Assembly (NCBI GenBank): GCA_037178675.1
Contig: JAYMGJ010000540.1
Coordinates: 27,226-91,225 of the forward strand
DNA length: 64,000 nucleotides
Reading direction: 5' to 3'
Origin: Scleroderma bovista
Taxonomy: Eukaryota > Basidiomycota > Agaricomycetes > Boletales > Sclerodermataceae
Positions 1 to 64,000 of this stretch are shown here, one piece after another; within the stretch, counting starts at the first letter, position 1; each line of letters begins with the position of its first letter. Under the pieces are notes generated by a model, which did not search any database, was not told the DNA's origin, and saw only the letters and a program-made list of their open reading frames with translations. The translations under genes were made by a program, and so were the position numbers.

Positions 1-306
1 ATCCTTTGTCATCTCTACAAACTTTGATTATCAACATGCATTTAACCTCATCTACCCATGTACTGGCAATTTTGCCTTTGACTTTGAATGAACTGACATG
101 CAACATGAATAAGCTATACATCTAGTATCTTTCATCCTTTTTTCACAGATAAAACCCTGAACATCAAACATTTCTTCAGAAAGACTCCTGGTAGGAGAAA
201 GGTTTGCAAGAAGTGCTGATAAGTGCTCTAATCCCTCATTCTCTTCCATAGCTTAACTCATACAGACATGTGACTGGATGGTTCCCTCAGTGAACCCTCC
301 AGCACT
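1..306. other. Unassigned sequence at window edge
   Basis: I see no gene, repeat boundary or structured RNA here. Short open frames on the minus strand have no recognisable motif and look like chance. Confidence 0.4.
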
Positions 307-1279
307 ATGATTATGCTGCCAGCACCCAGTCTAATACTATTTATGGACACTTTCACTGTGTTCATTCTGGTGGTCTCAACCAATGGTGCAAAAATTCATG
401 GCCAGATAAACAAACCTGAGCCTCAGAAGCAAGGCACTACTACTACCATGTCTGTTGGTGAAGCATCAAGTCTATTGAAACTGGAGTTCAACTTTCAATC
501 ATTTCAAGAGGCCCTTCTTTGTTTTATTTTAGCTGGCAATCAGGTAATCTCTGCTTCTTACATACATTTTCTGGATGATCATTTATTCTTTGGCAGAGTT
601 CCACCATTATCAAAAACCTAGAATTTATGGAGCTTCTCCTGCTAATGAGACAGGAGTTCAAGAAGGTCCTAGGATATCTCAAACCAAGCAAAGATTTGAG
701 AAATGGTCCTTACTGCTTGGAAAAGCCAGTTTGAAGTACTGAAAAAGGATTTGTTGGTGAGTTTATAGTGCATATATCCTGATTTTTCAGAACTAACAAG
801 AAACCAGGCTGTTGTGGGTCAAATCTCATTCACAGCTGGCATCTGGTCAGACCAAAGTTGCCATGTCCATACTTGAATCTTACTGCATATAGGATCAAAA
901 GAAATGTAAATGGACACTTCACTTTGGACAGTGCTATGATCAGTTTCCATTGTTTATTTGGACATAATGATGGTGCAGATTTAGCAAATGTCATTCTTAG
1001 TGTAATGGATTGAGCAGGTGTGACTGTAAAGGTATGCATCTGCACTATTTATTGTGTGCTAAGATTAATACAATGTACAGACTGGACATATTACCATGGA
1101 CATCTTGGAGAATAGCAGCACATTTATCTACAAACTTGAGAAACTGCTCAAAAAGCATGATGTCACTTTCAATGCAAATAACCATCAGATACAGTGCCCT
1201 CCACACATTGTGGATGTTTGCACTGAATATGTTGTTGATGCAATAACCAATGCCAATCTCATTGAAGTCATAAAGGCCT
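307..1279 (+). pseudogene. hAT-like transposase relic, cut by a copia LTR
   Basis: Scattered frames read like a basidiomycete hAT (BED/RNase-H fold) transposase. Around 800-840 is a stretch reading ISFTAGIWSDQ, which resembles the first catalytic block (hAT proteins usually have SDAWTS or similar). It is followed by a motif ending SVMD-AGVTVK and then, at 1096-1273, a block around CPPHIVDVCTEYVVDA that matches the hAT segment 'C.PH.INL..' after the second catalytic region. Stop codons and frame changes separate the pieces and at least one intron is likely. The reading ends exactly where a copia LTR begins. Everything downstream (dimerisation domain) is missing. Family-level similarity is from memory, so the assignment is moderate. 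Confidence 0.5.
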
Positions 1280-1555
1280 TGTTAGTTTTGGTGATTTCCA
1301 CCTCTTCTCATGACTCTATTCCTTGTTATCATGGTCTACCCTACTTACTACCAACTTGTTACAGCTTTATAGCTGCATTGTAGCACTAGATACACCCTTT
1401 GACTTGTTTCCTTCACTTGTTGTTTACATTTGTTTACCCAGAAGTGCACATACCCTGTAGAGTCCGGTGTTTCTACTCTTTACTTACTCACACTAGACTC
1501 TAGTCTGGATCTTATCTGAGCAGCTCAGCAGCACTTTGTGCACTTCCAGCAAGTT
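1280..1555 (+). repeat. Copia LTR, truncated at 3' end
   Basis: Begins TGTTAGTTTTGGTGATTTCC and follows the 3' LTR at 9323-9666 closely, but lacks the final part (no TTTTGGCCTGAACA end) and an internal segment. It interrupts the hAT relic. It forms one arm of an inverted pair with the LTR at 1812-2088. Confidence 0.85.
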
Positions 1556-1811
1556 GCTTCCCCAGGACCTAAGTGATAGACAGAAGTATTGAGACATGCT
1601 GGCCTGAGACCCAATTGTTCTGGGCCATAATATCATCCAAGCCCTTTATACATCTGATTTGCAGATGTGTTCAGAGACTACATCACAAAAAGGAATGAGT
1701 GCAGTTATTGGAACACCAAGCATGATGATGGGTGAATCAAGAAGGTAAAAATAGATACTTTACAACTCATTCATGACATGAAGATGTGGGAGGATCAATA
1801 TTATTTAAACC
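1556..1811. other. Spacer between inverted copia LTRs
   Basis: About 255 bp between two inverted LTR copies. I find no coding motif. It could be remaining hAT or flanking sequence brought in when the inverted arrangement formed. Confidence 0.4.
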
Positions 1812-2088
1812 AAAACTTGCTGGAAGTGCACAAAGGGCTTCTGAGCTGCTCAGATAAGGTCCAGACTAGAGTCTAGTGTGAGTAATTGAAGAGCAGAAAC
1901 ACTGGACTCTACAGGGTATGTGCACTTCTGGGTAAACAAATGTAAACAACAAGTGAAGGAAACAAGTCAAGGGTGCATCTAGCGCTACAATGCAGCTATG
2001 AAGCTAAAAGAACTTGGTAGTAAGTAGGGTAGGCCATGATAATGAGTAATACACTCATAAAAAGAGGTGGAAATCACCAAAACTAACA
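1812..2088 (-). repeat. Copia LTR, minus orientation
   Basis: Reverse complement of the same LTR family: on the minus strand it starts TGTTAGTTTTGG at 2088 and ends near CCAGCAAGTTTTGG at 1812, short of the terminal CA. It is the 3' LTR of the minus-strand pol fragment at 2089-3005. Confidence 0.85.
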
Positions 2089-3005
2089 CTCTATGTTCTT
2101 TGGGTTTCTTAATCAAGCATCAAGTAACATTGCTTTTATGTGCAGCTAGCTCATCCAGGGCAGCCTGGTGCCACTGGTGAGTATCAGTGTAATGCATTGC
2201 CTCAGCATAGGTTTTAGGCTCAGACACAGCACTCAAAAAAGCCAAATCTGTGTCTTCATCCTCTTCCTCCATGGCATCCTCAAGCTGCTCTGTACTAAGC
2301 TTCCATCACTCACATGGGGGTCATCTCTGGTATGTAGGCAGCCAGGCACCAATGCTGACAGGTGAAGGATGAGGTCAAGATGCAACTGGAGCTAGTGAAG
2401 ATGCTGGAGGAGTCTGGAACCTGTCTGCTAGAGGTTGAGCAGGTGTAGGGTCATCATACAGAGAATCAGAGGTGTCCATAGGCGGTGCTAAAATGTTGGT
2501 ACTCACAATAGGCAACTGGGGCACTACTGGTGGATGGCCCACTCCCTCTTGACCCTGTACATGTGGAGGAGGGTAATCCTCACCATCAGAATCATCAGAG
2601 TCATCAATAGGAATACTAGAGTGGTGAGTAGGCTAAGAGGGCACACCAGGCACATTGGCAGACCTCTTAGATACCAGGAAATGATGTTCATCAAAGTCAG
2701 CATGCTTAGAAATGACTGTGCACTTGGTAGTGGGGTGATAGAACTCCCAACCCTTATACCCATCAGGATAGCCAATAAAGACACACTTCTCCATGTGTGG
2801 GTCAAGCACAGCATTCTTATCATTCTGCACATGCACATAGGCAGTACATCCTGACACCCTCAGATGGGACACATCCAGTTAGCATGCATGCCACAGCTTA
2901 TAGGGCATAGCACTGTCCACTGCATCAGTGGGATACCTGTTTCAGAAATGCACAAGAGCAGCAAGAGCCTTACCCCAGAACTTTGACAGATTGCTCATGC
3001 AGGGA
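2089..3005 (-). pseudogene. Copia pol fragment (integrase C-terminus to start of RT)
   Basis: Minus-strand pieces match the copia polyprotein of the 4962-9292 element. From 2872 to 2633 the frame contains HMEKCVFIGYPDGYKGWEFY, the segment after the integrase core. A proline-rich linker follows (2630-2370), then the first residues of the RT region ending near 2150 in a QAALDELAAHK-like motif. The RT and RNase H domains are deleted, so the frame runs into the LTR. Several frameshifts make it non-functional. It is a deletion derivative of the same family. Confidence 0.8.
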
Positions 3006-3282
3006 ACTAGCTCAGAGGCAAAACTGAGTGTCTGGTTTGGAACATGTGTATAATAACGAACCTAGCTTAGAGGCAAAACTAAGTAGGTTAGTACTAAGTA
3101 AATGGTGTAATTAGATATCTTACCTCAGTGTCTGGTTTGGACACTGAGGTGAAAAAAGTCCTCGAGCAGATGAAAAAATCCTCTGTGCTCATGTAAGAAT
3201 ACTCATCACACAAATAAGGAAACTAACAGTAAGCATAGAGAATAGTAGTGATGAAGTAGGCCTTTCAACACAGAAGGCCTTG
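3006..3282. other. Unassigned spacer with short repeats and a hairpin
   Basis: Contains a duplicated motif around 'gaggcaaaactgagt/aagt' and a perfect 10 bp hairpin: CCTCAGTGTC at 3123-3132 and GACACTGAGG at 3140-3149 with a 7 bp loop. No coding sequence recognised. Confidence 0.4.
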
Positions 3283-4172
3283 TGTCAGGATCAATTCTCC
3301 TTGACAATCTTACTAGAAGGTCCAGGCATGCAGGGGACTAATGAGGAGGTAAGTTCAGACACTAGTAGGTGCTAGTTAGTGCAGAGAGTCAAGTCTGGGT
3401 CATATGAAGTAAGTCCAGTCACTAGGGAGCACTGGGAGCAAAGTCTGGGTTGTATGAAGTAAGTCTGGATCATGGGAAAGTAGTTTGGAGTTAGCACAGC
3501 TTGTCCAGAGCAAAGGACATCCCAGAGGTGGGATAAGCCCTAAGGGGTCTAGCATTGAGTCTGGGATGAAGGTGGCTTTTGCCCTTGTGTGAGTAGGAGA
3601 CCTGCTAGGAGCAGAGATAGGACCAAGGGGACAAGATAGGACTGAGGCCAGAGTTGGCCAGAGTTCAGGAGAACAAGACAAGATTAGGAGAGCATGGGGT
3701 AGTGCAAAGGTGAGGAGTATCTTAGTCAAGATTTGATTTAAGGATCTACTAGGCCAGAGTACAGTAGTTTATATAGCAATTAGAACTAAGGTGAGCATAT
3801 ATGGTAACAAGTAAACACCTTGGTCGGAACAAGAGATGGAGTGGAAACAGACTGGAAAATAAATTAGATTGGAGGCAGACATGGGGAACTAGGATTACAG
3901 GGATGATAGAGGAAAAGCAGGAACAAGTATGGTAAAGGGAAACTAGGTTGAAACAGGACAGGTAAGGGTTGGAGGTGAACTTAATTAAGTCTGGAGGGAT
4001 GTCCAAGACTGGAGGAAGTGTAAGAGTGGAGGGAGTGTGCAGGTGGAGGAAGGGCAGAGTAGCTAAAGAAAGGTCTGGAGTTCAACATGGAAATGTCCTA
4101 AGACATTGGTGGACCTAACAGAGGAAGTGGAGTAGAACAGGAGCAGACCTGAGCTGGAGATGGATGTACCAG
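3283..4172 (-). repeat. Gypsy LTR fragment (1253 bp family)
   Basis: Reverse complement of the full-length solo LTR at 32897-34149. It begins with the LTR end (TGTCAGGATCAATTCTCC...) and continues to a point near GGATGTACCAGC, after which similarity is lost. About 30% of the LTR, the 5' end, is missing. Many transition differences suggest an old copy. Confidence 0.8.
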
Positions 4173-4261
4173 CTGTTGAGTGGTGTAATCTCAGCACCTC
4201 ACCTCACTAGTTCTCAAGCTGGTACTTGGGTTAAACCCCCCCAAGTAAGCCATGTATCCTT

Positions 4262-4334
4262 GACCATATAGCTCAGTGGTTAGAGCACCTGGTATAGACC
4301 TAGGAGGTCTAGGGTTCAATTCCCTGTCTGGTCA
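4262..4334 (+). tRNA. tRNA-like sequence (tRNA pseudogene or SINE head)
   Basis: Exactly 73 nt fold as a cloverleaf. The acceptor is GACCATA/TCTGGTC with one T:C mismatch. The D-arm is GCTC/GAGC, the anticodon stem CCTGG/CTAGG, and the T-arm TAGGG-TTCAATT-CCCTG. A and B boxes (TAGCTCAGTGGTTAGAGC; GGTTCAATTCC) are good, and TTTT follows a few bases downstream. The seven-base anticodon loop TATAGAC would put TAG as anticodon, but position 33 is A instead of the nearly universal T. I therefore favour a tRNA-derived retroposon head or decayed tRNA over a working tRNA. Confidence 0.5.
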
Positions 4335-4961
4335 CATTACTTTTAACAGGTTATAAACCCTGCACTCTAGCCACTCATCACACGCTCTGATCGCCTCAAA
4401 ACTACGTCCATCAGATTCTCCATGCCTTAAAACCCCAATCTACTACTCTGATCTGAGAAACCTCCTTTTGATCTCTCCCAACACCCCTTTTGCCCCTAAA
4501 GCTCAATATTGCTCTCCTGCCTCAGGATCTTGTCCTGTCCTCTCGCAACTTGTGCCAGTGTCTCCCTAGGACCTGAAAACCCCGGAGACCAAGTTTGGTG
4601 GAGATTGAGGTGTGGGAACACTCTGTGCATCATTGGGAGCATTAAGGGAACCCTTAGTGCGCAAATCAGTCACCTCTTTCTTGTCATAATTCATCATCCT
4701 CTGCTCTGATCTCTTTGATTCTTTGATGATCATGCTTTGCGCCTCGAGGACCACTGGGGACTCCATTGGATTTTTGATCCATCACTCCGATTGTTGACAA
4801 TGCCCTGCATATACTTTCTGCCAACATCGACCCATATCTCCACTTCCTGCCTGCCAATCTTGCCCATTCTTGTACCTACAAGCTCCTCTCGATACCCTCT
4901 TGCACTCCAGACCATCATCAGGACTTTTCCCATCGTCCTCATCACTCTACTTGTCGTCATC
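4335..4961. other. Region 5' of copia gag, no 5' LTR seen
   Basis: If the copia element were complete, a copy of the 344 bp LTR should lie here. I find no match to its start or end. Short open frames have no family motif. The element is either 5'-truncated or has an unrelated leader. Confidence 0.5.
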
Positions 4962-5823
4962 ATGTCCTCTGAGTCTTCTCATCACATCAAACCCCTTACT
5001 GGCCTCAATTATTCCACCTGGAGTGAGGATATGAAGGCTCTGCTTCATTCCAAAAGCCTCTGGAGGCTGGTGGATGCCAAGGAGACTTGCCCTGCTGACA
5101 ATACTCAGTGATGGTGCTCAGGATAAATGGGATGCTAAAGCAGACAAGGCTGCAGGTGAAATCATGTTGAACATTGCCTATGACAAGTTCTTTGGCATCA
5201 GGAAGCAAGAGGATGAGTCTCTGTCTGCTCTGACTGCTAGAGTCGACCAGGCCATGCTCAAGATCAAGGAGCTGTGTCCATCTGATGCCTCCAACCCCTT
5301 TACCATTGATAACCTCGACAATGAGCTTGTCTGCATGACTCTGGTGTGCTCCTTGCCTCAGGAGTACTCCCATTTCACCTCATCTCTGCTTCTACTGTCC
5401 TCTATGGACAAGGAGACCCTCAAGTCCACCTTCATCACTGAGGATATGAACAGGCAGCCCAGGGCTGATGCTGCTACCTCTTCTGGCAACTCTGCACTCG
5501 CCACTACTACTCCTAGATCCTGTGGATGCCCCACTACTTTGCCTTGTGACTTCTGTGACAAGCCTGGCCACTGTGAGCACATGTGCTATGCTAGGCAACA
5601 TGCCAGAGACACTCACAAGCCGTCTAGGCACAAAGGGAAGGGCAGGAATGCAAACAAAGCTGAGGAGACATTCTCCAATACCCCTACAGCGACCAATACC
5701 CCCTCAGCACCTCCTATTACCTCTGCCTCTGCCAATGCTGGCTCCATGGGACATACTGAGAGTGCTGGCAATGCAAGTCTTCGTTCCTCTGATCCCTCTG
5801 ATCCCTCGCCCCCTGCAAGTTGA
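4962..5823 (+). pseudogene. gag: Copia gag, frameshifted
   Basis: Starts at MSSESSHHIKPLTGLNYSTW, a typical copia gag N-terminus (the 'L.G.NYSTWS' capsid motif). The frame is lost after about 49 codons near 5105 and resumes one base over at AQDKWDAKADKAAGEIML. The zinc knuckle CDFCDKPGHCEHMC lies at about 5551-5592, followed by a Ser/Pro/Ala-rich tail. A stop at 5821 lies where the reading should shift frame into pol. Gag would form the intracellular virus-like particle. Here it could not be made whole. Confidence 0.85.
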
Positions 5824-7456
5824 TGCTGACTTTGACTGGAATGCAAACACTGGGACCACTGCTCATATGACCCCCCATCGCCACTGGCTGCGAAACTATA
5901 CCCCCAAACGTGTGCCAATCAAACTGGCAGATCATACCATTGTCTATTCTCCTGGGGTTGGTTCTGTGGTCTTTCAGCTGGTCATAGAGGGCAGGAGTGC
6001 AAGAGCAGTGGAGTTAACTCGAGTCTTGCATGTCCCTGACCTTAGAAAAAATCTCCTCTCAGTCCTGTATTTAACTTGCCACTCTGGCTTTGTTATCAAC
6101 ATTAACTCATCTGCCATGGTGTTCTCTCGTCCCCCTGGGCCTACTCTCTTCGTCGCCACCATCAATGGCAGCAATGCTGCATTCCTGGATGGAACCACCC
6201 TTCCAATAACCCAGTATGCACGACCTGCTTCGACTCTGCCCTTAGATTTGTCTCTCTGGCATCGCAGGCTTGCACACCATCATTTGGAGGGGGTCAAGAT
6301 GCTCTACAAGTGTGACATGGTCACTGGGATGAAGGTGGACATCAGAACTCCACCTGATCCTGTCTGTGAGCCATGCCTGGCTGGCAAGATGCATGGCAAT
6401 CCATTCCCTAGCTCTGAGTGGCACACTTCTCGTCCTCTGGAACTCGTGCACACTGATGTACACATGCTACCCTATAGGACCTTCTCTGGCTATTGCTACT
6501 GGGTCACATTCATCGATGACTACTCCAGATATCGCTTTGTGACCCCCATTGCTGCCAAGTTGGACGTCTTCGAGGCCTTTAAATGCTTCAAGGCCTTTGC
6601 AGAGAACCAGAGTGAGCACAAGCTCAAGACTCTAAGGGATGACAAGGGTGGTGAGTACATGAGCAATGCTATGGCCGATTTCACTGCGCTGTGTGGTATT
6701 GAGCACCAGCACACTGTCAGGGCTCATCCTCAGCAGAATGGGGTGGCAGAACGTGCTAATAGACTATTGTCTGAGCGCATCACTGCTATGTTGGACGAGT
6801 CAGGCCTTGCCAAGGCCTTCTGGGGTGAGGCTCTTGCTGCTCTTGTACATGTTTGGAACAGGTGTCCCACTAATGCAGTGGATGGTGCTATGCCCTATGA
6901 GCTGTGGCATGGACGCAAACCCCATGTGTCCCATCTGAGGGTGTGGGGATGTATTGCCTATGTGCATGTGCAGAAGGATAAGTGTGCTGCGCTTGACCCA
7001 CACATGGAGAAGTGTGTCTTTATTGGCTATCCTGATGGGTATAAGGGTTGGAAGTTCTATAACCCCACTACCAAGCGCACAGTCATTTCTGAGCGTGCTG
7101 ACTTTGATGAACATCATTTCCTGGCATCTAAGAGGCCTGCCAATGTGCCTGGTGCACCCCCTCAGCCCACTGAACACTCTGTTGGTCTTATTGATGACTC
7201 TGATGATTCTGATGGCGAGGATGATCCTCCTTTGCATGTACAGGGTCAAGGGGGAGTGGGCCATCCACCAGTAGTGCCCCAGTTGCCTGCTGTGAGTACC
7301 AATGTCCCAGTGCAGCCTGTGGACACCTCTGGTGCTCTGGATAATGAGCCTGCACCTGCACAGCCTCCTCCAGCATCTCCACCAGCTCCAGCTGTGCCTT
7401 TACCTCATCCTTCTCCTGTTCGCATTGGTGCCCGGTTGCCTGCATGCCAGAGATGA
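5824..7456 (+). pseudogene. pol: Copia protease and integrase
   Basis: Reads on from the gag region in another frame. The protease active site is NTGTTAHM, so the expected Asp of D-[ST]-G is Asn; this is a GAC/GAT to AAC change that would inactivate it. The GAG-pre-integrase HHCC zinc finger follows (HRRLAHHH ... CEPCLAGK). The integrase core has HTD, DDYSRY, DDKGGEY and AERANR, giving an intact D-D-E set, then the FIGYPDGYKGWKFY segment and a Pro-rich linker. The frame stops at TGA 7454-7456 in the context QR-TGA-PPHKWW. The downstream reading continues in the same frame, so this is a point mutation, most simply CGA to TGA. Confidence 0.88.
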
Positions 7457-8064
7457 CCTCCACACAAGTGGTGGAAGCTCAGTACAGAGCAGCTTGAGAA
7501 TGATATGGAGGATGAAGATGAGGATGCAGATTTGGCATTTCTGAGTGCTGTGTCTGAGCCTAGGACTTATGCTGAGGTCATGCGTCGCACTGATGCTTCC
7601 CAGTGGCACCAGGCTGCCCTGGACGAGCTAGCTGCTCATAAGACCAATGGTACTTGGCGCTTGGTTAGGAGACCCAATGAATGTAGAGTCATTGGGTCCA
7701 AGTGGGTGTTTAAGGTCAAGCGCAATGCTGATGGCTCTATAGATCGCTACAAGGGACACCTTGTGGCCAAGCGCTATAACCAGAGACCTGGCTTCGATTA
7801 CCTCGAGATCTTTGCCCCTACTGTCTGCATAGCCTCCATTCGCATCATCCTTGCTCTTGCTGCTATCCACAACCTCCATCTGCACTCTGTCGATGTCTCC
7901 AATGCATACTTGAATGGGGAAATGGACTGTGACATCTATATGGAGCAGCCTGAGGGATTTGCTAAGGGTGATCCCAAAGAGTGGGTATGCTTACTGGTCA
8001 AGGCGATGCAGCCATCTATGTCATGTGCAAAGGTGATTTGCACATCATCCTTCCTGTCTTTGTC
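7457..8064 (+). pseudogene. pol: Copia reverse transcriptase, N-terminal part
   Basis: Continues the frame after the 7454 stop: acidic linker, then the copia RT start (GTWRLVRRP, GSKWVFKVK, YKGHLVAK, FAPTV, LHSVDVSNAYLNGEMDCDIY). After EWVCLL (about 8000) the canonical 'KALYGLKQ' block is absent. The sequence jumps to DAAIYVMCKGDLHI in a different frame, so roughly 50 residues of the RT palm are deleted. Confidence 0.85.
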
Positions 8065-9292
8065 GATGATATGACCTTTGTATCACAATCTCTCCCTGCA
8101 ATTGAGGATATCATCTCCCAACTGCATCAGCACTTCAAACTGTGCGACTTGGGTCCTACATAGAGACCACTCAAAGTGTATCATTTCACTCTCCCAGCAT
8201 CACTACTGTCTGGACATTCTCCAGCACTTTGGAATGGCAGACTGCAAGCCTGTCACCACTCTCATGGACCCTGGATCACGTCTTGTGCATTCCCAGAGCC
8301 CTCAGACCACTCAGGAGGTGACCCAGATGTGTTCCATCAACTATTTGGGTGCTGGTGCACTGATGTATCTTGCCACCTCTGCCAGACCAGATATAGTGTA
8401 TGCTGTTGGTGTTCTAGCATGCTTTAATGTCAATCCTGGCCTGGCCCATTGGAACACAGTCAAGCACCTATTTCATTACCTGAAGGGCACTGCTCACTTT
8501 GCTTTGACCTATGGTCCAGATTCTTCGTCCTCTGGATTGTTTACCACCTTTAGTGATGCTGATCATGGTGGGTGCAAGGACTCTGAGCGATCCACCAGTG
8601 CATATGTGGTCAAGATCCTGGAGTTCCAAGCTTCAGGGACTTGTTGCCCTGTACACTACAAAGGCTGAATACATTGCTGCAGTGGTTACTGGGAAGGAGA
8701 ATGTTGTTGAAGTCGCACGTGCACCCGGCGTAAACCGTCGACGAAGTGCGCACAAGATTGCGACCCATATTAGTGTAGACTTAGTAATAGTCCTCTTTAG
8801 AGTAGATGTTACATGTCACACGTCATGCGTCACAGTCACGTGTCACACTATTTGTTGTATATAAACAGCATCCACCGCTTATATAATATAACAGCTCTTA
8901 ACCAGCTACCGCTACCATCTCTGGTTGTGCACTCCACCCAACAGGTGAGTTGGAGTAGCAGTTCCTCTACGTATATAGGTATTGCTTCAACAAATGTCTG
9001 GTTGCGCAACCTACTCGATGAGATGGGCTTCTCTGTTAGTGCTCCTTTGATCCTGCACACTGACAACCAATCTGCCATCCAAGTAGCCAAAAATCTGGAG
9101 CATCATGGATGCATGAAGCACCTGGATTTGCACTGGTTCTGGCTGAGAGATGGGGTGGACCAAGGGCTGATTTTGCCTGTGTTTGTCCCCACTACTGAAA
9201 TGCCTGCTGATCTGTTGACCAAGCCTTTGGCTCGTGTCAAGGTGCAGCAGTTCTGTGAGATGCTGGGACTGGTGCCATCAGGGTGGAGTTAG
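8019..9292 (+). pseudogene. pol: Copia RT C-terminus and RNase H, split by a solo LTR
   Basis: The RT catalytic FVDDM motif lies at about 8062. The frame then shifts near 8160 to the connection region (PDIVYAVGVLACFNVNPGLA) and RNase H (DADHGG). A 288 bp solo LTR at 8705-8992 interrupts the reading. On the far side it resumes with NLLDEMGFSVSAPLILHTDN, then DLLTKPLARVK and a stop at 9290-9292. Joining across the two AATGT copies restores the copia order, which shows the LTR landed in an existing copia gene. Confidence 0.88.
8705..8992 (+). repeat. Solo LTR (TGTTGAAG family) with TSD AATGT
   Basis: 288 bp, TGTTGAAG...CTTCAACA, flanked by exact 5 bp duplications AATGT (8700-8704, 8993-8997). 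It contains TATATAAA at 8858-8865, a second TATATAATATA stretch and a splice-donor-like CAG-GTGAGT near its 3' end. The 269 bp copy at 23048-23316 is the same family. The internal region of the parent element is not in this window. Confidence 0.92.
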
Positions 9293-9322
9293 GACTATCA
9301 GATGTGCACAATCATGGGGGAG

Positions 9323-9666
9323 TGTTAGTTTTGGTGATTTCCACCTCTTCTTATGAGTGTATTACTTACTATCATGGTCTACCCTACTTACTACCAAGTT
9401 GTTTTAGCTTCATAGCTGCATTGTAGCACTAGATGTGCCCTTGACTTGTTTCCTTGACTTGTTGTTTACATTTGTTTACCCAGAAGCAAACATACCCTGT
9501 AGAGTCCAGCGTTTCTCCTCTTCAGTTCCTCACACTGGACTGTGGGTGCTGTATACCTCTCTACAACTGTCTATATCATTAGTTACTCACACTGGACTCT
9601 AGTCTGGACCTTATTTGAGCAGCTCAGCAGCACTTTGTGCGCTTCCAGCAAGTTTTGGCCTGAACA
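9323..9666 (+). repeat. Copia 3' LTR, full length
   Basis: 344 bp, begins TGTTAGTTTTGG and ends TTTTGGCCTGAACA. It is the most complete copy of this LTR in the window and the reference for the fragments at 1280, 1812, 9667, 36706, 38441 and 44816. Confidence 0.9.
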
Positions 9667-9735
9667 GTAAGTAGGGTAGACCATGATAGTAAGTAATACA
9701 CTCATAAGAAGAGGTGGAAATCACCAAAACTAACA
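9667..9735 (-). repeat. Copia LTR fragment, inverted
   Basis: The first ~69 bp of the copia LTR in minus orientation, abutting the full plus-strand LTR with no spacer. It is the stump of the 3' LTR of copia element B. Confidence 0.85.
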
Positions 9736-9769
9736 CTCCCCCATGATTGCACACCTCTGATAGCCCTAA

Positions 9770-10790
9770 CTCTCCCCTGATGGTGCCAGTCCCAGCATTT
9801 GACAGAACTGTTAGGCATTTCAGTAGTGGGGACAAACACAGGCAAAATCAGCCCTTGGTCCACCACATCTCTCAGTCAGAACCAGTGCAAATCCAAGTGC
9901 TTCATGCATCCATGATGCTCCAGATTTTTGGCTACCTGGATGGCAGACTGGTTGTCAATGTGCAGGATCAAAGGAGAACTAACAGAGAAGCCCATCTCAT
10001 CAAGTAGGTTGTGCAACCAGACAATCTCCTCCACAGCCTCCACTGCAGCAATGTATTCAGCCTCTGTAGTGGACAGGGCAACGAGTCCCTGAAACTTGGA
10101 ACTCCAGGAGACAGCTCCAGTACCCATCTTGACCACATATGCGCCGGTGGATCGCCCAAAGTCCTTGCACCCACCATGATCAGCATCACAGAAGGTGGTA
10201 AACAATCCAGAGGATGAAGAATCTGAGCCATTGGTCAAAGTAAAGTGAGCAGTGCCCTTCAGGTAATGAAATAGATGCTTGACTGCGTTCCAATGGGCCA
10301 GGCCAGGATTGGCATTAAAGCGTGCTAGAACACCAACAGCATAGGCTATATCTGGTCTGGTAGAGGTGGCAAGATACATCAGCGCACCAACAGCACCCAA
10401 ATAGTTGATGGAACACATCTGGGTCGCCTCCTGAGTGGTCTGAGGGCTCTGGGAATGTGAGAGGTGTGATCCAGGGTCCATGGGGGTTGTGATAGGCTTG
10501 CAGTCTGCCATTCCAAAGTGCTGGAGAATGTCCAGACAGTAGTGATGCTGGGAGAGGGAAATGGTATGCTTTGAGCGGTCTCTATCAATCTTGATGCCCA
10601 AGAGTTGCGTGGTAGGGCCCAAGTCGCGCAGTTTGAAGTGCTGACACAGTTGGGTGATGATATCCTTAATGGCAGGGAGAGATTGTGATACAAAGGTCAT
10701 ATCATTGATAAAGACAGGAAGGATGATGTGCAAATCACCTTTGGACATGACATAAAAAGTGGGAGAAAGGTGTGTTATCTACGCCAGTTG
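9770..10790 (-). pseudogene. pol: Copia element B: RT C-terminus and RNase H
   Basis: A long minus-strand frame from 10748 carries RT and RNase H of the same family: FINDMTFVSQ (catalytic FVDD changed to FIND, an Asp-to-Asn transition), the connection PDIAYAVGVLARFNANPGLA, DADHGG, STTEAEYIAAVEAV and ILHIDNQSAIQVAKNL. It lacks the LTR interruption seen in copy A. A stop appears after HLDLHWF, and the tail to about 9770 is decayed. Upstream of 10790 the element is cut by a gypsy LTR, so gag, protease and integrase are missing. Confidence 0.88.
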
Positions 10791-10792
10791 TG

Positions 10793-11023
10793 TCAAGTTG
10801 TCAGGATTGGTTCTCCTCAATGATCTTACTAGAAGGTCCAGGATTGCAGGGGACTAATGAGGAGGTAATTCCAGACACTAGTAGGTGCTAGTTAGTGCTG
10901 AGAGTCAAGTCCAGGTCATACAAAGTAAGTCCAGACACTAGAGGAGTACAGAGAGTAAGTCCAGGTTGTATGGAGTAAGTCCATACCACAGGAAAGTAGT
11001 CCAGAATTAGCACAGTTGTTCGG
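10793..11023 (-). repeat. Gypsy LTR (1253 bp family), left piece split by a DNA transposon
   Basis: Minus-orientation start of the 1253 bp LTR family (TGTCAAG...GATCTTACTAGAAGG). It stops at TTGTTCGG, where the 7.6 kb TIR element begins, and continues at 18652. Confidence 0.85.
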
Positions 11024-11099
11024 TATGACATTAAATCTGCACAAATATTATTTACTCCGAATTGGATTGCACAGGGTGTCTGACCAAAATGGCAAGAAT
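11024..11099 (+). repeat. Left TIR of the 7.6 kb transposon
   Basis: Pairs with 18576-18651. Shared core includes CACAAATATTATTTAC, GAATTGGATTGCACAG and GTGTCTGA, in that order. Confidence 0.85.
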
Positions 11100-11640
11100 T
11101 TCACTTGGTAATATACTTCTTAAATTATTAGTAGTAGGCTAAAGACCATGCCCCAAGTTTATTGGCCTTCAGTGGTTAGTTTTTGAAGGGAAACAGACAT
11201 TTCGAGTCAATGCTCTAAGTGCTTATGTAAGAAAAGTGAAAATTTGACCTCTGTCCTGTTCCTGCTTTCCACAACAGCTTCCCAGCACACCAGGGTGCTG
11301 TAGTACAGGGTATTGATAGATAAAATGCAATGTAGTGTGCTGCCACCTGTAGCTGGGGTACTGGTGGACCAGTGAGGTCATGAAGGTGTACTACTAGGAT
11401 GTGCACTTATGTAAGCAGCCCCTTGAGCTTGAAAATTTCACTCTGGCCTGCTTCACTCTGCAGCACAGCTCCAGCTACCATTCTACCAGTTCAGCTCCTC
11501 CTAGACCCTGGTTCTTACCTCCATGGGGTCCAATCATAGGCAGGGTAAGGGAAGAAAGCATAAATCCTGATCAAATTGGGACTCAAAGCCATGTGAGTTG
11601 TACCAGCACCACATATCTTACTGCATGCTTACCAGGGTAA
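11100..11640. other. Subterminal region, no gene recognised
   Basis: Non-coding by inspection. It presumably holds the 5' end or promoter of the following gene, whose first exons I cannot place. Confidence 0.4.
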
Positions 11641-13680
11641 TGTTAGTCATTGCTTATGTGAATGATCTCAGGCTCAAAGGAGAATTTAGAGGGCTCTTGG
11701 CCACTGATCTCATTGGGCCATCCGCAAAGTTCAGGGCTATTTTCGATGGTGCTACTAAGCTCACCCCTAATGCCCCTAATGAACTTAAGGTGAGTGCCAT
11801 CCTTTTACTACCTATAGTTCTATCTGCTAAGGATACACACTAAAGACAGATGACTTCATATACCTTGGGCATTCAGTAGTAGCCAGATCAGACAGCTAGC
11901 TCTGCAATGTCTTTGATCAGCTGTCCAAGATTCAAGATGAGGCAAAGGCAACTTCTGGTACTGCCTCTCACTGGGCCAAGCATACACTGGTATGTTTTCT
12001 TATCTGTTCATGATACTATTCATGTGTCTCATGAGATAGTAGGTTCACTCCTTGTCTCTGGACAGCCTGCCCTACTGCTTATTTGACCACTGGCATGGTA
12101 GTGAGGATGCAAATACTGTCATTATGGGTCCCTATGGTCCAGTCTCCATCATCCAGCGTGAATGGGGTGCAAAGCCATTTGGTTTACATGTGGATATGAC
12201 CAAGGTTCCAGCTGACAGTGTAAAGGGTAATCATGCCCTTGTTGACAAGACAACAGGGTTTTATGCTGTTCAGCCTGATGAATCAGTGATTTTTGTGTCA
12301 GATAAAGATGGTGAGTGGAAAGTCATGGCATTGGCTAATCTAGGCTGATTTTTTAGGTAAACCTGCTATTGAGCTTGTTGTTATCCAAGGTGTTGGGATG
12401 AACTCATCTGTGAGTACATCACTATTTGGGTGGCTGCAGGAGGTGGTCGATCATGCCTGTGCCAGCCACCATGATGTTCGAGTATGTCATGCCAACTATC
12501 ATTGAATACTGCACTCATATACACATTGACAGCCAAACCATCCAGGGAAGATGGTTCAGGCTGATCTCAATATGGGTCCTCGGCATGCACGTGTTCTTGG
12601 TTGGGCAAAAAGCTTTAACAAAAACCTCAACAGTGAGGATAGAATCATGCAGGACCAAGAGGTAATCGGTGCTACTAGTCTAATGTGGAGTCTCATTCAG
12701 TTAGCTGTACCACTTGAGATCTCTGAGCATGTGATGGAGTGCTTGAAGAAGGAATCACTTCCAACCCTTGCCACGAGGGATGTTAAGACAGGTGAGTGGT
12801 GATTATTTGGTGTCCTATCATATTTATTCATATATTTTAAAGGCTCTGGTTTTCAGATTGTATTGAATGGGCACATTTTCTCCTTTAAGGAGGCAAACCG
12901 TGCCCCTCCTGAAACATATCTTGCTTGTGGTTATGTTGCGTATGCATCTATCTATTGCAGATGGAATAGTGGCTAATGTCTTCATAGCTGGTCACACATA
13001 GATCCTGCATATTGTACCTGGGCATTTTCTTTGTGTGTTGGCAGGGAGACAGGAACATATTCTCCCCCCCAGTCTGCCACTACCTGCCCAACATGGGGAG
13101 GATCCAAGTAGGCTTCAACTTCCCAGAAGATATCCCAGCCATTCATTGATGGTGGGGGAGCAAACTTTGTTGATGCCACCTTAAAGGCCGTTGTCAAAGC
13201 TGCAGTTGGTACTCTTTTTATCTTTCAACCAGACCAACTTCATGGGACAACACTTGCCTATGGAGCTGTGAATCATAACATCGCAATCACTTTTTCTCAG
13301 CGTGTTGCAGATGGATATAGGGAGGTGTTGGTATTGAGTGTTTGTGCACTCTTGTTGTACTTATGGATGCCTTTTTTAGTGATTACTTCAGCTCCTTCCT
13401 TTTATGGATCATCACATGATTAGTGGCTTATGTTTTCCTTTGTTTCTCTTTGTTTGCTTTGTTTGTATAGTTGAAATTTTCGTGCCCAGAGTCTCTTCTC
13501 TTCAGTCTCTGACACTGGGCACTAGGTCTGTATCCTGTAGCTATCCTCTCAATTTAGTCTCTGACACTGGGCACTAGAGTGCTTATTTGTGGTTTATCTT
13601 AACAGGAGGTACTGGAAAAAGGTCAATCCATTTCTTCTGGAGGTGGAGCTGGAGAGGGAAATCCAGCCAATAATAAGTAG
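11641..13680 (+). pseudogene. 2OG-Fe(II) dioxygenase-like cargo gene, interrupted
   Basis: Multi-exon reading with GT-AG introns near 11790-11845, 11990-12060 and 12350. Blocks in order: GPYGPVSIIQREWGAKPFGL (12126), KTTGFYAVQPDESV, LNMGPRHARVLGWAKSF (12557), VIGATSLMWSLIQ. Then comes SHIDPAYCTWAF (about 12985) with an H-x-D pair, and further on VGTLFIFQPDQLHGTT (about 13210) with a distal His, the arrangement of double-stranded beta-helix 2OG-Fe(II) enzymes. A 279 bp solo LTR splits the last exon; across its GGAGG duplication the frame continues as EKGQSISSGG and ends at 13680. In-frame stops near 12510 and 13150 indicate decay. The family is widespread in agaricomycetes as far as I recall, with no known substrate. 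Confidence 0.55.
13326..13604 (+). repeat. Solo LTR (TGTTGGTATT family) with TSD GGAGG
   Basis: 279 bp, TGTTGGTATTGAGTG...ATCTTAACA, flanked by exact GGAGG at 13321-13325 and 13605-13609. It contains a duplicated CAGTCTCTGACACTGGGCAC motif about 57 bp apart. Related minus copies lie at 37829-38106 and 46753-46945. Confidence 0.9.
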
Positions 13681-13772
13681 TGCATTCATATTTATGTAAT
13701 GTAATATTGAAACCACTCCATTTCTTTTACTACATTAACTTGATTTCTCTCTGTCCTTGTATACTTGAGAAG

Positions 13773-14432
13773 TTACAAAGTAACAAAGTACTGCTGAACT
13801 GCCTCGACTGCACCACTGATAATCTGCTCCTTGGCATCCAATGCACCACTGTCCACAGCCTGTTTAATGATTTCCCCCTTACACTCCATATTCAAACTGA
13901 TTGAATGAGCTTGAGTAGCCACATACTCCACAATTCCACTAAGAGCGAGGGGACTGACAGGATGAAGAAGTTGGTGAGCAACCTTTTGCCACCAAAACTT
14001 AGCCCATGCATTTCTGCACTGGGAGTGCTGAGTAGCATTACAGCTGGTGGAAGGTCCAAGAGAGAGACCAGGAGGTACAGCTGCAAGAGTCCTTCTCTCT
14101 GTATCCATGACTTCATATGCTTTGGCAATAATAGAGTACACCTGAAGCCCAAGCCAATGAGTATCGTCCTCAGAAATTATTGAGAAAAGTGAAAGGATCA
14201 GAGTGCAGATGGCAGGTGCAACCCACTGAGGAATAGTGTACATGTGTGCCAGTTTGAGTTTGTGTGCAGGAGATAGGTCAAGCTCATTGAGATGATCAAT
14301 GACCCACTGGATACTGTTCTTGACCATCCACAGTCATGAGACCTTTAGGATTGCCACAAGAGAGGGAACATCCAGCTGATGTAAACCCTCATATCTGACA
14401 GTGATCTTGATTTTCTGGTCTGCCATTTTCAT
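13773..14432 (-). pseudogene. BTB/POZ-type protein, C-terminal half
   Basis: Minus-strand frame from ATG at 14432 (MKMADQ). It has one in-frame TGA (VS-TGA-LWMVK, most simply Arg CGA to TGA), then NSIQWVIDHLNELDLSPAHK, KLAHMYTIPQWVAPA and a C-terminal C..H..C...WAKFWWQK block. These are the back half of the basidiomycete BTB proteins whose N-terminal BTB fold is followed by this 'W+..P+...L' region. No BTB fold is visible upstream, so it is a partial gene. It lies head to head with the integrase relic. Confidence 0.6.
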
Positions 14433-14479
14433 AGTCTTAAGCCACAGTCTGGCCTTTGGTACCTATCTGGTTCCTTAAA

Positions 14480-15826
14480 TCGCCATGGGCTACGCATTCA
14501 GAGGCAGCGTATTGCTGAATCTCTTCGCCATGTTGATCCTCTTGGAAGAGTACTTCGGTGCCGTACCACTATCTATTGCTGGCAATACCAGGTATCCCAC
14601 CCCAATGCTCTGTGGCACATGGATGGGCATCACAAACTTATTTACTGAGGCATCGTCATTCATGGAGTTATTGATGGATATTGCCAAACTGTAAGTGCTA
14701 GATTTTCAGATGATATGTTTAATGTCATGGACTTTGGTAGGCTGTTGCATTGGAAGCTCATACCAACAACAATTCCTCCACTGTGCTAGAAACATTTCTA
14801 CATGCTGTGAGCAAATATGGACTGCCATCTCGTGTCTGTGGTGATAGGGGAGGTGAGAATAAAGAAGTATCAATTTTCATGATTATGGCACAAGGACCCA
14901 ATAGAGCCAGTTTCATGTGGGGAACGTAAGTGTATCAGACTTCTTTATGACTATTCACATGCTGTAACATTACACAGATCCACTCATAACACCCGCATAG
15001 AGCGTTTATGGGTTGAAATTGGGGTCCACTTTGCACGACCATGGCATGCATTCTTTTCTCGGCTTGGGAGGCTTCACCATCTTGATCACTCTGATCCACA
15101 TCATTTGTGACTCCTCCACTATCTTTTTCTCTCAGAGATCAATGCTGACTGTGCAGCATTTTGTGAGGAATAGAATGCTCACCCTATTTCTGGAGAAGGG
15201 CATGATCAAAGCCCTAATGTAGGTGTCGCAATTCTATAATATAAGTAAAGCTAATCTAGGATTGGTTCTACTAGGATATGAGATTTATTGGACAGCTTGA
15301 GCATGGCCTTTATGTCGACAATGACCTAACCATTCATCCTGAAGTCATGAACCACTATTATGGTTCTAGGATTGCCAGCCAACAGGAGCAGACCCATAGT
15401 GAGACTAACTTAGACAAGCAGGACAGTGACGAAGAATGGGAGGAAGTGGAGGATGATGAAGCAGTAACCAGTGATCACCATGCAGACCTTACCTCCCGAA
15501 TTGCAGAAGAACAGGCCCCACAGTTTCTGCATGAACCTGCCGATGTTCCCAAGCAAACCAATCCATTCAATCACCAGGGCTTGGAAATTGTTTTCAAGCA
15601 AGCATTGGACAAGGTCCAGGGACTTGGTCATATACCTTCAGGATTAGGTATACAAGAGGAGGAGTGGGATGATGAAGGATATTATGAAATGGAAGCCATT
15701 CTTTCTAAGCGACGAGGGCAAAAGGAACTTGTGATCGAACTCCCACATTTCCTCTGGTATCCCCAAGCAGTGAAATGGTGCCAAGCACTCGAGGTTCTTA
15801 ATTACACTATGGCTTTAGTTGACTAG
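14480..15826 (+). pseudogene. rve-type DDE integrase/transposase relic
   Basis: Exons joined by short introns read as an integrase-core protein. The blocks are RIQRQRIAESLRHVDP (helix-turn-helix tail), NALWHMDGHHKLI (first Asp), VIHGVIDGY, KYGLPSRVCGDRGGEN (second Asp), NTRIERLWVEIG (Glu), and a long last exon 15278-15826 with an acidic stretch. The D-D-E residues are present. A TGA interrupts HKLIY-TGA-GIVIHG where related proteins have Trp; TGG to TGA is a single G-to-A change. The N-terminus upstream of 14480 is not found. As the only DDE-type enzyme inside the TIRs it is the likely mobiliser of the 7.6 kb element, now broken. Confidence 0.7.
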
Positions 15827-16013
15827 GCTGTATTCATAAACTCTGTTTGTCTAGTTGAAGTACAATGCACATTGAATCTGCTAGCAGGGTGACCTGTGTG
15901 AAAATGATTTGTAATGCTATGCCACTGTCTTTTTTGTGTCTTTGTGCTTCGTCACGACTCTGAACCATCTTCCTTTCATTCATTTTAAATATCATCTCTC
16001 CTTAATACACACT

Positions 16014-16394
16014 TGAGACGACCCTAGGCAAACACCAAGGACCCAACCACACACTAAGACTCTGAGAGGAATAGGACATGAGTATCTAGAGCAAAGACCC
16101 AAAATGAGCTCAAATGGAGAGCCTCTGGGTGCTGGATTGCACTGTATATATACTACTATACACGAGGGCTACACGAGGGCTACACGAGGCTATCCATGAG
16201 GCTATGTGCAGGCAGAAGGCTATGTAGTGACATCACTGTGGAGCTAAGGCTATGCGTAATGATGTCAAGGGTGGCAGCGTGTACAGCATGAGGCACAGGT
16301 CTAGACTAGGTAGATAAGATAGAGGCTGTACACTAAGATAAGATAAATGCTATCTAATCATAGATTAGATAAGATAAAAAGTTGGTCCATAACA
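16014..16394 (-). repeat. Solo LTR of the chromovirus family with TSD ACACT
   Basis: 381 bp, minus orientation, homologous to the 369 bp LTRs at 38498 and 44447 (minus-strand start TGTTATGGACCAACTTTTTATC). Exact ACACT duplications lie at 16009-16013 and 16395-16399. A short duplication (CACGAGGGCTA) accounts for part of the extra length. Confidence 0.92.
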
Positions 16395-16416
16395 ACACTC
16401 CTTTGGACATTTACCC

Positions 16417-17925
16417 ATGGGCAGGCAGCTAAAGAGGAAAAGAGTCATGTCTTCTTTAGAGGATGAAGACATTCCTGCCTCTCAAGCCCAGTCCTCGTCA
16501 TTCATTGTTGACTCTGTCTTGAGAACAATGCTCTCCAAATCCTCAGCTTCATCTAGCACTCACCCACCTCTCTCTCAGTCTTTGTCCACTCCCTTATTTG
16601 TCTTGTATAGGCAGGCTAATCTTGAGGCCAACAAGGGTCTCAGAGGAAAGGCGAGGTCATCAAAGTCAATGGGTGGATGAATAGCCAGTGGTGGTGCTTT
16701 CAAAAACCAGGTACTATATGACATTCTATCTAATAACTAGTCTAATCTGTGTCATATAGAGCAAACATGGTCAAGCAAAGATTTTGACCTTCTTCATTTC
16801 TCGCATTGTCTTTCTCCCTGATGGTACTGATGAGGTGAGCCATCATCCTAAATAACTATTGTTACAGTTAATCTATTTACCTACTATAGCCTGATGATAT
16901 GGACATCAGCAAGCTCAGTCTCAAGCATCTGTTTTCCATTCCTTGTCGTTCCAAAGGTCTCACGAGTGCTGAGCTCAGCAGGCTAGAGGCTGTTAGCCTT
17001 GCTCAATCAGACTTTCACAACTATTTTGAGTTTGACAGGGATTGGGATTTTTTTAGGTTGGATGCAGAACTTCGTACTTTATTTCCTAGACTGTTTTCAT
17101 ATTTTGATCAGTGCCCCAAGGTATGTGCACATTTGCTAGCTTTTTTTCTACTCCTGCTCATCTATGATAAGGTGATCAATAAGGACTATGAGAGCTCACA
17201 GGACTCTTGTTTCAAGTATCTTCCTCCTTATCTTCTCTGCCTCAGAAGCCACAAGGAGATCGCTGTTGTTAGTGGTGTCAATTTTCCCACTGGTGAGGTC
17301 ATCTTCGAGAAAGTCAAGGCTGGAAAGAGGCCTGTCAGAGACAAGGCTGAGCTTATATTTGGTATGCTACTACATCCACTTGCTTCATCTATGCTAATAT
17401 ATACTATGGTATGTATACTAGTGACACGAGATGTGATTCCACATAGGATAGTAGAGGAATGGACTCAATCAACAAGCAAAGGAAAGGGGAGAAGAAATGC
17501 AGCCGACTCCTCATCTGACTCTATATAGCTGATTTTGCATCCAGAAGAGCTGGGTCAGATAGTGAGGCCAAATCTCTGGATGATTTCATTGCAGCTCGTC
17601 GTCCAAAATGAATATGTATTGCTAGTAAGTCCCCCTGTATTCAACCATATATCATTGCTGGTATACCCTCTAACAACCATAATAGAAACCAGTGACACTC
17701 CTGTTGCTGCACACCAGGTCAAAACATCTATGATTGATCTTATAGAGGGACCCTCTGGTCCTCCAGATGGATGTTCCCATGGCCTCGTCACTTGAGCCAC
17801 AGATGGTTACTGCCCCCTCAACTCCAATCAACACTCAGGCCATCCACCCCCCACCATCAGGTTCTTTCACTGTTGACGAGTCTCTTGCTAACCCATGGAA
17901 GTCTGGTCGCACATTTAATTTCTGA
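16417..17925 (+). CDS. Unidentified basidiomycete transposon-cargo protein
   Basis: Likely starts at ATG 16417 (MGRQLKRKRVMSS), Ser-rich N-terminus, then exons separated by ~50-60 bp introns: FISRIVFLPDGTDE (16790), a large block 16897-17130 with HNYFEFDRDWDFFRLDAELR and LFPRLFSYFDQCPK, then LPPYLLCLRSHKEIAVVSG and FPTGEVIFEKVKAGKRPV. The C-terminus reads FTVDESLANPWKSG and stops at 17925. I do not recognise a catalytic domain. Codons look constrained and I see no clear nonsense in the spliced frame. The adjacent solo LTR ends only 22 bp upstream of the ATG, so the promoter may be displaced. Confidence 0.5.
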
Positions 17926-18227
17926 TCCTTGCTGCTTGCTTCTCCTTAGTACATATACTACATATACCCATTGCCTCACATATACTATGCCCATTGCTTT
18001 GCATATACTATACCCTTGATATACTCTTCATTCAAAAGTACATGCTATCGCTTTACAACTTACTGAACATAAAAAAGAAAAACCACATGTAGTAGCCTTT
18101 TAATACCAGTTATTTCCTGTAATGGGTAGTAGTCAGTGTGTGATCAAGATTTGGATAGTGAAAGTGAAAGGAGCTCAGGCCTATAGCTAGTGTGAAAAAA
18201 AATCAATGGTACAAAATACCTTTTTTT
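17926..18227. other. AT-rich non-coding tail
   Basis: Contains repeated CATATACTA motifs and no coding motif. Probably 3' UTR and subterminal DNA of the transposon. Confidence 0.4.
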
Positions 18228-18327
18228 TTTTACACAGGGAGGGAATTGAACTTAGACCTTGTGGACTCAAGCCTGCCAGCATTAATTCACAGCTGGGGAT
18301 GAATCCATTAGACCATAATGCCAACAC
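18228..18327 (-). repeat. tRNA-derived retroposon with oligo(A) tail
   Basis: On the minus strand a tRNA-like head (A box around TATGGTCTAATGG, B box around AGTTCAATTCCC) is followed by 11 A residues, the look of a short tRNA-headed SINE. It lies inside the 7.6 kb transposon. Target duplications are not clear. Confidence 0.5.
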
Positions 18328-18575
18328 TACAAAGCAATGATTTAAGCCTATGACTCCAATGCCCCTACAGTACTATACCACAACTTCAAATAAACTATTA
18401 TCAAACTTCATAGTCACATCTACTTGTAATCGATACTAGGCAATATTTGCTAATCAAGGATTATAATTATTGCTGTCCAAAATGTTCAGACATATTGCTG
18501 TTCTGTTTGGACATATTGCTGTTTTGTTTGGGCATGTTGTTGTTTTGCTCAGACATGTTGCTGTTTAGTCTGGAC

Positions 18576-18651
18576 ATACTTGTCATTCTGATCAGACACT
18601 CTGTGCAATCCAATTCGGGGTAAATAATATTTGTGCAGATTTAACGTCATA
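18576..18651 (-). repeat. Right TIR of the 7.6 kb transposon
   Basis: Reverse complement partner of 11024-11099. Just inside it lies a run of four or five imperfect ~30 bp units (GACATATTGCTGTTCTGTTT-like, 18489-18590) not seen at the left end. Confidence 0.85.
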
Positions 18652-19323
18652 GTTCAGAGCAAAGGACAGTAAGTCCAGACACTAGAGGAGTACAGAGAGT
18701 AAGTCCATACCACAGGAAAGTAGTCCAGAGTTAGCACAATTGTTCAGAGCAAAGGACATCCCAGAGGTGGGATAAGTCCTAAGGTGTCTAGCATCAAGTT
18801 CAGGACAGGGGTGGCTTTTGCCCTTGTGTGAGTAAGAGACTTGCTAGGAGCAGACATAGGACCAAGGGGATGAGACAGGACAGAGGCTGGAGTTGGCTGG
18901 AGTTCAGGAGAACAAGATGGAATTAGAAGAGCATGGGTAGTACAGAGGTGAGGAGTATCTTAGTCAAGATTTGATCTAAGGACTACTAGGCCAGAGTATG
19001 GTAGTTTATATAGGAGTGAAAATGAAGGTGAGTATATATGGTGACAAGTAAACACATTGATAGTGGCACAAGGGGTGGAGCAGAAACAGACAGGAAAATA
19101 AACTAGGTATAGGAAAATAAACTAGAGCAGAAGCAGACATGGGAACTAGGATTACAGGGTCAATGGAACAGATGCAGGAATGACTGTGGTAAAGGGAACT
19201 AGATCAGAACAGGACAAGTAAGGGTCAGAGGTGGACTTAACTAATGTTAAGTCTGAAGCAATGTCCAGGACCAGAGGAAGTAGGACTGGAGGAAGTGCAA
19301 GAGTGGAGGGAGTGCACAAGTGA
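18652..19323 (-). repeat. Gypsy LTR (1253 bp family), right piece
   Basis: Continues the LTR interrupted at 11023. It includes an internal tandem duplication of about 85 bp (GTTCAGAGCAAAGGACA appears at 18652 and again near 18750) and ends at AGTGCACAAGTG, where the LTR is truncated. Confidence 0.85.
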
Positions 19324-19364
19324 TAAACCCCCTTCTATATAGCAAACCAGTTTTTCCTGATGTT

Positions 19365-19575
19365 GGAGAATCCCCAGCTCACCATGGAGAATTCTCAGCC
19401 CACCTTGGAGAATTCCCAATCCACCGTGGAGAATTCCTGACCCACTGAGGAGAATCTCAAACCCATCTTGAAGAATCCTCAGCCCACCTTGAAGAATTCC
19501 CAACCTGCTGTGGAGAACCCCCAGCTCATTTAGGAGAATCCTTGGACACTCCCCAACCCAACTTGGAGATTCTCC
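19365..19575. repeat. 21 bp minisatellite, about nine copies
   Basis: Units of the form GGAGAATTCTCAGCCCACCTT with drift. Because 21 is a multiple of three, the minus strand stays open and gives a heptad-like peptide (GILQGGLRIL). I treat that frame as a by-product of the repeat, not a gene. Confidence 0.85.
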
Positions 19576-19580
19576 ATTGT

Positions 19581-20960
19581 GCTTTGGAAAATTCTTTACC
19601 AATCTTGGTCAATGATGGTCTCAGAAAAGGTCTATTCAGGCTGCAGAATGTTTTATTTATTCCAAATCAATCATCTAGAAGCAGATTTATTCACTCTGAA
19701 TCAAGTTCTATTCATTGCAGATTAACCTGTTAGAAAAAGGTATATTTAGGCTGGAGATAGTTCTTGTCACAACTGCATGACACCTTGTGACTCCACAAGA
19801 CCTCTAGCCTGTTGTAGACTCAAGTCCAATCACAATCACACACCTCCAATGCTATGTACCCATCTCCACTCCAACATTTGATGCTCTGTTTCTTTTTAGT
19901 AAATAATTCTGTGCTTACACTTCCAGTTATTGTATGCTTCCATTCTGCTTCTGTTCTTGCTTCCTTTGTTCCCATTTTAGATTAGATCTAATTACTCATA
20001 GCTGTGTTCTGTTAACCTTTCAATCCATTATGCTTATCACTGATCTCTGTTCCATGTATGTTACTCATCCATTTGTCATCTGTAGACTCTTACCTACATC
20101 TTCACTATGTCTCTCCTCTGCCTCTTGGTTACTGTACATATCCAATGGAAAGTATAAGTACTCTACACACTGAGGAGATTGTCCCTCAGTTCAGATATCA
20201 GCTTGAATACTTCCTGTGAACTCACCTCTGTTCTCCTCTGTCTCCTCTGCCTTCTGGCAACTCTGAGCTTTGTCAGACCTCTGTCTCTCTGTCCCTTTGT
20301 CCTCCAAAATACAAGGACACAGGTATTGCAAGGGCCCAGCACACACACTGAAGTCAAGTCCTCAGACCTCTCTGCAATCTCTCTGCTTATCATTGACAAC
20401 CCTTCAGACTTATCTCTACTCATGTCAGAGTTCATCGGAAGAACTGGTTCTGACAGTTCCATTCATATCATATTACTTACCTAGAAAATGATCTATTAGG
20501 CTGGAGAAAGTTCCAGTCATACCCCATTCATCACTGAGAAAGAGATCCATTTGAACTGGTAAAATGGTCTATTTGGGCTGGAGAAAGTTCCAGTCATACC
20601 ACACTCATCAACTAGAAAAAGGTCTATTTGCACTGGTGAGAGTTAGATCAATCACTGAAAAAATGATCTATTTAGGCTGATCTAATTATCTCAGGAACAG
20701 CTGGATATAAGTCTTATGGGGTAGTAGCAGCCTGTTGGGAGTGTGTATATGCATCAGCAAGTTGACAATTGGTCTTAACCCATTTATGGTGTCTGGATGG
20801 TCTGAAATCAGAGGGTTAAGATGGATAAGTGTGATAAGTTGGTCAGACCAGTCAGACCAGCCAGACTAGCCATAGCAATCAGACCAGTAGTCAGTCCGAC
20901 CAGCCAGATCATTCAGATCACAGTCCCCCAGGCTATTCAGTATTCAAGAACATCAGATTA
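19581..20960. other. Non-coding region with dispersed short repeats
   Basis: Recurrent phrase 'ggtctatttgggctggagaaagttccagtcata' variants at 19735, 20490, 20570 and 20620, and a CAGACCAG-rich tandem stretch at 20840-20925. CT-rich low-complexity sequence lies at 20225-20300. No gene recognised. Confidence 0.5.
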
Positions 20961-20965
20961 CATGA

Positions 20966-22190
20966 ATTGAATTCACTAAACATTGAAACAATTTGGGTGG
21001 TAATTAGTCTGAATCTACTTCATAGCATGTGGCCCTGCAAGATACCAGTCCCAACTGTGCACATGTGGCATCCCCGCCTGGTACTGGCCTATGGGCACCA
21101 ACATAACCCTCAGCTCCTTCAAGAATCCTCTTCCACTTCTTCTCTGAAAGCTTATCTACTGAGCCCATAACTTCATTAGTAGCAAATGCCCACTGAGCAG
21201 CTGAGAACTTGTGAACACTTTTATTTTCTGGGAGCACGAAATTACCAGTTGCCCAATATTGGAATGCTCTCTCAACCTAGAAGTAATATTGGTCAGTCAA
21301 ACTCACAAAGGCAGATATGGACACACAGCCACAGTTGCAAGAGCCAGAGCTCCTCATGGGTATCTGCAAGCATGAACATTACTCGGAACATTGCAAGTAC
21401 TCTCAAGAAAGCCAATATATCCAGGATACACTCATGTTGGAATGGACCTTGTGCAACCTAGACAGGATTTGAGCACCATCAAATACTAACAGATTAGTAG
21501 CATACTGGGCTTTCAGGGTTGCTTTCATCAACAACCCACCACATGTATGGAAATAGCTGTGGTGGGACAAGAACCTTTCATCTGTGCTGATCAATACATT
21601 CCTCAGGTTCAGGGACTGCCCAGCCAACATACACCACACGAGCATCAAGGGCACTGAACTCTTCATATCGATCAAAGAAGGCCGCGACAGCCTTCACTGC
21701 ATGATCAGCCATCCCACTGCACCACTCGTAGGTGCATTGCTTCAACTATGAATGAAAAAGGTTAGTTATGGGCAGTAGAATAGCATGGAGACTACCAAAT
21801 AGAAAACTGGCTCATCATTAGAAGCGAGAATATGGGGAATATTCCCCATCATGTGGCTCCAGATGGTTTGTGCTGTAGCAATGTGCTCTGGGTGGCTGAG
21901 GTTCCAAATGTTGTTGACTGTTGCAAGATACTGAAACCAAAGTGGAAGGAATCCATCGTGCCATGTCAACATTGAACCCAGGAGACCAGGGAGGTCCACA
22001 TTGTGGAATGTCCATGCCTTGTGCTGCTTTCATCTTCCAGGCTGTTGTCTTTCCTGTAGGTCATGGCTGTCATTGTCATCATCAGAGCTCGGCACCTCTT
22101 GATCACCATTGCATTCTAATGTGGCAGCTGCTGGGCGGGGCCCATGAGTTGAACTACATTGGGATGTGCCAGGTACCTTGTGCATTAGGC
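20966..22190 (-). pseudogene. Unidentified decayed multi-exon gene
   Basis: Minus-strand fragments with protein-like composition appear in order: PLWFQYLATVNNIWNLSHPE and MGNIPHILASNDEPVFYLV (21950-21790), YEWCSGMADHAVKAVAAFFD and ARVVYVGWAVPEPEECID (21720-21590), and FSAAQWAFATNEVMGSVDKL (21210-21150). Frameshifts and a stop after DQHR break it. I do not recognise the family. It may belong with the KDZ relic downstream or with the chromovirus LTR fragment beside it. Confidence 0.35.
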
Positions 22191-22199
22191 CTGTAGTCT

Positions 22200-22345
22200 A
22201 TATACTTCTCAATGCAGCACCCAGAGGCTCTCCATTTGAGCTCTCTTTGGGTTTTCACTCTAAGCTGCTCAGTCCTATTTCCCCTCAGAGTCTTGTATGT
22301 GATAGTTCTTTGGGTGTTTGCCCTTAGGGTTGTCTCAGCAACTGT
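22200..22345 (+). repeat. Chromovirus LTR fragment (3' part)
   Basis: Matches the last ~150 bp of the 369 bp LTR (GCACCCAGAGGCTCTCC ... AGGGTTGTCTCA). Confidence 0.75.
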
Positions 22346-22499
22346 GACTAGAGTAAACAACAAGCGACCAGAGTAACTGGATAAGGTCTGGAGTTGGACA
22401 TGATTGTAACATTCTTCATGTCCACTCATGGCAACTCTAGTATGTGTCCCTATTCAATCATAGCACAGTTATCATATTTTGTGACATAAGAACAGTTGA

Positions 22500-22815
22500 T
22501 TTAGGGTGCAGAAGGTTTACATTTAATCAATATTTAGATGTATTTGTGCTGGAAAAAGTCCCCATTTAACCCATATTTAGGTGTATTTGCACTGGGGGAA
22601 ATTTTCCATTGACCTCATATTTAGGTGTATTTGGTCTGGGAAAAGCCCCCATTTAACCCCCATTTAGGTCTATTTGTGCTGGGAAAAGTCTCTATTTGAC
22701 CCTAATTTAGGTGTATGTGTTGGGAAATGTTTTCATTTAATCCTTATTTAGGTCTATTTATCCTGGAAAAAGTGGCCAAATAAAGGTCTATTTACACTGG
22801 AGAAAGTTGTGCCTG
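22500..22815. repeat. ~43 bp tandem repeat, about six copies
   Basis: Units contain CATTTAACCC, ATTTAGGTGTATTTG and CTGGGAAAAGT in that order. Related single units occur at 20490-20690 in the same orientation, so this may be a subterminal repeat of a larger element. Confidence 0.7.
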
Positions 22816-23047
22816 GACCCCAGACACTCTGTTACATCATGTCACATAGGTATATTAGTCGTGGAGAAATGTATTTCTCCACCACAGTACAATAGTGCCC
22901 TGGTGAATCCCTGACTCGGGCGGTATAGGTGAGCCCATATTTCATCATACCAAGTAGCATAGATGGGCTAAGATTTGATCTGTCCAATGGAATATAGATG
23001 AGCCCATGTAAAATTGCATCATCCCATGAGTCAAGGGGGGGCTATGA

Positions 23048-23316
23048 TGTTGAAGTTGCACGTGCACCCGGCATAAACCATCAATGAAGTGCACACAAGA
23101 CTGCAACCCATTTTAGTGTAGACTTAGTAATAGTCCTCTTTAGAGTAGATGTTACATGTCACACATCACACATCACACTATTTGTTGTATATAAGCAGTG
23201 GACATTGCTTATATAAGAAAACAGCTCTTAACCAGCTACTGCTACCATCTCTGGTTGTGCACTCCACCCAACAGGTGAGTTGGAGTTCCTCTACATATAT
23301 AGGTATTGCTTCAACA
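23048..23316 (+). repeat. Solo LTR (TGTTGAAG family) with TSD TATGA
   Basis: 269 bp, second copy of the LTR at 8705-8992, flanked by exact TATGA at 23043-23047 and 23317-23321. Compared with the first copy it has lost several CpG sites (for example GTCGACGAAGTGCG against ATCAATGAAGTGCA). Confidence 0.92.
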
Positions 23317-23716
23317 TATGAATCAGTTGTGACCTGGAATATGGGTGGGCCAAAATATCACTGGAATGTAAATCAAAGCAGGGCCCATAATATCTAGCCC
23401 CATTGACATGGTTAGGCTGACATATGATGTTTCCCTCTAATGTGGATTGGCCCATAGATAACTGGCTGAGAGTGATGGATGGGCTGACAGAGTCTGGTAC
23501 ATGGGTATAAGGTGAGCCAAAGATGGCCGTGGCAGGAGAATGCAGCTGACAGAAGCTGCGGTGTTATAGTAAATACAAGTCCAGAAACATAATAAGCAAC
23601 CACACAGCAGCTGTAGCAACATGATAAGCATTATCATTTCTAAAATTCAACTCCATATGTATTTATTAATTCACATAGAAAGAGATGTCAATAGTGAAAT
23701 ACATATGTTCTATAAA
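23317..23716. other. Flank of the KDZ relic, no gene
   Basis: Has loosely repeated phrases such as GGTGGGCCAAAATATCAC and AAGCAGGGCCCATAATATC, reminiscent of the GGCC-containing subrepeats in the KDZ ends at 47667-48400, but too diverged for me to call a terminal repeat. Confidence 0.35.
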
Positions 23717-23732
23717 CTCCTCTGCACTTTAC

Positions 23733-24338
23733 GGGGGTCGGGTGGTCTAGCGGTTACCCCAGCTGCCTTCGTGCAGTGAGTTGCTTGTTCAACTCCCCCC
23801 CAAGCCCATTTTTACTGCTACTTGCCGTCATGGGAATCACAATGACGTCACAACCAAGGGTGAACTGGAGGGCCCTACGAGATTAGTGTGGGCAATGGAT
23901 GGGATAATGGGAGCTATATGCCAAGTTTAGCGATGGGACCAGTCCTCAAAGTTGGCCATGGGAGTTAGGAGGGGTCACCCCGACCAGGCGCGAACCTGGA
24001 TTAAAATACTAGCCAAAAACTAACTTACCAGCCACCACCAGCACCTCCACCTAAGTGAGCCGTCCGAGAATAGTATTCACACCTCTCTGGCCAGTCGGAA
24101 CAGGCGGGTGGGACAAACCTCTAATGGTGGTCAGGGAGCCTTTAATGGGCAGTTACCTAATTGGTTTGGTGACTAGGGTTAACCCAGTAGCAGGGGGTTA
24201 CAAGTGCGAGTGAGGTGTTTCTAGGGCTTCATGGACACAGGTGGAAATTAGATAATCTCACTCCAACCAGCTGTGTCTTACTCAGATTTTCTCTGTTGTT
24301 GCTTACACGGGATATAAATAAAGATGTTCTCTCTCTCT
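23733..24338 (+). repeat. tRNA-headed SINE, 606 bp, with 16 bp TSD
   Basis: The head GGGGGTCGGGTGGTCTAGCG has a tRNA A box and a B box at TTGTTCAACTCCC. A ~500 bp body follows and the tail is a (CT)n run after GGGATATAAATAAAGATG. The identical CTCCTCTGCACTTTAC lies at 23717-23732 and 24339-24354; the exact edge is ambiguous by a few bases because the tail is CT-rich. The insertion lies just 3' of the TET/JBP relic. Confidence 0.85.
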
Positions 24339-24354
24339 CTCCTCTGCACTTTAC

Positions 24355-25379
24355 AGTATGGTAGGCCTCAGCAACCTCTCCACACTATCAATCCTCATCC
24401 AATCTGCACACCTTGGAACATTTGCCCAATGGTGAATGTTATCCCTCATATAGTAGGTCAAACAGTACCAGTTTCCTTCTACAGCATTTACCCTGTGCCT
24501 AAGAAGCCTCCTGAAGAATGTGATTGTGGTACCAGGCTTGTACACCAGCTCAATGCCAAGGGTAGGGATGATCATGATACAGTCAGTGTATTCACTCACA
24601 TTTACTATAATATCATACCAACTGGCACAGGATTGGGGATCAGGTGGAGGGGGGTGCACCAGTTTGCAATAACTGAAATATTGGTAAACATGTCATTTGC
24701 GGAAGACCAATCTTCCAATAAACTAATTCCTCACATACCATCCTCATACAGCTGTGGATGCATGATTGATAATGCACCCAATATAATAAAGGTCAGCTGC
24801 ATTATATCTTGCAACCACTGGAAACCTGCAGCCATATTGAGGTCCACAGAAATGGAAGTGTTTTCATGCTGAATATGATATTATCAATTAATTCATGGCA
24901 GGAATGGTAAGCACCCACATAATGACCCATTCAATGTCTTGCAGGAGAAAGCTCCAAACAACTGGTCACATGGGTCTGTTCTGGATGAAAGTACTGCAGG
25001 TCATTGCGCCATGTCTGGCCAGTTATACTGGCGGACAGTTGTGTATGGAGTGAACTTAATGCCTGCAGAATATTTGTCTACAGGTATTATAGAAGATTAT
25101 GAACAGAAGACATATTGAATCAACCTGTGTTGGGCATGCCAAGCCACCAGGGAGATACCACAAAGCTACAGTTCCTCCCTCCCCCAAAATCACTGCTGGT
25201 TCATCAATTAGACTTGAAATAGTAGCAGGGAACTTGTTAAGGAAGCTTTGCTCCCTATCCACGGTGGTCCCAGGCTCCATGGATGCCAATGATTCAGCAA
25301 GCCAGATGAGGTCAACACCACAGTCAACTGGACAAAGATGAGTACTTGAGGAAAGGGGCATGGAGGAGGCATACTGCAA
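24355..25379 (-). pseudogene. TET/JBP-family dioxygenase relic (older KDZ copy)
   Basis: Minus-strand homologue of the intact gene at 48598-49945. Matching blocks: VDLIWLAESLASMEPG and PAVILGEGGTVALWYLPGGL (exon near 25320-25150); ITGQTWRNDLQYFHPEQ (about 25040-24990); and the C-terminal half SWYDIIVNVSEYTDC, IPTLGIELVYKPGTTITFF, RLLRHRV, WYCLTYYMRDNIHHW. At the metal-binding HxD motif the DNA reads CTC CAC C-TG ATC where the intact copy has CTT CAC CGT/GAT-type codons. One base is missing, so the frame shifts exactly between His and Asp. It is therefore inactive. Confidence 0.8.
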
Positions 25380-26500
25380 TAATTATATGTGGTGACCAAA
25401 GTGGCTACCATCTGGTGCATCCCAATGGAAAGGTCGACTGGGAGGTTAAGGGGAATTTGAGGTGCCGCAGTTTCAGAGTCAGGGAAGCCAAGGAACAGAA
25501 ATGGCATCACATATAACCAGAAACTTGATGAGATAGCTGGTAGTTGGTTGGGTAAGACATAGGAGCAGCAATGAAGGGGAGAGAGATGAGTCCCAAGCAA
25601 AGCCAGGATACTGAAGAACATTTATATTGAGACCATGGGTAGGTGGTGGCAGGGTGGTGGCTATGGATAATCAACAAAATTCAAACCAATAAATAAATTA
25701 TATAGGAAAAATAAAGACAAGGAATAAAATTTACAATGTTGGGATGGTGCCAATACAAATACATTTATATCAAGTCAGAGATCAGCTGCGGGTGGAACCC
25801 ACATTGGTGAGCATTGTGTGGTAAAACCTGCAATTACTCTAAAAGGAGAAATTTGACAAATCAATAGAATTTGAAATGTCACCAAAATTACCCTGTTAGT
25901 ATGAAGTCCACGGGAAAGGTGTTCTGCGCAGAGTGTTGCCCAGCCACAGTGGCCAATTGGAACATAGTGATGGGTCAGTTTACAACATCAATTCCTTATC
26001 CCACATGTACTAGATGGATAATACCATAAAGAAGAGAGGGTAACACAACCCTTGGAATAATTCTTATCGTGTAGGGTTACCCATGTGTTACCCCCAGGTT
26101 AATACGCCAGGGACATCAGATGATTTTAGGCATGTCAGAGATTGCCAAAATGGATCACCAATTGAAAATAAAACAAGGGAACAATAAGGTGTCAATTTCC
26201 TGACAAAGTCTGTTTTATATTTGGCTATCTAGTGAACTAAATATATAGCAACCGCAGTTGTATTTCACCTTGGTGAGACTAGAAATCTAATTGAAATTCA
26301 ATCATTCACTGATATGCTAATCAAATATATGTGGAACAAAAGGGATGTAGCAATTATATACCCATATGACCACCTGGTGATATTCAACAATGCCACCTGG
26401 GTGGGTGGTCATTGTGTCATAAACAATGGTAGGCCATATATGGGAATGTTGGTGGATAAATTATAAATAACCACCTTTATAATATCTGCCTTTATTCCCA
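25380..26500. other. Interior of the KDZ relic, no clear gene
   Basis: Between the relic TET/JBP gene and the relic of the short cargo gene, which are divergently arranged. No transposase motif was found here. It probably holds their 5' regions and decayed sequence. Confidence 0.4.
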
Positions 26501-26549
26501 TCCTACACCCATGGATTCCTCCATTATTCAGGCATGCACACTATCTGTG

Positions 26550-27305
26550 ACTTTGCAATATGCAGGTATCAGATTCTGTTGGTTTGTCCATGCTTTGCAG
26601 CAGACAGGGGAAGATTCGCTATGGGAGAAGATTGATTGGCATAGCCATGTACTGGCAGAAGTGGTGTGATCCTGGATTACCCATCACATCAAATAGGCTG
26701 ACCAATCTTGCAGGCAATTCTGGAGCGATTACTTGGCGTATGTAACAAGCATGGGCTGGTGATGCAGGTTCCTGCAGTTGCAGCCCAAGTGATGGAATGG
26801 GTTTCTGTTGGGGACCCTGATGCACCAACTTTGATGGGCCAGATCAAAACCATTGATGTCTTCAAGGTTTATCCCGTGGAAGCCAGAGTCTAAAGTATAT
26901 GGACCACACCTGGGGTGTGGTGGGTATGGAGTGTCCCCTACAATGTTGTACCGTGGACAATACTCCGCCAGCTGGTCACAGAGGCACAGCAATTCTGCAG
27001 ACCCAGTTGAGTTCACAGGGTTATGCCAACAAATTTCTAATCAACATTCTTTGCAACCTGGGGATTATGGAATTCCAACCCTATTCAATGTCCAGGAAAC
27101 CCCAGGCATGAGGATCGAAGATATCAAATTACACATGCAGCATCTCTTGAAAGAAGTCAATGAGAAGATCTTCCATCAAAATACACTATTACATCATCTC
27201 ATCAACTGCATGACCATAGTGGAATATCTAACTGATTCTCCTGATGAGCTGGAGGAGAAGTGGGCGGTGTCCGCAGATAAACTTTGGAGGGGAAAGGACA
27301 ATTGA
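26550..27305 (+). pseudogene. Relic homologue of the short KDZ cargo gene
   Basis: Exons match the gene at 50841-51611: LERLLGVCNKHGLVMQVPAV (compare LERLLSACSAYGLIMQVPYI), a middle block, then GIPTLFNVQETPGMRIEDIK and a helical C-terminus ending DKLWRGKDN at 27305. The function is unknown; no catalytic motif is seen. Its recurrence beside TET/JBP in two KDZ copies is the useful fact. Confidence 0.65.
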
Positions 27306-27481
27306 ATGGTGTTTCATAATTGCATGTAAATTGTAGAACTAGTAATTCCCATGTATGGCACTGGTGAAAGCCCCAGCCTTGGGGAATATCCATAAAACAA
27401 GACCTATTAGGTGGATACATTTGTAGAAGAATATGAATATGGACCTAATAGGTCCCCAAGGGGGTTGACTGAAGTGAGCAT

Positions 27482-27786
27482 TGTTAGATAAGTTAATTTA
27501 TAGTGGTAGTGGAAAACTTACCATTAGTTCTGGCACTAACATTTGTGGTGTAGTCAAAGGACCTATTACTATTGTTAGACCAGTGAATTTGTAGTGATAC
27601 TAGGAAACTTACCATTAGCTCCAGCACTAGCATTTGTTGTGTAGTGAAATAACCTATTAGTACAGTTGTTAGACTAGTCAATAGATAGTTGTAGTAGCAA
27701 ACTTACCATTAACTCCAGCACTAACATTTGTTGTGTTGAGCCCACTCCTACATAGTAGGAAAAGGCATTTATTTGGGCCAGTTTGC
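27482..27786. repeat. ~90 bp subrepeats, left outer arm
   Basis: Three imperfect units containing ACTTACCATTAGCTCCAGCACTA-like sequence and GTTAGAC. They are the inverted counterpart of four or five units at 35745-36150. Confidence 0.8.
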
Positions 27787-27794
27787 CACATTGC

Positions 27795-28916
27795 TGTCAA
27801 GTCTGGGTCTACTCTGGTAGGGGGTCTGGTCAAGTCCAGATGAAAATAGAGAAGGTCAGAGGTTTTGGCAGAGATTTGCCTGGGCCAGAGTTGCAACTGA
27901 TTGGATTCAACAACAAGGACAACAAGCATTGATCCCTTGCATAGGTTCTGGTCAGACAGAGATGGAGATGGAGATGGACAAAGATCAGCAGTAGTAACTT
28001 TGATGATTTCAGACTGAGGTATACAGGATAAACTACAAGGTACTTATACTAAGTGAGAACTAGGGACAAGTATATATGGTGACAAGTAAACAGCCTAATG
28101 GGTGGACAAGGAACAACTGGAGTAAGGACTAGATCAGGTCCGGTGAAAATGATACAAGGTATATGATATATTGAGTTCACAGAGAACTCATGTCAAGGCA
28201 GGGTACATGGCAAGGTGTGGTAAAGAGTGAATAGAATATAGACCAAGGGTCATACTTAGCAGAAGGTTATCTGTGCAACTGTTATGACCATGTCCAACTC
28301 CAGGTCTTATCTGGTCACTCCAGTCACATTGCAGCACTCTAGTCCAACTCTGGTCACTCATCACTTACTCTGGTCATGGTCATGCAGATAACCTTTTGTT
28401 AAGTATGACCCTTGGTCTATACTCCATTCACTCATTACCACACCTCACTGTCTGCCTTGCCTTGATGTGAGTTCTCCATGAACTTGTTATATCCTATACC
28501 TTGTATTTTCACCAGACCAATCCTAGTCCTAACTCTGGTCATTCCTTGTCTGCCATTAGGCTGTTTACTTGTCACCATATGTACTTGACCCTAATTTCTT
28601 CTTTGTATAAGTACCAGTCTGAAATCATCTAAGTCACTACTCCTGTCCCTCTGTCTGTCTCTGTCTCCATCTCTGTCTGACTGAAACCTATGCAAGGGAT
28701 CAACACTTGTTGTCCTTGTTGTTGAATCCAATTGGTTGCAACTCCAGCCTGGGCTAACCTCTGCCCAAACATCTGACCTCCCTTCTTGTCTACTTTTGTC
28801 TGGACTTGACTGGACCCCCCTACTGGAGTAAGTGATGAGCAACTGGAGTTGAGCTATAGAGCTGCAATGTGATCAGAGTGACTGGATGAGACCTGGAGTT
28901 GGACATGGTCATAACA
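27795..28916 (-). repeat. Solo LTR (TGTTATGACC family) split by an inverted copy of itself
   Basis: Minus-orientation LTR in two pieces, 27795-28279 and 28831-28916, related to the 613 bp LTR at 31033. It sits between ATTGC (27790) and GTTGT (28917), a degenerate 5 bp duplication. Sequence on both sides is continuous with the right arm around 35725 once the LTR is removed. Confidence 0.8.
28280..28830 (+). repeat. Inner LTR copy, plus orientation
   Basis: Begins TGTTATGACCATGTCC and runs to GGAGTA, just short of the family's GACTTGACA end. It makes a near-palindrome with the surrounding minus LTR: for example, ACCTTGTATTTTCACCAGACC here pairs with GGTCCGGTGAAAATGATACAAGG near 28140. Confidence 0.8.
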
Positions 28917-29540
28917 GTTGTGCAAGAGGCATGACAAACAGTGTCCACAATATCACATTTTTGGCATTTTTGGGCATTACTACACTTTTTACTACACTTT
29001 TTCTACACTTTTTTCTACACTTTTACTATACTTTTTACTACACTTTCACTACACTTTTTGATACACTTTTACTACACTTTTACTATGCATTTTTGGTACA
29101 CTTTTACTACACATTTTCCATACCTTTTGATGACACTTCTCCCAATGCTGGTTCTAAAAGTGTATCAAAGACATATAGTAAAGATTTACCCACAAATGTA
29201 GTAAAAGTGTACCAAAAAGTATAGTAAAAGTGTAATAAAAGTGGACCAAAAATGTATAGCAAAATTGTACTAAAAAGTGTATTAAAAATGTGTGGTAAAA
29301 GTGTATCAAAAAGTGTAGTAAAAAGTGTACCAAAAATATGTAGTGAAAGTGTAGTAAAAGTGGAGGACATTAGGTTAAGAAGTGCAATCATGACTAGTTT
29401 AAGTACTGTAGTCATGACTGGTTTAAGAAGTGTAGTAATGATTAGGTTTGGAAGCATAGTCATTGCTAGGTTTAGTACTGCAGTCATGATTAGGTTAAGT
29501 AACATAGTAAATGTGTATTGTCATTTATATAATATATGGT
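28917..29540. repeat. Left inner arm: ~20 bp tandem repeats in both orientations
   Basis: 28917-28972 (TGCAAGAGGCATGACAAACA, GTGTCCACAATATC) is the inverted partner of 35680-35735. Then TACACTTTTACTACACTTT units (28970-29110) are followed by the reverse-oriented AGTAAAAGTGTACCAAAAA units (29180-29370), forming a large hairpin. It ends with short CATGACTGGTTTAAG-type units to 29510. Confidence 0.75.
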
Positions 29541-30100
29541 GATAAATCTACCATAGTGTCCCATGCACATAAATACTACCAGGTTTTAATCTATAGCATC
29601 TATGGTATTACTAGTTTTTTCTGATGCAGAGTTAGACCATGAATTTGTCTAGAGAAAGACAGGGGTTAGTCATAAGGTGGAGATGGATGCAGTGACCAGA
29701 GTTGAGCTGAAGTGCAGCTATGAGGCTGGTGATGGCCAGACTACATGGCAAGGAAAAGTGTGTGTCCACAGGTCAAACATAGATAGATACATGTAGGGTA
29801 TTGTAGACCTGAAATGTGGGTTAAAAAAGGCGAGAGGAATGTGGGATGTAACTATGATTTGGACAATGGGTGTGAATTCTTGCAACCAGTGTTTCTAACT
29901 AAATTGTACTAGGGCAGTAAGGTACACCAACTATCCGAGTCAGTGTCATTGAACCTGGGTTCAAAATGGTGGCCAACTTTTCGATAACCCTAGGTTATCC
30001 CTGGTGTACAGCACAGCTAGTTGCCGAAATTGTAATTTTTATGTCACAGCATGTCACACTTCACATTGGATGCCTGCAGAAAAAATAGTCTGAAAAAAAA
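29541..30100. other. Non-coding interior
   Basis: No gene recognised. It includes a fragment around 29675-29725 resembling part of the 1253 bp gypsy LTR (GGAGATGGATGCAGTGACC). Confidence 0.4.
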
Positions 30101-30180
30101 GTACACAGGAAGAATTGAACACAAGGCACAGATCAATTCCATTACATTACAGCAACATTAACCACTAGGCCACTGGACCA
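30101..30180 (-). repeat. tRNA-like SINE head with T-run
   Basis: Minus strand: A box around GTGGCCTAGTGGTTAATG, B box around GTGTTCAATTCTTCC, then TTTTTTTT, which would stop RNA polymerase III. It abuts the 3' end of the LINE ORF1 reading and contributes its last few codons. Confidence 0.5.
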
Positions 30181-30185
30181 CTGAT

Positions 30186-32488
30186 ATCAATGTCAACCCG
30201 GATCTTGTCTGGATTATGGGTGTGTGTTGGCTGAGGGGGAGCGTGGCATGGGTCCAGGGTTCGTCAGTCAGGAAGTAGGGGATAGCATTTTCCAGGATCT
30301 TGGCGTTCAGTTTGTCAAGTCTCTTTATGTAGTTGGGGCAGCCTCTGTCTGAACTGCTGTGCGAGGTGGACTTGCAGTTTACGCAGTAGTTTGTCTGGTA
30401 TGTGTTGCAGATGTGTGCACAGTGGGGACCTCTGCACACTCCGCATGTGTCCTTTTCTTCCTTGCAGTCCTTTGAGAAGTGTCCCCATCTTTGGCATTTG
30501 AGGCAATGCATGGGCTCCTTTTTGTCCTTGTGGGTGCGTAGCTTGGAGTGGTTGAGGTAGAGTCCAACACCGATAAGTTTGTTCACAGCTTGTAGGGAGG
30601 TCAATGAGAGGAGGGCATGGGCTATGTGTTGTTTGAAGCTGCATTGGGATGGATCTTTGATCCACTTGATGCTGCTGACCAAGTCTTTGGGGAGTCCATT
30701 CTCTTGTTCGATTTTCTGTTGGATATCTGGGTCTGAAAGGTCAGTGATGACTGGGACGAAGGGGACTACTACATTGGATAATCTGTCTTTGATCTGGGCT
30801 TTCCCATCTAGTTTCCTCAAGAAGTTAGCTTTCCTGAGTGGGTCCTTTATCCATTTGACTGCCTCGGCACTAGGGAATTCAATTACCAGTCCTCCATTCC
30901 TGAGTTTGGTTAGGGCTTTGATCTTGAGAGAGGGGGCAGAGTTGTCTTCTAGGGGAGTGAGCACTTGTTGGAGGAATGTGATCACTTCGTTTCTTGGGGA
31001 GTCTTCTTTGATGTTGGGGTGGTCCGGGTTGATGTCAAGTCCGGGTCTACTCCGATAGGGGGTCCAGTCAAGTCCGGATGGAAACGGACGAAGGAGAAGG
31101 GCAGAGGCTGGACAAGGGGTTTAGTCCAGCCGGAGTTGGGACCAATTGGATTCAATGACAAGAGGATCGAGCATTGATCCCTTGCATAGGTTCCGGTCAG
31201 GTGGAGATGGAGACGGAGACAGACAGAGTACGGGAGTAGAGACTAAGTTGATTTCAGACTAAGGTATACAGGATGGAGTACAGGATACTTATACTATGGA
31301 GAACTAGGGTCAAGTATTTACGGTGACAAGTAAACATCCTAAAGGGCAGATAAGGAACAATCGGAGTTGGGACTAGGTCAGGTCTGATGAAAATAAGCAA
31401 GGTCCGGAGAAAATACTACAAGTTAGAAGATATAAACGGAACACGGAGAACTCACGGTCCTACAGGGTTGATGGGGAGGTGAAGTAACAACTGGATAGAG
31501 ATTAATGCAAAGGGGTTGCACTTAACGGAAGAGTATGTGTGCATCCAGGACCGGAGTGATGCGCAGAGGTCTGGAGTTGGACTGTAGTGCTGCGATGCAA
31601 CCGGAGTAACCAGATAAGAGTCCGGAGTTGGACATGGTCCTGACATTTGACGTCTACCAGTAGTTGTCTTTCTTTTATCACGGCATTTCCTCTTGTGTAG
31701 TCAGTGAAGGGGTATTTGTGGGGCATCTGTCTGTTGTCTGTTGGAAGAGGAGAAGGGTCCGATAGGAGGATCTCTTGGTATGAGGTGGCAGGAATGGGGG
31801 CTGAGTGGGCTGTGGGGGCTTGTTGCCGGGGTATTTCTTCGAGTTTGGCCAGGATCTGGGGGGAGAGTGTTACCAGTTCTTCTACAGATTCATTGATTAC
31901 CTGGGCTGTGGTTTGTAGGTCGTTACTTGCTTCATCAACTACTCTTGTTAGCATGTCAGCCATCTCCTTATTAGTTTGTGTGGTGTCTTGGATTTCTTGT
32001 ATTGCTTCTTTCAGGCAGAGGACCTGGTTCTCGAGATTGGATAGTTGCATTGCATCCCAGTTGGGAGAGTGGGTGGTTGGGGGGGGTGGTGGTGGTGGTG
32101 GCATGGCCTCGAGGATGATTGCTACTGTCTGTAATGCTTCTGCTGTGATGGCCAAGACTCCTGGGGCTGTGAAGGCTAAATTGGGTAACACTAGGCTTAG
32201 CGAGGAGTGGTTGGGGTCCTTGTTGTGTGTAATCAGTAGGTGTTCAGCTAGGAATCTCAGTGCTTGTTCCTTGGTGTTCATGGACATGGAGAATTTGGGG
32301 GAGCTGATTAGATCCTCCTTGGTTCTGCCTGTTGTGAGTCTGTCATATGCTGCTGTTTGGTGTCTGGTGTAGACCGTCGTTCTTGGTGGGGGGGTCTGAG
32401 TGGGGGGGGCTGAAACCGTTGGGACATTTGTTGGTGGGGCCAATGTTATGTTTGGCAGTTCATTGTCTGCTGCTAGTGGAGGAGACAT
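30186..32488 (-). pseudogene. Tad-like LINE ORF1 (zinc-knuckle protein), split by a solo LTR
   Basis: Two minus-strand frames join across an LTR. The N-terminal part (32488-31646) has a Pro/Thr-rich start, SSPKFSMSMNTKEQALRFL, a Pro run and a helical region. The C-terminal part (31032-30186) has VIEFPSAEAVKWI, KCQRWGHFSKDC (CCHC), C..CRGPHC and YCVNCKSTSHSSSDRGCPNY (further knuckles), then ENAIPYFLTDEPWT. This is the ORF1 layout of fungal Tad-clade LINEs, an RNA-binding protein needed for retrotransposition. No ORF2 (endonuclease/RT) is present: the sequence ends in the tRNA-like unit. Confidence 0.82.
31033..31645 (-). repeat. Solo LTR (TGTCAGGACC family), 613 bp
   Basis: Minus orientation, TGTCAGGACCATGTCC...GGACTTGACA. 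The flanks are GTTGA (31028-31032) and TTTGA (31646-31650), a 5 bp duplication with one mismatch. It interrupts LINE ORF1 between codons reading LLVDV and NPDHP. Confidence 0.9.
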
Positions 32489-32896
32489 GTTACTGGTGTA
32501 CTGGGCAAGTCTACAGAGGAGGAAGAACAGGGTGATATTATGCTGCTTAATGTTGTAGTGTGTATGATGGGCTCCACAACAGATGGGGCGATGAGTTTCG
32601 AACTTGCTTGTTTGAGGTCCTAGTCAGGGTGCCACATGGAGCAAAGTCAAGAAGCGATTGAAGTGGGACTTTTGGTGAGTTAGATTGCAGTGATGGTGGT
32701 AGTGGTCTTGTCAATGTGATGTCCTATGGGGACTGTGGCTCTTGGTCTGACAGTAGCTGGAAGTTGCTGTTGATACCTGGGGTATTCGTGCCTATGTGAG
32801 GTGTAGATGTTTCAGCTATGAAACAACCTCTGCCATCTCTTTCTGGTAAGTGTCTGCAGGACAGGTTCACTGCTTCCTGGTGGTTTTGTTTGACTA
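32489..32896. other. Upstream of LINE ORF1
   Basis: Presumed 5' UTR of the LINE and flanking DNA. No convincing coding motif. A solo LTR begins at 32897. Confidence 0.4.
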
Positions 32897-34149
32897 TGTC
32901 ATATCCATACTTTTCCCAGTCGCAACTCCGGTCTAACCCTGGCCCGCCTGACCTCTCCTTAGGCATAGACACAACTCCAGATCTAGTCCGGCCATCTCCA
33001 GCCTCATAGCTGCACTCCAGCTCAACTCCGGTCACTACGTCCATCTCTGCCTCAGGACTAAACCCCTGTCTTCCTACAGACAGATCTGCGATCTAACTCC
33101 TCCATGTCAGACCTGTACCTACCATTAGTCACTACTCTGGTTTCAGTCCGGCCACTCCCCTTGTCTGGTCTGTGACCTAGCCCAACTCCGGCTGGTACAT
33201 CCAACTTCAGCTCAGGTCTGCTCCTGTTCCGCTCTGCTTCCCCTGATAGGTCCACCAATGGCCTTGGACATTTCCATGTCCAACTCTGGACCTTCCTCCG
33301 GCTACTCCACCCTTCCTCCACCTGTGCACTCCCTCTGCTTGTGCACTCCCTCCACTCTTGCACTTCCTCTGGTCCTGGACATCGCTCTGGACTTAACATT
33401 AGTTAAATCCACCTCCAACCCTTACTTGTCCTCTTCCGACCTAGTTCCCTTTACCTACTTGTCCCTGCATCTGCTCTTTCATCCCTGTAATCCTAGTTCC
33501 CTGTTTCTGCTTCCGCTCTGGTTTATTTTCCTGTTCCTGCTTTATTTTCTTGTACCTGGTTTATTTTCCTGTCTGCTTCTGCTCCATCCCTTGTCTTGAC
33601 ATTAAGGTGTTTACTTGTCACCGTATATACTCACCTTAGTTTCATTACTATATAAACTACCATACTCTGGCCTAGTAGTCCTTAGATCAAATCTCGACTA
33701 AGATACTCCCCACTCTGTACTACCCACTATGCTCTCCTAATCCATCTGTTCAACTGAACTCCTGAACTCCGGCCAACTCTGGCCTCCATCCTATCTCGTC
33801 CCCTTGGTCCTATGTCCGATCCTAGCAAGTCTCCTACTCACACAAGGGCAAAAGCCACCTCTGTCCCAGACTCGACGCTAGACCTCTCAGGACTTATCCC
33901 ACCTCTGGGATGTCCTTCGCTCCAGACAAGCTGCGCTCAACTCTGGACCACTTTCCCATGGTCCAGACTTACTCTACAAAAACCCGGACTTACTCCCTGT
34001 GCTTCTCTAGTGCCCGGACTTTGTTCGTTTGACCCAGACTTGACTCTCAGCACTAACTAGCACCTACTAGTGTCTGGACTTACCTCCTCATTAGTTCCCT
34101 GCACCTCTGGACCTCCTAGTAAGATCGTCAAGAAGAACCGGTCTTGACA
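32897..34149 (+). repeat. Full-length gypsy solo LTR, 1253 bp, TSD GACTA
   Basis: TGTCATATCC...GGTCTTGACA, flanked by exact GACTA at 32892-32896 and 34150-34154. A TATATAAA box lies at 33649-33656. It is the reference copy for fragments at 3283, 10793/18652 and 47206/62941. Confidence 0.93.
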
Positions 34150-34307
34150 GACTACTGATATACTGCTATGCACATGTAGGTCATGCGTTCTGTTGCTGCA
34201 GATGGCTGCGACTGCACATCAGGAAAAATGGTTTTTGCCTTAGATAATTTTACAAGCATCAATGTTGCTTTATGGAGCTATGGAAGAATTGAAAGCATCT
34301 CTGGTAT

Positions 34308-34490
34308 TTTATATTGCTATATATGAGGGGGCAATAATCTAGATATGATAAATGGCACCACAGTTGCCTTATATTGCTATATATTAGGGGCCAATAATCT
34401 AGATACCATTAATAGCACCTCAGTTGCCTTACATTGCTATATATTAGCTATCCATAATGTAGATATGATTAATAGCATCTATGGATGACA
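34308..34490. repeat. Three ~60 bp tandem units plus a compound hairpin
   Basis: Units contain TATATTGCTATATATTAGGGG and AATCTAGATA. Immediately after (34492-34540) GTTGTCTTAA and TTAAGACAAC pair around a short loop, next to a second pair CAACCAGTG/CACTGGTTG. Confidence 0.7.
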
Positions 34491-34609
34491 TATGTTGTCT
34501 TAAATCAACCAGTGATGACTTAAGACAACACTGGTTGCTATAGAAGCTTTTAATGGTCTTATATTGCTTTATTTCACTTTTTATATCTTTAAATTATGGC
34601 TTATATAAA

Positions 34610-35740
34610 CTACTTCGCTGGTCATAACTACACTTCACCTAGTCATGACTATACTTCTTAGTAACCTAATCATGACTACCATCCTTAATGTAGTAAAAGT
34701 GTACCAGAAAGTGTACCAAAAGGGTAGTCCAAGTGTAGTAAATGTGTACCAAAAATGTGTAGTAAAAGTGTACCAAAAGTGAGTAAAAAGTGTAATCAAT
34801 GTGTACCACAAAAGTGTACTAAAAGTGTACTAACAATGTGTAGTAAAGTGTAGTAAAAAGTGTAGTAAATGTGTATCAAAAAAGGGTAGTAAATGTGTAC
34901 CCAAAATGTGTAGTAAAGGTGTAGTAAAGGTGTAGTAAAGGTGTACCAAAAATGTGTAGTAAAGTGTAGTAAAAGTGTACCAAAAAATGTACCAAATATG
35001 TAGTCAAAGTGTATCAAAAAAGTGTATTAAATGTGTAGTAAATGTGTATCAAAAAAGCATAGTAAATGTGTAGTAACAGTGTAGTAAATGTGTGCCAAAA
35101 AAGTGTAGTAAAAGGGTACCAAAAAAGTGTAGTAAAGTGTAGTCAAAGTGTAGTAAAAAGTGTAGTCAAAGTGTAGTAAATGTGTAGTAAATGTGTACCA
35201 AAAATGCATAGTAAAGTGTAGTAAAAGTGTACCAAAAAGTGTAGTGAAAGTGTGATAAAAGTGTACCACAAAGGGTAGTGAAAGTGTAGTAGAAAGTGTT
35301 GTGTTGTGTTTGTATTGTAGTGTTGATTACCAAAAATGTGTAGTGTCAATTAGGAAGTGTTGTGTTGTGTTTGTATTGTAGTGTTGATTACCAAAAATGT
35401 GTAGTGTCAATTAGGAAGTGTTGTGTAGTGTTTGTGGTGTAGTGTTGATTACCAAAAATGCATAGTATTGATTAGGATGTGTTGTGTAGTTTTTGTGTTG
35501 TAGTGTTGATTACCAAAAATGTGTAGTGTTGATTAGGAAATGTTGTGTAGTGTTGTGTTGTAGTGTTGATTACCAAAAATGTGTAGTGCAGTTGTTGTGT
35601 AGCAAAAGTGTAGTCCCAGTTGGTAGTTGTCACTGCCACTGTGTGTCCAAAATTTGGCTAAGTGCCCAAAAATGCCAAAAATGCGATATTGTGGACACTG
35701 TTTGTCATGCCTCTTGCGCAATATGGCAAACTCAACCAAA
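34610..35740. repeat. Right inner arm: ~20 bp tandem repeats and ~70 bp units
   Basis: AGTAAAAGTGTACCAAAAA-type units from 34690 to 35290, then about five longer units with GTGTTGATTACCAAAAATGTG (35295-35590), then a single-copy end (35660-35740) inverted relative to 28917-28972. Confidence 0.8.
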
Positions 35741-35744
35741 CAGA

Positions 35745-36150
35745 TGCCTTTTCCTACTATGTAGGAGTGGGCTTAACACAACAAATGTTAATGTTGGAGC
35801 TAATGGTAAGTTTCCTGCTACCACTACATATTAACTTGTCTAACAAAGCTACCAATAGCTTATTGGACTACACAACCAATGTTAGTGCCGGAGTTAATGG
35901 TAAGTTTTCCACTACCACTACACATTAACTTGGCTAACAATAGTACTAATAGGTTATTTGACTACACAACAAAAGTTAGTGCCAGAACCAAAGGTAAGCT
36001 TCCCACTACCACCATCTATTAACTTGTCTAACAATGGTACTAATGAGTTATTTGACTACACAACAAATGTTAGTGCCAGAATAAATTGTAAGTTTGTCAC
36101 TATCAATACTATTAATTTCTCTAACCATGATCCTAATAGGTTATTTGACT
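35745..36150. repeat. ~90 bp subrepeats, right outer arm
   Basis: Four to five units with GTTAGTGCCGGAGTTAATGG and ACTACCACTAC. Inverted relative to 27482-27786; CCTTTTCCTACTATGTAGGA flanks the junction on both arms. Confidence 0.8.
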
Positions 36151-36234
36151 ATTGTCAAATACAACTGGAGGTTATTAGCCTGCCGGATATTGCAAGCCAT
36201 GTACTAGTTACTTTGGTGGGTTAAGTAGTCCTTT

Positions 36235-36705
36235 GAGTAGTAAACACACCATGTATGTAGTTAGCGATTGATAATATATTGGCTTTGATGTATGCTATTT
36301 GGAGTGCTTGAATGAGTATCATTGAAGTTGGACTGGGTGAATTGAGTATGAAAAGTCAGAAAAAGTCACACATAGGAAAGAGCTGAAGTCATTCAAATCA
36401 ATATTATAAAAGGCATTTGCAGTTTGTGCTGATTAGTATGCACCAAGTATTGCATTTAGCTGAAATCTAGCTTGCTAGATAGATGCTATATATTCAATCA
36501 TGATTGTGGCCCTGGCTTTTTATTGCTTTATGTTGCTATAGATTGTTTTGTATTGTCTTTTTTATGATTAAATATTTGGACATGTCCTTTTATTGCTTTT
36601 GAGCTTTATGTTGATTAAATGCAAAAAAGACGATAAAAAGTGACATAAAGTAATAAAATTCATGGGGGGTTTTTCCTGATGCATGTGGTTCAGATCTGCT
36701 CTCAT
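36235..36705. other. AT-rich unassigned region
   Basis: No coding motif. Purine-rich CATGGGGGG near 36660 resembles a polypurine tract but no LTR of its element follows it directly. Confidence 0.4.
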
Positions 36706-36815
36706 TGTTAGTTTTGGTGATTTTCACCTTTTCTGATGACTCTATTGCTTACTATCATAGTCCACCCTACTTACTACCAACTTGTTTTCCCTTCATAGCT
36801 GCATTGTAGTGCTAG
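36706..36815 (+). repeat. Copia LTR fragment
   Basis: First ~110 bp of the 344 bp LTR, ending at GCATTGTAGTGCTAG, then fused to copia pol sequence. Confidence 0.8.
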
Positions 36816-37828
36816 AATTATACCATTGTCTATTCTGCTAGGGTCTGGTCTATGGTTTTTCAGCCAATCATAGAGGGGCAGGAGTGCAAGAGCAGTGGAG
36901 TTAACTCAAGTCTTGCATGTCCCTGACCTTTGAAACAATCTCCTCTCAGTTTTGTATTCAACTTGCCACTCTGGCTTGGTTGTCAACATTAACTGGTCTA
37001 CCATGGTGTTCTCTCATCCCCCTGGGCCTACTCTCTTCATTGCCAGCATTAATGACAGCAATGTTGCATTCCTGGACAGAACCACCCTTCCAATAACCCA
37101 GTTTGTGCAACCTGCTTTGGCTTTGCCCTTATATTTGTCTCTCTGGCATTGCAGGCTTGCTCACCATCATTTGGAGGGGGTGAAGATGCTCCACAAGTGT
37201 GACATGGTACCAATGTCCCAGCACAGCCTGTGGATGCTTCTGGTACTCTGGATAGTGACTCTGCACCTACTCAGCCTCCAGCAGACAGGTCCCAGACTCC
37301 TTCAGCATCTCTACCAGCTCAAGCTGCACCTTTACCTTGTTTTTCTTCTGTTGGCATTGGTGCCCAGCTGCCTGTGTGCCAGAGATGACCTCCATGCAAG
37401 TGGTGGAAGCTCAGTACAGAGCAGCTTGAGAATGATATGGAGAAAGAGGATGAAGACACAGATTTGGCTTTTCTGAGTGCTGTGTCTGAGCCTAGGACTT
37501 ATGCTAAGGCAATGCATTGCACTGATGCTTCCCAATGGTACCAAGACTACCCTCAGGGAGATGAGCCAGTTGCACATAAAAGCAATGGTACTTGGCAGTT
37601 GGTTAAGAGACCCAAGGAACATAGAGTCATTGGGTCCAAGTGAGTGTTTGCTACAAGGGATGCCTTGTGGCCAAAGGCTATAATCAGAGATCTGGCTTTG
37701 ATTACCTTGAGATCTTTGCCCCTATCATGCACATGGCCTCCATTTGCATCACCCTTGCTCTTGCTGCTATGCACAACCTCCATTTGTGTTTTGTCGATGT
37801 CTCTGATGCATACTTGAATGGGGAAATG
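36816..37828 (+). pseudogene. pol: Copia pol deletion derivative
   Basis: Matches element A in segments: 36816-37205 corresponds to 5930-6320 (post-protease, GAG-pre-integrase, ending HHHLEGVKMLHKCDMV). The sequence then jumps to the Pro-rich linker (about 7300) without the integrase core. RT N-terminal codons follow (SNGTWQLVKRPKEHRVIGSK) with a further ~50 bp deletion, ending at DAYLNGEM. Two internal deletions and stops make it inactive. Confidence 0.8.
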
Positions 37829-38106
37829 TGTTGAGATAAATCACAAAGAAGCACTCTTGTGTGCAGTGTCAGAGACTAGTTATGAGAAAAGCTACACAGT
37901 ACAGACCTTGTGCCCAGTGTCAGAGACTGAAGAGAAAAGACTCTGGGCATGAAAATTTCAACTATACAAACAAAGCAAACAAGGAAAAACAGTGTAACAC
38001 AAAAGCCACAGATCACCTGATCAATCTGGAAAGGAAACAGCTGAAATAGTCACAGGAAATGCACTACACAACACAACAAGAGGTGCACAAACACCAAATA
38101 CTAACA
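37829..38106 (-). repeat. LTR of the TGTTGGTATT family, minus
   Basis: Reverse complement of the solo LTR at 13326-13604, about 278 bp, TGTTGAGATAAATC...AATACTAACA. The flanks AAATG and TAGGC do not match, and the copia sequence does not continue after it, so a rearrangement followed insertion. Confidence 0.75.
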
Positions 38107-38440
38107 TAGGCCTATGCCAAGAATGATCTTTGAGTCATGCAGAATTTATTGAAAGGCACAGATGTACATGTGCTTGCTTTGTGCTGGACAATTTCATATG
38201 TTGAAGTGTTTGTGTTTACTTCTGCTCTAGAGGCAATGCTTGTGCCTGATCATGTCCTTTGTTGTGTCTGAATAGACAACCAAGAGGTTCTCATGTGTCT
38301 AGAAATTATACAAGTGGGAACTGAAAGAAAGCAATGATTTGGAATGACAATTGAATTCCATTTGTTCAGACTCAGGAGCCGTGTTTTGTTTGTTCCACAG
38401 GTAAGTGGACTCAGAACTTATTTATAACTTGGGATCATGG
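38107..38440. other. Unassigned spacer
   Basis: No gene or repeat boundary recognised between the LTR remnant and the next copia LTR piece. Confidence 0.4.
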
Positions 38441-38497
38441 TAGTTTTGGTGATTTCCACCTCTTCATATAACTCTATTGCTTACTATCATGGCCTAC
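38441..38497 (+). repeat. Copia LTR, left piece split by the chromovirus
   Basis: TAGTTTTGGTGATTTCCACC to CCTAC, where the chromovirus starts. The LTR resumes at 44816. Confidence 0.85.
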
Positions 38498-38866
38498 TGT
38501 TACAAACCAACTTTTTATCTTATCTAATCTGCGATTAGATAGTGTTTATCTTATCTCAGTGTATAGCCTCTATCTTATCTACCTAGTCTAGACCTGTACC
38601 TCGTGCTATACACGCTGCCACCCTTGACATCATTATGCATAGCATTAGCTCCACAGTGATGTCATTACATAGCCTCTACCTGCACGTAGCCTCATGGATA
38701 GCCTTGCATAGCCCTCATGTATAGTAGTATATATACAGTGCAATCCAGCACCCAGAGGCTCCCCATTTGAGCTCATCTTGGGTCTTTGCTCTAGATTCTC
38801 GCATCCTATCCCTCTCAGAGCCTTAGTGTGTGGTCAGGTCCTTGGTGTTTGCCTAGGGTCGTCTCA
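38498..38866 (+). repeat. Chromovirus 5' LTR
   Basis: 369 bp, TGTTACAAACCAAC...GTCGTCTCA, with TATATATA at about 38728-38735. Carries several repeated TTATCTTATCT motifs near its start. Confidence 0.93.
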
Positions 38867-39670
38867 CCTGAGCTCAAATCTAAACCATCTACTTGCTCTT
38901 CCACGCGCTGTTCCCCAGCCTAGTAAAGGGAGACTATACCTGGACTCCAGGGTTAAGGAGCTTCACCTTCACACCTTCTGTTTCATTCACGGCCAGCCTT
39001 TAGTGCCATTCCCTGCTTCGGCATTGGGAGTTTTAGCACCATATCTTTACGTACTGTACACCAGCCCAGGGTTGTGCCTGGTGTCTGAAGAGCGGTGCCC
39101 GTTCAAGAGAGGTTCGCAGCCTCAAGGCAATTGAGCTATATGTACTCAGTAGTTCCTGCATCCATGCAGAGGTAGAACTGTGATCTGCTGCCACTAGCCA
39201 CTTGTTCTCTGCATAGCTGTGCCACTACCCTGACCCGGCAAGCACGACAGGTGAACAGAGTCTTGTGCTTAGTTTAGTGGAACACCTGTGGGGTAGTCCC
39301 AAATAGCTTTATTTCTACGTCACCCCTTACATTAGCAACCATACCTTACCAGTTTCCCCGCCATCTTGTCGAAGCACAACAGGAGTGCTTGGCGATCATT
39401 TACAGTCCTCACCCTGTCACTAGCGAAGATAACCTCACTAGGGAAACCGCCATCAAAGAAGAGTACATCTTCACCCATGCAGTTGCCACCTACAGTTGCC
39501 TTGTCAGCGACTTCAAAATCCAAGTCTTCCTCGGCCTCCACCATTCCCTTCCTGTTCCGTCCTTGCCAGACCTCCCTCTCACATGCCGCTGCACGTTCCA
39601 GTCTTCACGTCTCCGACCAGTTAAACAAAGACCTACCCCCTATTCCCGCCTCCACCCTTACTAGTTCATC
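38867..39670 (+). other. Chromovirus 5' leader
   Basis: About 800 bp between LTR and gag ATG. The first bases after the LTR (CCTGAGCTCAAATC) occupy the primer-binding-site position. I cannot match them to a specific tRNA by eye. Short open frames here look like chance. Confidence 0.6.
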
Positions 39671-40669
39671 ATGGCAGACCTTGACCAGGTCCTCTTGCAG
39701 CTTGCCCAAAGACAGGCTGCCCTCCAAGCCCATATCGTGGCCCTTGCAGTTGCACAGCATCACCCTGCACCACTGCCGCGCAAGAAGATGGTCGCGAATC
39801 CCGGGAGTTATGATGGGTCCCCTCAGAAATTCCACGAGTGGTGGTCAAAGATCAAGATCTGGTTTCAGATCTTGATGGAGGGGGCAACTGACGCCCAGGT
39901 CACCACAGCAGTACTCTCTTGGCTCACTGGCCCAAAAGCTGGTCGGTGGGCTCAGGTCTGTCTGGACAGCTGCATGGTGGCAGCACATGCCCTCACCAAC
40001 ACCCTGCCTGTATCAGCAGGCCAACCTGCGCCCCCGCCAGCCTGGCCCACTTGGGATGACTTCTTGGAGGAGATAGAGAGGTTCTTTCTCCCCGGAAATA
40101 ATGCTGAGTGGGCACGTGCCCAACTTCTCCGCCTTTGACAGGGTCCTAGGCAACGCATCAACAATTTCTTGGCACAGTTCGAGGCGCTCAAGAACCAAAG
40201 TGGGTGCGTGGATGAGTACGCCTGTGATCTTCTCGAACGTGCGCTCCAGAGGAAACTATTGGAGCAAATTTATATTCAAAACATGTGTTGAGACACGTAC
40301 GCCCGACTTGCAGCCTTGTCTCGTGAAATGGGGAGAGCCCAAGAACTCTTCCTCATCAATGTTCAGAGTTAGGGATCAGCCCGTTATTACCAGGGCCAAA
40401 ATTATTCGTCTTCGGCCGCATCTGGGAGTGGTACCCCCATGGATGTAGGTGCCATTGAGACAAACCAGCAAAGGGGTAAAGGGCCCCAATGCTATAACTG
40501 CCAGCTGTTTGGCCATATTGCACATGAGTGCACGAAGCTGTGCTGCCCTCGTTGTGGGCAACAACAAGCACGGGCAATGCAAGCCCAGCCGGAGGATGAC
40601 CGGCTGAATGTGGTAAGAGGAATGACATTTGCAGAGATGCGAGCGTTTTTCAAGGATTTAAAAGATTAG
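39671..40669 (+). pseudogene. gag: Chromovirus gag
   Basis: One frame from MADLDQVLLQLAQRQ to KDLKD, with capsid motifs PGSYDGSPQKFHEWWSKI, TGPKAGRWAQ and FFLPGNNAEWARAQLLRL, and a CCHC-type region CYNCQLFGHIAHEC. It carries three in-frame stops: TGA 40136 (the related gag at 63473-64000 has Arg here), TGA 40289 and TAG 40370. Each fits CGA-to-TGA or CAG-to-TAG. Confidence 0.9.
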
Positions 40670-40710
40670 AGAATGAGGACACATCGGGCATCCTCACTCT
40701 CGAGTCTTCT

Positions 40711-41304
40711 TTGGACACTGCTGTACGTATACTGGACTATAGACTTTCTTGTGCTACTACTCCTGCTGTGCAGGAAATATTTAAATACTGCATTGCTTTG
40801 TTATGTACGAAAATAGCGAAAACCCATAAAAAAGTGTCCTCTGTAGTTTCTTCTGTTTCTCCTTCTCGCTTCTCTGTTTTGTCAGTTGATAGCATGGACT
40901 CTGACTTGGACTGTTCTGTACCTTCTAAGGGGGTCCCTGCAAAGGGCTTGGCACTGGAAGTAAAATCAAGTGTGCTTAATTCCCGATTGAATAAAAATAT
41001 TCTTTCTCCTTCTTTGGCATCTAAGAAACCGGAAAGTCCCGCCGGCAACTTGGAAGTTTCTATGGACTTACGAAGGTCCTTCACAATGGAACGTGAAGTG
41101 ATGGTGCCGGTCTGCATCCACGGGCCCCTTAATACTATTAAGGTAGATGCCCTGCTAGACAGTGGTGCTACTGGTTGTTTTGTTGACAAGAGCTGGGCTC
41201 TTGATAGGCGCCTTCAGTTATCTAAGCTGGTAAAGCCCGTCCCTGTTCTTAACATAGATGGCACTAGAAATCAGGAGGGTGATACATGCACTATGTATTG
41301 TTGA
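40711..41304 (+). pseudogene. Chromovirus protease region
   Basis: Ser-rich spacer, then an aspartic protease with an intact ALLDSGATGCFVD active site at about 41149. It lies in a different frame from gag and from pol, so a frameshift is needed near 40670 and another near 41290. Confidence 0.85.
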
Positions 41305-44300
41305 CAGTTGGTATTGGGAAACATGCTGAAAAACTGTGGTGTGCCGTCACGTGCCTTGGAAAAGTACCGCTTATCCTGGGCCACACCTGGCTCCAGAAGC
41401 ATAATCCAAATATAGATTGGGTCACCGTCAGAGTTAATTTAACTCAGTGTCCTCCAGAGTGCAAGTCACTTTTGGAGACACGCTTTGCTAAATTATTACG
41501 AGAAAACAAATCTCAGGAAACTTGGGTACAAGCTTTGAAAGCTCATGAATCAAAGGTCACTATCAATGAGTCGACCCTAGAAGAAGCTCAGAAGCAAGTG
41601 CCTAAAGAGTACTGGGAGTTCTTAGACGTATTTAGTAAAAAGTTGTCAGAGCGCATGCTGCTATGAAAACCTTGGGATCATGGAATTGATCTAAGAGAAG
41701 ATTTCCCACCCAAAAAGGGAAGGCTTATCCCACTCTCTGTTGATGAACAAAAAGAAGTTGAATTGTTCCTTGATGATCAACTTGCTAAAGGATACATTCG
41801 GCCTTCTATTAGTCAGCAGATGTTGCCAGTCTTCTTTATGCCAAAAATGGACAGCAAAAAGTGCATGGTACAGGATTACCGATATGTAAATGACTGGACG
41901 ATTAAAAATAATTATCCACTACCGCTTATCTCTCAGCTTGTTGACAAGCTTAAAGGTTGCAAACTCTTTACAAAGATGGATCTTCGGTGGGGTTACAACG
42001 ATGTGAGGATTCACAAGGGTGATGAATGGAAAGCTGCATTTGTAATGCACAAAGGGGCTTTTGAGCCGTTAGTTATGTATTTCGGTCTCTGCAATTCACT
42101 TGCGACATTCCAGAAAATGATGAATGAGATATTCCACGATATGTTGGATGTCTGCATGGTGTATATTGATGACCTTATGATATTTGCGGATACAGACGAT
42201 CAGGAAAAGCATGATAGAATCGTGCTAGAAGTTTTGAAATGTTTACGTGATAATGATCTCTACATAAAACCTGAGAAGTGTCGCTTCAGAGTCACCGAAG
42301 TCGACTTCCTCGGTATGATCGTTTCATGTGATGGTATTAAAATGGACCCTGAGAAAGTGAATGCTGTTCTGAAGTGGCCTGAGCCAACGAATGTAAAGCA
42401 GGTTCGCGCATTCCTAGGTCTCGGCAACTTCTATAGATGCTTCATTAAAGATTATGTGATCATGGCTAGACCCATGACGGACCTTACGTGTAAGGATACC
42501 ATATTTAACTTCAGAGAAAAGGAACGCACTGTGTTTGAGGCTTTGAAAGCCACCTTTACTCATGCTCCGGTACTTCAGTACCCCAATCAGGACTGCGAAT
42601 TCTGCCTGGAAACAGATGCATCTGAGTTCGCCATCGGGGGAGTGATATCTGTGAAGTGCAAAGACAGCAAATTCAGACCCGTCGCGTACATGTCACACTC
42701 CATGATGCCTCCCGAACGAAACTATCCTATTCACAATAAAGAGATGCTGGCCATCATAAAAGCAACTGAGGCCTGGCGCCATTATCTCAAAGCCACTCCT
42801 TAAACTTTTGAGATATATACGGACCATTATAATTTAATGTACTTTACCAAGTCACAGAATCTCTCTAAGCTCCAAGCACACTGGCAGATGTGGATGACAC
42901 GGTTTAACTACTCATTAATTTATAAAAAGGGAACCCAGATGCACGTAGCAGATCCACTTAGCAGGTGATCGGACCATTACGTCTCAAGTTCTGATGATAA
43001 CAAGGATCAGGTCCTGTTAAACTCGGTATCTATTAAACTAATCGACAACACTGGTCAGTCTTACAAAGAGCAACAGTTGCTCATTATGGACTTTCATGAC
43101 ACTCCTGTTGCTGGGCATAAAGGAGTAAAAGCTACATATAATGCACTCAGGAAGCATTATTCTTGGAAAGGGATGAAAGAACAGATTCAAACCTACATAA
43201 AGCACTGTCAGAAGTGTCAACAGTCCAAGGTGTCAAATCACAAGACTTCTGGAAGTCTTGTTCCTCTCCCTATCCCTAGTGGACCGTGGCTTGACGTCAC
43301 CATGGACTTTACCGAGATGCCAAAATCCCTCGGTTACGATTATATATTAGTCATGGTTGATTGGTTCTCCAAAGAGGTCGTGTTTGTGCCTTATACCAAG
43401 GAGGAAACCACCCTGTCAACCGCTGAGTTATTTAGAGACCATGTCTGGTGTCAGCATGGACTTCTGTCTTCCATTGTCTCCGACTGTGGATCAGCCTTTG
43501 CAAGCAACTTCCTGGGGGAATTGTATAGACTTTTAGGTGTGAAAAGGAAAATGTCTATCGCATTTCACCCTCAGACCGATGGTCAAACGGAGTGGTTGAA
43601 CCGCGAAATTAATCAGTATCTCCGAACCTATGTAAACAATCGACAAGACGACTGGGCCAAGTGGGCCAAGATTGCTCAGTTCGTCTGGAACAACACGGTC
43701 TCAGAAGTTACCACTGATTCCCCATTTGGAATTACCCGGAGTTATTCCCCTTGTATGGGTGTTGAACCAGTAGACACAGTAGTGCCAGTGGCTAAGGACT
43801 TTGCTGCCATATTTAATAAAGTCATTGAGTCTTCTGAGAAGGCAAAACATAATATGAAGCTTCAGGTGGATAAGCATAGAAATCCCGCCCTGGACTATGT
43901 TGTGGGCCAACAAGTGTGGCTCTCTACAGACAACCTTTGTATGTTAAATCGCGCTTCTAAGAAGCTTACAGAAAAATGGATTGGCCCCTATGAGATCACT
44001 CATATAACCCTGAATGCGGTTGAGCTTAAGCTCCCGACAACTCTTCGGATTCACCCGGTTGTGAATGTTTCTCGAGTAAAGCCTTATCTAGGCCCTCTTC
44101 CTGGTCAACCAGTGTCTTGGCCTGGTCCGGTACATGTCTCTGAAGAATGCGATGAAGAGTATGAAGTGGACTATATAGTAGCTTCTTGTATTTATAGAAG
44201 ACAGCTCCAGTATCTGGTACACTGGAAAGGGTACGAAGAACATGAGAGAACCTGGGAACCCTCATCTAATTTGAAGAATTCTCCTCTGGTAGTCGAGCGC

Positions 44301-44434
44301 TTTTACCGAGAGAATCCCTCTGCTCCTCAGAAACTTTGTATGGCCCAGGTGGACTTTGATTTGTTGTTTAGTTGTGTCCCCGAAAACCTTACGGTTTGCA
44401 ACGCTCAGTTCTGCAGTCTGGAATCCTGCACCTG
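41286..44434 (+). pseudogene. pol: Chromovirus pol: RT, RNase H, integrase, chromodomain
   Basis: One frame with stops at 41664, 42801 and 42966. RT: MVQDYRYVNDWTIKNNYPLP, FTKMDLRWGYNDVRI, catalytic YIDD at about 42162. RNase H: LETDASEFAIGGVI, YPIHNKEMLAII. Integrase: zinc finger H..H..C..C (HCQKCQQSK), core D-D-E in VTMDFTEMP, IVSDCGSAFAS (usual Arg after SD is Cys) and QTEWLNREIN (usual Arg is Trp). The chromodomain is DYIVAS...YLVHWKGYEEHERTWEP at about 44165-44270, which in this clade reads histone marks to direct insertion. The C-terminus ends 13 bp before the 3' LTR, spanning the purine tract. Confidence 0.93.
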
Positions 44435-44446
44435 AGGGGGGAGTAG

Positions 44447-44815
44447 TGTTATGAACCAACTTTTTATCTTATCTAATCTGTGATTAGATAGTGTTTATCT
44501 TATCTCAGTGTATAGCCTCTATCTTATCTACCTAGTCTAGACCTGTATCTCGTGCTATACACGCTGCCACCCTTGACATCATTACGCATAGCATTAGCTC
44601 CACAGTGATGTCATTACATAGCCTCTACCTGCACATAGCCTCATGGATAGCCTCGCATAGCCCTCGTGTATAGTAGTATATATACAGTGCAATCCAGCAC
44701 CCAGAGGCTCCCCATTTGAGCTCATCTTGGGTCTTTGCTCTAGATACTTGTGTCCTATCCCTCTCAGAGCCTTAGTGTGTGGTTGGGTCCTTGGTGTTTG
44801 CCTAGGGTTGTCTCA
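44447..44815 (+). repeat. Chromovirus 3' LTR
   Basis: 369 bp, same length as the 5' LTR. Preceded by the purine tract TGAGGGGGGAGTAG. Confidence 0.93.
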
Positions 44816-45091
44816 CCTACCCTACTTACTATCAACTTGTTTCAGCTTCATGACTGCATTGTAGCATTAGATGCACCCTTGACTTGTTCTTTACATTTGT
44901 TTATCTAGAAGTGCACATACTCTGTGGAGTCCAGTGTTTCTCCTCTTCAGTTACTCACACTGGGCTCTAGGTGCTGTATACCTCTCCATAACTGTCTATA
45001 TCATAAGTTACTCATACTTGATTCTAGTCTGGACCTTATTTGAGCAGCTCAGCAGCACTTTGTGCACTTCCAGCAAGTTTTGGCTTGAACA
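44816..45091 (+). repeat. Copia LTR, right piece
   Basis: Resumes CCTACCCTACTTACTATCAAC after the chromovirus and ends TTTTGGCTTGAACA, the proper LTR end. Confidence 0.88.
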
Positions 45092-45356
45092 GATTATTCA
45101 GCTCTCATCATCTGCTTCTATGAACATAGCAACTGCTAGCAACGACCTCAGATATAAGACTTAACCCTGGATAAACTCACATGTTGATGTTGAGAGTGGC
45201 AAATGGAGGATTGTGAAGGAGGTCAAAACATTTGGCAATCAGAGGTTTCAATACACATGAATGGTGAGTGAATCACTGGCAACTCCAAGTTGAGTACTAA
45301 TCTATCTACTTTCATGGCTTTCCAAGTCTACTGGGGGGTGGAAACCACCAGCAAAA

Positions 45357-45480
45357 TTTTGCTTTCATTGCTTAGACATGGGCCACAGGTGTAGTGGGAT
45401 GCTAAAACCTGGCCATGGCAATGCTTGCAAAAGGTGCAAGGCTGCCAGGACAAAGTGCTCTCTTGTTCCACAATCCATGC
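45357..45480 (+). pseudogene. Orphan Zn2Cys6-like cluster exon
   Basis: An isolated frame reads C-x2-C-x6-C-x11-C-x2-C-x6-C (FCFHCLDMGHRC ... ACKRCKAARTKC), the spacing of a fungal Zn(II)2Cys6 DNA-binding cluster. It resembles the cluster in the KDZ gene at 58872-58960. No flanking exons are recognisable, so I treat it as a fragment. Confidence 0.45.
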
Positions 45481-45599
45481 ATTGTACAAAGTATTGTGAA
45501 TCCAAGGAGATGCCAAAGGACAGACCCTCCTGAGAATTTCAGGCAGGGATGATAATACAGAGTGAACTGTGTATACTAGTTGTTTGATGTTCAGAGTTG

Positions 45600-45790
45600 T
45601 TCACCTTCTGTACAAGAATTTTGTGTTATAGTGGTGATTACCAAAAATATGTAGTGTCAATTAGAAAGTGTTGTGTAGTGTTTGTGTTGTAGTGTGACTG
45701 GATTGAGAAGTATAGTCATGATTAGGTCAAGAAGTATAGTGAACAGTTATAACTAAGTAAATTTATATTGTCATTTATGCAATATATTAG
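45600..45790. repeat. Fragment of the tandem-repeat arm family
   Basis: Matches parts of both arms of the 27.5-36.2 kb structure: GTGATTACCAAAAATATGTA units, then AGTCATGATTAGGTCAAGAAG and ATTGTCATTTATGCAATATAT. Confidence 0.7.
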
Positions 45791-45799
45791 ACTAGGGGA

Positions 45800-46752
45800 G
45801 GTTGGGGAGCATAGCATTAGTGAGCAGGTGTAGAGTAGGGCAAGAGCTGTCATCTGTTGTACCCTGATCAAATGGTGCAACTTGATGTTGAGAAAGTAAA
45901 TGCTTAGTCATCACTAGCACGTGACTTTCCTAGAGACTTGACACATGATGTGTCTGGACTCGACAAACTTCCATGTGATAGTTTATGTCACATGACCAGT
46001 TAAGCAAGTGTTAACTAACTGGAGTCTTATCACTTATCTATGACATCATAGAGATAAGCAGAGATAATGTTCTTTCTAGAATGTTCTTATGGGTCATCTA
46101 GACTGTTTCCTTATCTTCTTATCTTACCTGTGATGTACTGTGGTGTTCTACGAGTTTCTACGAGTTTCCACAGGACTACTATGTTAGGAAGGTACTTATC
46201 TACTTGTCCTATTATGGACTTATGGACACTCCGTACTTTACATGGTCTGTGCGCAGCTCAAACATATAAATACCCTTATGATTCTTAGTATAGAGTAGGA
46301 TTCTACCCACTGTTTTATCCTCTACTCTTATACAAGAGACTCTCAACCTACCTTCAGTATCCACTTCAAGTTTGAACCATCTAACAAGAGTGAGTTAGTA
46401 ACTTCATTATCATTCTTGTTAGGCCCACTGTGCTTGCCTAGTGTCTACACATGGGCAGTGCTTCCCATTACTTGATCCATCAAAGGATCTTTGATATGGT
46501 TTACCTGCTTGGCTGGGATGGTTGTCAAGAACTAGAAGTAATGATTGATATTAGTGAACATGTTCACTATTCAGTATAAAGATTGCACACATACCATGAT
46601 AAATGGCAACATTGTATAAAATACTTGTGGATCTATTTTTTTCTTTTCTTTTAATCCTACAATGCCACCTAGTCCAGGTGTTGATGCAAGATTAACGATT
46701 TGATGAATGATTTGTAGGTTTTGGGTTTCCTCCATAGGGGCAGTTGCTGCTT
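45800..46752. other. Unassigned, possible decayed LTR
   Basis: A stretch starting TGTTAACTAACTGG (about 46009) with a TATA-like CATATAAATACC at about 46263 and CTAACA near 46390 has LTR-like organisation. I find no matching target duplication, so I do not call it. Confidence 0.3.
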
Positions 46753-46945
46753 GCTGTCAGAGACTGAAGAGAAGAGACACTGAGCACAAAAGTTTTAAGT
46801 ATACAAATAGTGCAAACAAAGGATAACAAGGAAAAACAAGAGCCACAAGTGAGGTGACAAACCTTGAAAGGAAATAGCTGAAGTAATCACTAAAATGTGT
46901 CCATAAGCACAACAAGAGTGCACAAACACCCAATATCAACATATA
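46753..46945 (-). repeat. LTR fragment of the TGTTGGTATT family
   Basis: Minus copy of part of the 13326-13604 LTR (CAGAGACTGAAGAGAAGAGAC ... CACCCAATATCAACA reading). Confidence 0.75.
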
Positions 46946-46984
46946 ATCCATCAAAGGATTGTCTGTTTTGAGCTCCCTCACTCT

Positions 46985-47200
46985 CTAGTCTTTTAAATTC
47001 CTAAAATAATCCCTCATTTCAGAGAAGGACATGCTGTGAACAGCATTGACACGTTCGTCGTCAGGTTGGGGCTGTACAGCCTGGGTTTGCTGGGATTGCC
47101 CTTGACGTGGGCGACATGGTTGGCTACATTCACAAGCGATGTGGCTGAATCCCTGGCAGTTATAGCATTGGAGCCCTTTACTCCACTGCTGGTTTTGCTG
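46985..47200 (-). pseudogene. gag: Gypsy gag, C-terminal piece (split gene)
   Basis: Minus frame QNQQWSKGLQCYNCQGFSHI ... SFSEMRDYFRNLKD, stop at 46985. It contains the zinc knuckle. It is the continuation of the gag at 63473-64000, separated from it by a solo LTR and a KDZ transposon. Removing both, and one copy of CTGAG, restores an uninterrupted frame at the junction (DIGAAQ then QQNQQW). No pol follows. Confidence 0.88.
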
Positions 47201-47205
47201 CTGAG

Positions 47206-47655
47206 TGTCATATCCATACTTTTCCCAGTCACAACTCCAGTCTAACCCTGGCCCGCCTGACCTCTCCTTAGGCATAGACGCAACTCCGGATCTAGTCCGG
47301 CCATCTCCAGCCCCATAGCTGCACTCCAGCTCAACTCCGGTCACTATGTCCCTCTCCGCCTCAGGACTAAACCCCTGTCTTCCTACAGACAGATCCGCAG
47401 TCTAACTCCTCCATGTCGGACCTGTACCTACCATTAGTCGCTACTCCAGTTTCAGTCTGGCCACTCCCTTTGTCTGGTCTGCGACCTAGCCCAACTCCGA
47501 CTGGTACATCCAACTCCGGCTCAGGTCTGCTCCTGTTCCGCTCCGCTTCCCCTGATAGGTCCACCAATGGCCTTGGACATTTCCATGTCCAACTCCAGAC
47601 CTTCCTCCGGCTACTCCACCCTTCCTCCACTTGTACACTCCCTCCACATAATGTA
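47206..47655 (+). repeat. Gypsy solo LTR, left piece split by KDZ
   Basis: TGTCATATCC start with TSD CTGAG at 47201-47205, similar to 32897 onward as far as the CACTCCCTCCA motif. Continues at 62941. Confidence 0.92.
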
Positions 47656-47666
47656 CCTACATTGTA

Positions 47667-48400
47667 CCATGCTTTACGGCCAGCGGGGGTTGACAATTGG
47701 CCGTATGTTATGGGCCAGCTGGGGTCAGGCCGGACTAAAGGGTGTTGCCATGATTTATGGTCCGGCCAGTATGCGGAATTGTCACCATAATACATGGTCC
47801 AGCCTGGGGGTGGGTTGTCACCATAATATAGGTTTGGGCCAGGATGTAGGTATCACCATAGTGTATGGTCCGGCCAGAGTGTGTAGTTTAACCATAATAT
47901 ACAGTCCGGCCTGGTTGTAGGTGATACCATAGTGTATGGTCAGGCCAGGGTATGGGTGCATATTGAACAGTCCGGCCTGGGTGTGGGTGTCACCATAGTG
48001 TATGGTCAGGCCAGGGTAGGGGTGTCACCATATTGTACAGTCCAGCCTGGGTGTGGGTGTCACCATAATACACAGTCTGGCCTGGGGGTGGGCATCACCA
48101 TAGTGTATGGTTGGGCCAGGGTAGGGGTGTCATCATAATATACAGTCTGGCCTGGCTGTGGGTGTCACCATAGTGTATGGTCAGGCCAGGGTAGGGGTGT
48201 CACCATATTGTACAGTCCGGCCTGGGTGTGGGCATCACCATAGTGTATGATTGGGCCAGGGTAGGTGAGTCACCATAGTGTATGGTCAGGCCAGGGTAGG
48301 GGTGTCACCATATTGTACAGTCCGGCCTGGGTGTGGGCATCACCATAGTGTATGGTTGGGCCGGGTAGGTGTGTTACCATAATGGATAGTCCGGCAGGCA
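47667..48400 (+). repeat. KDZ left terminal inverted repeat
   Basis: Starts near CCATGCTTTACGGCCAGCGG. It then alternates two related ~35 bp units, GGTGTCACCATATTGTACAG and GGCATCACCATAGTGTATGG, each followed by a CCGGCC/GGGCC motif. It is collinear with the reverse complement of 62205-62924 over the outer ~400 bp, including one-off features such as the short GTGCATATTGAACAG unit. Confidence 0.92.
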
Positions 48401-48597
48401 TCCGGCCGGCAACTTTACACCATCGATATCTAGTAAGACCCAGGGTGAGTTATGTTGAAAGAAAGGTGTACTATGCTGGCAGTCAATCACCCTGAGACCT
48501 GTGGGATTCTAGGAATACAATGCCCATGGGCAGGGGTACATTCGGAACACACTTCCGGCTTCTGGCAACTAGTTAAGATATACCGGTCGCAGTTCCC
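48401..48597. promoter_or_regulatory. Putative 5' region of the TET/JBP gene
   Basis: About 200 bp between the terminal repeat and the ATG at 48598. No TATA box is obvious. Transcription may start within the terminal repeat (inference). Confidence 0.35.
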
Positions 48598-49945
48598 ATG
48601 GCTTTCAGCACAAATCAGTCATTGACTGCTTCATTGCATCCTCCGTACAGACACATCCAATATTGCCAGATGGCCACATTCAACACGGGTGTCACTGACT
48701 ATCACCTATCTGAAAGGATTACTGGCTACATGCACCGGCGATTTCGCCATCTGGCACTAGATCCCGATTTTCCCTGGTCTGCACTTCCATTGGATATTCC
48801 ATCCCATGGTTGCATCGAAATGAACCAATTGGTTTCTGTTCTTGTTAAGGCATACAAAAATCGCAGTAAGTTCATTGCATGGCTCTAACATACCATCTGA
48901 CTTTCCATCTCAGTTCCATCTGGCATTGATCTCATACGACTTAGTGAGAGCCTGTCCGCAATGGAGTCCGGAGCTGACATGAAACGAGAGGCTCAGCTCC
49001 TAGAGAACCACCCACCGGCGATCAGGAGCACCAGTAACATGCCTGCTATGTTATCAGAACCAGCAATCATCCTTGGGGAAGGAGATAGCATCGCTTTGTG
49101 GTACCTTCCAGGTGCCTTAGCTAGGCCAATTCAGGTATGGTGGTCAATATTATGCATGCCTTGTCTGACATGTAGGTAAAGAAACATATTGTTACAGTCC
49201 TTCAGCCTCTTGGTGACAACCTCCGGAAGAGTATCAAAAACCAGAGTTGGAGAAACTCTGATCAATACTTCCAACCGGGAAGTACACCATCCGGATGTCT
49301 GGAGTTTTCACCAGCTAGGCATTTGCAAGGCCACTCGGTAGAGTTATATCTTTCTTCAGAAACAAACATAATTAACCTCGGGTACAGACAAGGAAACACA
49401 CACCATCGGTTTCTGCAGGGCTTGCAACACCGGCAGGCAAGGAATGGGGAAAGAATATTTGCCTCCCATCTGCCCTCCTTTCTGGTGTGCTATCTATAAT
49501 GCACCCTCCACTCTATCATGCCGGTCTAGAGGCAAGGCAGAGGCTGGATGCATGGTCTATAGAGAACGATCCTGTGATGCAGGAAGCACTGGGGCATTGG
49601 TCGACCGTATACACAAATCTCTCACTCATTTCCAATCGGAAAACACCTTTGCACCGAGATCCCCAGTCCCGGTCTGATTGGTTTGATCTACTCACCACTG
49701 TCGGTGAATATCAAGATTGCTTCCTTAATATCCCAACCCTTGGAGTTCAGCTGGAATATAGCCCGGGCACAGTTGTAGCATTTTCTGGTAGGCTCCTCAG
49801 GCATGGAGTGATCGAGGAGGGTGGAGACCGATGTTGCCTCACATACTACATGCAGGATAACATTCATAATTGGCTTGGAGTCCCCAGGCCAGATCCAATG
49901 AGGCTTCACAAGGTCCAGGATGTGTTGTTGCAGTTGGAGGTGTAG
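48598..49945 (+). CDS. TET/JBP-family 2OG-Fe(II) dioxygenase, apparently intact
   Basis: Four exons splice with GT-AG introns into 402 codons: 48598-48865, 48914-49134, 49176-49337 and 49388-49945. The lengths sum to 1209, divisible by three, and junction phases agree. The N-terminal region has SHGCIEMNQLVSVLVKAYKN and PAIILGEGDSIALWYLPGAL. The C-terminal double-stranded beta-helix carries LLSGVLSIMHPPLYHAG, the metal-binding H-R-D in TPLHRDPQSRSDW, PTLGVQLEYSPGTVVAF, the distal His in GRLLRHG and the 2OG-binding Arg candidate in GDRCCLTYYMQDNIH. TET/JBP enzymes oxidise 5-methylcytosine or thymine in DNA; fungal members act on 5mC. It is 13 codons from the next feature class, has no stop in frame, and its counterpart in the older relic is frameshifted. 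Confidence 0.88.
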
Positions 49946-50029
49946 ATTACCTTAATTGGCCATGACTGGTAGTCCAATACATGTTTCTGGCAGGATATGC
50001 TTTATCCATGTAGAACAATATGCTACTGG

Positions 50030-50620
50030 TATGACTGTTACCGGTCAGTATGCACTGGTATGACACACCGGTTGATATGCTCCCAGTATGACAGTGACCA
50101 GTCGGTATGCTACCGGTATGATAGTGACCGGTCGGTATGCTACAGATATGACACTGACCGGTCGGTATGCTACCGGTATGACAGTGACCGGTCAGTATGC
50201 TACCAGTATGAAGGCCACCGGTATGACAGTCACCACTTGACTTGCTACGGGCTGAGTATAATACCAGTATGACCATTGGCGGTCAGTATGCCCATATAGA
50301 ACAGTATCTTCGCAGGTCAAAACACAATACTAGGATGATACTGATACACCACATAGTGGTCAGTATGCTACCGGTATGACTGTTACCGGTCGGCATAATA
50401 GCAGTACCTTCAGTACTGGCCAGTATAACACCAGTATGACCAACACCAGTTTGTATGCTACCAGTGGGACAGTTACCAGTCAGTATAATAGTTGTATGCC
50501 CATTGCCAGTTGATATGCTACCGCTATACCTATTATCCAGTGTAATACCGGGATGACCATCACTGGTCACTACATCACTGGTCTGGTCTCTGTCTTCAAA
50601 TACAATCCTGACAGGCTTAT
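50030..50620. repeat. 30 bp minisatellite, internal block
   Basis: Units like ACCGGTCGGTATGCTACC + GGTATGACAGTG, in the same orientation as the block at 61050-62045. It lies in the 3' flank of the TET/JBP gene. Rich in ACCGGT palindromes and CpG. Confidence 0.9.
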
Positions 50621-50840
50621 ATTGCAAGCATCATGATTGCTGGTGTGTACATGATTATTACCAGTCAATACCCCACATTTATTACCGGTGACCATTGCTC
50701 TGTGTCTTGTATGTGCCCTACCGGCCACCCATTCAACCGGCCTAAGGCAGGACTGCATCATGAATGTCACATGGACCATGAGAAATATCATTATCCTATT
50801 AAAGGCTTATATTTACCCAGGACCTCACTTGCCCGCAATC

Positions 50841-51611
50841 ATGTCTAACACCCTTGATGCCCACAATATCTCCCTCACTTTGCAATACATCGGGGTTCGG
50901 TTCCGACGGTTTACCTATGTGCTACAGCAACCCAACCCACCTTCAAATTGGTTTGAGAATGTCATGATAGAAATTGTAAGATCACCTGATTCTTATGGAA
51001 ATCAATTCATATATTATACATTTAGCATGTTCTTGAGCGATTGCTCTCTGCATGCAGTGCCTATGGTCTGATCATGCAGGTGCCTTATATCGCAAACCAA
51101 TTCCTGTGGTGTGCCACTCTGGCAAAGATGCAGCAGGAGGAGATACTGGAATACATGAAGGGTCATGATGTATTCATGATCAGGACATCCGAGTCACAGA
51201 TTCATCATACCGGACTGATGCTACACAAATGGTGGGAGATGCCCGGTACCACATTCCTTGATGGATATGAATCCCAGCAAATCCCGCACATCATTTTGGA
51301 GGCCAAAGACTTTTCCCTACTGTCTCGGTATGTATATTCCCTTGCCACCACATCCTGCCTTACATGATCAGCAGGATGGGACCGAGTCCTTACCACTCCT
51401 CTTTGATGTCCCAAGAATGCCAAGGGACAGCATCAAATACATGATGAGTGGGTGTGATCTCATGCTGCATGAAATAGAGAAAGAGATGGGAAATGTACAT
51501 ATGGTGATGCAGGCTTCAGAGCAGCGGCTGAGTTTATTTGACAGTGTTCCCCATGTAAAAGAGCAATTGGGTAAGACATGGGAACGGTTTGTGACAGATG
51601 AAAAGAAGTAG
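50841..51611 (+). CDS. Unidentified KDZ cargo gene
   Basis: Starts MSNTLDAHNISLTLQYIG. A clear intron at 50976-51025 leads to HVLERLLSACSAYGLIMQVP, then a block ending AKDFSLLSR. A second intron begins near 51328. The last exon includes MPRDSIKYMMSGCDLMLHEI and ends at 51611. With the acceptor at 51371 the frame does not close; an acceptor after CCCAAG near 51420 does, so the exact join is unsure. About 225 residues, mostly helical by composition, no known domain seen. It stands tail to tail with the transposase (31 bp apart), and a relic homologue accompanies the relic TET/JBP gene at 26550. Confidence 0.65.
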
Positions 51612-51642
51612 ATATGTTTTACAACCTACAACAATGTAGTGT

Positions 51643-54600
51643 TTAAATGGAATAGAGCCGGTGATATATCTGACGTTGCCAGGCAGCATAACAGGCAATC
51701 CCAATCTCATCAGATCTCAATGCTGTTTGCTGGCGGTCTGACCAGAAATGCAACCTACTTTGGAAATAATTTCTGGTCCACTCCGCCTCACATTGTAGCA
51801 TCTCCACTTCCTCCTTCCACCGGTCCCTAAGTGCCTTGGACTGGAACCAATGAACCTGGTAAACTAGATTTCCGGTTAAGTACTGAAAGCATTTTGTGAT
51901 GATGCTAAGACATACATTCAGACATCCAATCATTCCTATCAGTATCTCGGGGTACATCCATGGTCCAGAACCAAGGGAGGGTATCATCCCTGTGGCCCCG
52001 AGCATTGGGGTCCGATATTGCAGTGGTGACCGAAAGGTCGGAGGCATGCAATTCCTGGTACCGGTCTAGAACCTGTCTATCGGCATGGAGAGCTACCATC
52101 TGCCTGCGGCACCGGTGATATAATGAGGCATGGCACTGTAGGGTGAGATCTGTGCTCGCTATCCGGCCCCATGCCCGGGTGGTCATATTATAATTACCAG
52201 CTTGTCTAACATCTCGCCTAAAGATGACAGCCTTGTCAGCCAGTGCCAGTCTAATTTCATGAAGGCAATCATTGGCTTGCCCCTGTCTCAAGGATAGCTC
52301 CTGTTCCACAAGGAATCCAAGTCCTAATCCCTGGAGACGGTCTATTCCAATATATGATGGCAGCGGTGGCAACATTGTTTCGGCATTTCCCTGTGTTGGC
52401 AAGACGAATGGATTTTCTATTTCCTCACCATCTGCTTGGTTGTCCTGAAATTGTAGGGCAGTGTCCAGTTCTACATCATCATCCCAGTCTTCACCCAGAA
52501 ACTGTGTGGCTGATGCAACTAATCCCTCTAACTGGGATTGTAGCTGGTCTCGGCGCCGTGCAATTGATAGCTGTTGTATTTCAGTTCCGGATGTGTTGAG
52601 CTGCTGAGCATCAATGGCTAGCATTATCTGTGCTCCTTCAACCTTCAATGCCTTAGCTATCCATGTGGTTGATCCCTGAAGCCGGTCTTGTTGTTGGTTG
52701 ATAAGGTTCATTTCTATCAATTTCATTGTTGGTGCTTCAGGCCATATTCAGTAAGGTTAACTCCATTTTAAAACAACATACCCTTCTCCAGCTGAACATC
52801 ATATATATCCATTGCACGGGGATCCATCATCCGGTCATTCAATGCCTTCGCCTCCTGCTCCAACCACAATTGCCGGAGACCTTCCGGGACTTGGTTATTC
52901 AGTTTTTCAAAAGCTTCTGTAACCTCTGTCAACGAGCACTGGGCACCCCTCATTTTTCTCCTTAGAAACAATGCTTGTACACGTCAGCCAGCAGGGTCAT
53001 GGTGAAGGGCATTGTTATACTCACGCATCCAGACCATCTTGACAAAATTGTGGTCATTCATTTGGAAATCGAGTAACTCTTGGCGATGCGGTGTTGCCAT
53101 CCCCCTTGCAGATGGAGATATTATATTCAGTGAAGACCACAGTGTCTCCATGATCTCCCCATCCACTCTGCCGGCACCAGGAATAAAATTCGGGGCATAT
53201 CTGGCAAAGCATTCTGTTTTATGCCCATGTACATGCCAAATACCGATCCCAGGCAAAATGCACAGTCCATCTGGTAGAGTGATGAATTTGTTGGACTGAA
53301 TCCGCCGAGCCAAATTTCTACTATACTGGCAATTGATGTCATAAAATGTTATCACTTGTTGGTCGGGATTCAATGCATGCCGGACTGCATGCACCAGAGC
53401 ATAGTCCATGTTTACCTGCCTGTAACCAGCTCAACAAACTCGAGATGACAATGATGAGAACCTACTGTTCTCCCTTCTGAAAGTCAACCATTGCATGGGG
53501 GATGAAACATCCATGTCTTACACATGCACATCCCCCAATCCCAGTGGATGGCAGCTGTTTCCTTGCCGAATTTGCCTGATTAACTGCCCAATGATTGCTA
53601 CACTCTGATCGCTTTTCAAAGGATGAGATATAGCACTTCCAGTGGTGCATTCCCTCACCTCTATCTGATTTGCTGTGCCTGCCAAGTACTCCTTGTAGTT
53701 ACCTGAGCCTACCATGAACCCCCTCCCATCCATCAGCCACACCTCATCTGCAGGGTTCCTCGGTCTCATGTGCTCCGCCTTGAAATTTCCATCCATCACT
53801 ATCAACCTCAAAAATTTCCAGCTACAAAGAAAAATGAATCTCCCCATCCCAGTGGAGCTTAAACACATTACATACTGGGACAAATCCACATCAGTATCAT
53901 CAAGGTTCACTCCGGGCTGTGGACATGCTGGACAAAACAGCACAAGGTCGCCTGTCGATGAACCAATTTCACTATCATCAACTCCCTTCCATTTCATTAA
54001 TTTTAGCACCCTCCACATCCTGGATACTCTAAGTAGCTCCCTGTATCTGTCCTATTACTGAGGTAAGACACATGTAATGTGTTTCCGGTCCACTCACTGG
54101 CACAAGGTGTGGAAAGGCATTGGATGTAATCCTGTGGAGTTTGCTGTAATAGTTCATGGCAGAGGTTCCACATTCCACATTATCCTGGATGAAGTCATCC
54201 AATACCTGAAAGGTAAAGACAGTCCTTGGTTCCTTAGTGGTGGCAGGAAAGAGGCCGGCCATCATCAGCTGAAGGTGTGAATTTGGTGACCCCTGACAGT
54301 TGCAGTACATCACATCGCAGAATTGTACTCCTGAAGTGTGCACCACAGTCAAAAAGGTTCTGCTGTTTGGTACTTTGAGATGGGGAGGTGAGCCTGAATC
54401 CACAGATTCCTCATGGTCCTGTGCTCCTTCCTCTAGATCATCGGAGAAATCTAATTCTGCATGACCACCACTCGAACAAGGATCCCCACCATGTCCAAGG
54501 TGCAGCACCAACCCCGCCTACAACATCAGACATTGTTATTGAGTCAGAATGAAAGCACTCACAAGCCGGAGAGAGGAGTCTTCAAAGAAGGCCGAATTCC

Positions 54601-55138
54601 ATTGTTGAACCTGGTGGAAGGGCCGGAGCTTATGCTGGTTCCTGCAACAGGCTGTGCAGAACACCGGCCGGTGCGCACAATCTATGCATCTGTAGCTGCC
54701 ATCCCCACCACACAATATGCAAATCCGTGGACAGGGGGGAGCTTCCATGGCAAGAATGATTGAGAGATATCTCTGTTTATGGGGCAGCCATGCCCAGAGA
54801 TAGCTGTTCTAAAAGCGATGTCCATGAGATACAGGGTAATATATTGTGGAATAATACTCTACCTGATTTTTGGTGGTTTTAAATTGTTTCAAAGGAGGTG
54901 GATCGTCTAGCTCCTGGTAAGCATCTTCATCACCATTTTGAAACACATTGTGTTCTGCCATGATGGATGAGCAAGCCACAGTAGGAGATGCCTTAGATTG
55001 CATAGCCTGTTGACCCTTTCTTCTGAGAGTGACCTTTTGAAACTTATCAATTGATCCTCTAGTTGTTTTCACAGTCTTCCACACCACATGGGTCACAGAC
55101 GTAGAAGAGGTCACTCCAGATATCCTCGACTTCCCCAT
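51643..55138 (-). CDS. KDZ transposase with CxC cysteine cluster
   Basis: Starts MGKSRISGVTSS at 55138. Introns checked by frame: after KTTKNQ (54862-54814 region), after SLRL, after HLVP, after DLS, after NQIE (GTGAGG...AAAAG, near 53660-53615), after KGE, and after QLEKG. Spliced blocks: NSYLWAWLPHKQRYL; the CxC cluster C..C....RC..C.....C..C..NQH and PFHQVQQW; TVVHTSGVQFCDVMYCNC; PATTKEPRTVFTFQVLD. The catalytic DDE-type core has VMDGNFKAEH (Asp at 53791-53793), GGCACVRHGCFIPHAMVDFQ, TFYDINCQYS (Asp at 53338-53340) and RVDGEIMETLWSSLN (Glu at about 53158). The C-terminus has VYQVHWFQSKALRDRW. This is the full KDZ layout. An apparent frameshift at 53615 disappears once the intron is recognised, so the gene may be functional. 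Confidence 0.88.
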
Positions 55139-55473
55139 GATTGATAGGCTTGGTGCAAACTTCAGTAGGAAATGCCTCATTGCAACATCATGGATCACAA
55201 TCATTGCATCCGGATCTGTGTATCTTGTCTGAGATTGGTACCGATTGGCATCAGGAACATTAGGTACACTGCCTATATATAGTAGGTGATCTGCCGATTT
55301 GTGACATTGGCTACTTCTTATGGTTAGTGATCCACTGCACCGGAACCATAGCTAACCTCAAAAGGAAATTGTTCGGATTGAAGGAACTTTACATGACAGC
55401 TGAGGGAATTTCATTCAACATGGTGCACGCTATGATATGGAGGGCTTCACCAACAAAGTCTACCACATTCACA
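55139..55473. promoter_or_regulatory. Bidirectional promoter region of the KDZ element
   Basis: 335 bp between the divergent starts of the transposase (-) and the WFYN gene (+). A symmetric TATATATA lies at about 55274-55281 and could serve either side. Co-regulation is inference. Confidence 0.5.
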
Positions 55474-57108
55474 ATGACTTCAAGCAACTCAGACTCCCAT
55501 TCATCTTCTGAATCATCTCATCCTACAGAACCAGAGGATCCCACGACCACTGGACTGGTAGGGGAGAATACTCCAGGGAAACTCACCTCCGAGGAAATAG
55601 AGATTCTTCATGCAAACCTCAAAGAGTGGAAGGCTTTAAAGGGGGACAGAAGGAAGCCTGTGAATAGGAGGGTCCGTGATCTCATTAGACACCTGCCTGC
55701 AAATGAGTACATCTTGGGAGAGGACTGGATAGCTAAGTTGGGTGTAGGTGATGTTGTATTCCGCTCTGCAAAGGCTAACATTTTATAGCACATCAAAAGC
55801 TGGTTTTATAACCATGGCTGGTCCCGAGCACGCAAGGGGATGCTGAAGTGGGGGCAAAATTGGACTGCACGGAGGGTAATAAGGGAGCAGAAGCGAATGG
55901 AGATTCAGCAAGAATTCCAACAGCGCAGTATCGGGGTTGGCAGCAAGGAAATGATAGGAGGGTACCAGAAGACCGTTGGAAGGCTGATGAAAAAGGTTAC
56001 TGAGGATGAAATGAAAGAGGCAGAGCGGGCTGCTCAGGAGTGGAACGAGGTCCAACCACCGCCGGAGGTACAGGCTATGTATGTACACATTTCTAATCTT
56101 TTGTATGATACACCTCACAGGTCTTCAGTGCAGCTGAGAAAAAAGGCCAGAAGTATACTCATGAGTATGCAGAGACTATGTGGAAGCAGTGTGGTACCCG
56201 GGTGGTGGTGATGGTGGCTTGGAAGGATCAGAACGGAAAGGTGATGGCCAGCATGTAAGTGGAAACATGGCAGTTACACATTGAGATGACCGGAACAATT
56301 ACAGACATGATTTCAATGATGAACTTGGGAATGTGAGTACATTTCCGGACTGGGAAGGAATGGAGGAAAAATGGTCGAGGTATGCTTCTGATGTATTCAA
56401 GGCCGGCGAGATTCTGGATGGAGACCAGGCAGATGATGAGGATGAGGATGCAGATCAACATCCTCGAAAGATTGTCAAGAAGGGTAAGAAAAAGGCACAA
56501 GTAAGCCTCCAAACCCTTGATAGCGGGATTCCGCAACTTCCGAACATCCTTGACATGCATGTGCCGGAGAAACAGGACATCATCTGGGCATTCGTGACCT
56601 GTCACTACCATAAGTTACTTGGATTTAGGTGAGGGGTAACTAACTAAGGCACAATAGGTCGTGCTTGTGGAAAGGAAAGAGCAACTGTACCATGGATGAG
56701 CATTGCAGAAGACCTGCAAGGTTATATTGAAAGCAAGTACCTCCCTTCTGATGTCTCGTTGAAGGAACCTAGCAAAATGGGTGGTGTGCAAGTGACTCAG
56801 ATCCTGGAATTCTGGAGGAGGAGACAACAAATCGATCCACAAGATGTATTTAGGTTCATGGCCTGGAAGGATGCCGAGGGAGCATTACAAAGGTCGGTTG
56901 GTGAAGATGAGCACCAGTCAGACAAGGCCCTTGGAAAGAGAAGGAGACAAGGTGAGTGAATTTCTCTGAATTGTGGAGTCTCTTGGGGGGTTCTGAACCT
57001 AGTGTGAAGCTTTCATCGGCACTTTGCTCATCGACCGACATGGCATCCTCATCCTCCTCCACTGTGGTGAGTGAACTGGGGCATGAACTTCCACCGGGTG
57101 AAGGTTGA
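55474..57108 (+). CDS. WFYN-motif basidiomycete protein, KDZ cargo
   Basis: Starts MTSSNSDSHSSS, Ser/Thr-rich. Introns at 55744-55788, 56068-56120 and 56255-56304 keep frame. Blocks: EEIEILHANLKEWKALKGDR, HIKSWFYNHGWSRARKGM, NWTARRVIREQKRME, GSKEMIGGYQKTVGRLM, PPPE, EKKGQKYTHEYAETMWKQCG, RVVVMVAWKDQNGKVMAS, TFPDWEGMEEKWSRYA, RATVPWMSIAEDLQGYIESK and an Arg/Lys-rich stretch KRRRQ. A last small exon at about 56996-57108 ends LPPGEG. The junction near 56630-56658 does not close in my reading, so one splice site or base is uncertain. The family is common in agaricomycetes as I recall it, without known biochemical role. A nuclear, DNA- or chromatin-associated role is a guess. Confidence 0.7.
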
Positions 57109-57681
57109 ACGACTACAATAGTTTGTCACATATCAATGGGAAATTATTGGGACTTACAGTGCTTCACCTGTCTTGTTGACGAGAACCTTACACATTTTGT
57201 TGAATGTTCGGTATCCATCAATGGAATTGTGTTTTGTGAGAGTAGAACAAATAGGATGCGAACAACCGGGTCAAGGGCAAGAACACCAAGGTGTATTATA
57301 TAATCAATATGATCACCAGTGCAGTTTGGGTACCAACAGCCAAGCAAGGACCGGTCACCGGTTCCACCACATCGTCATGTGTGAATTATGTTAATCACTA
57401 TTATTCATGAGGTACATATGATTACCGGCGACTAATTGAATTCACCGGTGTGTTTGTGGCACTGAAGCAACTGGTTATTGATTTTACATGTGTTCCATTT
57501 ATCTTGTTTTTTGTCTGCATATCATAATTTGTATTGGACCATTGTGGACAATACATGTGAATATGTTATGTAATCATTTTCAACAATATATAGTGGCCAT
57601 ACCGGCATATTTCCCTTGCCTTTCCTCCACCACATTCACTCCCATCGAATCCCATCGCATTCAACTGCAAAACCTTTATCC
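57109..57681. other. Intergenic region inside the KDZ element
   Basis: 573 bp with no recognised coding exon. Contains several ACCGGT motifs like those of the minisatellite. Holds the promoter of the following gene. Confidence 0.45.
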
Positions 57682-60600
57682 ATGTCATCACAAGCCAAAG
57701 CCTTAACCTTCTCCATCGGCACCGGTGAGGACCATGCAAAGGCGATTGTTACCCAGGCAGCCAAGGTCATACGGCAATATACCGACGGTCTCAAATATAA
57801 TAGCACTATGGAATACTGGAAGGAAACCACACAGGTTGTGTGGGATAGGCTGGTGAGTTATTAGTACATAGTTTGATATCTGTACCCATCAATCCCACAG
57901 AAAGAGGTCACTGCTGTTGTAGATCAGTTGCCAGCTGGCTTTGCAATCCCGATCCATGTCATTGCGGCCGATGCCTTCATGGTGAGCCCCAACTCACTTC
58001 TTGAGGTGAAGAAATGGCCACCTTGGGAGCGCATCTGTCGGGCAAAGGACAAAGACGTCGAGGATCACCCATGGTACAATCTCTGGGAGCCCGCCCTGCC
58101 AGTTCCTCCTGCACCAACAACAACACCGGTAACACAGGTGAAAGGAAAGGAGAAGGAGAGGAATGAAGACATGGATAATGGGAAATTAGGTGAGCACACC
58201 ACATTTATAATCCCAATTGATTTCTGTTCTGAAGAGCCAAGGTGCAGGAACCGAGGAGAGTGGTGGAGAGTTGGCAGGACACCGGTCCCGATCCCAGCCG
58301 GCCGGTCCATCTAAGAAAGGGAAGGAGAAGGCAAAGGTAGTGGAAGATCCACAAGGTCACATAAACCAGGGGATGTCTGGTAAGCAATATGACTGTTGGA
58401 TTGACACAAAGGTGTTTTCTGATAAAGGTAATGTGCAGACAAGCAGGATGGTGGTGGCCTGGTGGTAAGACACCGGTCTCGGTCCCAAGTGACCACGCAG
58501 TCAAAGAAGGGGAAGGAGAAGGAAGTGCAAATGCAAGTGGAAGTGGAGGGAGAGTCACAGAGCATGATCACTGGGGGGAAATTGGGTAAGTGAGGTGCCA
58601 TTGATACAATGGAGTCAGGCACTGATCAACTCGGAATGTAGACAACGAACAGGCCGGTGGAGAGCAGGCCAGAGGACGGTCTCTTTCCCGACAAGCCAGT
58701 GCATCAAATTGGAATCAGAGTAAATCCCGAGGATGCACGCCGCATATTAAGTCTGCACCTACCATTGACAGCGAGGAAGATCCTGATATGCCACTGGTCA
58801 ACCCCACTCAACCAAAAGCATCATTCCTTGTGCCGGTAGGATTTGGCCCTGTTCCACCAGAGGATCGGTGCGATCAATGTCGGAAGGGTGACAAAATGTG
58901 CTTGGTAAAGCCAGGTTGGGCTTGCTTAAACTGCAACAAGGTAAAGATGAAGTGCAGTTTGACTGACAGGCTTCGTGCCCGATCTCGGGCCCCATCTGAG
59001 GCAGCCATGACCACAACCTGGCGACATCGCTCCCCTTCCAGGGTTCCATCTGAGGCAGCCCCGACCACAACCCGGCAACGTCAGTCCCCTTCCAGGGTTC
59101 AATCGGAGATTGCCCCTGATTTCACCCCACGGCCAGCAAAGCAACAACGGTCGTCCAGCATCCACCCTACTCCTGGACCATCGAAGGCCAAGGCAGGACA
59201 GGTTGAAAGGTCCTCAGGCAAAGGTGAGTATCATCCATGCTTTGTATCCTTGCATTCAAATTGCTGAACAGGTTTTGAAGTTTATATTCAAACACCTTCA
59301 TTGTTGCCAAAATCAAAGTCCCGTGATACCAGTGTTGCCTCAACCTGTCACTGCAAGCATTTCTCAATGTTTCATGACAAAACATTGTAAAAAAAATAGA
59401 AGAAAGAGATACTCTTTTATTCACAATTTTGTTACACAAAAAAGACAAGAATCATACAAAATCTTTTTTGTCTTTCTTTTGCCAAGACATGATTTGAGAT
59501 CATTTCTTATGTTAGGACTATAAAAAATTTAACATTTTTCTTCGCCTGTTCCTTGCAAAACAAATAAAGAAAAGACAATGTAACTTTTCTCATAGCAAGT
59601 ATTTCAGTATGTTTTATTAGAAATAAAGCATCATATTATTGTTGAAAACATGTTAAGAGAAAACAATAAATTTTTCTTCAAGAAACATGATTGGTCCTGG
59701 ATACTGATTGGCTGGTTAGAGTGTTATAACCAAAAATATATAGCACATTTTCTAAACATTTATTCTTGTGGAAAAGAGTATCTTTTGATTCAAATTTTCA
59801 CTGCAGGAAATTGAAAATGTCTACTGTGAGAAAAGTTACATTGTCTTTTCTTTGTTTGTTTTGCAAGAAACAGGCAGAAGAAAAATGTTAAATTTTTTAT
59901 AGTGCTAACATAAGAAATGATCTCAAATCATGTCTTTGCAAAAGAAAGACAAAAAAGATTCTGTATGATATTTGTCTTTTTTGTGTAATAAAATTGTAAA
60001 TAAAAGAGTATCTCTTTCTTCTATTTTTTTACAATGTTTTGTCATGAAACATTGAGAAATGCTTGCAGTGTGTGCAGCATCTGCCACTGACCCTCCGACG
60101 ACCCCATCTGCTGTTGCGACATCCGGCATGACCAAGGGTGAGCAGTTGCAGGATGTGGAGGAGGAGGTCTTCCTTCTCAAGAAGGATATTGCGAGGATGA
60201 AGGAGGATACCGAGGAGAACATTGTCCTTCTGAAGAGAGATAATGCAAGGATGAGGGTGGAGTTGGAGCAGAACCGGGAGGAGCTGGAGACACTCCGGGC
60301 ACTTGTGGAAGCTATGCGCGAAGACTGGTTCCCCACTGCTCCTGCACTCCGTGACCCTGCAGTACCTTCTCAGGTCGAATGTCCTCCACCTGGTATGCAT
60401 GGATCTCTGCCTTCTGAACATTCTCAATGTCCCAACATTTCCCCATCCATCTGGGCATTGTTAGATCTACCTGCAGGTTTGTGCTTTTGTTTTCCGATCT
60501 CTTGAATTCATGTTTTGAATGGTGCAGGTGACACTCCAGGTCCCAGTGCTGGTACCGACCACCAGGTATCTGCAATTCTGGCCTGTGTCCCTCTGGAGAC

Positions 60601-60805
60601 CTCGGACATGGATATTTCAACAGCCTCCACCGACAGACCGTCACAGGTGGACCTGACACCTGCTATTACCATGGGGATTCAGCCATCCCCCATCATTACC
60701 ATCAGTCCCCCTGCACCAGAACCTCAAGATGTTGGTACTCCAGCATCAGAGCAACCAGATGTTGCAATGGGTGAAGGAGGCGGGGACTCCTCACATAAGG
60801 ACTAA
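57682..60805 (+). CDS. Zn2Cys6 and coiled-coil protein, KDZ cargo
   Basis: Start MSSQAKALTFSIGTGEDHAK at 57682; first intron 57853-57900 is clean. Blocks: YTDGLKYNSTMEYWKETTQV, AFMVSPNSLLEVKKWPPWER, three diverged low-complexity exons with HRSRSQ and KKGKEK motifs, then C-x2-C-x6-C-x7-C-x2-C-x6-C at about 58872-58960, the exact spacing of a fungal Zn(II)2Cys6 cluster. A Ser/Arg-rich region with three PSRVxSE repeats follows. A ~840 bp intron (from GTGAGT at about 59223) contains a foldback element. Beyond it a coiled coil (EEEVFLLKKDIARMKEDTEE, about 60150-60310) and a Pro/Ser-rich tail end at 60805. Likely a nuclear DNA-binding protein. No stop interrupts the exons I could trace. Confidence 0.7.
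59349..60070. mobile_element. 722 bp foldback MITE-like element in an intron
   Basis: Starts CACTGCAAGCATTTCTCAATG and ends with its reverse complement. The arms of ~245 bp are nearly identical (59349-59600 and 59828-60070) around a ~230 bp AT-rich loop. TGT lies on both sides (59346-59348, 60071-60073), a possible 3 bp target duplication. Much more AT-rich than the surrounding KDZ genes. No coding capacity, so it is non-autonomous. Confidence 0.9.
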
Positions 60806-61049
60806 TTTTGTTTCATTGCCACAAACTTTGTATTTGTAGTACAATTAGTATCCTTTGTTTGTGTAAGAATATATTCCTGTGCATGGCTATGATTAAATGT
60901 GTAAGTGATCTACTTGTATGCTTAGCACCGGTCAGTCAGGCCAATGGCCCATTTCTTTACTTATAATTATTGTTGTACCATTGCCAATATTATCATGTGA
61001 TGAATTACTAGTTCGTATTTGTCACCCAACATTGGATACTACTGGATGA
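60806..61049. other. 3' flank of the Zn2Cys6 gene
   Basis: AT-rich, with no gene. Merges into the minisatellite. Confidence 0.4.
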
Positions 61050-62045
61050 TGAATCCCGGTCAGCACACTACTGGCATAATCATGACCGGTCAGTGCACAC
61101 CAAGTATGATCTTCCCATGGTGGTTTGCTTAACATAGTATACTAACAATGTACTCATGCCTTTGATTAGCTTGAGTGGGCTTGTCTTATAGCACAGCCGG
61201 TATGATTATGACCGGTATGTACACCGGTGTATTCATGACCGGCAAGTGCAATACTAGCATGTCCATCATCTGCCAGTACTCGGTCTGTTGTTACAATATA
61301 GTTTTGATATCGTTATTACTTGTCAGTGCTGTCCTTGTGAAAGTATCACCGGGCAGCATTCTGCCAGCATGGTGTTGTTTACCACCAAACAAAACAATAC
61401 CGGTATCCATATCATCAGCCGGTACCAAACTACTGGTCGGTCGGTATGCTACCGGTATGACAGTGACCGGTTGGTATGCCACTGGTATGTACCGGTATGA
61501 TAGTGACCGGTTGGTATGCTACTGATATGACACTGACCGGTCGGTATGCTACTGGTATGATAGTGACCGGTTGGTATGCCACCGGTATGCTACCGGTATG
61601 ATAGTGACCGGTTGGTATGCCACCGGTATGCTACCGGTATGACAGTTACCGGTCAGTATGCTACAGTGATCGGTTGGTATGCCACCGGTATGCCATCAGT
61701 ATGATAGTGACCGGTTGGTATGCCACCCGTTATGCTACCGGTATGACAGTTACCGGTCAGTATGCTACTGGTATGATCGGTCAGTATGCCACCGGTATGA
61801 CAGTTACCAGTCAGTATGCTACTGGTATGATCGGTCAGTATGCCACCGGTATGCCACCGGTATGACAGTTACCGGTCAGTATGCTACCGGTATGATAGTG
61901 ACTGGTTGGTATGCTACCGGTATGACAGTTACCGGTCAGTATGCTACTGGTATGATAGTGACCGGTTGGTATGCCGCCGATATGACACTGACCGGTTGGT
62001 ATGCTACCGGTATGACACTGACCGGTTGGTATGACCAATTAATCA
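61050..62045. repeat. 30 bp minisatellite, right block
   Basis: About 25-30 units of the ACCGGTTGGTATGCCACC + GGTATGACAGTG type, with first units degenerate. Same orientation as the block at 50030-50620. Translates into repeated DRSVCYRYDS-like decapeptides, which I regard as artefact. Confidence 0.9.
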
Positions 62046-62204
62046 TTACTGGCCAGTACACCACCTGAATGCTTATCATTAACTTGTACTACTTGTATAA
62101 TCATTTCCATTCAGTACAGTACCAGTCGTGTCTTTGCTAATACGTACAATCCTGACATGGCTATCATCAGCCTGGACTTGTTTCAAATATTTTTTCCTCT
62201 CTGG

Positions 62205-62924
62205 CCCGACCATACACTTATTGTGACACCCACACCCAGGCCAGACTATCCATTATGGTGACACACCTACCCGGCCCGACCATACACTATGGTGATGCCC
62301 ACACCCAGGCCGGACTGTACAATATGATGACACACCTATCCTGGCCCGACCATACACTATGGTGACTCACCTACCCTGGCCCAATCATACACTATGGCGA
62401 TGCCCACACCCAGGCCGGACTGTACAATATGGTGACACCCCTACCCTGGCCTGACCATCAATTCCCACACCCAGGCCGGACTGTACAATATGATGACACA
62501 CCTATCCTGGCCCGACCATACACTATGGTGACACCCACACCCAGGCTGGACTGTACAATATGGTGACACACCTACCCTGGCCCGACCATACACTATGGTG
62601 ACACCCACACCCAGGCCGGACTGTTCAATATGTACCCATACCCTGGCCTGACCATACACTATGGTGACACCCACACCCAGGCCGCACTGTATATTATGGT
62701 TAAATTACACACCCTGGCCAGACCATACACTATGGTGATACCTGCATCCTGGCCCAACCTCATATTATGGTGACAACCCACCCCCAGGCTGGACCATGTA
62801 TTATGGTGACAATTCCACACACAGGCCGGATCATATATCATGGCAACACCCTGTAGTCCGGCCTGACCCCTGCTGGCCCATAACATATGGCCGATTGTCA
62901 ACCCCCGCTGGCCATAAAACACGG
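62205..62924 (-). repeat. KDZ right terminal inverted repeat
   Basis: Inverted copy of 47667-48400, ending near CCGCTGGCCATAAAACACGG. Differences from the left copy are largely C/T and G/A. Confidence 0.92.
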
Positions 62925-62940
62925 CCTAACCAGGTACATG

Positions 62941-63467
62941 GGCTCTATACTCACCCTAGTTCTCATTTACTATATAAACTACTATACTCCAGCTTAGTAG
63001 TTTCCTTAGATCAAATCTCGACTAAGATACTCCCCACTCTGTACTACCCACCATGCTCTCCTAATCCCATCTTGTTCTCCTGAACTCCGGCCAACTCCGG
63101 CCTCCGTCCTATCTCGTCCCCTTGGTCCTATGTCTGATCCTAGCAAGTCTCCTACTTGCACGAGGGCAGAAGCCACCTCTGTCCCAGACTTGACGCTAGA
63201 CCTCTCAGGACTTATCCCACCTCTGGGATGTACTTCACTCCGGACAAGCTGCGCTCAACTCCGGACCACTTTCCCGCGGTCCGGACTTACTCCGCAAAAA
63301 CCCGGACTTACTCCCTGTGCTTCTCTAGTGCCCGGACTTCGTTCGTTTGACCCGGACTTGACTCTCCGCACTAACTAGCACCTACTAGTGTCTGGACTTA
63401 CCTCCTCATTAGTTCCCTGCACCTCTGGACCTCCTAGTAAGATCGTCGAGGAGAACCGGTCTTGACA
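62941..63467 (+). repeat. Gypsy solo LTR, right piece
   Basis: Resumes the 1253 bp LTR family at TATACTCACC (matching about 33625) and ends CCGGTCTTGACA. The second TSD copy CTGAG lies at 63468-63472. About 280 bp of the reference LTR is absent between the two pieces. Confidence 0.92.
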
Positions 63468-63472
63468 CTGAG

Positions 63473-64000
63473 CAGCACCAATATCCATTGGGGTGCCAGC
63501 GCCCGGTGTTACTCCATAAGAGGAGGAGCCACTCCCCTGCTGATAATAGCAGGCACTGCCCTGTGTATTGATCAAGAAGAGCTCCTGGGCTCTTCCGACA
63601 GTTCTCACTGAGGTGGCTAGCTTGGCATAGGTGGTGCAATCCTTCGCCAGGAGGTACACCTGCTGGAGGACCTGCCTCTGTACTGCTCTTTCAAGCAAGT
63701 CCTTAGCGTAAGTGTCAGGACAGCCACTCTCAACCTTAAGCAACTCAAAGGTCACGAGGAAGTTGTCAACTCGCTGACAAGGGCCTTGGCGTAGCTTTAA
63801 CAACTGGGACCTGGCCCAGTCGGCGTTGTTGCCAGGCACGAAAAACCCAGTTATTTCGGCCTGGAGGGCGTCCCACATAGGGTATTTGACCCCTGGACTC
63901 AAATAATAGTCCAATTTTACTTGGGCCCAACATCCAGCTTTGGGTCCCTTGAACCTAGAGAGGACAGCCGCCATGATCTCACTATTCCTTGTTAGGAGAC
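63473..64000 (-). pseudogene. gag: Gypsy gag, N-terminal piece (split gene, runs off window)
   Basis: Minus frame with FKGPKAGCWAQVKLDY, FFVPGNNADWARSQLLKLRQ, LLERAVQRQVLQQVYLLAKD and GTPMDIGAAQ, about 35-45% similar by eye to the chromovirus gag at 39671. No stops. It continues at 47200. The N-terminus lies beyond the window edge. Before the insertions this gag was open, unlike the chromovirus copy. Confidence 0.88.

Follow-up and report, generated by a model that had tools for sequence, protein, structure and literature searches.

Results

Structure of the element and of its window copy

The window, a 64,000-nt stretch of the Scleroderma bovista contig JAYMGJ010000540.1, contains a Kyakuja-like KDZ transposon copy in which terminal arrays enclose, in this order, a TET/JBP dioxygenase gene, gene A, a KDZ transposase gene, gene B and gene C (Table 1). 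A preliminary description of this DNA had placed a TET/JBP gene, a KDZ gene and three further genes between long inverted repeats bounded at 47667 and 62924. All three further genes are present, gene B truncated and gene A one nt short. The repeats are real, and an inverted-repeat search resolved them into two arm pairs: 47667-48127/62464-62924 (461 nt, 89% complementary) and 48177-48395/62240-62458 (219 nt, 96% complementary). The true ends lie 22 and 21 bp further out, at 47645 and 62945.

Table 1. Features of the transposon copy and its flanks, in window positions
Feature	Position	Strand	Remarks
Left flank, dispersed repeat	47206..47644		copies compared; identified by eye as a probable part of an LTR retrotransposon
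Kyakuja-like KDZ transposon copy, 15,301 bp	47645..62945		ends 5'-CACATAATGTACC ... GGTACATGGGCTC-3'
Left outer array, 35-bp units x 18, part of TIR	47756..48395		TRF, inverted repeats, CpG
Junction, inner part of left arm absent	48395..48396		BLAST: 9/9 other copies have 0.7-1.6 kb here
TET/JBP dioxygenase gene	48598..49945	+	4 exons: 48598-48865, 48914-49134, 49176-49337, 49388-49945
Internal block of 30-bp ACCGGT-bearing repeat	50019..50211		TRF
Gene A	50841..51611	+	paired with TET genome-wide
KDZ transposase gene with CxC2 cysteine cluster	51643..55213	-	9 exons; Pfam PF18758/PF18803; corrected hand model
Gene B, weak GTF2I-like repeat	55474..56983	+	3' end lost at 2.4-kb deletion
Deletion point	56983..56984		~2.4-2.5 kb here in C560, C122, C127 and C340
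Gene C, Zn2Cys6-type, coiled-coil-like stretch	57690..60476	+	rough model, limits approximate
Gene C cysteine cluster CX2CX6CX7CX2CX6C	58869..58955	+	read from ORF; spacing counted by hand
MITE-like insertion, 722 bp	59349..60070		perfect ends over 40 bases (CACTGCAAGC...GCTTGCAGTG)
Right inner array, 30-bp ACCGGT units	61484..62033		TRF, CpG o/e
Right outer array, 35-bp units x 18	62201..62811		inverted repeats, TRF
Right flank, same dispersed repeat as left	62946..63467		target between the flanks shorter by ~265-430 bp

Read across copies, the element starts with CACATAATG and its 3' tip is ...GGGCTC; the initial 12 bases of the left end are the same in 10/10 copies read, two of which (C127 and C783) have a common flank and may not be independent. 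The BLAST check for copies elsewhere in the genome found many that share these ends: the arm used as query matched 83 stretches of the 51.8-Mb genome, and the end patterns, at two mismatches or fewer, matched 59 times (left) and 81 times (right), as against 0 for reversed controls. The closest proteins with a name come from Scleroderma and Pisolithus, both in the Boletales. Exact 7-bp target-site duplications flank 8 of the 12 other end pairs, a set that includes same-contig pairs on C92, C93 and C468: 6 of the 8 whose left end is that of the window family or the GAACC variant differing by one base, and 2 of the 4 of the TAGATT sister type. The pairs lacking a duplication are those of C122, C453, C441 and C645. 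The shared ends and the duplications support the earlier proposal of a mobile KDZ element whose inverted ends enclose a TET/JBP gene of its own together with three more genes.

The full family unit measures ~20 kb. In the structurally complete copy C560 (20,262 bp) the inverted arms are 91% identical over 1,861 columns, giving terminal inverted repeats (TIRs) of ~1.85 kb, each with a 35-bp array on the outside and a 30-bp ACCGGT array further in. At 15.3 kb against ~20 kb, the window copy is not complete: ~2.4 kb are gone at 56983/56984 and the inner left array at 48395/48396, and a 722-bp MITE-like element has been inserted. It is thus neither the complete unit that had been described nor, with these losses and no target-site duplication, an intact autonomous element. 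We rejected the reading of the 2.4 kb as an insertion in the other copies because its first part codes for the tail of gene B, of which 45 residues match a homologue from Pisolithus tinctorius at 40% identity (E 4.6e-7, no composition correction). At this place C54 holds ~1.2 kb, and it shows other losses. The MITE has 154-nt inverted arms deeper inside (95%) and a 3-bp duplication, TGT, and likely lies within an intron of gene C. No copy that was read had all genes whole; in C560 itself TET is interrupted by two stops, and so is gene B when read with the exon model of the window.

The insertion site

The window copy is flanked by CTCCCTC on one side and TATACTC on the other, with no target-site duplication, and two other copies of the dispersed repeat on both sides have ~265-430 bp extra between the parts that match the flanks. 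The missing duplication and target DNA are most likely explained by neighbouring copies having recombined, or else by a deletion next to the element. A hybrid origin of the window element, with ends derived from two insertions ~0.3-0.4 kb apart in the same repeat that recombined with loss of the intervening DNA, we rate slightly below an even chance: it accounts for target missing within one dispersed repeat, and duplications are absent from other end pairs as well, but the same picture would result from an aborted transposition, with a deletion that begins precisely at one end, or from a target repeat that was already shorter and whose duplications have mutated. The missing length also differs between the two reference repeat copies because of a tandem array.

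The TET/JBP dioxygenase and the KDZ transposase

Both genes had been described as readable without stops after splicing, and both frames are indeed open; the profile searches that had been proposed identified both families. The TET/JBP gene model gives an open frame of 402 aa that scores above the cut-off of Pfam PF12851 (E 7.3e-17). The spliced protein contains the HRD...RHGV...R motif (HRDPQSRSDWFD...RHGV...GDR) and has the features of AG-type TET/JBP proteins, HxD rather than HxE, the distal His and Arg, and the equivalent of CcTET Asp337 (within HRDPQSRSDWFD); the position of Gly331 is Ser (residue numbering from PMC12730594). Its nearest solved relative is CcTET (PDB 7vpn/8jkk, E 1.3e-33), aligned in two stretches, residues 77-162 (19.7 bits) and 186-390 (97.8 bits). 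Across the genome 149 of 150 scored TET matches exceed the Pfam cut-off, a count that may include fragments, and alleles if the assembly is dikaryotic, and that is higher than the 47-74 TET genes quoted for Laccaria and Coprinopsis (PMC8889193).

Between families, with the TETs of the other families read by position at 9/10 loci, dN is 0.10-0.38 and dS runs from 1.18 to saturated, values which indicate that TET is under purifying selection. Within the family, changes look near-neutral (pN/pS 0.32-0.73 in 3 pairs), and 4 of 8 copies have stops in TET.

The corrected hand model of the KDZ gene comprises 1061 codons with no premature stop. The protein exceeded the Pfam cut-offs for the KDZ domain (PF18758, E 2.1e-36) and the CxC2 cluster (PF18803, E 1.7e-23) when scored as an earlier model with a wrong frame near 53466-53658. 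Compared with the majority of other copies, the window KDZ differs at 29 residues, 14 of which are changes from R to Q, W, H or C.

Partner genes

Gene A has 4 T at 51310/51311 where 7/7 other copies have 5, a one-nt difference that could be an assembly error; its product is predicted, with low confidence, to be helical (mean pLDDT 53.8, too weak for a fold). Gene B gave a structure model too weak for a fold (pLDDT 48.5) and weak GTF2I matches: 8 of 14 homologues match PF02946 weakly (best E 1.1e-4), the first member scoring 17.6 against a cut-off of 27 and the window gene B E 0.07. Zn2Cys6 binuclear clusters have the spacing CX2CX6CX5-12CX2CX6-8C. The cysteine spacing of gene C conforms to this rule, and its homologue P0020 is labelled 'Zn(2)-C6 fungal-type' by UniRef; the Pfam search of the gene C protein returned no Zn_clus match.

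TET, gene A, KDZ and gene B recur jointly in diverged families, gene C only in some. After exon matches were collapsed by hand (A, 158 to 105 places; B, 128 to 81; C, 141 to 35), at least 86 of the 105 gene-A places lay within 6 kb of a TET match; in 57/57 cases with both within 6 kb, gene B kept the same strand and side relative to KDZ; and TET, A and B were near at least 34 of the 150 KDZ matches listed, out of 166 in all, these linkage counts being lower bounds. There are sister families in which TET, alone or together with A, has the opposite orientation. TET-less KDZ elements also occur in the genome and can serve as controls.

CpG content and decay

The ends had been called CpG-rich. The outer arrays are in fact CpG-poor (observed/expected 0.26 in the left arm and 0.34 in the right), and the CpG-dense part is the inner 30-bp array, the left one of which has been lost from the window copy; the right inner region (61440-62190) reaches 0.85. 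Overall, inner arrays have ratios of 0.62-0.85 versus 0.25-0.46 in outer arms and genes.

In 8 pooled copies, 13% of CpG positions (496/3751) have changed to TpG or CpA, and 93 of 25,502 other C positions have changed (0.2-0.5%). The ratio of CpG to other transition rates is 25.8-48.2 in 21/21 pairs of the TET-bearing family, and 28.8 in a TET-less KDZ pair whose unaligned ends were left out by BLAST. For an LTR-like control of 21 copies (210 pairs) the ratio was 12.9, at a higher background divergence and perhaps partly saturated. TET-locus pairs of other TET-bearing families gave 14.2, 25.8, 33.8, 34.0, 38.6, 42.5, 54.4, 153.6 and 164.5, many of them based on very small numbers of changes; one pair showed no other transitions, and 860-base self-repeat matches (ratios 4.3-5.2) were excluded. 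The TET-less ratio had been 17.2 before the unaligned ends were excluded, and we therefore dropped the claim of stronger CpG decay in copies with TET than in those without. Decay on a par with that of one TET-less KDZ pair indicates that carriage of TET has not spared resident copies CpG decay over evolutionary time. The relief of methylation that the preliminary description had suggested may operate on a short time scale. Such CpG-specific decay fits cytosine methylation of the copies; it is uninformative on adenine.

Discussion

We regard it as highly probable that the window element is an eroded copy of a ~20-kb Kyakuja-type KDZ transposon family of a Boletales fungus. The observations behind this reading are the shared ends, the 7-bp duplications of other copies, the open TET and KDZ frames, the between-family selection on TET, the recurrence of the gene set and the damage to the copy. 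The transposase would move the element by DDE-type strand transfer, with staggered insertion over 7 bp; the end arrays may be bound by the CxC2 cluster of the transposase, by the Zn2Cys6 protein C and possibly by B; and TET, by analogy with CcTET, would oxidise 5mC in the nucleus. Its action would probably be in trans and brief, for expression or transposition, rather than a lasting protection of resident copies.

It is possible, at somewhat better than one chance in three, that TET acts as a general de-silencer in trans or is just a passenger, captured once and of no benefit to its own carrier, which stays since any copy raises the expression of all elements. The comparably strong CpG decay in the TET-bearing family and a TET-less KDZ pair, the near-neutral changes within the family and the TET stops in 4 of 8 copies are in line with this possibility, but purifying selection between families and the linkage of gene A to TET point to selection on the TET-bearing unit. 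A role of the dioxygenase outside 5mC removal, such as 6mA oxidation or the setting of stable 5hmC-type marks on the element, is unlikely. The combination of Ser at the Gly331 position with the Asp337 equivalent has been tied to CcTET activity on both 5mC and 6mA (PMC12730594), which leaves room for such a role; the decay, in turn, fits cytosine methylation and is silent on adenine.

More doubtful still is a self-targeting anti-silencing and transposition kit made up of all five genes, in which protein C (with B) would bind the inner arrays, rich in CGG/ACCGGT, of the two ends and recruit to them the transposase and TET, the latter accompanied by its constant partner A; CpG oxidation in these arrays would license the ends for transposition, and the element body would be left to methylation and decay. 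If this were true, oxidised bases would be expected in the CpG-dense inner arrays. Mis-assembly of repeats as the source of the joined arms, arrays and gene set is very improbable and, for the family, already largely refuted: the assembly has 850 contigs, long tandem arrays and a repeat-rich genome, and gene A shows the T-run difference, but contigs with differing flanks show the same tips, arrays and gene order as well as 7-bp duplications.

Returning to the eroded Kyakuja-type transposon, we note that the function of transposon-encoded TET/JBP proteins is described as lacking experimental validation, with escape from silencing as the usual guess, in the sections of Kojima 2025 (PMC12730594) cited here. 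Whatever TET does, resident copies have not been spared methylation-type CpG decay, and the family offers a useful test case for TET function: defined ends, recurring partner genes, flipped sister families and TET-less controls.

The KDZ class reportedly goes back to Iyer et al. 2014, who are said to have described additional proteins, including one with a divergent HMG domain. The preliminary description had considered a complete unit with both ends defined to be unusual; complete TET-bearing transposons of 11 lineages, Kyakuja with its 7-bp duplications among them, were already published in 2025 (Kojima 2025, PMC12730594). The kind of element is therefore known, and what is new is a Kyakuja-kind element with unusual ends and cargo. 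Like Kyakuja, it combines a KDZ transposase, here with a CxC cluster, and an AG-type TET/JBP with 7-bp duplications and a 5'-CA start, and its host belongs to the Agaricomycetes, which, Boletales included, harbour Kyakuja (PMC12730594); the assignment is suggested by duplication length, TET type and host order. Unlike Kyakuja-1_LB and Kyakuja-2_LB, which have 5'-CA..TG-3' ends and no TIRs, the present element fits at its 5' end only, with a GGGCTC tip and ~1.85-kb TIRs of two arrays; the trait is stated in PMC12730594 for these two Laccaria families and we do not take it as family-wide. The set of three partner genes recurs here, whereas the parts of that paper cited here describe none for Kyakuja.

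Cryptococcus KDZ1-KDZ3 (~9-11 kb), whose movement has been seen, likewise have a KDZ transposase with a CxC cluster and terminal inverted repeats, but differ in TIRs of 139-241 bp, in CxC1 instead of CxC2, and in duplications of 8 bp (KDZ1) or 4-8 bp (KDZ2, KDZ3); no TET gene is named for them in the corresponding part of PMC12810828. The window TET, known from its sequence, resembles CcTET of Coprinopsis cinerea (PDB 7vpn, 7w5p, 8jkk) in its HRD and Asp337-type residues. Finally, CpG-biased C to T hypermutation has been reported for Agaricomycetes repeats (PMC4014442, PMC6980582), and for genes too in PMC4014442; unlike in the accounts given there, the decay described here was measured inside TET-bearing elements beside TET-less ones of the same genome.

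Ends, target site and flanks

The long inverted arms of the preliminary description, which had placed a self-contained 15.3 kb KDZ transposon at 47667..62924, are real by inverted-repeat detection in the window, and tandem-repeat detection resolves their outer parts into arrays of a ~35-bp unit (~18 units per side). The element itself (the window copy) starts further out: comparison of ten left ends, two of which (copies C127 and C783 of the same genome) have a common flank and may not be independent, places the left end at 47645, 22 bp outside the start first proposed, and the first 12 bases (5'-CACATAATGTAC) are identical in all ten, window included. The left flanks of loci L010 (C127) and L028 (C783) are almost identical, possibly as dikaryon alleles or as insertions into the same repeat.

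Twelve other elements, picked by hand from genome-wide end-pattern matches and each having both ends on one contig, share the right end ...CATGGGCT[C/T]; the corresponding window position is 62945. An exact 7-bp duplication is present in 8/12 of these end pairs (see table); none is found at the remaining four (C122, C453, C441 and C645) or at the window copy. The left end is that of a sister family (TAGATT) in four of the twelve pairs (C324, C441, C700 and C645) and a one-base variant (GAACC) in three (C92, C93 and C468). In the sister families, left CACATAATGTACCTAGATTG goes with right CGGCCTACCAAGGTACATGGGC; the right-end variant CGGCCTACCCAGGTGCATGGGC occurs at 43/81 places among the matches listed in the genome-wide end-pattern search.

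Both flanks of the window copy are parts of one dispersed repeat, and the C24 and C274 copies of that repeat carry ~265-430 bp extra, partly tandem array, between the flank matches. With the duplication absent and ~265-430 bp of the flank repeat missing, the window copy does not represent one clean insertion event; its state is best explained by recombination of two insertions or by deletion at one end. Just upstream (window 40600-44435) lie Ty3/Gypsy-like open frames, named by eye (reverse transcriptase, integrase and a chromodomain-like end); Ty1/Copia-like pieces, also named by eye, occupy window 5035-10778, with zinc-knuckle gag and integrase on the + strand and reverse transcriptase on the - strand.

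Target-site duplications, gene arrangements and the insertion within the window copy
Feature	Position or copies	Description
7-bp duplication	C395	AGGTAGT
7-bp duplication	C324	GCAAGTG
7-bp duplication	C700	ATCCTAC
7-bp duplication	C560	GTCGGTG
7-bp duplication	C340	GCTCATC
7-bp duplication	C92	TGTCTGC
7-bp duplication	C93	GCAATAC
7-bp duplication	C468	GCAACCC
Arrangement TET+ A+ KDZ- B+ C+	family of window copy	
Arrangement TET- A+ KDZ- B+	e.g. C441, C324, C700, C288	C+ in C441, C324, C700
Arrangement A- TET+ KDZ- B+	e.g. C72, C120, C157, C250	
722-bp MITE-like insertion	59349-60070	ends perfect over 40 bases, CACTG..CAGTG; 154-nt inverted arms; 3-bp TGT duplication

A complete copy and the losses in the window copy

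Copy C560 spans 20,262 bp, with both ends and a 7-bp duplication; it is complete in structure and not in coding, with two stops in TET and two in gene B under the window's exon model. In its arms, which are 91% identical across 1,861 alignment columns, ~30 units of 35 bp precede ~17 units of a 30-bp repeat, and the inner parts of the arms hold 24 (left) and 22 (right) ACCGGT sites. The window copy is thus not the complete unit initially described: it lacks the inner left part, where nine of nine copies compared have 0.7-1.6 kb, and ~2.4-2.5 kb at the 56983/56984 junction, present in C560, C122, C127 and C340 (C54 has ~1.2 kb at the equivalent place). Element positions 16001-17330 of C560 (~1.3 kb) are absent from it as well. 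Similarity (E 4.6e-7) between a Pisolithus tinctorius homologue and the gene B tail encoded in the 2.4-kb segment supports an ancestral status for this segment. A 0.4-0.6-kb stretch of the segment (C560 element 12321-12944) is 79-87% identical to repeats at window 27795-28150 and 31033-31646.

The 722-bp insertion, with tips CACTGCAAGC...GCTTGCAGTG, was not found at the corresponding place in C54, C122, C340 and C560 by copy comparison; judging from its ends and duplication length, it looks like a CACTA/EnSpm-type MITE.

Encoded proteins

Profile searches agree with the proposed identities of both the TET/JBP protein (PF12851, E 7.3e-17) and the KDZ transposase (PF18758, E 2.1e-36, plus the CxC2 cluster PF18803, E 1.7e-23), and both genes are open after splicing as had been claimed, TET over 402 residues with no stop in a hand-spliced model and KDZ over 1061 codons with no premature stop in a hand-corrected one. 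Among the seven copies compared for KDZ, only the window copy has both frames uninterrupted. Its KDZ protein departs from the majority of the other copies at 29 positions; 14 of these are R to Q/W/H/C changes, among them R478W within an NHRAVN stretch retained by 4/6 other copies.

The window TET protein has HRD, RHGV and the later Arg, and CcTET is its closest solved structure (E 1.3e-33). Between families, TET dN is 0.10-0.38 vs. dS of 1.18 to saturated, so selection maintains the protein at this level. Within the family TET drifts: stops occur in 4/8 copies, and an LTR-like insertion splits the gene in C274.

The three further genes of the preliminary description are also present (here genes A, B and C), and their named database relatives, found for 3/5 (A), 13/14 (B) and 3/4 (C) of the matches, are all from Scleroderma and Pisolithus, which also underlies the assignment of the host to Boletales. 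Gene A is helical only, in a low-confidence predicted structure. A weak GTF2I-like repeat appears in 8/14 gene B homologues (best E 1.1e-4) and falls below cut-off in the member shown; structure search gave weak matches to GTF2I-like repeats and homeodomains, all with E above 0.001. Gene C encodes a CX2CX6CX7CX2CX6C cysteine cluster, and one homologue carries the name Zn(2)-C6 fungal-type. The products of genes B and C may bind the end arrays.

The gene set across the genome

Genome-wide, 150 of 159 TET/JBP candidates were scored matches (149 exceed the cut-off), and KDZ gave 166 matches, of which 150 are used in the linkage counts. With KDZ taken among the matches listed, at least 74/150 TET places have KDZ within 6 kb, vs. 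~3.4% expected under uniform placement, as do at least 57/81 gene B places. TET lies within 6 kb of 86/105 gene A places, and gene B keeps one side and strand relative to KDZ wherever the two lie within 6 kb of each other (57/57). TET, A and B are all present at 34/150 KDZ places among the matches listed; gene C is scarcer (35 places, 15 of them within 6 kb of gene B).

When KDZ is drawn leftward (n=84), the position of TET is left and + strand in 40 cases, left and - strand in 37, and right in seven. From the three most conspicuous gene arrangements (see table) we conclude that TET, alone or together with gene A, became inverted within an otherwise stable frame. The orientation of TET or TET-A flips between families while that of KDZ and gene B is constant, which suggests inversion of a cassette in the element.

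CpG decay

Relative to the column majority of eight copies, CpG has changed to TpG/CpA at 496/3751 positions (13.2%), and other C positions at 34/9986 (CA), 43/8244 (CC) and 16/7272 (CT); in the window copy, 76/123 changes are CpG to TpG/CpA. The pairwise CpG/other transition rate ratio of the TET-bearing family is 25.8-48.2 in 21/21 pairs. It is 12.9 for an LTR-like repeat, and 28.8 (17.2 with poorly aligned ends) for L043/L044, a KDZ pair with no TET match on its contigs; since TET, if acting, acts in trans and this single pair is the only TET-less KDZ control, the comparison cannot isolate a TET effect. The observed/expected CpG values of L043 (0.88) and the LTR-like repeat (0.75) both exceed that of the TET-bearing family. 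What the comparison shows is that TET carriers have no lasting protection against CpG decay.

Within the window copy, the outer arms have observed/expected CpG of 0.26 and 0.34, the genes 0.37-0.46 and the right inner array 0.85; the outer arrays of C560 have 0.25-0.26 and its inner arrays 0.62-0.71. Window 1-40000 is strongly CpG-depleted (0.19), which fits CpG methylation of repeats over a long period.

Comparison with published elements

CpG hypermutation in Agaricomycetes is already published (PMC4014442, PMC6980582). Complete TET-bearing transposons have been described from 11 lineages (Kojima 2025, PMC12730594), with TET-bearing Kyakuja in five orders, Boletales among them, and 7-bp duplications for Kyakuja; two Laccaria Kyakuja families in that study have CA..TG ends and no TIRs, and its figures or supplementary tables may already list Boletales families with long TIRs.

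Among the papers in the short lists from our literature search, none was on the TET-A-KDZ-B-C set. The founding KDZ paper, by Iyer et al. in 2014, reportedly mentions additional proteins. We therefore assign the window family, as a new member, to an already known kind; its ends are unusual and its set of partner genes is well supported.
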